Below, in pieces: positions 1 through 64,000 of a stretch of 64,000 nucleotides of DNA. Where the stretch lies: assembly GCA_963931865.1 (NCBI GenBank), contig OZ007505.1, positions 15,528,034 through 15,592,033 on the forward strand. Direction: 5' to 3'. The notes below the pieces were generated by a model. That model had not been told where the DNA came from, made no database searches, and saw only the letters and a program-made list of their open reading frames with translations. This stretch comes from Axinella damicornis. Taxonomy: Eukaryota; Porifera; Demospongiae; Axinellida; Axinellidae. The position numbers and the translations under genes are program-made. The stretch's first letter is position 1; the number at the start of each line of letters is the position of its first letter.

Positions 1-402
1 AATCGCTTCGGGCCGGGGAGGAAGAACAGGTGGAGGTGGAAAGGCTCTCTCGTACTTGAGGCAGAGATCCGTGAGAAATTGGTGGAGGCTCTCATCGCCT
101 CTTTTAACCCGCTGTTGCCACTCTCTTGTATACCTCAGGGTGGCGAGTCCCCCCTCATACCTCGAGAGTAAGCGCTGCTTCAGTGATTTGTAGCTGTTTG
201 TGACCGTGGCATCTCTCTGAATCAGTTCATGCAGAAACACTTTCGCATCCTCTGTCAGGTGAACCACTAGATATTTGGTGGCTTTTGCATCGTTCCATTC
301 GTTGAGTTCAACGTACAGATCGAACTTTGCCAAATACTGCCCAACCGGTACCCTTTCAGATCCATCGAACTTGGAGTCCGGTAAAACAGTTCGCTGTGCC
401 AT
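1..402 (-). CDS. Gag-like retroelement ORF, partial (runs off the window)
   Basis: An open frame of 134 codons runs from an ATG at 402 to base 1 with no stop. It reads MAQRTVLPDSKFDG, then a hydrophilic, Trp/Leu-patterned region with SLKQRLLSRYEGG, REWQQRVKRGDESLHQFLTDL and a proline-rich stretch. This is the layout of the capsid part of Ty3/gypsy-type Gag proteins: a sequence-binding start, then the conserved F-L-x-D-L-x-x-K-Y block. Just upstream on the minus strand (about 428-439) is TGGTGGCAGCGG, which has the form of a tRNA primer-binding site after a TACA-ending LTR. The protease and reverse transcriptase would lie left of the window. Assignment to retroelement Gag is inference from pattern; the exact clade is unknown. 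Confidence 0.6.
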   Translation of the reverse strand, partial: MAQRTVLPDSKFDGSERVPVGQYLAKFDLYVELNEWNDAKATKYLVVHLTEDAKVFLHELIQRDATVTNSYKSLKQRLLSRYEGGLATLRYTREWQQRVKRGDESLHQFLTDLCLKYERAFPPPPVLPPRPEAI

Positions 403-427
403 CTGGTTCAATTGTTCACCGCTGCCA

Positions 428-439
428 CCAGTTGTAATC
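428..439 (-). promoter_or_regulatory. Candidate tRNA primer-binding site of the Gag element
   Basis: On the minus strand TGGTGGCAGCGG follows TTACAAC and precedes the Gag ATG by about 25 bases. LTR retroelements have a TGG-starting site complementary to a tRNA 3' end immediately after the 5' LTR. The LTR itself was not delimited. Confidence 0.3.
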
Positions 440-576
440 AAACTGTGATCAAACTCAACCAGACATCGAACGACACGTTCCAACAACACAGGAATGCAAA
501 TCAATGGATACCATATCCTATTACAATATTACTATTACAATAGCAATGCCCTTGAAAAGAATTATGTGGGAGCTAA

Positions 577-1070
577 TCATAGAGTCGGTAAACTCTATAT
601 GTAGGGATACGACATACATGCCAATACCAAAAAAATCTCTCCAAATCTCAGAAACGGTACACTTAGAAGCCTTTATAACCACCTACCATCCATCCTTCGA
701 GTGTTTTCATGACCAACAAGACTCCTCGCATCGCGAAAAGTACCACACCAGGTACTTGCAAAATGGGCAAATTGTTTTTCTTTCTTCTTTTTCTTCTTTC
801 TTCTTCAGACGGGCTAGCTCAACGTCTCCTCAATCTCTCATGATGGTTTATGCACGAAACAGCAGCATTTTACACTGAACAGTGCACCAGCCTATTGTTT
901 TTTACAACTTCGAAGTCGCACACCATGCAGGCGGCTGCAGCTACACACTAAAAACCTATGGCTTCAATTGGCACGCCATTTTAATCATTTGTATGCATGC
1001 GCACATAAAAGATCACTTAGCAACGATACGTAATTATTACTCAAGATCGCTGAATTAGAAACACAGGGGG
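577..1070 (-). repeat. Dispersed repeat, copy 1 (inverted relative to copy 2 near 30.2 kb)
   Basis: Read on the minus strand this stretch parallels 30170-30635 on the plus strand. Both have a CATGCGCAC-containing start, a GCACTG..CAGTGTAAAATGCTGCTGTTT block, an AGCCCGTCTGAAGAA block, a poly-purine tract and an end with TATCCCTACATA then TAGAGT/TCTATGAT. The copies are clearly diverged. Neither encodes a recognised domain; the short exon-like ORF at 30298 lies inside copy 2. Confidence 0.6.
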
Positions 1071-1498
1071 AAGATGCGATATTGCGTTGTGTTGCCAATC
1101 AAACGAGGCACTCTTTCTAAGACTGAGGTAAGTCCCTGTACGCATGATTTAGCTATTTTGCTACCTACTGTATTCTGTGAGCAGGGTGAATGCCAATCTC
1201 AACTCTCAAGTATGGTTTAACAACATACGAATGTCCCTACTATAAACTGCCTATTGTCTTCAGACAGGGAGAACTGGCTTTGTCATCCATCCAAGGAAGA
1301 GTTGACTTGAGATGCCCGGGCCTGATTCTTCAGCCAATGCTGGAAGTGTAGTCATATTGTCCATTTACCAAGGCAAGGACACCTACTGCCTAGGTGCCTG
1401 TGAGGTTGCTGACTTCCACAGCAAACTTCAGCTCAAGCATGCATGCACCGGCTTGCTGCTAATTTTTTTTTACATAAACAAGTTATAAGAATGTAGCT

Positions 1499-1711
1499 GG
1501 ATGTAGGGATACCAGAACGGCAAAAAGTAAGGAAGTAAGGAAAGCGAAAAGTAAGGAAACAAGAGGGATGATTGTGAAGTATACAATCACCCCTACATAT
1601 CTTTTTTCATTATACATGTAGAAGATCTCTGTGGGGGTTGTATGCTTCACTGTTATGTTTGAGCATCCCACTTGTTTCCTTACTTTTTGCCGTTCTGGTA
1701 TCCCTACATCC
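1499..1711. mobile_element. MITE-like element with terminal inverted repeats
   Basis: The first bases (GGATGTAGGGATACCAGAAC, continuing GGCAAAAAGTAAGGAA) return as the reverse complement at the end (TTCCTTACTTTTTGCC..GGTATCCCTACATCC). The element is 213 bp and non-coding, so it is a non-autonomous DNA transposon remnant. A one-armed relative is seen near 30040-30078. No convincing target duplication was found. Confidence 0.7.
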
Positions 1712-2042
1712 TGCTATGTTTTTTATTAATTGCATCATACTTGAGAAAACTTCAGTGGCAACCCATAGCATTCATGTAATTCCCTTGAAAAACGTCGATC
1801 GATGTTTAGCAAACATCAGTCTAGATCAGTGGGAGCTGATACTTGCATCGTACTTGTCAGTAGCTACCCACTATTAACCACTGCATAGTTTGAATTAGCA
1901 GTGAATGGTAGGATAGTGACGCAACTATCCTAAAAAATACTTCGCTAAAAGAGCAATTTTGTTTTTGTAGTGAATTAATATTAATTTAATTAATAGCAAC
2001 TGTGCCCTATACTCCCTCCACACGTGCGCGAGCACACACACG

Positions 2043-2049
<7 letters not shown>

Positions 2050-2132
<83 letters not shown>
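2050..2132. repeat. (CA)n microsatellite
   Basis: An almost uninterrupted CA dinucleotide run. It sits in the intron just upstream of the first recognised MFS exon. The open frames across it in either strand are artefacts of the repeat. Confidence 0.95.
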
Positions 2133-2136
<4 letters not shown>

Positions 2137-2186
2137 TCTTCCCGTCACTGATTTCATTCAGATCCTTTATTTCTTACCTTTTCCAG

Positions 2187-5100
2187 CCAAGGAGATCCGC
2201 AGGTTAAAATGGAACTGGTTCTACCTGATAGTCCTCGGCGCTCTGGATGTCATCAACTACAGTTCCCCCATAGCTACCTTCCACCAGTTTGTTACTAATC
2301 CTACTGCACAGGTTATCAATGGCACCACAGTGGAAGTTACAGTAAGATTTATTTGAGCAATCTTAGCATTGCACATGCTGGCCCTAGTATATACTATAGT
2401 AAATTTTGCCTGTGTGTGCGTCTGCGAAAAGAATTATTGCGGATGCAGTTTGCCATGCAAATAGAAGACATAATAGTCAGAACAATAGTACACCAATTAG
2501 TCAACTTTTGAGTTCGTGGTTCAAAGTTCGGGACATACACACAGACAATTAAGATGCTCACCAAGAATGAAAACACAAGAACTGCATGAGCAGCAAACAG
2601 TGATGCCATGCGAATCTTCTTACAATAAGCCACAAGCAGACAGACTAGAGACAGAGCTTCCTTTCTGGCAGCTGTCGTTTCTCTTCAAGCTGCTCTTGCC
2701 GAAAGGGAATGCTTGAGAATTGCTCTTTTGGCATCACTGTTTGCTGCCATGCCAGCCCCCTTCCAGCAGCAGTCATTTGTCGCTGACAAGTGCAGTTGAA
2801 TGCTTGGTGAATGAGTCCCTCAAGAAGACAGATACAACCAGTGAATTTTGCAATGCCCAGCTTGATACAAAGGATCAGCTTGTTTGATTTATATAATTAG
2901 TGTTCCATGTGTTAGCTACACGTGAGCGGAAACAACTTTTATTCTGTTTCTGTTGATCTATGTTATTCCAATTGTCACTAGATGTAGGAGCAAACTTACC
3001 AAGGGTGGTATTTCTTACTCAGATATACCTGTAGCTACCACCCAGAATAATGTGGGTGCGTAATTACTGCAGTGGTGGTGCACATGGTGGGTTTGATCAT
3101 GCATGCATACCATACCAACAACGCATTGATCATACAAACTGAAGGGTAGGTCCATTAGAAAAGGCAGGGATGACACTGTCATCAAGAGGGTGCCAATAGG
3201 TTGTGTTTCGATCGGTGGCTGATTGCATCTACTCTGCATGCATCAGATTTGTGGCTCTTTGCATTACTAATTATACTGTTGCCCAAATGGCTGACCAGCA
3301 AGAAATGTGCTGACATATTAACTCCAATACAGATTGAACCTGGTCTTGGGCTCTCTGAAACTTTCTACGCCTGGGCAGTTGCCACATTCAGCATTGGTGA
3401 ATTTGTTGGAGGACTTAGTGCAGGGATTCTGACGAGCATCATTCCCTTCTGGCACAATGTGCTGATCGGCCTTTTGGCCCACAGTTTTGGTTACCTCATA
3501 TATGCCCTTGCAACTGAGGGATGGATGATCATTGTATCACGGTTTCTGACAGGAATGTTTGTAGGAATGCAGTCTGTGATTGCCTACACATACTTTGGTG
3601 CGAGTTATGAAAAATACTTGCAAGCCCTAGGAGGGGCCAGAAAGGAAGAGGAGAGGAAAACCACTAGGGTGAAGGATACCCTATTTGCGCTGTTTGCCCT
3701 GTCAGCTAATATGGGTACTCTGTTTGGTCCAGGTTGGTGTACTGTTATCCATCACTATTAGCACAATCATATTTGCTATATCCAGTGTATACTTCACTGT
3801 ATGTTGAGGCATGGTATGACATATCATGTGCATGCATGTTAGCTTGGTAGTGCCTAGCTGGATGTTGCTATAGAGATTGTACTACCGTATAGCGGGATAT
3901 TTTCGTAGGTGCAAAATTTCGTATAAATGGCCATAAGCCCCTCAGCAGAAATTTTCGTATTTTAATTTTCGTATGCGCCTGCGCATTGCCACGCCCCCTA
4001 GCACTACGCGTACGCAAATAAGTGTCGTCTTTCTGTTTTCAGTTGAGGCAATGCACAATGGTGAGAGGGTACGTCTACAATGCTGATATCTGGGCCTCTG
4101 TTGTTGGCAAGAATTTCGGAATAGCCGCCTGGTTGGCGGCATACTCGCCGTGCCGTCGTTGCTAGTCCAGACCCCGCGAGACTAGATTGTTGCTGCTCAG
4201 TGAACTGACTTACTTTCATTTGTCGCACTTCCCACGCTGAGTCTCGTTATCGTAGCAGGCTAACGGGTGTAGACGGGTCCACTGGAGTCTGGAAGGCCGT
4301 TCGAAGGCTAGAAATACCCCACTGCTTGCTCGCCGCTTCCACGTGTTCGATTGCCCGTTCAAAATTTGACGTTAAAATTTCGACGGTTAAAATTTTCGTA
4401 GTTTTATTTTCGTATCTCGAGGCTTTATACGAAATATACGAAAATTAGCACCGTACGAAAATTTCCCGCTATACGGTATCTAGTTACGAGGCAATGATAG
4501 CTCCCTTCTTGCAGGCTCCTATTTGCAGTCAGGCATTATCAGAACATGATATATCTTTGGAATCCACTGATTTTCTCTCTTCTGTACTTAAACACTGGCA
4601 GGAGTTGCAGCCATCCTTTCACAGTTCAATATAAGCCACTTCAGGTCCATAGCATGGTACAACGTGGCTCTGGGTCTAGGGTTCATCTTCTTACAAATGA
4701 TTACATTTTGCGGAGAATGCAGCTGTCCAGAAAAGACCAACTGCACAGCATTTACAAAGAGGGCACAGTGCACAAGAAGCAACATCAACGTGACAGTGAT
4801 CTTGATATCCTTCCACAGTCAAACCAGTCTCCAAGTCCAAAGACATGTTATGAGCTAGAAGGATATGCGCATGCCCCTGGCATACATAAAGCATGCAGAA
4901 TCAGGATATATGCATGCATCCCTGCTTTAAGGGGAAATGGCAGCCTATATAGAACATAGACAGACACTCAAGGAGCCTTTTTTAACTAGTTTCCCAAGTT
5001 TAAATTGAGAGGCATATTTTCAGGACCAATCTGAGTTGGTCTTTGCAATTGATCGGTTGCTTTCTTTGCACTTGGGGCAGTTCTAGTACCATGATTGAAG

Positions 5101-7042
5101 TGGTACCTCTCTCATTCGATGTGCAGAGCAGCTAGCTGATGACATGTGGTAATGTTATCTGGTAATTTTGAAGATTTGTGGGCATGACAATAGTGTAGCT
5201 AATTATTACCTGCTGCACTTCAGAAAATATTCCTTGACTTGTAGCAAATAGTGCTATTCTTGATCTTAGCAAGGGGGTTGATAGCATCTAAATTCATTGT
5301 CTACGAAGAGCTACTGAACCCCATTTTGAGTGACTCCTTTGGGTTCACAGAAAAGGAAGCTTCCTACTTCTTTCTTGCTCTTCTACCTGCACATGTTGGC
5401 GGTGCGATCCTCATGTGAGTTTAGTTTAGTTTCATCTGCTATTAGGCAGGGATATTCATTCACGGCATTGTCTTAGGAGGTGGGAGAGACAAAATAGTGG
5501 TAGCTAAGGTTGAACTCCTACCATTAATTTTAAGGTCATAACGAACGACAAATTCTTCTACTGTGACACCTGGTAATCATGACACACTATACTTTCCTCT
5601 TATCTAACCTATTGTTCGGTTTCATTCTAATACAGCCGTTGGTGAAACTTGAATGTAAAGAATATCCAATCAAAAACTTAGCAATGATTAGGCTGATATT
5701 TCAGGCAACCAGAATATGGCTACACATTTTTTTTCATGAAATGCATGTGGCCTTCTGATCAATTTCGTATTACCTTCCTCCATTTATACAGTTTGGTACT
5801 GCAGCAATTGAAAGTGAACAGCCGCATAATCACAATCCTAGGGATAGCTTTCTCAATGATTGGCCTAACCATCATTGCAGACTGGCAGTCAATTCCGTAT
5901 GACATGTGCACAGATTACATGCAGCCTCTTTCACCACCCTGAACTGGCAATGAACTACTCAACTCATTCTCTGCCAGTGGAACTTGTTCTTTTGCAGAGC
6001 ACTGGGTGCCAGACGCTCCATGTGGACAATCCTCACTACTTATCAAGTCAAGCATCTGTGCACAAGTACTCCTACATTCTTAGCGTCCGTCCGGAGTTAG
6101 CAACATGCCAGGTAGCTCACTCCTGTGCACATTGCATAGACAGAAATCACAGCCTTAGCACAGCAAATTGGCCACATTGCATGTTCTTCACTGTGTCTTC
6201 GCAAGAGGTGTGCTTGAGGGAGCTAAATATGACTGCATCTTCAAAGCAACATGGCTCATGCATTTCGTGTATGGGAAATCTATTTCAGACATGCACGCAC
6301 ATTACAGACAGCACTGCCAGAGCCGCTGCACATGAAATTGATCTGGAAATGTTTAGGGAGCATATCTTGCCATCTGTTCATGCTCAAGCACTGCAAATTG
6401 TGAATAGTGCTATATATGAACTGGCCATGAATAAGTGTGAATCATTTCACAACAGTGAGTATCATTGTCACTGGATTCCCAACTCTAAAATAACAAACTC
6501 ACACTGTGACGACTGTCAGCCAATCTGCCGAAGTGAATATCAGACTCTCAACTTTGTCCAGTTCTGCATTGGTGTTTTTGAGTTCATTCTTACGTCTCCC
6601 ATGTCAAGGATTGTTAGTATGATCATTATTTCCGACATTGTGGTCCAAGATTTCCAGGTGGGATTACACCTATGCAGACTAGTGAATGTTGTTCAGTTGC
6701 TAGCTATATTTCTATCCATATCACAGGGCATTGCAATCGGACTTGCCTATGCGTCCACAGGAGTTTTCAGAAGTTTCACACCCATATTTCGTGAGTTTTG
6801 GTTTGGTGTTGACAATCAGGCGTGTGCATGCTGAATATACTTTTAAGACTCAACAGTCAGTGTTGTAATAAGTACAATTAGCTATGTACGCCTAGATGAT
6901 GCAAAGGATAGATACTGTATTTACAGTGCTGTGATGCCTCATAATCTGCAGGGACACACGTACACACCCTGCACATGTTGTACAAGACATGCTTCTGCGT
7001 GCACACACACACACACACACACACGTACCACACACACACACA

Positions 7043-7077
<35 letters not shown>

Positions 7078-7397
7078 GTGCACAAACACCTCACACACAT
7101 TACATACACAAATGGCACATACACACACATGCACATATACACATACACACACACCTGCACATGCATTTTCTGTTCGTAGTTGATGCTGCCTATGAGGGAG
7201 TCCAGAAACGCACATTCCTGCCCATGGCCATCATGTTTGGTTTACTGCTACCATTTCTAGTGGCACTGATTCTGCTCTACCCAATACTCGGGAAGCTACG
7301 AGACCAGCAGACTGCAACTGCCAGCTCTGTAGAAACAGATGAAGATGAAGAGTTCTCTCAGCTTATGCCAAGACAAATTGACAGTGACCAAAACTAG
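2187..7397 (+). CDS. MFS transporter, MFSD8/CLN7-like, multi-exon
   Basis: Proposed exons: 2187-2341, 3333-3732, 4602-about 4800, 5245-5414, 5792-6657, 6727-6790, 7180-7397 (TAG). Phases agree at the junctions I could resolve, for example VEVT joined to IEPGLGLSETF, and FGPG joined to VAAIL. The first exon carries TM1 (WFYLIVLGALDVINYSSPIA). The second carries GLSETFYAWAVATFSIGEF and several helices ending SANMGTLFGPG, the arrangement of the MFSD8 lysosomal-type branch of the major facilitator superfamily. A long Cys-rich loop lies before the last helices, and the tail is acidic (ETDEDEEFSQL). The true N-terminal exon is unresolved; candidates are ATG 1074 (donor at 1128) and ATG 1312. The frame shifts by one base near 5890-5935 (see findings). 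The substrate is unknown; transport across an endolysosomal membrane is inferred from the family. Confidence 0.72.
3883..4478. mobile_element. MITE with TA target duplication (CCGTATAGCGGGA ends)
   Basis: Starts TACCGTATAGCGGGATATTT and ends AAATTTCCCGCTATACGGTA, perfect inverted ends apart from one base. TA on both sides fits a Tc1/mariner-type target site. It is 596 bp with no coding content and lies in an intron of the MFS gene. Its CCGTATAG end is shared with the inverted-repeat-like sequence at 60434 next to the transposase. Confidence 0.8.
7000..7160. repeat. CA-rich microsatellite in the last MFS intron
   Basis: Interrupted CA/TACA repeats fill the intron between the exon ending 6790 and the terminal exon starting 7180. 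Overlapping open frames in several phases are repeat artefacts. Confidence 0.9.
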
Positions 7398-7665
7398 CAT
7401 TGTTTGTATTGTAGCTAAGTTTGTTATGCAAATAATAGGTTAATTCAATTGTTTTTGCAAGGTGTTTAATAATAGTTCACATAATATAGTCATATAATGG
7501 AAAAAGGAATTAATCTTAAGTGACGTTGATAAGTATTAAGTTTGTCTCTAGGCAATTCAGATTCTTGTGCTTATTAAAGCACCATGCATGCTATCACTTG
7601 AACTACTCATTTTATCTGCTGCTGGGAGGCTCATCTCATCCTGACATAATACAGTAGCTAGCTAG

Positions 7666-7866
7666 CTATATCAGGTTAAAAACATGATTATGCATCGTAA
7701 GTCCAGACGGCATACACCAGTCACCATAGTGACCACACCACCGATCTAAACATTCTGCACACTTCATGGCATCTGTATAAAAGCCATAATTCCCCACCAA
7801 AAGGTTTCTTGCTTTGTTTACAGTACCTTTTCTCTTAAGTCCACCAAAAGTCTTGTTGGTTAACAA
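7666..7866 (-). pseudogene. Diverged fragment of the tandem multi-pass membrane family
   Basis: The minus-strand reading has a CAECLDRW motif. It matches in sequence and spacing the conserved CIECLDRWYGW motif that precedes TM1 in the array at 13.9-23.3 kb. The nucleotide string ACCGATCTAAACA(T/C)TCT is also shared with the copy at 15310. Only about 40 residues can be aligned by eye, and no flanking domains remain. It is probably an old duplicate reduced to a fragment. Confidence 0.5.
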
Positions 7867-8475
7867 GGGCTCACCAAATCTTCCATGGCATCAGTTACAG
7901 TATATATATACAACCCTATAGAGAAATACCTGTTGCTTGTAAGTGGCAGTACTTATTGCCTACATCTGATTCACAGCAGGTGTTTTTCCTGGAAGAGAAG
8001 CAGCTAGTAAAGGGAAGCATATGCATGGCTGTTTGGTGGCCTGTAGGGAATCCACGTGAAACCCTGCGTATGGAAAATAACTCTTAATCAGTGGTGGAAT
8101 TTACCTTCAAAAGTTATTGTTGACTGCATGGACCTGGAGTTTCTAGCTATGTCTTTACAACCTTCAGGAATGCCGGTAGTTTTCGTGGGGAAGAATGGTT
8201 GTTTGGTTTCCACAGAGATATTGAATGAAACCATGCATACACAAAGTATCTCAGAAAGGTATCACCCTAGTGGCTGTGTACTATATTGTAACTGAAGGAA
8301 ACATTGTGGGTTCTGGCCATGGGGTGCTTTAAATGACAGATATCACAGATTCACGTTCAATCCATTTGACTATTACTATTACATGCAGTATCAGATATCA
8401 CATATACCAGCAGCAGCCAGTAAGTATTCTTATGCCAAGACAATTAATGCCAAAGGTTGTCACATTTAATTAAGG

Positions 8476-8560
8476 CACATTTCCTACATGTTTGACATCA
8501 GGATACCCTACACCCATCAGGCAGAGGACAGGGCTAAATGTCATGCAAGTAGGAAATGTG
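8476..8560. repeat. Short imperfect hairpin
   Basis: CACATTTCCTAC (8476-8487) pairs perfectly with GTAGGAAATGTG (8549-8560). Pairing continues inward through ATG..TGACAT against ATGTCATG with small bulges, leaving a roughly 35-base loop. The size is compatible with a small-RNA precursor, but no conservation can be judged here. Confidence 0.4.
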
Positions 8561-9045
8561 TGTATATCTATTGGATTTAGCTCTATCCTTCAGATCAGGA
8601 AATTTTTGCCCTGTATTTCATGCTGAAAGACACCAGACTTCCAGTAAGATTAAGTATGCCAAGAGAACACTATAGGGACACACTATTTTGCAGTGGTTGG
8701 TGTCATACATTATTATGCTTTGTATCAGAGAACGCGATAGCGTTCTCTATTTAGGGATGGCCAAGGAAATTTCGAATTTACCATAGGATACACTAGCAGG
8801 AAAACAGCTAAAGAAGCTACAAAGGCCCAAACCAAGCATGCAGACAGAATGACACTGCCTAGCAGTTCACAAAAACACTCTTAAACGTACCTGAGAGTAC
8901 GCGGGAGTCGAGAGACAAGTCGCTGTAAAATTCCGATTTCGTCATCTTCTTTCTTCCATTGCCAGAAATTTCAATGGCGCGACGGTCATTTCCGCAACGC
9001 ACGGAGATCTCTTGTATACGCGCATATGCGGAGGTTAAGGACATA

Positions 9046-9053
9046 TGACGTCA
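9046..9053. promoter_or_regulatory. CRE-type palindrome TGACGTCA
   Basis: Full consensus cAMP-response/ATF element 10 bases before the chosen ATG (9063) of the chromodomain gene. Use as a promoter element is inference. Confidence 0.35.
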
Positions 9054-9062
9054 TTAAGTAGC

Positions 9063-11385
9063 ATGGCAAAGATGGCTTTTTTGCGAACACAAGCAGTAAA
9101 GCCTCCAGGGTTTTATCGGAGGCTAAATTCACTCACTACTGCAGACTTCGGGTGGGGGCGTTCTCCAGGTTGTAATCGTAATTCATCGAGACTGGAGGTT
9201 GGGGAAGATGAGCCGCTACCTGAGGGTTGCCACAAAGTTGACCGCGTAGTTGCAAAGCGGGCTTCTGTGGTAAGTGCCTCCTGATGGTGGTAAGTGCCTC
9301 CAGACGGTGGTGAATTAGCGTGGGATTGTTTATATAACCCGTGGTTATGCTCAACCACAGGGACGTGATGAATACTTAGTATTGTGGGAGGGCTATCCAA
9401 AGGAGGATGCATCTTGGGAGCCAGGAGAGAACCTGACTGAAGCAGCAGTAAAGTAAGTTGCACTTGCCATAGGCATTGTGTGACATTGTGCTATTTACAT
9501 GTCTAAAGAATGAGAGTTCATTCGCATAAGCTGTATTCCTAATCACTCTAGCTAATAATTCGAACACCCCCCTTTCCGGGAAAAATACTGTATCTTTGAA
9601 CACCCACGTTTGAAATTATCATTCTTCTATTATTCGAACAGCGGCATGCAAGTACAGACCACAGTACTGTCCAAGAAAATGCACGAAGTGCACCAAAAGT
9701 GTACATGTCTCAATCACATTCCAAGCGAACAGCCTCCCATTGCCACAGAGTCCCACAACTCTCCGTGTTGTGTTCCACCAATCGTGTCACTGTCTTTTTA
9801 TGCGTACCAGTGCCTCAGTGCTGTCACTTGCTCGTTTGTCTGTACAGTAATCCCCTCTGTCTCTGTCCCAGTTCGCTGGTTACTCCAGCACCCGTAGCTG
9901 CTCTGTCGGCTGCTTGTAGCTCCGTCTCTGGTTGCGACTTTTCCCTGGCCCGTTGCTCCAAGGCTGTACTGAGTCTAGTTTCTTGCTGCCTGGTCTTCAG
10001 TACGGTCTTGTCCACAATACCAGGTCTGTGTATTGCTTCGAACAAATATTCCCCCCCCCCCCCCCCCCCCTTCTCAGAAAAATCATATTCTAAAGAATTT
10101 TGAACACCGGAAAATGAATTGTGTTTGAATTATTAGAGTGATATTCTCATTCATAAGGATTTCAGTGGTTCCAAAGCTGTCTGGTAGTGTTGATGAGTTC
10201 CTACAAGGGGGATTTGCTAGCCTCGTTCCCAGGCCATCGCCCAGCTTTTCGTCGCTTACAGTACGGAAAATGCGGGAGAGGGCCTGGGATAATTTATCAC
10301 ATGCGTGACGTCAGGGTAGAGAGAAGGGTAGAGAGAACTTAATTGAACGTGGGTACATCAACCACAAACATGCAGCGTGAAGCCGGCTCATTCAGCGCTC
10401 GACCATTAGCTGCGTGGAGATCGATGGTAGCCGCACTTTGGCAGTCTATGTGAACGGTAAGTGTCAAGAACGATTCATACAAACCTGGAAACGGGTAGTT
10501 TTGGCGTTCAATTCGGCCACTTCTCAGCGAGGCCACGGAATGGCCGTCTTGGCGTCTCACCCAGAACCTGGTGCGATTCAGAAGTCTTTGAGCAGGAATG
10601 CGGCTGCTGTGTAGTATGGGGCAACGTGATAGCGCTGTCAGCTACATGTATACAAGTCTCGAATAAGAACTATATGCGCTGGTAGTATATTCATGCATGA
10701 CTTGCGGTTTGATCGCCCACACACAATTAAACGTGACGTTTCTCACGTGACAAAATATCCCAGGCTCTCCCCCCGTTCTTCACGCGTGGGAACGAGGCTA
10801 GGGATTTGCCACTTTCTGTATAATTGTTGTATTATACATGTATAACATCTGTCACATGGCAATTCTGTCTTGGTGTAGAGTGTATCCTTGTTTAATGGAA
10901 CAGCCCAGTGAGTATGACAGTATAAATACCTCTTAGTATAAATATGTCCTTGATCGTTCTTCACTAGGTCATATGATGATCTGTGCCTACCATACAGAGT
11001 GATTGCTGATAACGTTAGCAACCTAGTGCTGCAAGTACAGAGAAGTTTGAAGTTGGGGGTTAATCTCAATTGTATGTTCACTGTAGAATGTAGGGTAGAT
11101 GTTTTTAATTTCCTTTTTAAAGGTAAGGGTCGACCACCCCCTGCAGGGCATGGACTATTTTATGATTTAAGTGCATTTAGCAGCACCTACTTTCCTTCAG
11201 ACTGGCATGTAGTTTACAATAGGTTGGGTGATGGTTGTAGGGTCGATTTTCCTCTTAGGTTACAATCTAAATTGAAGTGGTCTAGTAAAATGTACATTAA
11301 AGACACCACAAACGGAAACATATCACTTAAACCTAGGACATTTACCGAGGTTGTTTGTGTCAAATTAGTTAAGTGTAGGTGCTAG
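9063..11385 (+). CDS. Chromodomain protein, three exons
   Basis: Exons 9063-9269, 9361-9452 and 10968-11385 join in phase to 238 residues ending at TAG. The chromodomain is split across all three exons: DRVVAKRASV, then GRDEYLVLWEGYPKEDASWE and PGENLTEAAVK, then SYDDL. The aromatic cage and the W-E-P-x-E-N-L signature are visible, so binding of a methyl-lysine histone tail in the nucleus is the family expectation. The C-terminal 130 residues (PYRVIADNVSNL to KLVKCRC) look like a compact domain that I do not recognise. The start at 9063 was preferred over 9045 because the latter overlaps the CRE palindrome. Intron 1 begins with a duplicated donor; intron 2 (1.5 kb) holds two DNA-transposon remnants. 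It could alternatively be a domesticated transposon chromodomain. Confidence 0.78.
9552..10136. mobile_element. MITE-like element in chromodomain intron 2
   Basis: Left end CTAATAATTCGAACAC and right end GTGTTTGAATTATTAG are near-perfect inverted repeats, and the flanks (TCACTCT.. and ..AGAGTGA) extend the symmetry. The inside is non-coding and includes a C19-20 homopolymer near 10052. Confidence 0.6.
10217..10798. mobile_element. Mutator-like MITE with 9-bp target duplication
   Basis: Ends are TAGCCTCGTTCCCA and TGGGAACGAGGCTA. They are flanked on both sides by GGGATTTGC, a 9-bp direct repeat as expected for Mutator-superfamily insertion. It is about 580 bp with no transposase. Sequences with the same CCTCGTTCCCAG end recur near 17255-17325, 23945, 29320, 44330-44716, 46750 and 51585-51655, so this is an abundant family. 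Confidence 0.75.
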
Positions 11386-11445
11386 GGTTATTGCTCCCTC
11401 ACGTTTTTCTTTCTATATCACATTATTCAATATCGATTATAATAA

Positions 11446-11796
11446 TTATTCTGAAGATATATCATTAATAATTGAAGTCAGCTGTGTGTGTGGTGTGTGG
11501 TGTGTGTGTGTAAACATGTAAACAAACTGAAGGTCTCTCTTTGTGTAGGTTCGCTTTTCACCCACAGTGTCCCTTCCCAGCTCTTCGATCCGAGCCTCTG
11601 TTGCAAGAATGTCACCGCAGGGGTCGTGGCGATTGCTTGAATACTTGATTGCTTGAATAGTAGTTCCTTTTCGCATCATCATTGTTCTTCTCAACACCTG
11701 AGCAGTAAAAATGTAACTTTCAAAATGAGGTATTACAGCCTGCATGTTGGGACTATAGTACTAGTACATACCTTGGCCACTAAAAGTACCGCCATG
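11446..11796 (-). CDS. Hypothetical two-exon protein
   Basis: An ATG in good context (CACCATGGCGG, near 11795) opens MAVLLVAK followed by a consensus donor (GTATGT). The next reading (VLRRTMMMRKGTT..CGDILATEARIEELGRD) starts right after a TTTTACTGCTCAG acceptor in phase 0 and runs to a stop at 11446. The last 20 residues come from a CA/GT-rich tract, so the true 3' end may be a further splice site. No family is recognised. It lies convergent to the chromodomain gene. Confidence 0.35.
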
Positions 11797-11859
11797 GTGC
11801 TGTGCTCAGAGTTATGTGAGAGGCAGTGGTTCATGCAACTTCGCCATGTATTTTAACAA

Positions 11860-13340
11860 CTCACCTGTAAACTCACACCAAGAGAGGGATGCAGGCAAGC
11901 GGACAAACCAGGCAGCAGGCCGTCAGCCTACCACAACACGATTTATTAGCTAGCTAGTTATAGCTAGTTCAGTCACTATTAGCTACACACGACTAACAAC
12001 AGACTTATGATGTCACATGTTACCGTATATACGTATGTGCAATTATACGTAACTGTATTGCTAAGTAGAACCTATTTTTGTGTCGATTGGCAAATTCTGT
12101 AAAACAGATCTGAACAAATTTTACGGCCTATGGGACAAATGACATCTCAAATAAGTCAATAGTATCATTAACCGATAAAAAAGTGAACTAAATATGCGTT
12201 TTTGCACTTCTGAAAATTTGAAAATTTTGAGTTTGTATACACTTCAACTAGTTGACTATGTGCGTGTATCGCAGCTGCACAAGTTGGAATGGCAAATTCT
12301 GTAGGGTGTCGGAAGCAGCACAGTAGGTACCTGTGGTTAGTAGAGAGATGAAAGAACGTGAATACATCATTAACGCTACATCTACGGACAAGGTACGTTC
12401 GTTATTTCTGAGTCCGTTTTCAACCGGCATTGCTATCATAGTTAAGCATGAAGCACATATAACGGAAATGTAACGGACGTAATCGAAGGATTTCAACTCC
12501 GTGTCCATACATTTCTGGCAATGTTTCTTCTTCTTCTTCTTCTTTCTCATAGTCAAGCATAGCTCACCAACGGAAGGAGTCCTTGAGCTCATTTAAGCAC
12601 AGAACAACACCGCTTTCTCCGCAGTAGAGTCTTTGAGCCCTTTTGTCTGCGAACTGGCAAGAACAGCAGTTTTGGCTAGCTACCATTCGACGAAATTGTA
12701 CTGTAGCACGACGCCATTTTGAGGCAGCCAGAGGTCACGCGTTCCGCCAATTGCGCATGCGCATTTCACATGCAAGCGCATGTTGTGTTCTTTTTGCTTG
12801 TGATAGCTGCGTTTGAGACACTTACTGAATCCTTGTCAATCCGTCATCTGGTGGCTCACTACGGCTGAGAGGAATTTCTACCAACCTGTTCTTGTCAAGA
12901 TCTATCGTGGCTAGGCTGTGCCATCATGGGGGCGTGGCTTTGTTTTTCATGACGTAGCTACAGTGCAGAACAAGACTTTGTACTTGTACCAATACTGACC
13001 AGAACTGTGAGTGAGGCTGGAGTTATAAGCTATTATATGGAGCCATTGCATGTACGTGACCTATAATTATTATGACTGCCATCAAGCTCTCTGATCTGAT
13101 GAAGGGTGAATGCCCACTACCTCCCAAAGACTTGTAGCTAGCTAGCTGATGACAAGAGCAACATGCGTAGAACAATATTATTAATGGAAGCAACAAAGCC
13201 TGCTCAATGCCCAGCAGAAGGTCCACATCCATCACTGCCATCATGAGAGACTGTCATAGCTTTCCTTTGCTGACATGGTGATTAGGTACATGTTAGCAAC
13301 ACCTATAAGCTACGCATTTCATGCGCTCAAAAAAGTGCAC
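11860..13340. other. Intergenic, no supportable gene
   Basis: AT-rich sequence with short low-complexity TTC repeats near 12525-12550 and a GCGCATGCGC palindrome (NRF1-like) near 12752. The longest frame (12248-12592, minus) consists partly of a poly-Lys tract and has no recognisable domain. Confidence 0.5.
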
Positions 13341-13343
13341 AAA

Positions 13344-13623
13344 CTAGGGGCAAAAAATTTTTCCACAAAAATTCCAGGGGATTTAGTGATGGCCTGTCAC
13401 ATTCCATGCACCTCATGAAAAACCTAAGAAACAAGAGGAAATGCCATTAACCAGCCTCAGTCCCATCCCATCCCTAAATTCTACTTTTTTTATAAATGGG
13501 ATGGGACTGAGGCTGGTTAATGGCATTTCCTCTTGTTTCTTAGGTTTTTCATGAGGTGCATGGAATGTGACAGGCCATCACTAAATCCCCTGGAATTTTT
13601 GTGGAAAAATTTTTTGCCCCTAG
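13344..13623. repeat. Perfect 127-bp inverted repeat with 26-bp loop
   Basis: Left arm 13344-13470 and right arm 13497-13623 are exact reverse complements over all 127 bases that I compared. The spacer is AT-rich (13471-13496). The arms have no coding frame of note. The perfection means a very recent event, strong conversion, or an assembly/template-switch artefact. Confidence 0.95.
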
Positions 13624-13930
13624 TAGTAAAAGAACAACATGATATGGTTTCTGGAACTGGGGGTGTTTACAATATCAACATTGCTACACATCATGCTAAC
13701 TTATGCTCTCTCTAGATAACTGTGCACTGCATAGTTCATGTGTTCAGGTGCAAAAGACCAAGTTCAAACATTACTGTCAATCGATGTAAGATAATTATAT
13801 TCACGGTGCAATAGCTGATTTTACATGGCACAAATTGTTGGTGCTATAGCCATATTAATGCCCATATTTACATTGTTATATAAATGTTCCGAACTCAGGA
13901 ATGAATGTATATATCACACACCATCATGTA

Positions 13931-15795
13931 TTATATTGAACCGTAGGCTATCAAACTGTTTGCAGCTGGTCTGATCTGTGTTCCAGAGTCAATACTTCTC
14001 TCTTCATCACTTAGATGGTTTGTTGACAGAAGTGGACTGTACAAGTCTGGATTCACAATCCTATCCCCATCCATGCTGTCAGCTTCTTGAATGTGCAAAT
14101 ACCTCTTTATACTCTCCACGTGGAGCATTCCCTTAAGCCTGCTGCAACAAGTACAAAACATTCTTACTTGAGAGAAGATTTTGTACAAAGAGAAAAGGAT
14201 AAAGTAGAATAGTGGAATAAATCCTGTTACATACACCACCTTAATAGGAATATCATGTATACGTACTGAGTATGTGATACAGAAATTTGTAAAAGCTAAT
14301 ATTGCAAATGCTAAACAGTCAAAAATGTTGAATATGCTAGCTCTGTATGGACGAAGAAATGCAAACAGTATTGATCCAATTGCTGGCAATGGCACTATCA
14401 GAGCGTAGTGGGGAATGAAGAAATTTAACAGAATTATGATTCGAAAGAGTAAGTACAGTCCAGCAAAGTAGCGATAATCACAAGTGCCATTGGTTCCATT
14501 CTTGTAACATCCCTGGAAGGCATCGGCAAATGTATGCAGGGGGTGCCACCTTATCCTAGTACAGTGGCCAAGACTCCTCTGGAATAATTTCGTAGGGTAC
14601 AGAAGGAAGATCAACAGTGGAAGTGCTACAAATACCAAAAGCACAATTATGGCTAGCATAGCAAAAGGAAGGTGCTGTCTGCTGAAGTACTCAATCGATG
14701 CATCGTAAGTCAAAACAGTACCAACAGTTTCATGTCTGCCATTGGAGAGTCGTGTAAATTCCAGCAAACTATATGATACAGTCAGCAGCTTTGAATAGGA
14801 TAGCAGTAGGAAGGTAGCAAAACCACCAATCACTGAACCTCTGGGATTCCATCTTCCTTTGAAACAGCCAAAGCACCTGTGGAAAGGCCTCCACACACAC
14901 ACGACCACCCTAAATCCCCTGTCATACATCTCAATACAGAGATAAATTACCACTATCAGAAAGAGGGGATAAATTGAAATAACATACTCAAGGGCTAATG
15001 TATCAAGCGTGTTCATGTCACTGCTGAAGCAAAATGGAGGGATGAAATATCGGACGAAATCTAAATTCCAGAATCCATAGAAAGTGAGTACTGCTACAAA
15101 TAGAAAGTGTGAAGCTTTCGAAGCACTGGTGTAGTCCAGAAAGGTACTTTGGTTTGAAACAATTATGCTTGCACACGTAATGAACTGGCATAGAAAAACA
15201 AAAGCATTCATGTTAGCAGTTGTTGCGCTGACCTGGAAGATAATCACCAGAAGGCAAAACAGTGTTGAGGGCAGCAAGGCAGCTGTAATATACACCAGCC
15301 ACCCATACCACCGATCTAAACACTCTATACACTGTGGTCTGTAAGAGAGAACAGCTGGCCCTAGTGCCTGCTGACACTGGCTACACAACAGACCAGTTCG
15401 GTTCAAGTCACCACACATAAAGCTGTTTAATTTGGAATTATTGTTTGGGAGAGTGATGTACAAACGCTGAATTTCGGGATCGTGATAGTTGAATGGACAG
15501 GCACCAAGGAGAGTATCATTGCTTGAGCATCGTAAGTCATGCATGACCAAACACTCAGAAGAACCTGCTGTTTATCATCATCACATATCACATCATCTGA
15601 TGTGTACCCACACTCACATCTGGTGGTTCCATCGACACTTATTTTCACAAACCAAGTTGGACAACACTGCTCATCTGAGCTGCTTTGTTCACAGCTTGAG
15701 AAGTCTGTTTGACTGTGACTGCCATTGATATCTGGCCTGACGGCATTGCTTTCACATACAAGGAGGAGTAGCACACACAGCAGGTAAGCTGCCAT
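13931..15795 (-). pseudogene. Tandem membrane-protein family, copy 1, single-base frameshift
   Basis: The 5' part (signal peptide MAAYLLCVLLLLVC, Cys-rich ectodomain to WSCMTYD) is in one frame from 15795. The rest (SSNDTLLGACPFNY to IAYGSI, stop 13931) is in another. Against the intact copy, one base is missing between 15527 and 15528, where copies 2 and 3 have an extra T in the GAGTCATCG / GCTCATCG context. Everything downstream is intact: the CGDLNRTGLLCSQC motif, about eight hydrophobic segments, YPTKLFQRSLGHC and DAFQGCYKNGTNG, and a cytoplasmic tail. The break may be a sequencing error, since only one base is involved and the 540-codon remainder is open. Confidence 0.8.
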
Positions 15796-16328
15796 CTTCA
15801 GTAAGTAGATAGCCTGACTGATATCTGATCTGATTCACTTTCATGCAATCTGCTTTTCAACCTATACTGCTATGAACTTCTCCTAACCTACTCTTTGTGC
15901 TTGAACTTGGTTGTGCTGCTACGCAAGTTGTTATGCTTAATCACAGAAAGGAAATGATGTCATATCCGTGTCAGAGATGCATTTCGGGGGAATTGATTAT
16001 ATCACGTCTATTTTCTCTTCTTTAATTTGTTTGGGGAGAACCTCCATTAGATGAGTATATTGAAAGTACATTTTAATTTCAATTTCCATATGTTTAAGAA
16101 ACCCCAGGTCTAGAAGCCATATTTTAGCATGATGTGTATACAGAGTCCAGAAGCTGGTGGCATGTAAATTTGAATGTGATAAGTGTCAACAGATTATGTA
16201 ACTGTATTCCCAAGTTGGTTCATACCATGTTGGTTCTATCTCTGTAGTGTTCCACGAACAATTTGGTGAATAGAGGATGCCCAGCGTAACTTCAACACTA
16301 AACTACTGCTGATTGTATCTGCTGCCAG

Positions 16329-16633
16329 TAGTTAGCTATGCTTACATCATAACGAGAGAATGGTGCATGGCATTAGGAATACTATAGCTAGGGGGGGGGG
16401 GGGGGGGGGGGGGAGGGGGTGTTCGGTGTTCCCACAATAATGGAAACCGTGCATACAGAAAATTAATGCACTATAGGGTTGTAGATTGGATCTGGGATAT
16501 TTTCTGATTAACATTTTGAAGTGACTACCTGTATAAGCTAGACCCATTTTGGTACACAGACATTATAATGTAGTTAGCTATGCTTACATCATAACGAGAG
16601 GATGTTGCATGGCATTAGTATACTACTATAGCT

Positions 16634-16670
<37 letters not shown>

Positions 16671-17165
16671 GTTCCCACAATAATGGAAACCGTGCATACA
16701 GAAAATTAATGCACTATAGGGTTGTAGATTGGATCTGGGATATTTTCTGATTAACATTTTGAAGTGACTACCTGTATAAGCTAGACCCATTTTGGTACAC
16801 AGACATTATAATGTAGTTAGCTATGCTTACATCATAACGAGAGAATGTTGCATGGCATTAGTATACTACTATAGCTAGCTACATTACAATGACTGTGTAG
16901 CTACCAAAATGGGTCTAGCTTATACAGGTAGTCACTTCAAAATGTTAATCAGAAAATATCCCAGATCTAATCTACAACCCTATAGTGCATTAATTTTCTG
17001 TATGCACGGTTTCCATTATTGTGGGAACACCCCCCCCCCCCCCCCCCCCCCCACCCCCCCCCCCACCCCCCCCCCCCCCCCCCCCCAGATCCAATCCACA
17101 ACCCTATAGTGCATTAATTTTCTGTATGCACGGTTTCCATTATTGTGGGAACACCCCCCCCCCCC
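16329..17165. repeat. 243-bp tandem repeat plus inverted copy, each with a poly-G/C tract
   Basis: Units begin at 16329, 16571 and 16814 (the third is partial). Each starts TAGTTAGCTATGCTTACATC and contains a long G run followed by CCCACAATAATGGAAACC. From about 16875 to 17165 the unit continues in reverse orientation, with C runs, so the block is partly palindromic. A diverged relative of the inverted unit lies at 20030-20220 behind the next gene, so the repeat travelled with the gene duplication. Confidence 0.85.
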
Positions 17166-17692
17166 CACCTCAAAACAAACTTTCCCACCAATATGCAGGT
17201 TTCTCGCTTCACTTTCCCTTTCTTTTAACTACTGTTACCAAATGATCTAGCCTTGTTCACATGCAGGCCATTTGGGAGGAGAGAAATCACTCTCTCTCCT
17301 CCCATGCGGTCTGGGAACGAGGCTACTAAGAATCATGTTGATTAATAAAGGCTCTCCAAATTTGATTTCATTTACCAAATCGTTCATGGATCAGTACATC
17401 TATATAATATTATACATCCAAGCGCATAATTATTTTTCTCCTCAATGGTGATAATGAACATGCATGTTCATATATTGCTCATGTATAATTATATTCAAAT
17501 TGCACATGTCTTGAACTTAATTCAGAAATAGTCATAGCTGGTTTCCGTGTCACCAAATCTAATCACTGTTCATGAAAAGTATAAACATCAGTATCATAAT
17601 TATTATGGCATTGTTGAGGGAAATATTGTCATCATATAAATCAGCACTCACACATTATACTGTGTATATGTAAGGCATGGAAATAAGTCTTT

Positions 17693-19546
17693 TTACATTG
17701 AGCCATAGGCTATCAGGCTGTTCACTCCAACCTGTGCATGAGGGGTAGTAACCCCCTCTCTGCCAGTTGGATGGCTTGTTGATGACAGAAGTGGTCTGTA
17801 CATGTCAGGATTCACAATCCTATCTGGAAGATCATCAATGCTGTCAGCTTCCTGAGTGTGCATGTGCTTGTTATTCTCCATGTGGAACATTTCCTTAATC
17901 CTGGCGCAACGAGTATGAAACAGTTTCACTTGAGTCAAGATTGTGTACAAAATGAAGAGGATAAAGTAGAACAGTGGAATAGCTGCTGTTATGTATGACA
18001 CCTCAATAGGAATAGAATGTATGCGTATGTATATGATCCAGAAATTTGTCAAAGATAGTATACTAAACGCTGAACAGTCAATGATGTTAAATATGTTAGT
18101 TGTGTATGGACGACAAATAGCGAAGAGTAACGCTCCTATCAATGGAAGCGGCACCAATATCAAATAAACATAATCAAGTGGAATGACAATGCCTAACAGA
18201 AACACAATCCGAAATAGTAAGTAAAATCCAGCAAAGTAGCGATAATCACGAGTGCTATTGGTTCCATTTTTGTAACATCCCTGGAAGGCATTGGCAAATG
18301 TATGCAAGGGGTGCCACCTTATCCTAGTACAGTGGGCAAGACTCCTCTGGAATAGTTTCGTAGGGTACAGAAGGAGGATTAACAGTGGAAGTGCTACAAG
18401 CACCAACAGCACAATTATGGCAAGGATAGCATAAGGAAGGTGCTGTCTGCTGAAGTACTCAATCGATGCATCGTAAGTCAAAACAGTACTAACAGGGTCA
18501 CCTCTGCTGTTGTATAGCCGAGTAAAGTTCAGCAAACTGTATGATATAATCAGCAGCTTTGAATATGAAAGCAGTAGGAAGGTAACAAAACCAGTAACTA
18601 CGAAATCTTTGGGATTGCACTTTCCTTTGAAACGACCCAAGCACCTGTGGAATGGTCTCCATAAACCAGTCACCACTCTACAACCCCTGGCACACATCTG
18701 AGTGAAAAGATACATCACCGCCACCAGACAAAGTGGATAAATTGCAACAACATACTCCAGAGCTAATGTATGAAGTGTGTTCATGTCACTGCTGATGCAA
18801 AAGGGAGGGATGAAATATCGGAAGAAATCTAAATTCCAGAATCCATAAAACGTAAGTACTGCTAGAAATGAAACATGCAAAGCACCAGTGCGGTCAAAAA
18901 AGGAAATTTGGTTTGAAATCATTATACTTGCACTGATTAGCTGGCATAGAAAAACAAAAGCATTCATGTAAGCAGTTGTCACACGAACGTTGAAAATTAC
19001 AACTAGAAGGCAAAACAGTGTCGAAGGAAGCAAGGCAATTGTAATATACATGAGCCACCCATTCCATCCATCTAAACATTTTACACACTGATGTCTATAA
19101 GAGAGAACAGCAGGTCCCAAAGCTTTCTGACACTTACTACACAATAGACCAGTTCGGTTCAAGTCACCACACATGAAGCTGTTTAGTTGAGAAGTATCGT
19201 TTGGGAGAGTGATGTACAAATGCCGGACCTGAGGATCGTGATAGTTGAATGGACAGGTACCAAGGACAGTATCATTGCTTGAGTCATCGTAAGTCATACA
19301 TGACCAAACGCTCAGAAGAACCTGCTGTTTATCATCATCACATATCACATCATCTGACGTGTACCCACACTCACATCTGGTGGTTCCATCGACACTTCTT
19401 TTCACAAACCAAGTTGGACAACACTGCTCATCTGAGCTGCTGCAGCTTGAGAAGTCTGTTTGATTGTGACTGCTTTTGATATCTAGCCTCACGGCATTGC
19501 TTTCACATACAAGGAAGAGTAGCACACACAGCAGGTACGCTGCCAT
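17693..19546 (-). CDS. Secreted-N-terminus multi-pass membrane protein, tandem family copy 2 (intact)
   Basis: One intronless frame of 617 residues. A signal peptide (MAAYLLCVLLFLVCESNA) leads into a Cys-rich, N-glycosylation-rich ectodomain of about 150 residues with CCPTWFVK, CGDLNRTGLLCSKC and CVKCLDGW. About eight hydrophobic segments follow, the first at YITIALLPSTLFCLLVVIF. Between them lie IPPFCISSDMNTLHTLALEY, YPTKLFQRSLAHCTRIRWH and FANAFQGCYKNGTN. The roughly 80-residue tail contains NPDMYRPLL and ends IAYGSM. I know of similar large uncharacterised families in sponges; the exact family and ligand are unknown. A surface receptor or channel-like role is inference. The upstream 100 bases are conserved with copies 1 and 3. 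Confidence 0.8.
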   Translation of the reverse strand: MAAYLLCVLLFLVCESNAVRLDIKSSHNQTDFSSCSSSDEQCCPTWFVKRSVDGTTRCECGYTSDDVICDDDKQQVLLSVWSCMTYDDSSNDTVLGTCPFNYHDPQVRHLYITLPNDTSQLNSFMCGDLNRTGLLCSKCQKALGPAVLSYRHQCVKCLDGWNGWLMYITIALLPSTLFCLLVVIFNVRVTTAYMNAFVFLCQLISASIMISNQISFFDRTGALHVSFLAVLTFYGFWNLDFFRYFIPPFCISSDMNTLHTLALEYVVAIYPLCLVAVMYLFTQMCARGCRVVTGLWRPFHRCLGRFKGKCNPKDFVVTGFVTFLLLSYSKLLIISYSLLNFTRLYNSRGDPVSTVLTYDASIEYFSRQHLPYAILAIIVLLVLVALPLLILLLYPTKLFQRSLAHCTRIRWHPLHTFANAFQGCYKNGTNSTRDYRYFAGFYLLFRIVFLLGIVIPLDYVYLILVPLPLIGALLFAICRPYTTNIFNIIDCSAFSILSLTNFWIIYIRIHSIPIEVSYITAAIPLFYFILFILYTILTQVKLFHTRCARIKEMFHMENNKHMHTQEADSIDDLPDRIVNPDMYRPLLSSTSHPTGREGVTTPHAQVGVNSLIAYGSM

Positions 19547-20756
19547 CGTCAGTACGTAGATAACCTGATTGATATCTAATCTGATTCACCTTCAATCTGT
19601 AGTTCAACTTTTATTGCACTGTTATGAACTACTGCAGTGCTAACCTAATCTTGTACTTGAATGTGAAGTACTGAAAGAGAATGATGTCATATGCATATCA
19701 GTGTCATCCATAAATACATTTGGGGGGTAGATCCTATTGAACACTTTCATGGCTGTTGATTGAAACTTTGCCTTCTAAGGATATAGCTGTTTCTGTACAT
19801 TAATTGTCTATTCATACTAATATGGTTTCCAGACCTAATAGCTCCAGTAGCTGAACCACTTTGTGTATATTCTCACTAGCCTCATTCCCAGTTTAGGAGA
19901 GTAATTTTAATATCTTCACCGTTGGCTTTTATGCACATATACCTCATGAGTCATGACAATGGAATGGTGGCATCATACATTAGAATGGAAGCAAGTGCAT
20001 GACGGTGTAGAGAAATGGGTCTAGCTATAAATTTCGTAGATGTTGACATCACAATCATGCATAAAATACCCCAGATCCTAACCACAAACCATATAGTTTC
20101 ATCTTAGAAGGTATATAAGTTGCCACTATTGTGATACTTTGCCAGAGGGTAAACTTTCTCTATGCATGGTTTCCTTTATTGTGCAAAGATCCCCCAAAAC
20201 AGGTTTCTCATTTTGTTTTTCCTTTCTTTTAACTATATACTGCTCCACAAAGGATCATAAAGGGTCTCCAACTTTATTCCTCATGCCATCAGCATACATC
20301 TGCAGAGAAAGAGAGAAAAAACAGGAAAGTCCCACGGATAACATGTTACAGCACAACACTAGACCCTACACCCAGAAGACATTTTCATACAATTAGCTAG
20401 TGTCGTGGGCCAGCGTCTCGCCACACCCACTACGTGTGAGAATCTGGCCCACAAGACTATCATACGATCACCTGTAACAGCATTTTTGGTTTTCCCTTGT
20501 TTCCTTGCTTTTATGAGAGGCATGAGCCTTAAAATTCACTTTTTTCAGAATTTAATGCACACTTCACATAGAATCGATATAAACATTGTGCAATAAAAAT
20601 AGCTAGTATACATGGAGCTGGTTTACAAGGCACATGTTTATAATTGTTAGTGAATCAATGAATTTATTATCACCATGTAACAATTGTGAGGTAAGTATTG
20701 AACACCGTAATAAGTCAAACGAATGTGCTATGTAGAGAATTGTTAACAAGTTTATT
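19547..20756. other. Spacer between family copies 2 and 4
   Basis: Contains a diverged copy of the 243-bp repeat unit (20030-20220) and no supportable gene. The frames at 20139 and 20405 lack recognisable domains. Confidence 0.5.
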
Positions 20757-20856
20757 TTGAACCATATAGGCTATCAGGCTGTTTGTGCTTGAGAGACAGT
20801 AACTCTCTCCGTATCACTTGTTGATGACAGTCTCACTCTGTACATGTCAGGATGGG
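20757..20856 (-). pseudogene. C-terminal relic of the tandem membrane-protein family (copy 4)
   Basis: The minus strand keeps the last roughly 30 codons of the family: the Pro-Asp-Met-Tyr-Arg block, the GRE/ERVTVS-like stretch, and the AYGS end before the stop, with small deletions. The rest of the gene is absent. It lies between copies 2 and 3 and marks a fourth, deleted duplicate. Confidence 0.6.
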
Positions 20857-20989
20857 ATCCACACTAGATGAAAGTATTAGCTGATTGCATCCTAGTGGCT
20901 GTTCATTCTGGCTTCAGCTTCTAAGGTGAAAATAGAATGATGTTATGGTTGCAGACTTCACAGTTTATGGACTGAGGTGATATGTGAGA

Positions 20990-21090
20990 TTCAATTCCAC
21001 ACCAATGTGTGAGCAATCCCACACTGTGGGTTATCTGAATGTGAGAGTCAATTCCATACCAATGTGTGAGCAATCCCCACACTGTGGGTT
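20990..21090. repeat. Short direct repeat behind copy 4
   Basis: GTGAGA(T/G)TCAATTCCA(C/T)ACCAATGTGTGAG followed by CAATCCC(C)ACACTGTGGGTTA occurs twice in tandem (about 20985-21037 and 21038-21092). It is short and non-coding. Confidence 0.7.
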
Positions 21091-21471
21091 AACTTATTGA
21101 GATGGTGTGGTTGTTGATTATTTGAGTTTGGCTTGTTGTCGTGTGCGACAATGAAATAAAGGATCATACATACTGTCATGCATATCAGTCATGCAAATTG
21201 TGAATCTCCTTGAATAACAACATTAAATTTTGACCTTTAAAGTTGCCCAATGTCAGAAAAATCATCTTTCTAATGTAACATTAATTATGACATACATATG
21301 TCACGTGAAGACTGAATTAACATGATTGCAGGGGAGCTAACTGTTGGTGAATCATTCAGTTTGTGTGATATAATTATAAAATGTGAATTGGTTAAGCTAT
21401 AATTGTCCGAACTCATGGATGAATGTACAACATAAATGTAAGGAACTTAAACACACGGTGGTGATAACATG

Positions 21472-23274
21472 TTATATTGAGCCATAGGCTATCAGGCTGT
21501 TCACTCCAGCCTGTGCATGAGAGACAGTAACTCCCTCTCTGTCACTTGGATGGCTTGTTGATGGCAGAAGTGGTCTGTACATGTCTGGATTCACAATCCT
21601 ATCTGGAAGATCGTCAATGTTGTCAGCTTCCTGAGTGTGCATGTGCTTGTTATTACTTTCTGTGTGGAAAATTTCCTTAATCCTGCCGCAACAAGTACAA
21701 AACAATCTCGCTTGAGACAGGAATTTGTACAAAATGAAGAAGATAAAGTAGAACAGTGGAACGATTCCAGTTATATATGCCGCCGTATGAATAGGAACAG
21801 CAGATATATTTAAGGTGGATCTGACCCAAAAGTTTATCAAAGCTAATATTGCAAACACTAAACAGTCAACAATGTTGAATATGTTAGTTGTGTATGGACG
21901 CAAAAGAGCAAAGAGAAGTGATGCTATCACTGGCATTGGCTCAAATATCAAGGACGGGTGATATTGAAGACAAAGCGTAACAGATATACAATTCGAAAGA
22001 GCAAGTAGAATCCAGCAAAGTAGCGATAATCACGCGTGCCATTGGTTCCATTTTTGTAACATCCCTGGAAGGCATCGGCAAATGTATGCAAGGGGTGCCA
22101 CCTTATCCTAGTACAGTGGCCAAGACTCCTCTGGAATAGTTTCGTAGGGTACAGAAGGAGGATTAATAGCGGAAGTGCTACAAATACCAACATCACAATT
22201 ATTGCAAGTATAGCGAAAGGAAGGTGCTGTCTGCTGAAGTACTCAATTGATGCGTCATAAGTCAAAACAGTGCCAACACGGTCACCTCTGTCATTGGAGA
22301 GTCGTGAAAATTCCAGAACCTCTGGGATTCCATCTTCCTTTGAAACAGCCAAAGCCAAAGCACCTGTGGAAAGGCCTCCACATACACACGACCACCCTAA
22401 CCCCTCTGTCATACATCTCAATACAGAGATAAATCACCACCATCAGAAAGAGTGGATAAATTGCAACAACATACTCCAGAGCTAATGTATGAAGTGTGTT
22501 CATGTCACTGCTGACGCAAAAGGGAGGGATGAAATATCGGAAGAAATCTAAATTCCAGAATCCATAAAACGTGAGTACTCCCAAGGACAGAAAGTATAAA
22601 GGTTTTGAAGCACTGCTGTAATCAAGAACGGAATTTTGGTTTGTAAGAATTGTGCTCATGCTTGTAATGAACTGGCATAGAAAAACAAAAGCATTCATGT
22701 TAGCAGTTGTTGTATGAAAATTGAAAACTATCACCAGAAAGCAAAAGAGTGTTGAAGGAAGCAAGGCAGCTGTGATATACACGAACCACCCATACCATGC
22801 ATCTAAACATTCCACACACTGACGTCTGTAAGAGAGAACAGCAGCCCCCAAAGCTTGTTGGCATTGGCCACACAATAGACCAGTTCGGTTCAAGTCACCA
22901 CACATGAAACTGTTTAGTTGAGAAGTATCGTTTGGGAGAGTGATGTACAAATGCTGGATATTGGGATAGTGATAGTTGAATGGGCAGTTACCCAAGAAAG
23001 TAGCATTGTGTGGCTCATCGTAAGTCATACATGTCCAAACACTCAGGTCATCATTACATTTCACATCGTTTGATGTGTGGCCACACTGACATGTGGTTAT
23101 TCCATTAACTGCTCTCTTCATGAACCAAGTTGGACAGTCAGCTTGTTCATCTATTGAGAATTCGTATGTATCATTTTGGCAGTGGGTGTCAGTGATGTCT
23201 GGGCCTGGCTTTATGGCATTGCTTCCACATACAAAGAGGAGTACTACGTGCAGCAGGTAAGCTGCCATCTTCAA
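21472..23274 (-). pseudogene. Tandem membrane-protein family, copy 3, two frame breaks
   Basis: Reads as three overlapping frames: 22291-23274 (signal peptide MKMAAYLLHVVLLFVC to NPRGSG), 21948-22421, and 21472-21951 (tail ending IAYGSI). Against copies 1 and 2, about 71 bases are missing at 22316/22317, removing the helix GFATFLLLSYSKLL. One further base is lost near 21955, just after YLLFRIVYLLRF. The remaining sequence is well preserved, so inactivation is recent. A 71-base deletion is hard to explain as base-calling error, making this a real pseudogene or a badly truncated receptor. Confidence 0.8.
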
Positions 23275-23639
23275 CCGAAAATGATCCGATTATCTGGTTG
23301 GCGATTCACCTTCAACCTGCAGCGTCGGTCACAGATCACTGTAGCACTAGCTAAATTAATATAACGTGTTAATGCTTCGAAGTATCTCTAACTACTTACT
23401 ACTGAACTAGACCTGAACTCACATGCAGTTGTTTAAATACTTACGCCTATGTCACAGCAAGCGTTTAAAGAAATGTGTGGAGAGGAGCACCTATCATTAC
23501 GAAAGTTGATAGGGAAGCATGGCTGTGTGTGGGGGGAATCTTCCCACATGCCAGATGAAACCCTTGGTATACCCTGGTATAGATAAATAGAGAACGGCGC
23601 TACTGCGTTATCTGATACCCGCAAAAGCCGGCCGGCAAC

Positions 23640-24336
23640 GCGCGCGCCGGTTCAGGTAACGCTGTAATTTGATTGGTTGGTGTCAACCATTCGAATTTTG
23701 GCGGGAAATGGCCTGTTTACCCGTAAACTGTGGTCAATGGTGAGAGTGTTTCCGTCTCTGTCGTTTTCTTCAGTCTCCAATGGCGTTGGCCTCCTCCGGT
23801 GATCCCTCTTCCATTGGCGCTCCCTCTGCTGCTGCCTCTTGTAGTTGACTTCAAATTTTACTTGTTCCGGAACCGCAGGCAAATAGGATTGTGCCCAGAT
23901 CCCAAGCAGCTTGGGAATAAGTTTGAAGAGGCTTGGCGTCTGGGAACGAGGCCGAGGTTGTTGCCTGACAGTTGGCTTGAGACTGTAGTTCTGTTTATAG
24001 CCCATCTGGTCGAAAGTTGTGAGAGAATGGGGAGAAGGAGAGGGCAAAGGTAAAGAAGGTAGGCTGGGAGAAAGATAGCTACCAACACTCCTGTAGCTAT
24101 GCTTTAATAGCTAGGGAAAACCCTGCAGAGATGACCACCATGGCCATGCTAGCTAGCATAGTAATCTAGTCACCACTGTGAATGTGTTGTGGTCTGTCTT
24201 AAATTATTGTAGACATCCAAAAGTGTAAGTGGTGAGGGATTAACTTGATTGTGTGCCTCTCTGGGTGTGGCTGTGATTTGAATTGGTGTCTGATGATCCC
24301 AGAGATAAAGTGATGCTCCACCACTTTATTCTTTAG
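23640..24336 (+). other. CpG-richer start region of an unrecognised gene
   Basis: A GCGCGCGCCGG patch (23638-23650) precedes an ATG at 23709 (MACLPVNCGQW, then a GTGAGA donor) and a TTTTCTTCAG acceptor near 23775. These look like promoter and first-exon signals for the exons at 24337-25586. I could not resolve which frame is used, and overlapping frames on both strands are possible. Confidence 0.3.
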
Positions 24337-25354
24337 GAGTCTAATTATAAGACACTGAAAACTGATGAAGAGATGAGGGAGTTGGCAGATACCGTGGAGA
24401 GACCCTCCGCCGATAAAGAAGTGAACAGACAGTGAGTGGTGTGTGAGAGGGAGGAGAGGCACTAGGCTCCTATAATGGGTCTTATGTCCCGTCACTGTCA
24501 AAACTCATCAAAAGACTCAACTCAATATTACAGGAAGTGCAGGGCATTCTTATACTTGCATACTAAATATAGATATTGTGATTACAACATGTGTGCGTAG
24601 TTGGCCAGGGATAAAACCTATACTTATACCACTGCCCTGGGGACATGGAAACACACTAGTGGAGTTTGTCATCTTGAGGTACTAAGGCGCATGTTGACAG
24701 GACGTGTCTAATGCTGCTATAGTGGTATACTATAGTTACCTAGCAATGCGTGTGCACCCTGCTCTTAGGATGAATTGTACATAACATGGCAGTCGTGTGC
24801 TGTATGGCTGATACTCACCATCAGACCGCGCCCCTCAGGTTCGGTAGTCTATAAACCATAATAGCCATGCTGTATCTATAGCAAATCTCGGTACCAGCCC
24901 TATAGCCCCTGTCTCTGTCATCAGATCAAATGCACATCATACGCGGCGTGTGTGAGGATCTAGGACTCCGGACACGCGCGTCATTATTCAGAAAAGCGAG
25001 GAGGCAACTTCCTCCTCTGCCTCAATGCTAGCTACACCCATGGGCCAGCTTATTGGGCTACAGGTTTAAAGTAAGATCAGTTTCCCCGTCCATGCAAGAA
25101 CTACTATGATTATTGAAGGTTTCAGCTAATCTGCAATCAGCAGCTACATGAAATAATAATTTTTTGGTCACCTAGCTTGTTGATGACACTGTTGGTGTTG
25201 TAGGCTGGATCCGGATATCGTTGCTGCAGAGGTTGGTGTCCTTTGTGGGATCAAGGAGAGGGCTTTGTGGAACTTGCTAACCTTCCCATCTGAGTAGCCT
25301 AATTGTTGCCCAGGCTCTCCCACATACTGTAAGTGCCGAAACCTTGGGGGGAGC

Positions 25355-25391
<37 letters not shown>

Positions 25392-25586
25392 TCATGGGAA
25401 TGAGGCTATCTATTTAGTAATGTTGCTTTTGAGTAGATGAAAGCAATTTTGTCTATTTCCATCAATTGACATGTCTTCTGGGAAAGGTTCGATCACCATC
25501 TTTCTACCTCCCTCCCTGCAGAACACAACGAAGTAATAGACTTGATGAAGAGACTGAAGACAGCGCTACTGCCAAATGAAGCTAAG
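24337..25586 (+). CDS. Unrecognised gene, three phase-compatible internal exons
   Basis: Exons 24337-24431 (ESNYKTLKTDEEMRELADTV..EVNR), 25204-25235 (LDPDIVAAEV) and 25522-25586 (HNEVIDLMKRLKTALLPNEAK) have consensus acceptors and donors. They join without breaking the frame (phases 2, 1, 0). The product is hydrophilic and probably helical. I do not recognise it. The next exon was not found; the downstream intron begins with a large minisatellite. The middle exon alternatively reads on to a stop (TAG near 25297) if its donor at 25236 is not used. Confidence 0.45.
25360..25388. repeat. Poly-G tract
   Basis: About 28 consecutive G in the putative intron. Frames across it (poly-Pro on the minus strand) are artefacts. 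Confidence 0.95.
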
Positions 25587-25676
25587 GTACAAATCCTCTC
25601 CCATCACTCATTATACCCTCATCCATTACCCCCACTCATCACACGCACTCACTCATCACACAAAGTTACTCATCAC

Positions 25677-26463
25677 ACACACTCATCACCCTCACCCATA
25701 GTAGGCCATCACACACACTCATCACCTCACCCATAGTAGGACCATCACACATGCCAGGGCCGACGCCACCAGTATGGCCGGTACGGCCATGGCCGTACCA
25801 GTTTTGTGGAGGAAAAATGGTGTTGCTGGGATTCTGACTTACGAGCCGCGACCATAAGGCCAGGCAAGAGCGCATGATGACATCATTGTTTTACAGAATG
25901 CTCCATGTTATCATGAGTCTTGGTTTTGATTTTCATGGTCTATAGTAGGACCATCACACACACACTCATCACCCTCACCCATAGTAGGACCATCACACAC
26001 ACTCATCACCATCACCCATAGTAGGACCATCACACGCACTCATCAGCCTCACCCATAGTAGGACCATCACACACACACTCATCACCCTCACCCATAGTAG
26101 GACCATCACACACACTCATCACCCTCACCCATAGTAGGACCATCACACACACTCATCACCCACACCCATAGTAGGACCATCACACACACTCATCAGCCTC
26201 ACTCATAGTAGGACCATCACACACACTCATCACCCTCACTCATAGTAGGACCATCACACACACTCATTAACCTCACTCATAGTAGGACCATCACACACAC
26301 TCATCACACTCACTCATAGTAGGACCATCACACACACTCATCACCCTCACCCATAGTAGGACCATCACACACACTCATCACCCACACCCATAGAAGGACC
26401 ATCACACACACTCATCACCCACACCCATAGAAGGACCATCACACACACTCATCACCCACACCA
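25677..26463. repeat. 37-bp minisatellite with an internal insertion
   Basis: Unit CCATCACACACACTCATCAC + CCTCACCCATAGTAGGA is repeated roughly 17 times with small variants. Between about 25752 and 25945 the array is split by about 195 bases of unrelated sequence (GGCCGGTACGGCCATGGCCG and on), probably a transposon fragment, after which TATAGTAGGACCATCAC resumes. Confidence 0.9.
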
Positions 26464-27286
26464 CATGGGTGACTGATACATACTCTATGGTATTGTTGCT
26501 CTCGCTGCATGTTCATACCTGTAGTTAGTTGCTTTGTGACCTAGCCCATCACATAGTTGGACTCCTTAATAATTATGTGTGTGTAAAAGTAGCTTAGCTC
26601 ACCTTCCCGCTCAGCTACTCGCTCCTCATTCGCCTATGCATGAGCTATCTGGTCCCGGGCAGCCGTCTCAGAAAAGCTGCTGACCCCCGATTGCGTCGCC
26701 TTCAGCTTGCTACTCCTCGATCGTGTCCGCTTCAGCTGCTGCTCCCCGATTGTGTCCGTTTCAGCTGCTGCTCCCCCGATTGCATCCCCCAGCCATTCTG
26801 GAAGGTTCAATGTTCTTGAGCATTGAGGTTCAGAGGGTATCAAGCAAGGTACGAAGGTCGTACATACGTCACTAGTGTAAGTCCCTCGTCACTTCTGTTA
26901 GTCACACACAAGTGTACACACGCTTAATATCTTAATGTGTTACGCATACATAAGATATATTAGTGATTGTATGTTTATGTATTACGCATACTGGATCTCG
27001 TGCATTTGGGTGGGCCTACTTCCGAATGGGTGGGGAGGGACATTCACCAAAGTACCCCCCCCCCCTTTGAGCAGCCACTAATGGTCATTGCCCATGGCAT
27101 ATTATCGGGAGATTACGGTATACTAGTTGGTCATGCATGCAGAATCTGACTCACCAAGGATGAAGAAACAGTGATCAATCAAAACTTTAAATGCACATGT
27201 AAGAACTAAAGCAAAAGCATTAGAAGTAAATCCAGAAGTCAATTTATCTGGAAAACACTCTCTTCACATAATCATTGTTTGCAATT
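26464..27286. other. Intergenic with a short GCAGCAGCTGAA-type repeat
   Basis: 26640-26800 contains three to four copies of a roughly 33-base unit (CGATTGTGTCCG..TTCAGCTGCTGCTCC), which on the minus strand gives a short Glu/Ala/Thr-rich frame. No gene is supportable. Confidence 0.5.
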
Positions 27287-28630
27287 TCACTGAATGTAGA
27301 GCTCAACTAGTTCGATGGGTGAATCCTCATTTACGTACGCTTCTTCATCAGCACAAATCCTGACTTCTATATTATCGTTGGTAGAATTGAGTGTCTTACA
27401 GAACCATGGTGGGGAGTGAACGTTGCAGCAGTCCGGTTGCAGGTCACAACCTTGCCCATCCCAGAGAGGGTCATCTGAGTAAAATATACCAGTTCTTGGG
27501 GTTCCTTGAGCCAATCCTGTGTCACAAAAATAGTCATTGCCCACAAAACCTGGTATGTACTGCTGCATTGTGCTATTAGGTCTGCACGGACAGATGTGAC
27601 GGTTGCTGTCATAACCGTAAGCCTCTAGGAGACCATTTGCAAAACTCCAAATGTGTTTCCGAGGGCTCTGACCATGTGTCACACTGACACCTTCTAAATA
27701 TGGTCCATCGATGCTGCTGCCATGATAGAATGGAGTGTAGAATCCACTTGGTGAACCATACTGATAGCCAATTATTCGCCCACAGATTTTTGTGTAGTTG
27801 ATACCATGTGTATTGTAAGTGACCGAACTGCACCCTGCTGAATGTTGCCTTCTTGCGCATGTTCGTTTCGTTGAATTGACCTGTCTGAAACTTTGTGGAC
27901 ATGATTGGTTGGGGTCTGTCATATCAAGATAGGCCACCCTCATCCATCCTACCTCAGAATGGCTGTCGCAACACTGAGTGGATGCAGTGCAGTAGACAAA
28001 CACAGCATCGTTTGTCGAATTCTGGACCCAGTGGTACCCAGGGATGCTGTTTGGGTTTTGTTGGGCTACTTCTTTGCATGAAATCGCAGGATTTTCAAAA
28101 CTACCCGTCCTGAAGTTGGTCTGTGATATAAATGCCATTGCTTCAAATGCTTTTCCAAGTTGATTGACGTGTTCTTCACTGGCACATTGTTGATCTGGTG
28201 AAACAGAAAATGCTCCTGAGCCAGTCGTTATCTCACCTGTGCCTATGGATACATATTCACTTATTAAGATGGCTGTGATGTTCTGCAAAGCATTCAGCCG
28301 TTTTTTAAGCTCTTCCCTCGTCACACACTGGTTCATGCCATCTAGAATGTGAAGTTCATAGCATTCACGGTTTTTTCACATACACCCTTTTGTACATTAA
28401 CTAGACACACACACATAATGATATAGGCATGATCAAAATGCCTATGTAACCATCACCAGTTTAAATTTACTCCATAAAAAGATACACCTGGAATGCAGAA
28501 GCTGAGGTACTAGCTATTCTGCAGGCATAGTTGTCATAGATAGCTACATACCTTCAACATATGTTGATGAAACCTGTGCAAGAGATAGAGTAACAAGGAT
28601 TGCCACCAGAACCACCTTCATCATTGTCAT
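27287..28630 (-). CDS. Secreted fibrinogen-like protein, two exons
   Basis: Exon 1 (28630-28552) encodes a signal peptide (MTMMKVVLVAILVTLSLAQV). A GTATGT donor and a TTCTAG acceptor join it in phase 1 to exon 2 (28341-27287), giving STYVEDGMNQC. A short helical stretch (REELKKRLNALQNI) precedes a Cys-rich globular region. There GYHWVQNSTNDAVFVYC and VGWMRVAYLDMTDPNQSC match the start of a fibrinogen-type C-terminal domain (the VYC and GW motifs). The remainder (CGRIIGYQYGSPSGFY, HGQSPRKHIWSFA, YFCDTG, DPLWDGQGC) has the pattern of a large family of secreted proteins seen in sponges and other marine invertebrates. Total about 377 residues. An extracellular recognition or matrix role is inferred. 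The first exon was missed by simple ORF calling. Confidence 0.75.
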
Positions 28631-28824
28631 CCAGCAGTGCTGTTATCATGCAGCTCAACCTTTGGCTATTCCCCTGGTTTTGTTGATTTATATAGTTTCT
28701 GTGCCTATGAATAGTCTTCAAGGTTCTGTTTATGAATAGACTTTGAGGTTCCTCTTCCTACTACTGACCTGTGCAAGATACTACTGGCCTATCCAATACT
28801 TTTGTGATGTCATAGAAGCACATG

Positions 28825-29255
28825 TACATGAGCCACAATGTCTGCTATAGGAAGTTACTAGCTACCACATAAGCACAATGGTGAATAGCAACCGCCTACA
28901 GTGCCTGAACCCTGAACTGTAATACCTGAACCCTGTACCACAATGTCTGCTATAGGAAGTTAATGGAAATAGCTACATGTGTAGTATACCTGAACCCTGT
29001 ACCACAATGTCTGCTATAGGAAGTTAATATTGAACACCTGTAGTGCCTGAACCCTGAACCACAATGTCTGCTATAGGAAGTTAATGTTGAACACCTGTAG
29101 CTAGCTAGTGCCTGAACCCTGAACCACAATGTCTGCTATAGGAAGTTAATATTGAACACCTGTAGCTAGTGCCTGAACCCTGAACCACAATGTCTGCTAT
29201 AGGAAGTTAATAGAACACCTGTAGTGCCTGAACCCTGAACCACAATGTCTGCTGC
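28825..29255. repeat. About 60-bp minisatellite, 6-7 copies
   Basis: CACAATGTCTGCTATAGGAA + GTTAAT, then a variable CACCTGTAG(CTAG) segment, then TGCCTGAACCCTGAAC, repeats with length variation. It lies 5' of the fibrinogen-like gene. Confidence 0.85.
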
Positions 29256-30785
29256 CGAAATTCCGTGGTGTTCCTAAATTTTGTACTATATTGACCAGAC
29301 TCTCCTTCCATGCATATGAGGGTCTGGGAACGAGACTAAGCATTACTATAACTAGAGGTGTTCATAGAACACATACCCCGCGCTGAACGTCCACAGGCCA
29401 GAATGCATGCAGTGCAGCTACAATTGACGTGACATCTCTGCCGGCCGATGCGCATCAAACAGGGCGGCGATCGCGTATATACAGTGCATGCCCATATCCA
29501 AGGTGTGGGAGTGACCGCTTACCGTATATACAACATATTGTGAAGCTGGAGAGGTGGGGCCAAATGTTACGAATAATAGGAAATAGCTGGAAAGAACAGC
29601 CGAAACAATAGCCATGATGTCTGTGAAGTACATAGATCGTGAGAAAACACTGTTTCCTAGCGGTCATCTCGAATCATGAAGTTTCCAAATGCACCGCGTG
29701 TCCTGTTCTTGATGGTCACGAAGAGGTGGAGCCAATGTTATGAATAGTTATGAAAGTAGGAAATAGCCGAAATACAGCGAAACGGAGCGCCTTGACTTCA
29801 GTCAGGTACACATAGAGCAGTTTTTTGCTATTTGCTATTGTTTGACCCCATTTAGATGGTTTATGTGGCGAGATTTCAATTTTTTTTGCCTGACAGACAG
29901 ACAGACGACAGACAGACAAAACCGATTGCTTAACCCCGCTTCGCGCATGCGTGCGCGGGGTAACTACAAGAGTAAAAAACATCCTACAAGTATGTAGGGT
30001 GTTGTACACTGAACTGTTTTATGCCATCATCCCTGCTTTTTTTACATACTTTTTGCTGTTCTGTTATCCCTACATCTCCATACATTTTTAATGTTTTTTA
30101 CATTTGTTTACCTCATTTTTATAGCAGCATACTTAGTAGCATTCACTCCGCACACAGTACACAATTTTGAGTTCAAAGTTCAAAGTTGCTCTACGCATGC
30201 GCACATATGAAGAAAATGGCGTCGCACATGAAGCCATAGTTATCGAGTAGGCGGTTGCGATAATATATTATAGTATTATCCATGGTGAGACTTCGCGATG
30301 GGGTCGTGCACTGCTCAGTGTAAAATGCTGCTGTTTTGTGCAAACACCGTCGTGAGGGAGTCAGCCAAATTTGAACTAGCCCGTCTGAAGAAAGAAGAAG
30401 AAGAAAACCGATTTTGGCGGTTTGGCGACTTTTGGCACGGTACTTTCGCGGCGGTTATTCACGACACTGGGAGTCTTCTGGGCCAGGAAAACACTCGAAG
30501 ACGAATAGTAAGTTGTCATAAAGGCTTATTTGCCGCCCGTTTTTGAGATTTGGAGAGATTTGGGAAGATTTGTTTGTATTAGCTTCAATTGCGTGTCCGT
30601 TGTATCCCTACATAATTATAGAGTCTATGATAACCACCGCCTATTACTAAACCTCAAAGTTACTGGACACCTGAATCAGGTATGGTAGGGCACAGCAAAA
30701 TTGTCCACACAAGGGAAGATTGAAGCTAAAATTATGGGCGCTAAATTTATAGCAAGCACAGGTAAAATCTGCATTCACTGAAATT
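29256..30785. other. Repeat-rich intergenic region
   Basis: Holds a CAGACAGACAGACGA tract followed by a GCGCATGCGTGCGCGGGG palindrome (29890-29960), an arm of the GTAGGGATA MITE family (30040-30078) and copy 2 of the dispersed repeat (30170-30635). The short frame at 30298-30546 lies inside that repeat. No independent gene is supportable. Confidence 0.55.
30170..30635 (+). repeat. Dispersed repeat, copy 2
   Basis: Opposite-orientation relative of 577-1070. It includes an 82-codon frame (MGSCTAQCKMLLFCANTV, LARLKKEEEENRFWRF) which is frame-broken in copy 1, so it is probably a transposon-borne sequence and not a host exon. Confidence 0.55.
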
Positions 30786-31089
30786 AAGTGATTACATGAA
30801 AATGAACAATTGTGGCTAATTCTGTAACTCTTCAGGGCCTATAAAAACAGCTACCTGTAGAAACCATGTAATAAAGTATAACGCCTAGTCCATATAAATT
30901 CCCATAACCTTATGGAGACTCTATCACTAAGTTCTGTACTTGTGATTAGTAGTAGCCGCAAGGTATACTTAGATTGCGTTACAATTTGTCCTCATGGCAA
31001 CTCTATGACGTAGTCCTGGAAAGGAATTCAGTGGGAGTTGATACTTGATTAATACTTTAATAGCCGCCCACTAATAGCCACTGCATTCT

Positions 31090-31416
31090 TTGAATTGGCA
31101 TGGGAAGAAAGTACTTACCACAACAATTTTTGTCATTTGCAGTGCTGTTAGTAATGAATCACACACTTTATTTGAGGTGAAGCGGATACAATATCCTGGT
31201 GTATTGCTTTATGTGCAAGCTGTGTATACTAAATTTTACTCATTGTGGGCTCCTGATGCTAATCCAACCCAGATGTCTCTGCATGTAGACGTCGTACCAT
31301 CTGACCAGTACCATTGCCCCAACCAAAAACAACATCACCCGAACATGTACATGTGTGAAGCTAAGGGGCATACATGTAGCAATGTGGTTATTCATTCGCT
31401 AAAGTTGCTTGCTTAG
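31090..31416 (+). other. Possible exon-like frame in block A, frame-broken in block B
   Basis: A frame (SNESHTLFEVKRIQYPGVLL, YVQAVYTKFYSLWAPDANPT) follows a TTGTCATTTGCAG acceptor-like site near 31142. The equivalent in block B (33380-33620) has one extra base near 33475 that changes the frame. No domain is recognised, so coding status is doubtful. Confidence 0.25.
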
Positions 31417-31690
31417 CCTATTGAACCGTCTTTCGTGTCTTACCTCGAGTCAGCAGAGGTCAAAGGCCACGTGCATATTTAATGAGCTTCAACGAAAAGA
31501 TTAGAAGAGCTTTTATTTAGTGCAGAAACCAAACTCAAGCATTTTGCCAAAGCATAGGAAGCAGAAATAATATGCCATCTATGACGATGGCTGATCGAAG
31601 CTCGAACTTTCATTGTTGAAGCTCATTAAATATGCACGTTGCCTTTGATGACTCGAGTTCAATAGGCTAAGCAAGCAACTTTAGCGAATG
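31393..31690. mobile_element. MITE-like insertion specific to block A
   Basis: Left end CATTCGCTAAAGTTGCTTGC (continuing TTAGCCTATTGAAC) is perfectly mirrored at the right end (GTTCAATAGGCTAAGCAAGC.., ends ..AGCGAATG). The secondary symmetric blocks CATATTTAATGAGCTTCAAC / GTTGAAGCTCATTAAATATG make the element almost wholly palindromic. It is absent from block B, so it inserted after the duplication or was lost from B. Confidence 0.8.
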
Positions 31691-31736
31691 TTTAGCTTCT
31701 GTCCTACACTGCAAAGGGCTGAAAAATGATTTTTGG

Positions 31737-31797
31737 TTCGTGTCCGTGTCCGTGTCCGTGTCCGCGTCTGCGTCCGTGTCCGCGTCCGACCGTATCC
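31737..31797. repeat. GTCCGT hexamer microsatellite
   Basis: Tandem GTCCGT/GTCCGC units, present in block A only. Confidence 0.85.
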
Positions 31798-32565
31798 GCC
31801 TTTTCCACTTGCCCGCTATATTACACTCCTGGTAGGGGAAAAATTGTGCCGCGTAAATAATTAATTAAATAATCAAACCTTGTAGCAGGTATACAGGTCT
31901 ACAGATATTCTGACTACACCGTCGTGATCGCTATCATGCAGTTAGACAAACGTATGAAACTCACCTTGGTGGTAGAGATACAAGCGCTTTTGTCGTGCCG
32001 TGGCCGCCATGGGTCGAGCGCTCTCTTCGACTTTCGTAGTCAGTACAGCTCTCACGAAAAGCCCACAAAGATTCTGACCACTCGGTCCCCGTGACTGACG
32101 CTTATGTGCACAAAACTCACCGTACTGGCGAAGTTGTGAGCGCTGTACTGTAATAATTTCCTTTGGCCGCCATTGCCTGCGATCAACTAAACACGGTTGC
32201 CACGTGGCATGTGCGTTAATTGGAATGCTACGGCGAGTCAGAGCCAGGGTTGCAACACGGCTACTAGGAGTGCGGTTGCCCCTCGATTATAGTGAAGATA
32301 TGTTTGGGGCTAGTACAGTGATGGAATTTTTAATACTTACCTTCACTACTTTCTGCTCAGTTTTACAAGTAGCTAAATTAATCTTTTATGTGGGATTTTC
32401 CCGCTCGTACTCTCCTTCTGCTTTTCTATGCACTCCCATAACAAAATACAATCTCATGTATAATTATTATATCGAATCATGTCTTTGCAAATCACACAAA
32501 TGTTCTCTATAGAGTCACATTTAGTTTATCTACAGGTGTTCTAGTACAGAAATTTGTCTGTAGTT

Positions 32566-32666
32566 GGTTTTCCAGGTGCATGATATATTTCAGCATGCCC
32601 TTTGAATGTGGCCCCATCAGGTTTCTTGACCGAGACTATGATTTTGCTGACACTTGCCCACACTTG
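32566..32666 (-). pseudogene. 3' stump of the metacaspase gene
   Basis: Nearly identical to 34475-34576, the final roughly 30 codons of the metacaspase-like gene. Two substitutions are visible and there is no upstream coding sequence. It was produced by the block A/B tandem duplication. Confidence 0.7.
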
Positions 32667-32676
32667 GTGGAGATAC

Positions 32677-34576
32677 AAGTGATTACATGAAAATGAACAA
32701 TTGTGGCTAATTCTGTAACTCTTCAGGGCCTATAAAAACAGCTACCTGTAGAAACCATGTAATAAAGTATAACGCCTAGTCCATATAAATTCCCATAACC
32801 TTATGGAGACTCTATCACTAAGTTTTGTACTTGTGATTAGTAGTAGCCGCAAGGTATACTTAGTGCTACTCACGTGACCCTCAACGAATCAGACGCCTCA
32901 GAATTGATCACATGATGGAGCATTAAATCCCTTAATGCACACTTTAGTGTGCATTATCTAGATAGTGCACACTTTTCAAAGATCAAAGGCTGTCTCGGGT
33001 CAGTGAGTTGCACTAAGTAGTTTAGATACGTACCAGTTTGCAGTGCATTACGGGCTTTAGTGCACTCGGGCAATCTAGTTAACGGTCTCGGGCGGATAAT
33101 GCACTCGCCTTCGGCTCGTGCATTATCTCGCCCTCGACCGTTAACTAGATTGCCCTCGTGCACTAAAACCCGTAATGCACTGCAAAGTGGTATCTAAATA
33201 TTACTTAGACTGCATTACAATTTGTCCTCATGGCAACTCTATGACGTAGTCCTGGAAAGGAATTCAGTGGGAGTTGATACTTGATTAATACTTTAATAGC
33301 CGCCCACTAATGGCCACTGCATTCTTTGAATTGGCATGGGAAGAAAGTACTTACCACAACAATTTTTGTCATTTGCAGTGTTGTTAGTAATGAATCACAC
33401 ACTTTATTTGAGGTGAAGCGGATACAATATCCTGGTGTATTGCTTTATGTGCAAGCTGTGTATACTAAATTTTACATCATTGTGGGCTCCTGATGCTATT
33501 CCAACCCAGATGTCTTTGCATGTAGACGTCGTACCATCTGACCAGTACCATTGCCCCAACCAAAAACAACATCACCCGAACATGTACATGTGTGAATCTA
33601 AGGGGCATACATGTAGCAATGTGCAGATGCGCATGCACCTGAAAATTATAATACGAAAAATTCTTCAGATGGAGTTACTAATACAGCCATTTATATGAAA
33701 ATTTGCACCCACCAAGATTTACCGCTATATTACACTCCTGGTAGGGGAAAAATTGTGCTGCGTAAATAATTAATTAAATAATCAAACCTTGTAGCATATA
33801 TACAGGTCTACAGATATTCTGACTACACCGTCATGATCGCTATCATGCAGTTAGACAAACGTATGAAACTCACCTTGGTGGTGGAGATACAAGCGCTTTT
33901 GTCGTGCCGTGGCCGCCATGGGTCGAGCGCTCTCTTCAACTTTCGTAGTCAGTACAGCTCTCACGAAAAGCCCACAAAGATTCTGACCACTCGGTCCCCG
34001 TGACTGACGCTTATGTGCACAAAACTCACTGTACTGGCGAAGTTGTGAGCGCTGTACTGTAATAATTTCCTTTGGCCGCCATTGCCAGCGATCAACTAAA
34101 CACGGTTGCCACGTGGCATGTGCATTAATTGGAATGCTACGGCGAGTCCGGAGCCAGGGTTGCAACACGGCTACTAGGAGTGCGGTTGCCCCTCGATTAT
34201 AGTGAAGATATGTTTGGGGCTAGTACAGTGATGGAATTTTTAATACTTACCTTCACTACTTTCTGCTCAGTTTTACAAGTAGCTAAATTAATCTTTCATG
34301 TGGGATTTTCCCGCTCGTACTCTCCTTCTGCTTTTCTATGCACTCCCATAACAAAATACAATCTCATGTATAATTATTGTATCGAATCATGTCTTTGCAA
34401 ATCACACAAATGTTCTCTATAGAGTCACATTTAGTTTATCTACAGGTGTTCTAGTACAGAAATTTGTCTGTAGTTGGTTTTCCAGGTGCATGATATATTT
34501 CGGCATGCCCTTTGAATGTGGCCCCATCAGGTGTCTTGCCCGAGACTATGATTTTGCTGACACTTGCCCACACTTG
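32677..34576. repeat. Segmental duplication, block B
   Basis: Second copy of the 1.9-kb block. It flows without a break into the complete metacaspase gene, so B is the ancestral position. The A/B junction (32667-32676) carries GGTGGAGATACAAG, a string also found inside the block near 33887, suggesting a templated filler at the breakpoint. Confidence 0.85.
32864..33201. mobile_element. Foldback insertion specific to block B
   Basis: Absent from block A. The insertion is bounded by TACTTAG on both sides (left ..GGTATACTTAG, right ..ATATTACTTAG), a probable 7-bp target duplication. Inside, 33040-33182 is a long hairpin: TGCAGTGCATTACGGGCTTT is mirrored by AAACCCGTAATGCACTGCA, with the loop near CGCCTTCGGCTCG. 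Confidence 0.7.
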
Positions 34577-35206
34577 TTGATACGTTGGCCATGCTGGATC
34601 GCTTGGCCCTGTGTCGGGAAGCTTCTTGATTACCTCATCACGAATGTGGACTGTAAAGTCATCTACGCCGGGCTCCTTCCTCACTACTGATGGTATGTCT
34701 GGACCCACCGAAGTGAGCCCTACTCCTTTCATCCCGTCTGGAGCATAGGTGAACATCGCTCCACCAAAGCAGGCATGTATCAAGAATGTTATGTTCACAC
34801 CAGCTGGAAGGTCTGTCATAATGGCATCAAGCTCAGTGCTATAGAGGACAAGCGGATGATGTAAGTCCTCGCGGAGTGTTTTCAAAGCACCACGTGAGTT
34901 CTGATATTCGTTTGCTCCGTGGCCACAAAAGTATACCAGTAAGCTCTCACCATTCCTTGCATTTCGTACCATACTCTTCAGAGCGTTAGTGACCTTCTCT
35001 TCTGTGGGTTTATCAACCTCTACTCCATCCACTTCAGGGTTTTGTTTGTCAGTGAAGAACCGACACTGGTCTTTCCTGAAAATTGGTTTAATCTCTGTCA
35101 GAGCTTTCAGCATTGATTTGGCATATACACCAGGCACACTTTTTAGATCCTGGCATCCTTGCACATTGTCACTGTAGTTGATTCCAATGAAGATCGCTTT
35201 AGCCAT
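34451..35206 (-). CDS. Metacaspase-like cysteine peptidase (clan CD p20 domain)
   Basis: A single intronless frame. The start MAKAIFIGINYSDN (ATG at 35206, context GCCATGG) is preferred over an upstream ATG at 35245 because the caspase fold begins immediately. About 251 residues. Visible features: beta-strand 1 plus the first loop (GINYSDNVQGCQDL), the histidine of the catalytic dyad in LVYFCGHGANEY, and the catalytic cysteine in FLIHACFGGAM. No N-terminal prodomain or zinc finger is present. The C-terminal part (DDFTVHIRDEVIKKLP to KFLY) occupies the p10-equivalent region but I see no clear p10 motif. Family members cleave after Arg/Lys, often in a calcium-dependent way. Metacaspases are generally reported as lacking in animals, which makes horizontal gain or sponge retention worth testing. 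The gene's 3' end lies inside duplicated block B. Confidence 0.75.
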   Translation of the reverse strand: MAKAIFIGINYSDNVQGCQDLKSVPGVYAKSMLKALTEIKPIFRKDQCRFFTDKQNPEVDGVEVDKPTEEKVTNALKSMVRNARNGESLLVYFCGHGANEYQNSRGALKTLREDLHHPLVLYSTELDAIMTDLPAGVNITFLIHACFGGAMFTYAPDGMKGVGLTSVGPDIPSVVRKEPGVDDFTVHIRDEVIKKLPDTGPSDPAWPTYQQVWASVSKIIVSGKTPDGATFKGHAEIYHAPGKPTTDKFLY

Positions 35207-35303
35207 GGCTGAAGTGATGACTGCTATGTAGCTAGCTAGGATCACTGAGATGAGTAGCTAGCAGGTATATGCTCTTACAGGAAATACTAAAAATAGAAAT
35301 TAT

Positions 35304-35428
35304 ATGAAGTTTAACTGTGGTTAGACGTAGTTAACATCAAAGGGCCAGCCGGGAAGTTGGCGCATGCGCATTAGAGATCATGATCCAGCGACCGCATGAG
35401 CACGCAGCGAGAAGTGATTTTGTCTGTG
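35304..35428 (+). repeat. A1 terminal repeat of the Ngaro-like element
   Basis: Direct repeat of 39926-40050 with few differences. It contains GCGCATGCGC (35360-35369), the NRF1-type palindrome, altered in A2 to ACATGCGC. As the 5' end of the element it probably holds the promoter. Confidence 0.8.
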
Positions 35429-35465
35429 CTTGAACTATTGCGACGATCTGGTGTAATCGAACGAG

Positions 35466-37282
35466 ATGGCGGAAGGGGACGACGGAACAGGGGGTTCTCC
35501 TCGTCTGGAGGACCGGGCGACCGAGGGCTGGCTGACGCCTGAGGGACTCCAGCGCATGATTACCGCCTCAGTGGCGGCAGCGCTGAGGGGCTCCCACACC
35601 CACGACCCGTCCGCTCCCGCCGGAGCCGGTGAACCCACGGGGACGTCTACGTCGGGTAAGTCACTTTACATTGTAGCTGGCAGCCGAAGGAAGGCCGGAC
35701 GGTGAGAGACCGTTAGGTCGGGCAACTCGTTGCCAGCTGAGAGTGTCCAGGCCACAGAGGCCAGCGGGGTGTCTAGGCCGTGGGAGGCCAGCTGCGTGTT
35801 CAGGCCGCGGGAGGCCAACTGTGTGTTCAGGCCATGGGGGGCCAGCTGTGTGTTCAGGCCGTGGGAGGCCAGCTGTGTGTTCAGGCCGCGGGAGGCCAGC
35901 TGTGTGTTCAGGCCGGGGGAGGCCAGTTGTGTGGGCAGGCCGGCGGAGGCCAGCTGGGTGTTCAAGGACAGCTGAGGTTCAGGCCACGGGTGGTCAGCTG
36001 TGTGCCGAGGCCATGGGAGGCCAGAGAGGTGTTATGGCCGAGGGGGGCCACCAGCGTGACGTCAGGTCAGAGGAGGCCGTTTGTGTGTGGTTAGGCAGCG
36101 GGTTGTGTGCCAGTGATGTGGCAGGTCGCAAGAGGCCAGTGCTTGAGGGGGAGTGGTTACAGTAGGCCAGGGAACGTACAGAAGGGGCTCCCACAGTGTT
36201 TGACCAACACTGTTTTTTCCCCTCAGAGGTGGGGCTGGGTGTGTTGCCCTCAGTGGAGAGACTGGCAGGCCTTGGCTTACCCGTGGCTGATGCCGGGGGA
36301 GAGACTGCAGTGGTTGGAGAGACGATGGCAGTAATGACTGAGGACCCCTCTGGTGGGAGGTCCGCGGAGGATGTGTCCCAAGAAGGGGGGGGGGAGAGGC
36401 TGTGAAAAGGGCCAAGACCTCGTCAGCCACAACTCCATTTCTCCTTAGCGAGTGTCTCGCGCCAGTGCCTGCGAAGCTGGTTGACAAAATTGTCAGGGGG
36501 GATTACGTCGACATGGCGGAGTTGCTCCGGGACAATAAATTATTGAGGCGGAGAGGAGGCGGGCGGGGGACACCCCGTCCTCCAGCTCATACTCCAAGCA
36601 CTCACACAGGCGGGAGGTGCCCGATTTTCTATCGTGGATCCAGTGCTTTGGGGTATATGCCAGCATCGTGGCCAGTCATAAGCCAGAGAGGTTTCGCCAG
36701 TTAATGGCATACCAGACCATTATGATCCGTGAGGCCCGTCGGTATGGGGGCGACGGATGGCAGGGCTACGACACGATGTTTAGACAGCTGGCGGCCACAG
36801 TACCCGGTACTGACTGGGGCCAACTGAACTCAGCTCTGTACACAGTTACATTTATGGCCCAACAGAATGGCAAAGGAAAGACCTGCCAGTACTGTTTAGA
36901 GACAGATCACCAGAGCGCAGACTGTGCGTTGGCCCCCAAGAAGCCGGCAGGGCAGACTATGGGGCAAGGAGGACTGGGTCTCCCGACAGGGGCAGGAGCT
37001 GAGTCCCGCAAGCAAGGGAGCTTCGGTGGAGGATGGTCATCGGGCGGGACGGGCTCAGAACTTCGCAGGTCGGGGTTCACTAGGTTCGGGCGTGGTGGTC
37101 GTCGGGGTGCCTATCAAGGGGCACAGCCAACAGCCAAGAGGGCCTGGAACGCGTGGAACGAAGGAGTTTGTGAGTTCCGCAAGCAGTGTCGCTACCGCCA
37201 CATCTGTGTGAAATGCGAGGGAGACCACCCAGCAGTGGCCTGCAAGGCGGTGATCACCCGGCCCCCAAGCAAACCGGAGTGA
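35466..37282 (+). pseudogene. Gag-like ORF of the Ngaro element, probably spliced, frameshifted
   Basis: Opens MAEGDDGTGGSPRLEDRATE from an ATG embedded in an ATGGCGG (YY1-like) context. A consensus donor (GTAAGT at 35656) and a TTTTTTCCCCTCAG acceptor (36226) join in phase to EVGLGVLPSVERLAGLG. The frame then breaks at a G9-10 run near 36390 (to ECLAPVPAKLVDKIVRGDY) and again near 36600 (to VPDFLSWIQCFGVYA). The C-terminal part has a CCHC zinc knuckle (C-QY-C-LETD-H-QSAD-C) and a second Cys/His cluster (CEFRKQCRYRHICVKC), typical of DIRS/Ngaro Gag. The homopolymer break could be a sequencing error. Confidence 0.7.
35656..36226 (+). other. Putative intron of the gag ORF, filled by a 27-bp minisatellite
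   Basis: GTAAGT..TTTTTTCCCCTCAG. From about 35748 to 36060 it holds about ten variant copies of AGGCCGTGGGAGGCCAGCTG + TGTGTTC, which generates spurious repetitive open frames on both strands. Confidence 0.6.
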
Positions 37283-37455
37283 GCCGCAACTTGGACAAGG
37301 TGGCAATTGGTGCCAGGACACAACAGTTGTGTTATCGTTGCCTTTGAGGGGTATACGTGTATACTATTATGATGTTGATGAACCAACTACGTAATTTATG
37401 GTGGGCTTTAATCAGGGGCGGCTGGACCCCTACTGTATTATAGAAAATTTCTGCT

Positions 37456-38484
37456 TATGCAGATCCAGTTGACGCAGTGTTGCCCTTTGGTCTTAGATCG
37501 GCCCCCAAAATCTTTAACTCCCTTGCTGATGCACTGGCGTGGATACTACAGCAGAAGGGAGTGTGTGCTCTGCTTCATTATTTGGATGATTTTTTGCTAA
37601 TTGGGAAGCCACACTCAGATGAGTGTGCAGTGTCTCTGGAGCTGACCGAAGCAGTGTGCCGGCTGTTGGGAGTACCATTGGCGATGCTCAAGCGGGAGGG
37701 TCCCTCATGCCTCCTGGTGTTTCTAGGAATCTTGATTGATACCATGGCAATGGAGCTGCGGCTACCGCCGGAACGTCTGGAGCGGCTAGTAAGAACAATT
37801 TGCCAATGGTGACGAAAGAAGTCCTGTACAAAACGGGATCTGCTGTCACTAATTGGGCTCCTCCAACATGCCTGTCGAGTGGTAAAACCGGGCCGATCAT
37901 TTCTACGTCGGATGATTGATTTGTCGACAACAGTGAGGGAGTTGCATCATTTTGTTCGTCTCAACAAGGGCTTCCAGTCTGATCTGGAGTGGTGGGCAAT
38001 GTTTCTTTCAGACTGGAATGGGGTAAGCCTGTTGTCAACAGTGGTTCGCAAGCCTCCAGATGTGATTGTAACATCTGACGCCTCAGGCAAGTGGGGCTGT
38101 GGCGCATTTGCGTCTACTGGGGAGTGGTTCCAGTGCGTGTGGCCAGAGGATTGGAAGGAGGTTCATATCACAGTCAAGGAGTTGATGCCCATCGTCATCG
38201 CAGCAACCCTCTGGGGGGACCGCTGGCGTGGGAAAACGATCCAGTGCAGGACAGATAATGCTGCAGTAGTGGCCATCGTTAACTCAGGCCGCAGCAAGAA
38301 CAGTAGCCTGGCAATGCATTTGATTAGAACTCTGTTTTTTGTAATGGCCAGGTTTGACATCGCAATTGTTGCTGTGCACTTGCCTGGGAGGGAGAATGAG
38401 GCGGCGGATGCCCTATCACGTGACCGCCTCCCTCTCTTCTTTGCCCAGGTTCCCAATGCCTCAGAGGCCCCGCCCCGTCCATAG
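37456..38484 (+). pseudogene. Reverse transcriptase / RNase H of the Ngaro element, truncated
   Basis: Reads DAVLPFGLRSAPKIFNSLAD, then the catalytic YLDD (HYLDDFLLIG), the primer grip region FLGILIDT, and an RNase H domain (VIVTSDASGKWGCGAF, VKELMPI, RTDNAAVVAIVNSG, GRENEAADALSRD) with its D-E-D-D residues visible. An in-frame TGA at 37810-37812 interrupts it after TICQW. The fingers region that should precede LPFGLRSAP is missing: only about 170 non-coding bases separate it from gag, so RT motifs upstream have been deleted. Confidence 0.8.
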
Positions 38485-39507
38485 TGCCACAGGAGGTACT
38501 CGAGCTGCTGATCCTCCGCCGTCCAGACTGGACCTCCAGGGACTGGAGGAATCTGTACGCTTCTATTTTTCGAAAGGGCTTGCCAGCTCAACACAACGCA
38601 CATGCAAGTCAGGGAAGTCCCGGTATTTGAAGTTTTGTACAAAGGCTTCAGTCATCCCGCTGCCAGTATGTGAGAAACATCTGTGTTCATTTGTGGCGTA
38701 CTTGGCCAAAGAGGGCTTGAAATTCCGTACCATTAAAGTTTACTTGTCAGCTGTTCGACATATGCAAATTGAGGCTGCGATGCCGGATCCTTTTAAAGGG
38801 TCACCGATGGCCAGGCTAGAGTATGTGACGAGGGGTATTAAAAAGCATGAGGCCGAAATGAAAGTGGGGCAGCGGCCACGACTTCCAATTACTCCACCCC
38901 TTCTCCTGAAGATGAGGACAGTTTGGGAGCCAACGCCGGGCAACAGCCACAACACGAAGATGCTGTGGGCGGCATCATGCCTGTGCTTTTTCGCCTTTAT
39001 GCGAGCTAGGGAACTAACGGTACCCGCGGAAGGGGCGTACGATCCGTCGGTCCATCTGAGTGTTGGGGACGTAGCGGTGGACGACACGAAGCGACCGACG
39101 TTAGTGCGGGTCACCGTGAAACAGTCCAAGACGGATCCCTTCCGCAGAGGGGTCGACCTATTTGTCGGTCGTACGCGGTCGCTACTCTGCCCAGTAGCAG
39201 CCGTCTTGGACTTCCTTTGCGTTCGGGGGACCTGCCCAGGTGCTTTGTTCGTTTGGGCGGATGGCCGTCCCTTGACGCGGTCCCGGTTCGCGGTGGAGGT
39301 CCGGAGCGCTCTTTCTCAGGCGGGCGTCGATCAGTCGCAGTATTGCACTCACAGCTTTATATTGGCGCGGCTACAACGGCGGCGGCAAAAGGCATTGAGG
39401 ATTCAATCATCAAAACCTTGGGCAGATGGGAGAGTTCGGCATACCTGCAGTACGTGCGCATCCCCAGGAGCCAGTTGACGGGTGTGGCATCTCGCCTTAC
39501 CCAATGA
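38354..39507 (+). pseudogene. Tyrosine recombinase of the Ngaro element, frameshifted at HxxR
   Basis: An N-terminal SAM-like core-binding region (STQRTCKSGKSRYLKFC) is followed by the catalytic domain: first Arg in FMRARELTVP, Lys/beta region VRVTVKQSKTDPFRRG, and CTHSF for the HxxR box. At 39358-39361 the frame changes, and the expected Arg after HSF is lost. The continuation (IGAATTAAAKGIEDSIIKTL, then GRWESSAYLQYV with the nucleophilic Tyr) is in another frame, ending 39507. The protein substitutes for an integrase and would join a circular cDNA. Here it is inactivated. The start overlaps the RNase H end, as is usual in these elements. Confidence 0.8.
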
Positions 39508-39716
39508 CTGCAGACTTGATACTGTTAGCCTGTAGAGTCACTAGAGTGTTCATGGATGCGTGGTGTTTCATGAGTATTGTTCCTATTCAATGTGTGGGTG
39601 TTAGTTTTCTTCTGGGTTGCTGATAAGCCGGGTAGCGTCGGAGGGCCGTTGTGTGGCAGGGGCCTCCCCCTCTTTAAAAATTTTAATGGGGCTCTTTTGG
39701 CGGGAGGATTCTCTTT

Positions 39717-39927
39717 GGGCCAGGAACGGAGGTCCACCTCCGTCAAGCTCCGCCCATTCGCCCTGCCCACTTTGTGGGTGGGGGTAGGGGCGGGGCATCC
39801 TGCCACACTTCCGCCACATATGTAACCAGGGAGGCTCCTTTGGACCTCTCTGTTGCCAGAACAGCAGTTGGTCCGAGAGCGTAGTGGGTCAAGGTAGGTC
39901 ATTGGGTGGGCCGGAAAGATGTTAAAT
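39717..39927 (+). repeat. B1 repeat of the Ngaro-like element
   Basis: 211 bp from GGGCCAGGAACGGAGGTCCA to CCGGAAAGATGTTAAAT, essentially identical to B2 at 40189-40399. A2 follows immediately. Confidence 0.85.
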
Positions 39928-40399
39928 GAAGTTTAACTGTGGTTAGACGTAGTTAACATCAAAGGGCCAGCCGGGAAGTTTGCACATGCGCATTAGAGAT
40001 CATGATCCAGCGACCGCATGAGCACGCAGCAAGAAGTGATTTTGTCTGTGCTTCCCACCACTTCCCCACCCCCTTTTTTTTGTTGGTGTTTGTTTGGAAT
40101 TGGGCGTTTGTGGTTGATGATGAGGGGGTTCCTTTTCTTTTCTTTTTTCTCCCTCCGTCGGGGATCTCGGTCCCAGACGTGAATGTGTGGGCCAGGAACG
40201 GAGGTCCACCTCCGTCAAGCTCCGCCCATTCGCCCTGCCCACTTTGTGGGTGGGGGTAGGGGCGGGGCATCCTGCCACACTTCCGCCACATATGTAACCA
40301 GGGAGGCTCCTTTGGACCTCTCTGTTGCCAGAACAGCAGTTGGTCCGAGAGCGTAGTGGGTCAAGGTAGGTCATTGGGTGGGCCGGAAAGATGTTAAAT
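39926..40399 (+). repeat. A2-B2 terminal repeats of the Ngaro-like element
   Basis: A2 repeats A1 for about 125 bp, then continues with a T-rich stretch unique in this window (40050-40188). B2 is the second copy of the 211-bp B repeat and closes the element at ..GATGTTAAAT. Confidence 0.85.
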
Positions 40400-41526
40400 T
40401 TAGTCTACCAATGTAGCTAGTACCTATATATAGCACCTGGAGTGTAGTAGACTAAGGATGAAACGATGAGATGTCTCTAGCCAGCTTGCAGGACTCTGAT
40501 CTACCACTACTGAACTCCTATATATGGTAGCTAGTTGTCACAATTTAAACTTCCACAGTACAAGCGTTACAAGTACCATCTGTGGTAGCTAGCTGGTACC
40601 CTTAGCTATACAGCAGAAGCCATATACAGTGCAACAGATCAAGAGAGCAAAACTTTTGAAATGTCTCAGATTTTACAATAAAGCCATCCTGTCATGTTAA
40701 AATGATGTTTATCACTGTTAGCTGAATGAACACTGCTTGCACAAGAGGTTCCATGCAGGTCAGTCTCTGTATAGCTACCTGCCATATTTAACTACCTATC
40801 CACAACTGGTACTGTATATATACTGTGGAAGTTTGAGGTGGGTTGTACCTGTGCGGTGTAAACCCATGTACCTACCTACCTGTGACAGTTGCTGTGACAG
40901 TTGTACTGTATGGGTGTATAGCTATAGCAGCTGTTTCAGAGTCTTTAGCTACAATTACTATTTTGTCAGTGTAAAGATCTGCTTACCCTGTTTGTCAAAC
41001 ACACCATGCATTCGCAACAAACATTTCCTGACTTACTGACAGCCCGATCCTAGCTGCCGACTACGCCAGTGTAAAGATCTGCTTATAGCTACCCTGTTCG
41101 TCAAACACACCATGCATTCGCAACATTCCATATAAATCACACGCATGCCCAGACTACACAAAAAGGATGACTTTATATATATATATTATATATATATATA
41201 CATACCTACAAACGCTAGCTCAATATCAGACTGCCATGGGGTGGGTGCTTGTGGGGTGGGAGCATGGGGGCAGGGCTGGGGTGTGTGCATGGGAGTGTGT
41301 GCATGCTATGCAGAGTTATGTTCTTTTAAATGCACTGCCTGAATACCAACAAGCACGTTTGCATGGAAGTTGGTTCTAGCAGAATCTTCTATGCCGGTAG
41401 GGTGTAGCTACTAGGTGAAAAATCTGGAACTCGGATTGCGGATTGGGTCTGGGACTGGGAGCCACGGAGTGAAAAGGTCAAAGTTCGCTAATAGTAATAG
41501 TTCTTTATTCCTGTCTCTGGGTGGCT
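40400..41526. other. Intergenic / exportin-5 5' flank
   Basis: No gene seen. It contains a TA-rich microsatellite (41173-41202) and a 56-base direct repeat (GTGTAAAGATCTGCTTA..CATGCATTCGCAAC at about 40970 and 41071). A short upstream frame at 41415 overlaps exon 1 in another phase. Confidence 0.5.
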
Positions 41527-43156
41527 ATGGAGTCGCAGAATGCTATTGCTTCCTTGTGCCAGGAGCTGGTGGCGTGCGTCACAAAGATCCTGGACCCACT
41601 GTCTGCCCAGGCGGAGAGAGCAGTCTGCAACCAGGTAACCGAAGCTGTTCCAATTAATGAACAGCTCAACTAGATCACTGTGCTAAGGCAAGTCAAGTCA
41701 TTGCCTGCATTGGCAAATACAGTATTCATGTTTACTGGTTCAATAGTCTTGCGATGCCCTATTCAAGGCATGTAACCGCAAGGGTCTGATCTGTATACCG
41801 GGAAATTTGGCAATGTTTTAATTTGGCGATTCGTAAGTTATTAGACCGTCAAATAAAATATGGTATTAAACGGCTGGCCAGTCGTGCGTGGCACGGCACG
41901 ATCACCTTGAATTTTAAGGCACATCATCCTAATAATCAAGGGGGAAAGTACATGTTCTTGGACTGCCAGTGGAAGTAGGGTGCTTCTCCACAGACCTTTC
42001 CCAAAGGTTTGAAGGTATAGAAGCATACAGGCTGTTGAAACTTTCAGGGAACATGGCCAACGATTGTAGCCTCATGCATCACTGCCACAACATACACATG
42101 CTGGGCAATGCTGACCTTCAATACAGACTAGCTGGATGCCAATTGTGGGTCTAGGCTCCAGATACCTCTGAAAACAGACAGCCAAGTACGCTGCTTTCCT
42201 TTCGTATGTCTCGAGCTGTCCTGGGGCTTCGTGATCTCGTGGAGTAGTATCACTTGCTGCAAGCATAGTTACGTCATCTTTATCCCGAATGCAAAGTTTC
42301 TAGCCATTTCACCAGATTTAATGGCTGCCAAAATTTCCGGGTACAGTACATCAGATTTTGTATTTACTGCAGGAATACCAATCAGATTGTAGAATGGCTA
42401 ATTAGCATCAATTAAGAACTACCAACGTCTGGTGCACGGGTCACAGCTTGCGTACTCGTCTCAATGTTTAATGTATCTTACGTAAAGTGTTACAATGCAG
42501 AACTTGGTTGTAGCTATAGCCAAATTGACGATCGGCATCACCAACAAAACTGCATGCAGTACTAGCAGATGTAGCCTGCACTAGGGTCCACATGATAATA
42601 ATGAAGGTTGTGCATGTTGTAAACTACATGTATACAGTAAGCTGAAACCAGTACTGCTTCACTGATTACACTTTTGGCTTCATTGGGAGGGGTGACAGCT
42701 CATTGAATATGAATGACAACCCAACTCTTGAACGTTGGCTATTGATGACCTGGGGTCCCAGGACTTAATTGCCACTGTGATTGCCACTATGATTGTATGA
42801 GTTTACAGCCATGACCTAGCCTAAGGGTCCCAGGGTTTGCCACTATACATAGGAGCTGGAAGTCCACCGTGACCCAATGATTTCTATATATGGTTTCTGC
42901 TAGAAACGTGTATTCTAATTGGAGGGACACACAGGTTGCCGTTTGGTGTAACAGTAGATCTTGGATAGAAACTGATTGGAGAATTAACCTTGTATCTAAG
43001 TCAGGGTTTATTTCAGAAAATGTCACAAGGCGGTGGCAAAACAAAACAGAACGTTTGGGGGGGGGGGGGGGGGGGGGGGTGATTGAATAGTGCACAACAG
43101 TGCACCATTTAGGGGGGTCTGGGTTTGAAATCGCAAAGGGGGGGCAAAACACTTTC

Positions 43157-43191
<35 letters not shown>

Positions 43192-46100
43192 TTTAGCGAG
43201 CAATGCTAACCCCCCCTACCAGTACCTGTGGGAAGAAAAGGTTTGACCTACAGCATGTACAGGTAGCGTCCTTTCCAGGCTGTTTTTGAAGGAGAAGTTA
43301 TCGACTCAGACATTAGCAGCAGCCTTGCTGCCTATCGAATTGTAGTGACAGCTGTATGTACTTGAACTGGTGACTGACTTTGTCCCCAGAGAGTTGAGGA
43401 TTTCAAGGAGCAGAGTCCGCACTGCCTGCAGTGTGGGTTTCAGCTGGCACTAGAGCAAGACTCGGTGGTGAGGCACCTTGGACTGCAGCTGATTGAGCAC
43501 TTTGTCAAGTAAGGGTCTAGTAGTATCCTAGCTTTCCTCTGGGACTCACACCCCAACCAATCACAGAGGAATTGCCTGAGAGTTGAAGCTGGAATTTGTT
43601 TGTGATCCCATTGTTCAAGAGCGGGTTAAATGCAAAATTAATCATGTGACACCCCTTCATGTAGTACTGTATTGCCACAATATTCATCGCAGCTCACTTA
43701 TAAGTGCATGTATTTGCTGTTAGGCACAGGTTTGATAAACTCTCGTCCCAGCTGTAAGTGCTGAAGCCTTCTTCCAGAATAAACTCTGCCATTTTCAATC
43801 CTACGGTGTGGAAAAAAAGCTATAATTCTGAATGAAGCACACTTCCTATTCGAGGAATGTCTTGCCTGTTTCCTTCGTGTTGAGATATATAGGTGCATGT
43901 GCTTAATAACGTGCGAGTATGGTATTGTGTTTCCAAGATACCAATGCATTTAATCCAATTTCAGCCCGTGAATCAAGATTGGAAACATGAATTCCCCCGG
44001 TATCCACTACTGCTCCTAGAGGTCCTTTAATTCTTCTTGTTTGAATTCGGGCTGTAGGAGAGATCATAATTATGGCCTGTCAGTGGTATTGTTTTGGTCA
44101 ATTTGACTACAGCTAAAATGTATTTTAGGAAGACAATACGTACATGACTACGTATATTGCAAGTGCATCATCAGGAAAATGAAATGCAGGTAGTCGGTGG
44201 AGACCAGGCGTTACTGCATGCTCGCATTTGTTTGCCTGATGGTACATGTACCTGTCAGTTTTACTCATAGCGGAATAGTAGTTCAGTCTCGGCCACTGGA
44301 TTCCAGGCATTTGTCATTAATTGCCATTTAAGCACCGCCCAGTTTTTTGTCTCTTGCAGTATGGAAAAGTGGGAGAGGGCCTGGTATCTTTCCTCATGTG
44401 AGCATGATGTAATCGAGAAATGGCAAATATTTTCAGAATGAAAAAGCAAATTAAGTTTCGCGTATTGTTCAACCATTACATGTTCAATGCTTGGTGTGTA
44501 TGACAGTCGCCCCCCGCTAGCTAGATATGTGTAGTAAGTTGCCTGGTACCTTAAGTTCTTCTTGCTGTTCTGAGTCCCAGTACACCCACGTTCAATCAAA
44601 CTGGTATACCATTGGTTCTATCCTGATGTCACTCACATGAAGAAAGACACCAGGCCCTCTCCCGCTTTTCCGTACTGCAAGCGTGGAAAAGCTGGGCAGC
44701 GCCTGGGAATGAGGTTGTGGTTTACATACTTCATGGTGAATCTGAATCATGTGGTCATTGGATATGTTCTGCAGGTATAGGTGGAATTCTCTCCAGAAAA
44801 TTGAACGGAAGGAGTTCAATTTGCAGCTGCTCCAGTATATATCTGATGTACGTATGTATTAATATGACTTGGCTAGCACTGTAGTCTCCCATTAATATGC
44901 CCCACCATTTTGCACACTCCTTTGAGTCTAAAGTAGGGAGGGGGCATTTATTCGAAAATTCGATTCGTTTCGATTATACGCCCCCGCCCCCACAGACATG
45001 AGGACTTGATGAGATCGAAATTTGCTGTAGCTATCTGGACGAACAGCAGCAACGTTGGTCCTGTACTACAAGGCATTTCCCAAGTCAGCTGGCACTATAC
45101 CAACCCAAGATTGGCAGCGAGATAACTTGCATCATCAGTGCTAGTGGCGACTGGAGGTGAAGACTGGGTAGTTCCAACGTGTGTCTATATCTTTGGGAGG
45201 AAACGTATAATGTAATTACATATCTTCGCTAACCTAAAAGCTTCGGGATACTCATGCGCGCTCCGTGCGAAATGTTTTGGAAATGTTTCTCTAACCAAAA
45301 ATCTCTAGTACAAAGAGCGTGAGCAACTTGATTCTGGTGGTGGAGGTGCGCTATCACAAGGTGCAGGGCTATACAGAAGCTTTTACGGATACGCTGTATA
45401 GCCGTGCAAAAGCGAGCAGTTCAGTTCACCAAAAAGTCGTATTTACCGCTTTTCTCGAGCGAGACAGCAGATAAATTTGCCAAGGATTATGCTATCAAAA
45501 AGAGCTTCTGTCATGCCCTGCACCTTGTGACAGCGCACCTTGTGACAGCGCACCTCCACCACCAGAATCAAATTGCTCACGCTCTTCGTACTAGAGATTT
45601 TTGGTTAGAGAAATTAAGTATACATTTCCCAATACATTTCGCACGGCGCGCGCACGAGTATCCCGTAACCTTACACTTCAAGCTGACTTTGTAAATTACG
45701 TAAACTAACAGAACAACTCATGGATTACTGTACGAACGTTTTATACATTATGATCTTTGTCCTAACGCGATTCTCTCTTTCTCTCCACCTCTGCCTGTGT
45801 GTGTGTGTGTGTTCATGTGTGTCTGTGTGTTCATGTGTGTGTGTCTACAGAGTGTTCTCCCCAGTGACCGTGAAGCAAGCTATGTGAAGGAGAGCCTGGC
45901 TAGAATCACTGTCGAGATGGCCAAAAGGATGTGGCCTCAGCACTGGCCGAGCTTGTTCTCCGACATGAACACACTTACTCAATGTGGGGTATGTAGAGAA
46001 TGCACTTAGCCAATCTAAGGTACCGTAGGCGCTCTAATTATGCGTCCTTTCTAATTTTGCGTCAAAATTTCTCAAACCAATAATTTCCAATAATGTGTCG

Positions 46101-49100
46101 CACTCCGGGGACTAATTTGCGTAACGCGATTATAACGGCAGCAAGGCAGCTACGTAGCTCGAAGCGCACACAGTACCGTTGAACGGTGAAGAGGGCTCAT
46201 CACATCACTGCCTATGAATGTTGATGTATAAGGACACAGTTGCGATATGGCTGGGACATCAGTGAAGGTACGAGACAGCAACTCACTGCCCCAGGATACG
46301 GACGCCCCATGTAGGAGAAAAGGCAGCGACAGTCCGACAACCGGGAACAAACACAACCGCTATGCAATAGCCTTGTTTACACTCGTCTGACTTTAGTACC
46401 TAGCGAGGTGTTTTCTAATCATGCGTCGAAGTTCGTCGCCGTTTGGCTGACCGAATTTCTATTGTTGCGTTGCATTTCAAAAATAATAATTTTTTGAGCG
46501 ACGCATAATTAGAGCGCCTACGATACATGTACACTGTATGTACAGTAAAGCACTCACTCAGTGTGGGGTATATGTACAGAACACACTTACTCAGTGTGGG
46601 GTATGTGTGTAGAACACACTCACTCAGTGTGGGGTATGTATAGAACACACTCACTCAGTGTGGGGTATATGTACAGAACACACTCGCTGAGTGTGGGGTA
46701 TGTATAGGAAATGAAATTTTGCGAGATTGTGAGTCGATCATTCCTGACCTCGTTCCCAGGCTGGGAACGGCTAGACCTGGAGCTGTATGACTGCTTCTCA
46801 CTGTGGTGGGTGTAAAGCAAGTGTCCGTGGTACATTGTTACACTTCTCCCCTCCCCTCCCACCCCCGATTTTCAAGGTCTCAATAATTGGTTTCCCTGTA
46901 TTTTAGAAGAGGACAACCTCCTACAAAGGACGAACTGTAACTGTGCCCAATGTGTCCTCTGTTGAGAGGTTTCATTCTTCAATCACACACTCATGTAGTG
47001 AATCTTGTGAAATTGCCAGAGCTGACTATAAGATTATTTGGTCTCTAGAATTCTGGGATGGGTTAAGTAATCAAGCTTGAGTCTCACCTTAGGAATTGTA
47101 GTAATGGTGTCATGTGTTTGAGTAGTGAATTAGCAGTGTTGTAGTCATGCAGTTGCATAGTGGTGATGTCCTGCAAGATAGTGCCAAAAGCTAGGCATGG
47201 AGACCTGGGGACGAGGTTATGTGTGAGGTGGTCAGCCAGAATACAGCGGGGAGGGTGAACTGCGTGGCTAATTTTAGCACTTGTAACTTTAATGACCCAA
47301 TAGGTGTACATAAGTATGTGACTCTCAACTCAGAGATACAAGATGGCATTTATCGCCACCTAATAAGCACTTCACCTTTCCAGATATACAAAATTGTTAT
47401 AAAATTTTTTTTGTATAACTTCACTAATTATCTCTTCATGTTCGAAAACTGAATGCTATCATGCTTAGCCATCATTATCAGCACTCAGGGCTGTGCATGC
47501 GAGATATTTGTACATGTATCTGATATTGGAGATGATTGTCCCATTGAATCCAAGAGTGCATGAGTGTCTTCAAACTGGCTTTCCAGGTTGTTGTATAGCA
47601 ACTGTGGCTCAGCAAACCATCTGTTATCTGACGTACTATGTGACATATTTGTACAATGTCGGAGTGGTCTGCTGTAACAGTCTGATTTGCATCCACGGCT
47701 GAAGAATCTCCGTTTGATGTAATAACCGAATGCTGAAAGAGGGAGGTAGGGAAGGAGAGGGAAGATGTAACCTACCGCTCCCTTTCTAGAGGAGACTCCA
47801 TACTTTAGCATTGTGAAATAGATTAACACCAGTGTGATCCCGAGTGTGATCAAAAGGCCAAAGAATGTGATCACCCTCAGAAGTCGAAGAATCTTTATTC
47901 CAACTCTCCTCTGACAACTTGAAGTGGTGTCATTGTTGGTGGTAGTTGGCTGCAGCAGGTGGGCCACTGTGACTATGAAACAGAGGACAACAGATACTCC
48001 AGTCGCTAGTAAAGGAATCGTGTCTCCTGGGCTGACAATAGTTGTAATAGTAAGGGGAATGACACTCATGGCAACCAGCTGGACGCTGACCATCAAGTGC
48101 CACATGGCGAAAGTCTGGATGATTTTGGATCGAGTGTTGTGTGAGAAGCAGCGGAAGAAACAGCTGCATAACTTGTCTATTGCTGCTGGGATGGGGACAC
48201 TGGTATCTTTGAGTATGCATGCAGCTATGATGAACTTGACCATCAGTGCAAGGGGCAGGAGCACCATCTTGGCAATGACTGCAGCCATCAAGTCTGTGTA
48301 CATGTCTGTGCTGTGAAGATCCTTGCACAAACTTGTTTTTGGATGAAGTATGCATGTTCCTGTCCTAGGGTGGCCAATGCACACTTCAACAAGAGAGCCA
48401 ATCAGAAACAGTGTATTGATAACAGCCAACCCTATGATGGTAGCCGAGTAAATAGGCGTGAGTTGATATGAAGAAATGGCAGTCTGCTTGAGTTTGTTGT
48501 AGCAGTGAGGAGCAAACTGTGCTGATACCATTACAACAAATATATTGAGGAAGATAAATACAAGCAGAAGTAAAACCCGAATAAAGTATGGTATATTGTG
48601 CCTGACACTGGGATCGTTTCCTTCTGTGATCCAGAAGTCATGTCTGATTGCGACATATCCTCTGTCTTCACTGTTCCATGATTCTGGTATCCCATGGGCC
48701 TTTGTATAGGCCTTGATCTGTTTGTGTATTTGTGTGTACAGTGTATGTGTGAATGTGGTGTGTGTATGTGTGTGTTGTGTGTGTGTGTTGTGTGTTAAAG
48801 GACCCACTTCAGGCTTTAATTATGTCCAAAGCTAACACCTATAGTCTTGCAGAAATAGCTACAGCCATGTGAGTTCAGTGTATTTGGACACATACCCAGC
48901 TCAGAAGTGAAGTCAAAGTAGTCTCCAGTTCACTGGAAGAGGGCATGCAAGGTAGTGACTCAGGACGCAGTGTAAGATCTATACTGTTGAACATGCTTGG
49001 TCCGATATTACTATAAATTGTGTAAAAAATAATGTTTTCAAAGGCAAGCAACTCATCAACTGTGAGCAGAGCTAGGAGGGAGGATGAAGTCCACTCATAC

Positions 49101-52100
49101 CACCAACACTTGTTACCGTTGCTGAATGCTGGTGCACCACTTTGGCCCTTGCTGTTACTACAGTCCTCAGACTGTATCTGCCTCACTTCAATACAGACTT
49201 TAATGGATATAGCTGGAGAGACAGTCCTGTGTAGCGGAAAGAATGCTTGGCGCAGTGCATAGAGCATCTGGGAATTGTTCACTAGAGAAGCCTCCAGTTT
49301 CCGATAGAGAGGGTAGAGGTAGCAGAAGTGGTCATCACGGCTACAGTAGGCCTGGCAACCACCAGTAGCCAGGCTCAGCAGTAGCACAGCAAGTATGATG
49401 GCACTCTGACTCGTCATCATCATCTAGCTACTTGCAACTGTGGAGAGCAGCTTCTTGTCTTAGAGTTCAGGTGGGGGCATTTTCGCATACCTTACAATCT
49501 ATGTAAGTATAAAGTCTTGTTGAAGCATCCCATCCAGAAATGAAACAGATAAGGTTTTAGGGATTTACTTTGTACTTCACGGGGGGGGGGGGGGGGGGGG
49601 GGGGATGCGAGGTTAAAGTAATGAATTCCTGTGTGTACATGTGGATGACTGAGTGTTACTATTAATGCTGATAGCCATAAGGTTATTTCCGTAACCATAA
49701 TATTAATATTGGGTAACCTTGTAATCTTTCATCGGTGCTTGCAACTTTGAACAAATTTTGATAGTCTCATTCAGCAACAAACTAGAGTAGCCTCCAGTCT
49801 CTGATAGAGAGGGTAGTGGTAGCAGAAGTGGTCATGATGGGTACAGTAGGCCTGTCTCATCATCATTGTCATCATCATCTAGCTACTTGCAACTGTAGAG
49901 AGCAGCTTCTTGTCTTAGGGTTCAGGTGGGGACATTTTAGCATACCTAACATAAACATCGAGTCTTGTTGAAGCATCCCATCCAGCAATGAAACTGATAA
50001 GGTTTTAGGGGTTTACTTTTAATGCTGATAGCTACATATAAGGTTATTTTCTGTAGCCATAATATTAGGTAACCTTGTAATTTTTTTCAGTGCTTGCAAC
50101 TTTGGTGTCTTGAGCAAAATTTAATTGTCTCATTCTAGCAACAAATACAAAAACTAACTACATCCATGTATACCCTCCCATGCACGTGAGCTGTTCAGAA
50201 ATGTTTCTTAAAACAATGCCTATAGCTGCTAGTGTGGGTTTGGCCAGTGCAGGGCAAGCTTAGATTTTCTTTTTACAAGTTGCAGCCGCACTCCTGGTAG
50301 CCTGTCACTGTGCAACTCACGGGACGTATCTGTATGTTGTTGGGGCGAGGCTGAGTGAGCCCCACAGAGACATGTAAAACATCTGTATGTCTGTATACGT
50401 GTAATAAACGCTTCTGCACTGCAGGAGTCACACAAGACATAGTTGTATGCATATTCAACTCCGCTGATAATTAAGCGAGTGTATTGCGCAAATGGTTTGA
50501 GTATGTAAGTTCAGAATATTCTCCAGGATCCTCTATTCACTTGTGGCCAAGTTATCCCACTGCATATCCTCTAGGATGGTTTAAGAGGCTCTAAGACTTT
50601 TACATCTAGGTGGCGTTCTGTCATCAGTTCCATCCAGTTGGACAAAACACCCACAATTGACGTGTGACAAAGAGAAAGTATTTTCTCGGTGGCAACAGAT
50701 GACTAGTTTACTTATGAAGCTCACATGAATATTCGATGTTCGACTATCTCATATATACACTGCCCAAAAGATACTGATTTTGTTGGTTAGCCCATGCGCA
50801 GCATTGTCCAGAAATACCTGTATACACATATAAGGATGTGGGATATGCTGTGTCACAGAATGTATGAGATTCTCCTTGTTGACAGGCATATGCTATGCAA
50901 GGTAGAAGTTCACTCAGTTGCGGATTATTTCCTAGAGATCGTGGCATTGCTGAATGCTTTACAAGTCCACTCTGTCTTTCTGGACAGAGCCAGTGTGAAG
51001 GTAAGGGGTCGGCATTATCTTGCTGATTTGCTTGCAATGGGGAGACAATCTCGACATTAGTTAAGTAGACATCAATTGGCCCAACACATCCAACTGAGAG
51101 CTAAATGACTATAGCAACACGACAGCTTACAGGTCACTCACTGGCTGTGCTAAGCCCTGACGTTTGGTTTCTATTTGCAGAGACCATGTGGGTTTATTCT
51201 ATGTAGTCTAGATATCCTCTTCTACTACTACATGTGGCCATGAAATCACATCAATAGTACTTTTCACACCTGATTCTAATTAATATATGCCAAATATGGT
51301 CTGTTTCTTTCAGTGTATTTGCCATGGTTTCAATCTGATGTCTAGTTTCTTCTACCAGCCCACCCAGGTGGAGCTCGTCCTGCTGATCTTCCGCCGTCTC
51401 ACTGAGGACATCCACACATTTCCCGAGGGACTCTCTACACTACGCAAGAGAGAGATGGTGGCAGCCCTCAACGAGAACCTGGAGAGGGTATTTGCCTTCC
51501 TCTTGCAAAACTTGGAGGTGAAATATGATGAGAGGGAGGGGTTGAGAGCAAAATGCACGATTACCAGCTGGACTTTGTGTAGCCTCATTCCCAGGCACCC
51601 CCTGTGCACACGGTGATGAAAAACCGCACATTCAAGGGGGAACCTGGGAACAAGGCCAGACTTTGTATACCGTTCTTAGGGAGATGGATAGAGGAGCATG
51701 TAGCTTTATTATAATTGGGATCAATATTGAGTGAATGATCAAATATACTATTCGCTGAACGAGAGAATTGTGGTTTTCAAATAAAACTGTTACTCTGGGT
51801 TGAGCATACTGGTGCATGCTGGGTCCTCAGCAGAGGTTGAAATAACATGCGGTGATCGGTCAATTTCCATGCATTTAGCTAAAATGACCGCACACTAATG
51901 CACTTGTTCGGTAGGCGTGACCAATCAACATGTGTGAATACAGTTACCTAAGTGCATGAGCCATAATGACTATACCTGCAGTGGTTCGAATCTGCCAATT
52001 TCTTTTTTATCTCTTTCTTTATGCATGAGTTCTAGTCAGCCAACCAACATGGATTTGTTGGAGAACCGGTGCCCGTCCAGTCCCGTATTTATAGGTAGTT

Positions 52101-55100
52101 TTTCCTGTGGGCACAGATGTCATGTCCTCTCCACTCTGTAGGCTCCTCTGTCTGATTACCTCCGTCCCGTTGCTCTGAGCGCCATCACTCGCTTCGTGGA
52201 GTGGGTGGAGTTTAACATGCTGCTCATGCAGGACTGCAAATTGCTGAGGCTGCTCTACACCCTCATCGGCTCAGAGGATCTGAAGACAGCTGCCTGCGAG
52301 TGCCTGCTAGTGATCCTGGCAAGAAAGGCAGGTGGTAGAAGAGGTCATGTGATATCGTTAATCTTAGCTTGTACTGAGGAATGATAGCCAAACTGTTCCT
52401 GTGTTGTTGAGCGCTTCAGTTCTGAATTAGGATTATGGTGGGAGTGGTTGCACTCTTTGGCCTAAACTTATGATGTTGCTAGCTTTTTAGTGAAAAACTG
52501 CCACTTGTTCGAGTGGCAACTCACTGGTAGGGCAAACTCACCTTTCAAAATGATGACTCGGGTCTTACTCTCACTTCATGGATACTCTGATTGCATCGAT
52601 CACCAGCCCATACTCGTAGCTTATAGCTCACCCCCAATTAATGCACAGTTACTTGACAAAACCAGCTCATAACGTTGTATACTGACAATTAAAGTTGAAG
52701 TAGCAATGGCAGCCAATGGGAGACAATAGCACTCATAACACCACCACCAAGGTGAGTTTCTGCAACCTATTATGTTTGGGTCAGTGCATGGCAGCGACTG
52801 CAATAGGGTAAAATTTTCATACCCCTTCCCACTGCATGCTGTGAGGTTGACACGGAACAAACTTTCACCTACCAGGAGTGTAAAGAGTATGGGTACAGTA
52901 TTGCTGGTCATTCATTCCTTTCCTTGTCCAATTACGTACGAACCTCCCTGCAATACCCGCACTGATGAACTTCATTTCCTTTCTCTCCAGGGTGACATTA
53001 AACGCACAGCAGAGGAGAGGACAAAACTTCTAGTTCTTCTCTCTAAAGATGCCCTTGATGTTATACTGCAAGCCACTGTGTGCGTTACACATTGTGTAGT
53101 AATTAAACCATATACACTCAGCAGTTACGTACTTCTGCTTACATGTATCAGGAGAGCTTCAAGGCAGTTGATTATTTATTGTCATGTCAATTCACAATTA
53201 TGTACCGGTAATTTAATTATGTCACCATGCATGTTCATAATGCTTCATCTTTCCAGTTTGTTTCCCCTCTACAGCAAGGCTGACGCTATGGGAGTTGATG
53301 AAGAGCAATACTTCTTTTTGAAGAGGGTCTGTCAGGTGCTTGTCCACTTAGGAACCTCCCAGCTGGCCCCTCTCTGGGTGAGTATCTGCATGGATTGCCA
53401 CCAGTCTGGTTTAAGCCAGCTGGCCCCTCTCTGGGTGGTATCTGCATGGATTGCCACTAGTCTGGTTTAAACCAGCTGGCCCCTCTCTGGGTGGTATCTG
53501 CATGCCACTAGTCTGGTTTAAGCCGGAAAGTACGTAGCATAATATTATACATGTAGTGTCTTAGAATGTAGTTGTACAAATTCCACCGATCAGATTACTC
53601 TTGCACTGGTGGGGTGGAGTAAGGTTGAGGGGCAGAGCCATATGACTGCTAGCGCACACACAGTAACTAGTGCACCTTGTATGTCAGTGCTAATGTCTGC
53701 CTTGTTGTAGTATATTGTAGCCAGCCTGTTACGTATTTCGTCGAAAAGGACCTCTGACTCGTGTGTTCTTTTGTTGATGACTGAAGCGCTAGTGTAGTTA
53801 CCGTTGCTATACTCTAAAACACTGAGACCAATGGGATCTACATGATTTAGATAGAAACCCATGAGCCCTTAAGTTAGTAGTGCCTCGCTGCACTCGGGAC
53901 GCTATAACCTAGAGCCCTCAGATTTCTAAATCGCATAGATCACTTGCAGTGTCTAACCGATTTAGAGTATAGCAACGGTAACTGCACTTCAGTTTACATA
54001 TGAGTCTGAGGTCCTTTGTGACGCAATAACAAGACTGGCAATAAGACTGACTATCATTTTAATACTATGGCAAGGCAGACATTAGCGCCGACATACAAGG
54101 CACGAGCAGTCATACCGTAGTCGCGCGTTATTAGGTGCATCTCACTTATAGGCGCATATTTGCTGTTAGGTGCAGGTTCAACTCTCGTCCCAGGTACTCG
54201 CTGTTAAGCGCTGCAGTCTTTTTTCAGAAACTCTGCCGTTTTCGATCATACGGAGTGGAAAACACAGCTATAATTCCAATTGAAGCGCACTTCCTATTCG
54301 AGGAATGTCATTATTAAAATATTTGTTATTAGGCGCATCTCGCTTATAGGCGCATATTTCCTTCCTGTGGAGTTATAGGCGCATGCGCGACTACGGTATG
54401 ACTCCGCCCCTCAACCTGACTCCACACCACCAGTGTATCATTGACCTTTTAGCTCCTCCCTCAAGCTCTTGTGTAGCCACTTGCACCTCCATGGGCCATT
54501 AGTAGCACCCTTGCTGTGTTCAGGACACTACAGCCCAGGTCCCAAATTGCATAGATCCCTTAGTCTCAGTGTTTAGCCTGTGTATAATGTATATAGAGAG
54601 TCCTTGCTAATATATAAGGTCGAAAGCAAGTGCCTGAGATTTACAAAACAATTGAGTTGTTAGGGGAGATGTACCAATCTTCTCTGAGCAGCTCAGATAT
54701 ATATACAAATAAATTCCTTGTGAGTACAATTGACACTCAAAACAGAAACTGGACTTCATCTTCGACCATGCAGTTACGTGTGCAATTGCAAGGACAAGTT
54801 GTTGTGTCTGCCCGTTTCAGTTCTTAGTGGGTGTGATCTTGTTCTTTGCCTCGTCACAGGAGCTTGTAGATGGGGTGCTAGATCTACTCAACCTTGATCA
54901 GTGTACTATCCTTGTGCTAACTTGAAGTACATGCATGAAAAGAGCAGGGCCACAGTGACAAGCCAACATATTCCTACATATTTGGTGCTCATAACAGGCT
55001 CAATGACTACATGTAAAACTTGCAGTTGTACGTTTCGTGAATCAATGTATGGCTTTCCATCATGCGAAGTAGCTTCCTACTTATCGGTAGAACCTACTCT

Positions 55101-58100
55101 TCAATGGAGTCATTCGATCACTACTGATTTCTTTCTGGCTGCTCCAAATGAGATGCATCTCTCTTAGATGATAGAAAGCACTGGAGGGCCGACCAAGCTG
55201 CGAGATACTCCTTGCAGATGTGGAGGTTGCTTTCCTCCATACCCCGGCTTCCTCCTGTGGAAACCTGGAATTGATGCATGCTGTCCTTCAGCCATGGTCT
55301 GAAGCATCCAATCGTAACTCCAAGGTTAGTTGAGGTTTCTGGTGCAACAATTGTCGCAATCTCCACTGCTTCAGACTGTTGAGATGGTGACCTTCATCAT
55401 CCTTAGTGTCACAGCACTGAAGTCAAGCTTGCAGAGCTTTCTCATGCATGCCTATCTAGCAAATTATAGCACACAAGAACGTAGACTCTGGATCACTATT
55501 GTCCGACTTTGAGCTTCCTCTCTCACTAGGCAAGTCTTCCACGTCACTGTTACTTGAATCTAGAGTGCTCGGGACGGCCTGGACATCAAACTTCCTTCTC
55601 TGACCTCCCAAGGGCTTTGCAGTGCTCGGTGGACTAGCCATATAGTAGCTACGTAACTGCAAGGAACAAATATTATTACACTTAAGTGCACCAAAATGGA
55701 TAGGGTGGGAAATTAAGACATTCTTCTAAGATTATCCATGGAGATTTTCTCACGGTATGACGTAAATCACACAACTTTACCAATAAACTTCACGACCTGC
55801 ATCTGCTAACCGTGTGCACTACTGTGGTAAAAGCTGGATCTACTTTGTTGACTCGGAGGTTGTGCAGTTTTGGGGGAAAGTTTAGCCTTGGCTCTGCCTC
55901 TGCCAAACCTTCCCATGCAGGATAAATTGCATGACTTCCGTGGTCGACCTAGTAGATCCTATACTTAGTAATTGCTGTATAGTGATATGTAGTCTGATGT
56001 GTGTTGATCAATCCCTCAGTTCCAGAACTCCAGTTTCACAAGACCAGACACGTTTGAGCTCTATCTTCAGGTGGTACTGGAGTTCACAAAATACCAGAGC
56101 CAGGTATGTAAGATTGTGGTGTGTACATGTTTGTGTACTGTAGGAAACCAAACAGCATGCATCCAGATGGACTCAGTGCTTGTAGGTGTTCAAATATGCT
56201 CTCAAATCTGATAAATATATTCGTGTTTCAACCAATATCAGGAAGTGCACTATTAAATAACTGACCACTAGACTCCGCATCCTCCCTTCCGAGTATAGGA
56301 TCTACATTTCAGAGTCAGTCACATGGAAGGGAGATGTAGAGCTGTCAGAGATTCGTTAGTGTATTATTGGTCAAAACACGTTTATAAGTTTCATGGCTTG
56401 CACATGTAGGCAATCATAAAATCGGCTGCATGTGCTAAGGAGACCATGGAGGGGCTTCAGTCAGTCTGCCAGCTGTATGGAGAATACCGATTAACCATGT
56501 TCCTAGAATCAACGAAGTTGAGTAATGTTCGTCGGTGGCTTTACACCTTGGATAGCAGGGATGTCTGTAGTCTAACTCATCCACCAACTATCCCAAGAAC
56601 TTGCTGTTTTAATCTCATTTCTCCCGTGCTGAATGTGAGACCTGCTTTATTGATTCTCACGTGGACGACCATTATGTCGTGTTCATTGTGCTCTCCAAAT
56701 GACTCTTAAAAATGGATCCCAAAAATGCCATTTAGCCATACTATGAGGTATCAGGTGGAAATTGCCAGTGAACAACACTGACGGTTATAGCTGTATTGTA
56801 CCGGTAGTAGCAAGTGTTAAGCCCTTGCACAGCACAGAGTTTCCATTGTGAATGTGCAAGTTGTCCATGTTGTATCATCTAGAAGTATAGGGGTCAACAC
56901 TGATGGTGATTAATGCCCACCTGAACGTACATTGTGCAGCTGCTGGCCCTGACCTCTGCAGAAGTTTGGCAGACATTTACCACCCACAACCACATCAAGG
57001 AGGACCCTGTGTTCCAGAATTTCCTGCCTGAGGTACTCAAAGTTGTCCAACAGCGACTTATCAAGGTGTGTACCTGACATATTTTGCCTTACGTATGTTT
57101 TCTAGACGTTCAGCATTTCCAGTATCTCTTGCTCTAATATTTGGTGAGGCAAATGTTAAAGACCATGTCATGTGTATAATATGTATGTACCTAACCTAAA
57201 GTCAGTGAACAGAAGGCACCAAGGGGTTTACGTTGATCGTCCATGCAGTTAACAAGAGACAAAGCTTGGAGGCGACACTATAGAGTGCCCAGATCCATCC
57301 ACCAGTAGCCCCACACTGCCATATTGACAAGAAGAGAAGGCATCCCTGCTAGCTGTGTACAGTGTGTAGTCTAGTTAGAGTCTGGATTAAGGTTACGGGA
57401 TACTCGTGCGCGCGGCGTGTGAAATGTATTGGGAAATGTATACTTAAGCTCGCTAACCAAAAATCTCGAGTACGAAGAGCGTGAGCAACTTGATTCTGGC
57501 GGTGGAGGTGCGCTGTCACAAGGCGCAGGGCATGACGGAAGCTTTTATCGATACGCTGTATAGCCGTGCAAAAACGAGCAGTTCAGTTCACCAAAAAGCC
57601 GTATTTACCGCTTTTCTCGAGCGAGACAGCAGATAAATTTGCCAGGGATTATACTATCGAAAAAAGCTTCCGTCATGCCCTGCACCTTGTGACAGCGCAC
57701 CTCCACCGCCAGAATCAAGTTGCTCACGCTCTTCGTACTCGAGATTTTTGGTTAGCGAGCTTAAGTATACATTTCCCAATACATTTCACACGCCGCGCGC
57801 ACGAGTATCCCGTAACCTTAAGAGGCAGCAATGTTTGCCATAGCTGGCATTTGAACCTGGCCATCCGGTTGTCCAATTATGCTGTCTCACCAAGTGATCA
57901 AACAGAATGAGTTATGAAGGCACCCCATAGTATGAGCATCAACTCGAGCTACTGACAACTCAGGAGCTATTAATAGAATCTGATGCAGCTGATAGTCAGG
58001 TACGTACCCTCTACAACTGGAGGTTGTACAGTGGTAGCTTTGACAATCCATTTTTTGCAGCTTGGTGATCCTACACAGCACAATCACATCAGCTCAGAGT

Positions 58101-59649
58101 ACAGCAGAATGGACTTCGACGGAGCCGATGAATACAATGTATTCTTTTCACGTGAGTAGTGACTCAGTTGGAGCAAACATCATGATCAAGGCCGCTATGG
58201 AAAACTAAACAGTGTACACACTGACTCATTGCAGAATTGTTACGTAGTCGCTTGTTATTAGGTGCATATATTATCTTCACAGGAAGTGTCTGTGTAAGCG
58301 AGATGCACCTAATTTCAAATGACTTTCCCTGAATAGGAAGTGCACTTCATTTCACATTATATATATATGTTTCCACCCCGTGTGATTGAAGGAGTTTATG
58401 GAAAAAGACTACAGCACTGAATAAGGAGTAGCTAGAACGAGAGTTGAACCTGCACCTGTATATAGCAGCGAATATGCACCTGCGTATATGTGAGCTGCGC
58501 ATAAAACGTGACTAATTTGCTTGCTTGATAGTTCTGCATGATGTTTTGCAGCCGGAGGGGGCCATACATGTAAAGCTAGTCACGCAGCTTGGGAATGAGA
58601 CTAGCTGTAAGTATGAACTGGTGGATACAATTATATATACGAAGCATCCACGTGGTAAGAGAAAGACCTGATGCTTCATTCTGAGTTTACCCTACCAGTT
58701 GTACTACCACGAGTGCAGTTGTCCCATGATAATGTTCGTCATAATTGTTGGAATGTGTGGAAGAGGGACAAGGTCCATCCATGGGCATGTGTGACCTCCC
58801 CCCACTGGTCCATCCATGGGCATGTGTGACCTCCCCCCACTTCCCAACTAACTAGTCTGAGATCACGTGATAGTAGCCCCAAAAATTAATAACCAATGAG
58901 GGGCAGGCATTTGACAACAAACAAATTGCATATAATCAAAGTCACCACTGTCACACTGGTCACCACTGTCGAATTGTTGTCTGTCCTCCTCACGACCCAC
59001 TGCAGAGTACCGGTCCGTAATGACGAGGCTTCTGCACAATATTGCCCTGATGATGCCTCGCACTGCTGCCGGACTGGCACTGGAGGTGGTACAAAAGCTG
59101 GTTCAACAACAGCCCGAGTGTGGTACGTATGTGTGAAGTTTGTATGTGTCTACCAGAGTAAAGAATCAATGGAGCATTTCCTCTGATGTCACTTCCTGTG
59201 TACTAATCAATCAACATCTTTGGATTGGCCTGATTCACTTATACATGTCATGTGTTGCTTGGCTTTGTCAGCATGGTGTAGGCGGAGTTTTGTCAGTTGA
59301 CACCATACATTCTAGTTCTAAACGATGAGTTTATACAGTTAGGTTCCTGAAAACCAGGGATGGGAATGGTTTGTGGTTGAGGTTAGGGTGAAAGCTTGCT
59401 CTCATTCTTTGTCTCCCTTCTCGTATCAACAAATGATGAGTGTCTAGCATTCATGTACATGTATGTATATATGTGAGCATCCAAGTGATATGTATCATGC
59501 ATTGTACTTTATTGTGTGTGGTTGTATTTAACTGCATTCCAGAATGTACCCGGAGCTCCATCCTGTATCTGGAGTGGGAGGGCTTTGTCAGCTACCTGGA
59601 GTGCTGGACGAGTATTTTTAAAGTGGACCCAGGACTGAAGGAAGCTGTG
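41527..59649 (+). CDS. XPO5: Exportin-5-like nuclear export receptor, first 13 exons (3' end outside the window)
   Basis: Exons: 41527-41634, 43390-43508, 44775-44847, 45851-45988, 51368-51517, 52142-52327, 52991-53079, 53275-53377, 56020-56103, 56940-57065, 58061-58151, 59006-59122, 59543-59649. All phases close and give exactly 497 codons. The start MESQNAIASLCQELVACVTK and the HEAT-repeat blocks align by eye with animal exportin-5: HLGLQLIEHFVKYRWNSLQK, LARITVEMAKRMWPQHWPSL, VELVLLIFRRLTEDIHTF, QYFFLKRVCQVLVHLG, EYSRMDFDGADEYNVFF. Exportin-5 with RanGTP carries pre-miRNA and other structured RNAs out of the nucleus. About 700 residues are still missing; the remaining exons must lie beyond 64000, or the gene is truncated. 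Exon 6 to 7 seems to use a GC-AG intron. A micro-exon near 54861 cannot be excluded. Introns are full of MITEs and hold one nested gene. Confidence 0.85.
43050..43190. repeat. Two long poly-G tracts in exportin-5 intron 1
   Basis: G runs at about 43058-43079 and 43159-43189. The poly-Pro/Gly frames overlapping them are artefacts. Confidence 0.9.
43696..43960. mobile_element. Degraded copy of the 54115 MITE family
   Basis: Shares CTCACTTATAAGTGCATGTA.., TTTGCTGTTAGGC, CTCTCGTCCCAG and CACTTCCTATTCGAGGAATG with 54115-54387, in the same orientation, with damaged ends. Confidence 0.6.
44325..44716. mobile_element. Relative of the Mutator-like MITE (10217), in exportin-5 intron 2
   Basis: The left portion has GCAGTATGGAAAAGTGGGAG + AGGGCCTGG and the right portion CCAGGCCCTCTCCCGCTTTT + CCGTACTGCAAG, a roughly 40-base inverted repeat. 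CGCCCAG and CTGGG..TGAGG further out resemble the family ends. Confidence 0.55.
45236..45680. mobile_element. Long-TIR foldback MITE, copy 1 (exportin-5 intron 3)
   Basis: The arms are each over 130 bases: GGGATACTCATGCGCGC at the left against GCGCGCACGAGTATCCC at the right, with ACAAAGAGCGTGAGCAACTT mirrored near 45570. The sequence is closely similar to 57391-57817 in the same orientation. It includes a local CCTTGTGACAGCGCA duplication at 45520-45550. Its TTAA target sites are eroded. Confidence 0.8.
46021..46525. mobile_element. MITE in exportin-5 intron 4 (CCGTAGGCGCTCTAATTATG ends)
   Basis: Left end CCGTAGGCGCTCTAATTATG and right end CATAATTAGAGCGCCTACG are inverted repeats next to TA. 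It is about 500 bp and non-coding, and it separates the exon 4 donor from its tandem copies at 46553-46705. Confidence 0.75.
46553..46705 (+). repeat. Tandem copies of the exportin-5 exon 4 / donor junction
   Basis: Five units of about 30-37 bp, each AACACACT(C/T)ACTCAGTGTG + GGGTAT(G/A)T, equivalent to the last bases of exon 4 and its GTATGT donor at 45968-45996. They lie in intron 4 after the inserted MITE. Confidence 0.8.
47485..49423 (-). CDS. Nested multi-pass membrane protein in exportin-5 intron 4, two exons
   Basis: Exon 1 (49423-48896) encodes a signal peptide (MMMTSQSAIILAVLLLSLAT) and a Cys-containing ectodomain (YCSRDDHFCYLYPLYRKLEA, CIEVRQIQSEDCSNSKG, WYEWTSSSLLALL) ending TSLLSW at a GTATGT donor. 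An ACACAAACAG acceptor joins it in phase 0 to exon 2 (48717-47485): IKAYTKAHGIPESW, then about seven hydrophobic segments (RVLLLLVFIFLNIFVVMVSA, YSATIIGLAVINTLFLIG, and others) and a polar tail ending NISHAQP. Total 586 residues. The family is not identified. The layout (secreted N-terminus plus about seven TMs) resembles the tandem array family but shares no obvious motifs. It is transcribed opposite to its host gene. Confidence 0.7.
49285..50110. repeat. Direct duplication covering the 5' end of the nested gene
   Basis: 49285-49760 recurs diverged at 49785-50110, sharing AGCCTCCAGT(T/C)TC(C/T)GATAGAG and AGCTACTTGCAACTGT + GGAGAGCAGCTTCTTGTCTTA, GAAGCATCCCATCCAG and GTAACCTTGTAAT. The second copy contains a broken signal-peptide exon start and lacks the poly-G tract at 49580. 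Confidence 0.75.
49579..49603. repeat. Poly-G tract
   Basis: About 25 G residues upstream of the nested gene. Confidence 0.9.
50111..51367. other. Rest of exportin-5 intron 4
   Basis: No gene or defined element recognised. Frames at 50744-51060 lack domains on either strand. Confidence 0.5.
52328..52990 (+). other. Exportin-5 intron 6, probable GC-AG intron
   Basis: Exon 6 ends ..ILARK and exon 7 begins GDIKRTAEERTKLLVLL in phase 0. The bases after AAG are GCAGGT, giving a GC donor, with the acceptor CTCTCCAG. Using the nearest GT (GTGGTA at 52332) would break phase. A phase-0 GTGATA at 52352 would add AGGRRGH. Confidence 0.5.
53359..53524 (+). repeat. Tandem copies of the exportin-5 exon 8 / donor junction
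   Basis: Three units of 56-57 bp, each CCAGCTGGCCCCTCTCTGGG + TG.. then ATCTGCATG..CTAGTCTGGTTTAA. Unit 1 contains the true exon end and its GTGAGT donor (53378). Units 2 and 3 have GTGGTA donors (53435, 53491). Confidence 0.85.
53590..53862 (-). CDS. Hypothetical short frame, possibly a gene remnant
   Basis: A frame of 90 codons (MGFYLNHVDPIGLSVLEYSN, then HESEVLFDEIRNRLATIYY) ends in a hydrophobic stretch (GALVTVCALAVIWLCP) that could be a membrane anchor. A diverged reverse-complement copy of the same sequence lies at about 53890-54110, so it is more likely part of a duplicated inverted repeat or an exon fragment than a free-standing gene. Confidence 0.25.
   Translation of the reverse strand: MGFYLNHVDPIGLSVLEYSNGNYTSASVINKRTHESEVLFDEIRNRLATIYYNKADISTDIQGALVTVCALAVIWLCPSTLLHPTSARVI
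53650..54112. repeat. Imperfect inverted repeat, arms about 200 bp
   Basis: GTAGTTACCGTTGCTATACTC near 53795 pairs with GAGTATAGCAACGGTAACT near 53970. GCCTTG..GCTAATGTCTGCCTT near 53690 pairs with AAGGCAGACATTAGCG near 54075. Arms are diverged by substitutions and small indels. Confidence 0.65.
54115..54387. mobile_element. MITE with TA target duplication (CCGTAGTCGCGC ends)
   Basis: CCGTAGTCGCGCGTTATTAG at the left and GCGCATGCGCGACTACGG at the right, flanked by TA on both sides. It is 273 bp and non-coding. Relatives occur at 43696-43960 and, in reverse, at 58243-58515, all in exportin-5 introns. Confidence 0.8.
55456..55662 (-). CDS. Hypothetical acidic short protein or first exon
   Basis: From an ATG near 55638 (MASPPSTAKPLGGQRRKFDV) the frame continues with a Ser/Asp/Glu-rich stretch (SSNSDVEDLPSERGSSKSDN) to a stop at 55456. 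Acidic low-complexity starts of this type occur in transposase-derived proteins, but nothing diagnostic follows. It lies in exportin-5 intron 8 on the opposite strand. Confidence 0.25.
   Translation of the reverse strand: MQLRSYYMASPPSTAKPLGGQRRKFDVQAVPSTLDSSNSDVEDLPSERGSSKSDNSDPESTFLCAIIC
57391..57817. mobile_element. Long-TIR foldback MITE, copy 2, with TTAA target duplication
   Basis: TTAA flanks both ends. The element starts GGTTACGGGATACTCGTGCG and ends CGCACGAGTATCCCGTAACC. The arms exceed 150 bases and pair almost completely. TTAA targeting is the habit of piggyBac and Kolobok elements. It lies in exportin-5 intron 10. The frame MQKRAVQFTKKPYLPLF crossing the centre is not supported as a gene. 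Confidence 0.85.
58243..58515. mobile_element. Reverse-oriented relative of the 54115 MITE
   Basis: Begins CGTAGTCGCTTGTTATTAGG and contains GCGAGATGCACCTAATTTC, AATAGGAAGTGCACTTCATT and GAGAGTTGAACCTGCACCTG, which match the 54115 element on the other strand. The right end (..GTGACTAATTTGC) is eroded. Confidence 0.6.
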
Positions 59650-60433
59650 GTATGTACCGGCATACGTACAGTACACTTTCCCTGCTGTACAAGTGAGTGA
59701 TTCTGTCAATGAGTGATGCCTGATTTGGAGAGCAATATGGTGTGAGTTTGGCTCAGCAGCTGTTTCAGTGTGCTGATTGCTGCATACGCAGAACTGGAAT
59801 TGTACCACAGTTCATTCACGCCAGATAAGTTATTTCCCACAAGGTTTCTATGTATAATAATACTAGTGGAATGTGTGACATTGTGGGGCGAGCGTGAGCG
59901 AGTGCATGTGCGAAATTAGCTATGTGGAACAGTTGTAGCTAGCTACGTACAAGACTGTCATCAACATGAGAACAGCTCAGGTCACAGAATATCACACCAA
60001 AAGTACACAGTCGCATATGCACAACACAGAGTGAGACTAGCTGAAGCAGTCTAGCGGCGATATGGATATGGCAATTAAACACAAAACCTATAGCTATGCA
60101 TGCTGCACACTGGTCCAGCACACCCGATGTGCTCTGCAGGACACGTACACGTAGCTACAGCTGTGAGGTCAATGAATAGGTAGGTCCACCAGCGGTGTTC
60201 GTCTTTGCTGTCGCCACTGGAGAGGTACAGAGGTTGGTAGGTCACGATCGATCTGTGTCTTTGTTGTTGCCATACTCATAGTCTCGGTGCCAGACTCTCG
60301 CACACAGCGGAGATTTACGGTACGACGTCCGGAAATGAATGCAATGTTTCGTACGTTATATTGCACTCGCCAGATTTACGGTATGGGAGACAGATCGACG
60401 TACATACATATACATATACGTAGTACAGCGCCA

Positions 60434-60470
60434 TATACCGTATAGCTCTTAAATTTCGCGGGTCTAAATT
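60434..60470. repeat. Candidate terminal inverted repeat left of the Tc1-like transposase
   Basis: TACCGTATAGCTCTTAAATT followed by TCGCGGGTCTAAATTTTCGC starts with the same CCGTATAG as the 3883-4478 MITE and is preceded by TA. It could be the left end of the transposon whose ORF starts at 60960. No matching right end was found up to 64000. Confidence 0.4.
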
Positions 60471-60959
60471 TTCGCGAGTTTTGCGCGAATTACAGGTCAT
60501 TCGCGAAATTATTTCAACGAACATTTTGACACGTGTTGTGCGCCTACAGCTACGTGGACAGTATTCCAGCGTACGCGCGTGACAGCTAGCTTGATGGCTC
60601 TGTTTGTGTACTTCAACAGTGAGGATGGACAGTAGTCGAAGTGTATGCTTCCCGATCCACATGGAGAGTTCTCCCAAGAGGTACCATCTGACATGTGCGA
60701 TATCTGCCAATACTGAAGCTGCCAGCTCGATCCGGCGAAGGTTAGGGGAACGCCCAGGTATCTGAAAAAGAACTCTGAGAGCGTCGAAGTGGGGAAGTGG
60801 GGAAGAGAGTGTCGCAGAATACAACGCACCGACGAAATGGTCTGTGGTACTGTGGATTCGACGTCCGTTTGAACACGCGTGCAAATATACGGGATTCCCG
60901 TGCTGTACCCAAACATTGCGTAGTGCACGTTACTGACTTGCGCTCGTCGAGATTCTACT

Positions 60960-61937
60960 ATGACGTCTGCAGAACCTGGAAGGCGTGCCCCTTACTCCGC
61001 TGATCTGCGTTGGAGGATTGTCTGGCAACGTATAGGAATGGAACGTAGTTTTAGAATGATAGCTCAAAGTTTGAACATCTCGGTGGGAACAGCTTTTAAT
61101 GTGTTCAGAATTTTTGAAGTTACAGGGGAGATTGAACCTAAGCATAGAAAATATTCCGGAAACATCGTTGACAACAGTACAAACTTAACTATTCTGGCTA
61201 TTGTGCTTGAAAAGCCATCCCTATACCTGTCAGAGATAATACAACAAATATACGATTGCACAGGCAAAAAGATCTGTCCCTCAACACTTTGTGGGATAAT
61301 GCATAAGCACGGCATCACCAGGAAAAAAATTCAGCAAGTTGCAATACAGAGAAGTGATCAATATTGTGGTGCTTATATGGCAGAGGTATCAATGTACAAG
61401 ACGAATATGCTGGTGTTTGTAGACGAAACCGGTAAAGATGCTCGAGACAGTGCTAGGAGATTTGGTTATGCATTGAGGGGCCAAACACCTCAGTTTCACC
61501 GATCACTCAACAGAGGTGTGAGAACATCGGTAATTGCTGCAATATCGTCAAGTGGATTGATTGGCTATGAACTACATACTGGTGGTGTAAGTGGAGAGGA
61601 GTTCTATGACTTTGTGAGAGGTACACTTATACCTAACATGAACCCCTTCGATGGAGAGAGTGACAATTCAATTTTAATTTTAGATAACTGTTCCATCCAC
61701 CACGTGGAAAATGTTTTGACCCTCCTGCAACAGTCTGGGATTTTAGTGCTGTTCCTGCCTCCATACAGCCCGGATTTCAATCCCATTGAGCTAACATTCA
61801 GTTACCTAAAGAAGTATCTACAAGAGCACGATGAAATGATTCAGGCAACAAACAATCTCACTGATGTACTGAAATCAGCAATGGACAACATTAATGAAGA
61901 ATACTGTTCAAAGTGGATCTCCAATTGTGGGTACTAA
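60960..61937 (+). CDS. Tc1/mariner-like DD34E transposase
   Basis: Single frame of 325 residues, stop at 61935-61937. The N-terminal helix-turn-helix (SADLRWRIVWQRIGMERSFR, AQSLNISVGTAFNVFRIF) and a second winged-helix segment (CPSTLCGIMHKHGITRKKIQ) bind the transposon ends. The catalytic triad is visible: Asp in LVFVDETGKD, Asp in LILDNCSIHH, and Glu in PYSPDFNPIELTFSYLKKYL, with 34 residues between the last two. The frame is complete and undamaged, so the element may be active or recently so. It lies in the probable exportin-5 intron 13. A candidate left end with CCGTATAG is at 60434. Confidence 0.88.
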   Translation: MTSAEPGRRAPYSADLRWRIVWQRIGMERSFRMIAQSLNISVGTAFNVFRIFEVTGEIEPKHRKYSGNIVDNSTNLTILAIVLEKPSLYLSEIIQQIYDCTGKKICPSTLCGIMHKHGITRKKIQQVAIQRSDQYCGAYMAEVSMYKTNMLVFVDETGKDARDSARRFGYALRGQTPQFHRSLNRGVRTSVIAAISSSGLIGYELHTGGVSGEEFYDFVRGTLIPNMNPFDGESDNSILILDNCSIHHVENVLTLLQQSGILVLFLPPYSPDFNPIELTFSYLKKYLQEHDEMIQATNNLTDVLKSAMDNINEEYCSKWISNCGY

Positions 61938-62005
61938 TTGTATTAGAACAATCATGTAATCAGTTTTGTTGACATGGAGTGATTTTTGCTTGTTCATATA
62001 TGGAC

Positions 62006-64000
62006 TCAGTACCGTTTAATCTCAGATAGAATACTGTCTTGTAACTCATCATATTGTTCCTTGTTTATTCCTCCTTTTTCCAAAAGCTGGTGCCACCGCT
62101 CCAGTTGCTCTATACACTGTGTGCGTAATGCCACCCTCTTAGCTGGTGATATGGTCTGGGTAGAATCAGGAGCGCATGAGCCGCCGAAGGCGGCGAAGGA
62201 GCGTGTAACTTCAGTGCCATGTAAATACAAATTAGTTACGTACTTCCGCATTTGAAAATAGATCGGGTACGTCATAAGTTTTCTGGGGGCAGTTTTATTG
62301 GCGTGCAAGCCTTCAGGGGCGTCCTGACACTCGCTGGTTCCCTGCCTGTTTTCGCTGTTGCAAACTTCAGCACGGTCATGCTCCGCTTGATAGCGCATCT
62401 CATGGGAGAATCCTTCACCTGGCACATAGAAAGTTGCGGGGAGATACTTCCTGAAGGCTACAAGCTGAAGTTTCCTTCTAGCACGACCCTCGGATCGGTA
62501 GCTCACTCTTCGCCATTGCGGGTGGCTCTGTCAAAACAGTGCTGTACTAAGCTAAGCTAAGTACGAGTCACGTGCACTGTATGGTGTCACGCAACGTCTA
62601 AATGAGCTTCCGCTTTCCAAATATGGAAGTCATTACTACTACAGATTTGTATTTTCATGGCACTCGACGGGTACTCGCGAGTTACACGCTCCTTCGCCGC
62701 CTTCGGCGGCTCATGCGCTCCTGGTAGAATCAATACTTTTAACGCCATTGAGAGGTTCAGACAATTTACCAATATCAGAGCGTCCCTCATCCTTAGTCTG
62801 AGATGACATTTTATCGGCCTTCTTACCAAAAAAACGGCCAGATGGAGGTACGTCTAGAGAGGTATGTTTTTTCATTTGGTACATATTAGCCCATGCTCTC
62901 AATTGTTCAGGTGTCCATGAATTTCCATGATTCTTTTCTAGTGTTTGATATGCCTCTTCAACTTCTTCCATTCTTTTCTCATAGGCATTGACAAATCTGG
63001 ATCGACTTTTAGCCTTTGGAGCCAATGTTTCATCATCATCTGTCACTTTTCGTTTCCTGTTTTTGACGGCTGTGTTAACTTCAACCTCAGGATCATGGCA
63101 CCATAACAAAATCTCTTTCTTCTTACTGTATATTTTTTACATCTCCCGAACATCGTCATTATCCATCAGCCATCGTTTCTTGCCTTTGGATCCATGTCCC
63201 GGCTCATAATATCCAAGAACAAAGTGATCTATGTTAGGTGCTTTCAGGATAGAACAGACTTGTTCCTTCATGTCTCTCAAGGATGAAAATGAAGACAAGT
63301 TGCGGAGTTTCTGTACTCTGCCCTCACTTTTCTTTCGGGGATTCATTAGATTGATTGAGTATTGAAAGGTTTCCTACAACAAAGGAAATGGAATTTCACA
63401 TAGGATTGCTGTATCCTGGTATAAAAGTGAGCACTAAATGGAGAAAATGCAAGCCAACATGCTTTGCTTGTGCTTGTTTACACCTTATTTTCTCCAATTA
63501 ATGCTCACCTTTACCCCCATTACATCATAATAGTAAAAGCATTTTATAATTCGAAGTGGATATTGGTCCAGCAGGAAGTAGGGCAATGGGTTAGGGGCCA
63601 GGGCAGGTTCTAGATGCGTGCGTTTCCGGTACCTATACCTAAAGTATGTAGCTACTTCCAGCCAGACCAATATCCACATCATTTAGCTAGCTACAATTCA
63701 TGCACTCATTAGTCGTGTATTTGCTAGAGTCGTCACAGTGACATTGCAAGCTTCACTACACATGCTACAGGATAAAATGTAAAGAATGATAACTTAGGGT
63801 TTGGGTGAGCTAGCTATGTGCCATTCTTCACACATCGCATATCCCAGACCTGAACTTTAATACTATATAGCGGCTACCACAGTGCAGTGTTATAATTTAT
63901 ACCCTCAGACCACACTTTACCTGAGGTAATGAAACTAGCACCTCAACTTCAGGTTCTGAATGAACTACAGAGACGGGTGTAGTTGGAGGACTGTCTTCCA
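62006..64000 (-). pseudogene. Unrecognised gene with in-frame stop and MITE insertion (5' end outside the window)
   Basis: An exon at 64000-63921 (PTTPVSVVHSEPEVEVLVSL, PQ, GTAAAG donor) joins in phase 0, through a TTTGTTGTAG acceptor, to an exon from 63373. That exon reads ETFQYSINLMNPRKKSEGRV, then HFVLGYYEPGHGSKGKKRW, then DNDDVREM. A TAA (63137-63139) interrupts an otherwise open frame that continues KIYSKKKEILLWCHDP and SWTPEQLRAWANMYQMKKHT. At IDST the coding sequence is split by the MITE at 62167-62723. Beyond it the frame resumes QTISPAKRVALRTQCIEQLE and ends ILSEIKRY at 62006. I do not recognise the family; it may be a transposon-companion protein, since it is convergent with the transposase 70 bases away. 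Confidence 0.6.
62167..62723. mobile_element. MITE inserted in coding sequence, 7-bp target duplication
   Basis: Ends CAGGAGCGCATGAGCCGCCG and CGGCGGCTCATGCGCTCCTG are perfect inverted repeats, continuing through GCGGCGAAGGAGCGTGTAAC. GTAGAAT directly repeats at 62160-62166 and 62724-62730. The 557-bp body is non-coding by design but, read with the host gene's 3' part, is open on the minus strand from 62506 to the gene stop. Confidence 0.9.

Follow-up and report, generated by a model that had tools for sequence, protein, structure and literature searches.

A 31-bp variable number tandem repeat (VNTR) in human CBS, c.1444_1467+7(16_21), is present in 16–21 copies and is polymorphic in people (PMC2630376). 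Read from this notation, the unit joins the final 24 coding bases of an exon to the first 7 bases of the intron. The intron 18 VNTR of human ABCA7 has a 25-bp unit; its start coincides with the exon 18 donor, which it includes (PMC5954066). In human IFI6 (6-16), a minisatellite gives one transcript several splice donors (Turri et al. 1995, cited in PMC4526556), and the available text of PMC4526556 states that two downstream repeat units are used as donors. In genes of human segmental duplications, minisatellites at exon-intron boundaries (mean unit 30 bp, 4 copies) alter exons or introns, and 27 of them are described as intron modifications (PMC2812944, available part). Intron gain by tandem genomic duplication likewise touches splice-site sequence, with two copies becoming both ends of the intron (PMC3443670, available part).

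Two arrays, A in intron 4 and B in intron 8 of an exportin-5 gene, were compared with these systems. Both lie in the window, the whole 64,000-nucleotide stretch of Axinella damicornis DNA that was analysed. Their units start at the exon end or donor and repeat the donor in the intron, as in CBS, ABCA7 and IFI6, and the arrays look like the chance growth of repeats for which human genes already provide examples. The anatomy of the CBS unit, as far as its notation tells, is like that of array A, whereas the exportin-5 copies number 3 (array B) or about 7 (array A) and are diverged. IFI6 differs in its short unit of 12 bp and in that the repeat donors are, in the account available, used in mRNA. 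Donor-including units continue into the intron in ABCA7 as in exportin-5, but retention of one unit in RNA is described for ABCA7 (PMC5954066), which also differs in having 12 to about 427 copies, associated with disease and with skipping of exon 19. The first two bases of the ABCA7 unit are GT and the available text describes no exon part, whereas the exportin-5 units include the exon end. The segmental-duplication repeats belong to recent primate paralogs and, unlike those of exportin-5, are described in the text available as making novel introns or alternative transcripts. No donor-seeded arrays in sponges were found in the literature covered, which included few subscription papers.

Exportin-5 gene model

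Positions are those of the window, and all features are on the forward strand unless stated. The predicted peptides of exons 4–8 (numbering of the preliminary description) match human exportin-5 (3a6p_A, E=2.7e-43), with exportin-1 as the runner-up (6.3e-9), and on this homology the gene carrying both arrays is exportin-5. Exon 4 (45851..45988) was placed by homology, has GGG as its last bases and predicts the translation SVLPSDREASYVKE...NTLTQCG. The true donor of intron 4, GTATGT (45989..45994), scores 7.24 bits and was placed by aligning the protein over the exon 4–5 join, ...TLTQCG|PTQVELVLL..., with the human exportin-5 chain, which leaves no gap. Exon 5 (51359..51517), the end point of intron 4, was placed by homology and frame. 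Exon 8 (53275..53377, last bases TGG) was located by homology and by a home-made gene finder, and is followed by the true donor of intron 8, GTGAGT (53378..53383; 8.54 bits). Exon 9 (56020..56103), the end point of intron 8, was assigned from a weak tblastn match to human sequence (E 4.9), from the gene finder (56026–56103) and from the score of its donor AGCCAG|GTATGT (9.97 bits); it starts at 56020 or 56026, both in frame. The exon 8–9 join, which draws on the weak tblastn match and the gene finder, is less firm than the exon 4–5 join.

Four gene-finder parameter sets were tried, and two were dropped for chaining whole blocks into false genes, while a stricter set lost the majority of multi-exon genes. 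The chosen set found exons 5, 6, 8, 9, 10 and 11 of exportin-5 and missed exons 4 and 7. It gave the same end for exon 5 but began it at 51338, and misplaced the end of exon 6 by four bases (52331). The GT at 52331 was rejected because splicing there would bring a stop into frame in the following exon, and exon 6 was taken to end at 52327 with a putative GC donor.

Two donor-spanning arrays and a transposon

Array A (46537..46707) was delimited with TRF (period 33, 5.0 copies) and a repeat search. Each unit of ~33 bp consists of the last ~22 bases of exon 4 and the donor, and the best copy of the 30-mer across the exon 4 junction matches at 27/30 positions at a shift of 645. It holds five GT sites, namely A1 (GTATAT, 46568..46573), A2 (GTATGT, 46601..46606), A3 (GTATGT, 46634..46639), A4 (GTATAT, 46665..46670) and A5 (GTATGT, 46698..46703). 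Array B (53359..53524), found by the same two methods, is made up of three 56–57-bp units (TRF period 56, 3.0 copies), the first of which overlaps the final 19 bases of exon 8, and these bases are repeated together with the donor. The best copy of its junction 30-mer matches at 22/30 at a shift of 57. Both extra donors, B1 (53435..53440) and B2 (53491..53496), read GTGGTA and are weakened by a one-base deletion. The preliminary description had reported five downstream copies of the exon 4 end with its donor, three occurrences of the exon 8 end with its donor at 53359–53524, and two arrays seeded across 5′ splice sites; the repeat anatomy bears out all three, with three GTATGT and two GTATAT sites in array A and both additional array B donors weakened.

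Array A is seemingly detached from exon 4 only because a 501-bp transposon has inserted at 46023..46523. This inverted-repeat element, to which no strand was assigned, has ends of ~24 bp that match each other at 23/24 positions and is flanked by a TA target duplication (46021–46022 and 46524–46525). Among 40 scored of 490 candidates in the genome, 39 are further near full-length copies of 89–92% identity. To the left of the element lies part of a decayed second exon 4 junction unit (45998..46020), which continues on the right from 46524. With the element removed, this unit is identical to the exon 4 junction unit at 25/33 positions, a value reached by 0/5000 letter shuffles, and in the reconstructed empty site the decayed copy stands directly behind the exon 4 donor. 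Array A is thus older than the insertion.

The copies are homologous and have decayed. The exon part is conserved protein, which demonstrates that copying ran from exon to intron. Exportin-5 is a clean case in which the events can be ordered, from a conserved exon part to a decayed copy and then a later transposon. Most probably, two unrelated and ordinary tandem duplications chanced to span exportin-5 donors and were tolerated since the first donor still serves. Duplications of about 33 bp and about 56 bp, by replication slippage or end-joining, would each have spanned one exon-donor junction, and the duplicated junctions would then have expanded to small minisatellites in the introns. At exon 8 the extra donors lost one base, leaving them weak, and at exon 4 the later transposon split the array, so that strong copies now stand about 610–710 bp past the exon.

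Two other origins were weighed against the same anatomy. It is highly unlikely that the repeats were left behind when tandem genomic duplication created an intron, a route in which a duplicated AGGT serves as both splice sites. That route shares the raw process, tandem duplication at splice-site-like sequence (PMC3443670, available part), but both arrays are on the donor side only. Array A ends at 46707 and its intron's acceptor is at 51358, array B ends at 53524 with the acceptor at 56019 or 56025, and in neither intron does a duplicate supply both donor and acceptor. Assembly error is extremely unlikely as the source of the tandem copies; short tandem repeats are in general prone to copy-number errors, but these copies differ from one another by substitutions and indels, and a transposon is inserted in array A.

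Predicted effects of the duplicated donors

Chance duplication leaves the exon with an intact first donor, presumably the one used in RNA. This donor would still define the exon, and for that reason the downstream copies would be nearly neutral, able to persist and decay. The alternative that the duplicated donors are decoys regulating splicing through U1 competition, their use leading to decay of the transcript (array A) or to 19 additional residues (exon 8, copy 2), is judged unlikely. Three of the five array A decoys (A2, A3 and A5) equal the true donor's 9-base score of 7.24 bits, the other two scoring 3.82 bits, and use of any of the five is predicted to add an in-frame stop. The unchanged 9-base motif in those three could reflect constraint, but similarity extends over the whole unit. 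B1 use is predicted to add 57 nt, or 19 codons, in frame and without a stop, whereas B2 use would add a stop-containing stretch with a length that is not a multiple of three. There is also a precedent, as the human ABCA7 VNTR, which includes the exon 18 donor, gives a transcript retaining one unit (PMC5954066, available part). However, the array B decoys are weak, at 1.53 bits each (3.62 bits with the cut placed 3 bases later) against 8.5 bits, and neither equals the true donor. The array A decoys are now 579–709 nt beyond exon 4 owing to the transposon, and a very long exon would be needed.

The arrays suggest that a donor junction can undergo repeated duplication while the splice site stays in place, and they offer a simple system in which to study how a donor is chosen among identical sites.

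Chance, donor preference and other genes

A copy was scored when a 30-mer had a match of at least 22/30 in the next 1 kb. Random positions passed at 3.4% in the window and at 5.4% of all 248,603 sampled; by block, 3–12% of random sites had an equally good nearby copy in four of five blocks and 0.8% in the fifth. Two of ten exportin-5 donors passed (P = 0.04 to 0.10, without correction for the large choice of features that might have been singled out), which is mildly unusual for one gene. The predicted-junction test had put two of these donors slightly off (53083, 56092), and with corrected places the count was still 2/10. The location of the arrays at donors is not clearly beyond chance.

In the predicted junctions of the gene finder, a small sample of 51 donors and 40 acceptors, 1/51 donors (2/52 with exon 4 added by hand) and 0/40 acceptors passed. 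None of 50 exon points 40 bases upstream of a donor did so, compared with 2/51 intron points 40 bases in, one of them array B itself, and 2/64 mid-exon points. Extending the sample by 30 kb brought no new predicted junction. The preliminary description had looked to acceptors as the comparison; the sample is too small to separate the two (2/52 donors against 0/40 acceptors).

Donor-spanning arrays are also found in a KDM1A-like gene (L026), an XDH/AOX-like gene (L042), an MRPL55-like gene (L034), an Ig-like gene (L033) and L032. By eye, at least 42 independent donor-pair places were counted among the matches listed, nine dispersed near-identical places being taken as one. Of these, 39 were examined (19 selected by eye because their units were complex, and 20 more), leaving out C5:19900925, C6:494236 and the dispersed family. 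Among peptides picked by eye, 7/10 from arrays and 6/10 from single-motif loci had no Pfam match. The Ig (L033) and L55 (L034) matches are below the Pfam cut-offs, and the kinase-like match of L047 and L048 is weak (best E 0.19). The earlier suggestion that duplicated donors are tolerated holds as a description, as such arrays occur repeatedly in this genome, in genes other than exportin-5. A wider reading, that the genome tolerates and perhaps accumulates such arrays in many genes and uses some copies as alternative exon ends, is unlikely. If it were true, the genome would be a natural experiment in spliceosome behaviour, showing how the donor nearest the exon keeps being chosen although equal copies follow downstream, and the 19 codons that could be added in frame to exportin-5 exon 8 would exemplify an alternative exon end.

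The same loci, with the 0/40 acceptors, could be read as donor-directed amplification, for example if breaks or R-loops form at 5′ splice sites and their repair duplicates the junction. This is very improbable, as the excess is absent from every control run, the acceptor comparison is too small to weigh, and donors are expected among the further loci because these came from a donor-motif search. Array loci are no richer in exon-like upstream sequence than single-motif loci: a score of at least 5 was reached at 10/38 paired-motif and 6/20 single-motif loci, with medians of 1.9 and 3.9, respectively (Mann-Whitney p = 0.11; L048, with the same result as L047, was left out). The donor motif AGGTRAGT has the lowest rate of tandem pairs per single motif of the four motifs compared, at 300/26801 (1.1%), against 535/24436 (2.2%) for its reverse, 900/16530 (5.4%) for the dinucleotide-preserving shuffle AGTRAGGT and 817/29291 (2.8%) for the reverse of that shuffle; these pair counts are rows and are biased by a small number of large arrays, one of which makes up most of the shuffle listing. 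Tandem duplication shows no donor preference in the controls run, and the amplification mechanism proposed in the preliminary description is not supported, on three counts: no clear excess over random positions, the lowest pair rate and no gain in exon-likeness. Donor-centred repeats need not mean a special mechanism. In the first 15.2 Mb of C1, a count by eye gave 9 separate paired places for the donor motif and 12 for the shuffle.

Exportin-5 exons and their donors

Exportin-5 is encoded by plus-strand exons at 43.4–58.2 kb of the window, which is located at C1:15528034–15592033 in an assembly of 226 Mb and 120 contigs. Exon positions are from tblastn using a human probe, and the peptides of exons 4–8 match 3a6p_A (E=2.7e-43). 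Exon 4 ends at 45988 and is joined to exon 5, starting at 51359, and because the protein alignment is gap-free across this join the exon 4 donor is placed at 45989. Exon 8 ends at 53377 (+). Exon 9 (+; start 56020 or 56026, end 56103) is placed with less certainty, from a weak tblastn match (E 4.9), a gene finder and a strong donor. Exon 6 (52142–52327) keeps frame with a GC donor, AAAG/GCAGGT (52328–52333), and a GT site near its end would read into a stop; intron 6 therefore probably belongs to the GC-AG type.

Structure and history of the two arrays

Array A, in intron 4, has a 33-bp period and 5 copies (TRF; 46537–46707, +). Its unit consists of the final ∼22 bases of exon 4 and the donor, plus a few additional bases. 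Of the five donor-motif copies (46568–46703), three equal the true donor in score and two carry GTATAT, and use of any one (5/5) is predicted to introduce an in-frame stop. The exon portion of the unit codes for conserved protein, so exon 4 is the source and the intron copies are derived.

The ∼550 bp between exon 4 and array A is due to insertion of a 501 bp element (46023–46523) with terminal inverted repeats matching at 23 of 24 positions and a TA target duplication. At least 39 further near full-length copies (89–92% identity) are present in the genome, from 40 of 490 candidates scored. When the flanks are joined without the element, a decayed array A unit (25/33 identical) appears directly behind the exon 4 donor, and none of 5000 letter shuffles matched its score. 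Array A was therefore once contiguous with exon 4 and predates the transposon insertion.

Array B (TRF; 56-bp period, 3 copies; 53359–53524, +) overlaps the last 19 bases of exon 8 with its first unit. In both later copies the donor carries the same one-base deletion and scores 1.5 bits (3.6 if cut three bases on) versus 8.5 for the true site. The first of these copies, if used, is predicted to add 57 nt in frame, and the second 113 nt with a stop. By hand count, an exon 9 start at 56020 gives 9 residues between two matched stretches with the first exon 8 donor, versus 8 in the human probe, and would leave 28 with the first array B decoy. The duplicated donors are most likely tolerated because the first donor remains intact; regulatory use of these candidate decoys is a less likely possibility.

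Chance and donor preference

The homology of the junction copies is beyond chance, and the placement of the arrays at donors does not clearly exceed it. Copies that match a 30-base site at ≥22/30 within the next 1 kb are common. Such copies follow 3.4% of positions in the window (3.1% without arrays A and B) and 5.4% of all 248,603 sampled positions; the four 50-kb blocks examined gave 3.4, 7.7, 0.8 and 12.1%. They follow 2 of 10 exportin-5 donors in the window (P = 0.037–0.099, uncorrected for choice of feature). Across 294 kb, copies were found for 1/51 predicted donors (2/52 with exon 4 added by hand) and 0/40 predicted acceptors, a sample too small to tell donors from acceptors, as well as 0/50 exon points 40 bases upstream of the donor and 2/51 intron points, one being array B itself. 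Mid-exon points gave 2/64 (264 kb).

Genome-wide, tandem pairs (motif again after 12–42 bases) number 300 among 26,801 occurrences of the donor motif AGGTRAGT, 535 among 24,436 of its reverse, 900 among 16,530 of the dinucleotide-preserving shuffle AGTRAGGT and 817 among 29,291 of the reverse of that shuffle, the donor motif having the lowest rate. These counts are rows rather than independent loci and are weighted heavily by single large arrays, the AGTRAGGT listing being mostly one array, and the test can exclude only a strong donor excess. Over the first 15.2 Mb of C1, a count by eye of separate paired places gave 9 (donor) and 12 (shuffle). Of 42 array places in the first 100 listed rows 39 were retrieved and 38 scored, together with the first 20 unpaired single motifs listed; by one scoring function, upstream exon-likeness was not higher at arrays (score ≥5 in 10/38 versus 6/20; medians 1.9 and 3.9, p=0.11). 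The preliminary description of tandemly amplified exon-donor junctions holds at exon 4 (five donor copies) and exon 8 (three units), and the donor-amplifying mechanism it hinted at finds no support in these comparisons. The arrays are real, clearly legible and ordinary, and most likely arose by chance duplications across donors.

Comparable arrays and other features

Donor-spanning arrays recur in the genome, as random duplication in a repeat-rich genome predicts, and several AGGTRAGT arrays begin at real exons. In a KDM1A-like locus (L026; LSD1/KDM1A named in 27/29 PDB rows, best E only 0.027), a segment of at least 21 exon bases and the donor recurs twice without a mismatch, and the following exon continues as PKESCVTR in our translation. 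At the start of the KDM1A-like intron (L026:753–1024, ∼270 bp), the 36-bp exon-donor unit is thus present in two more exact copies. Other exons are XDH/AOX-like (E=1.5e-15), MRPL55-like (E=0.001) and Ig-like (E=1.6e-5), the last two below Pfam's cut-offs. SH3 (E=1.5e-9) and GTF3C2 (E=2e-6) exons are real, but the seed is less clear in the purine-rich or GT-rich arrays that adjoin them.

Arrays of this kind are described in human genes, and those of exportin-5 add new examples. The 31-bp VNTR of CBS is named c.1444_1467+7 (PMC2630376), which we take to mean 24 bases of exon and 7 of intron. A 25-bp VNTR in ABCA7 includes the donor of exon 18, and RNA that retains one unit is reported (PMC5954066); an IFI6 minisatellite supplies several donors, as cited in PMC4526556. 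A survey of duplicated human genes also covered tandem repeats located at exon-intron boundaries (PMC2812944). Intron gain by tandem duplication was rejected for both exportin-5 arrays because they end short of the acceptors.

Elsewhere in the window, a 37-bp minisatellite of 14 copies (TRF; 25942–26462) is much longer than arrays A and B. Frames at 36539–39478 resemble, by eye only, reverse transcriptase and recombinase and are probably a retrotransposon, and a 337-residue open frame at 60924–61937 resembles a mariner/IS630-type transposase (by eye only). The minus strand at 13931–23289 contains three relatives, arranged in tandem, of a ∼600-residue protein starting MAAYLL (compared by eye); one is a single open frame (17693–19585) and the two others are split into several frames.
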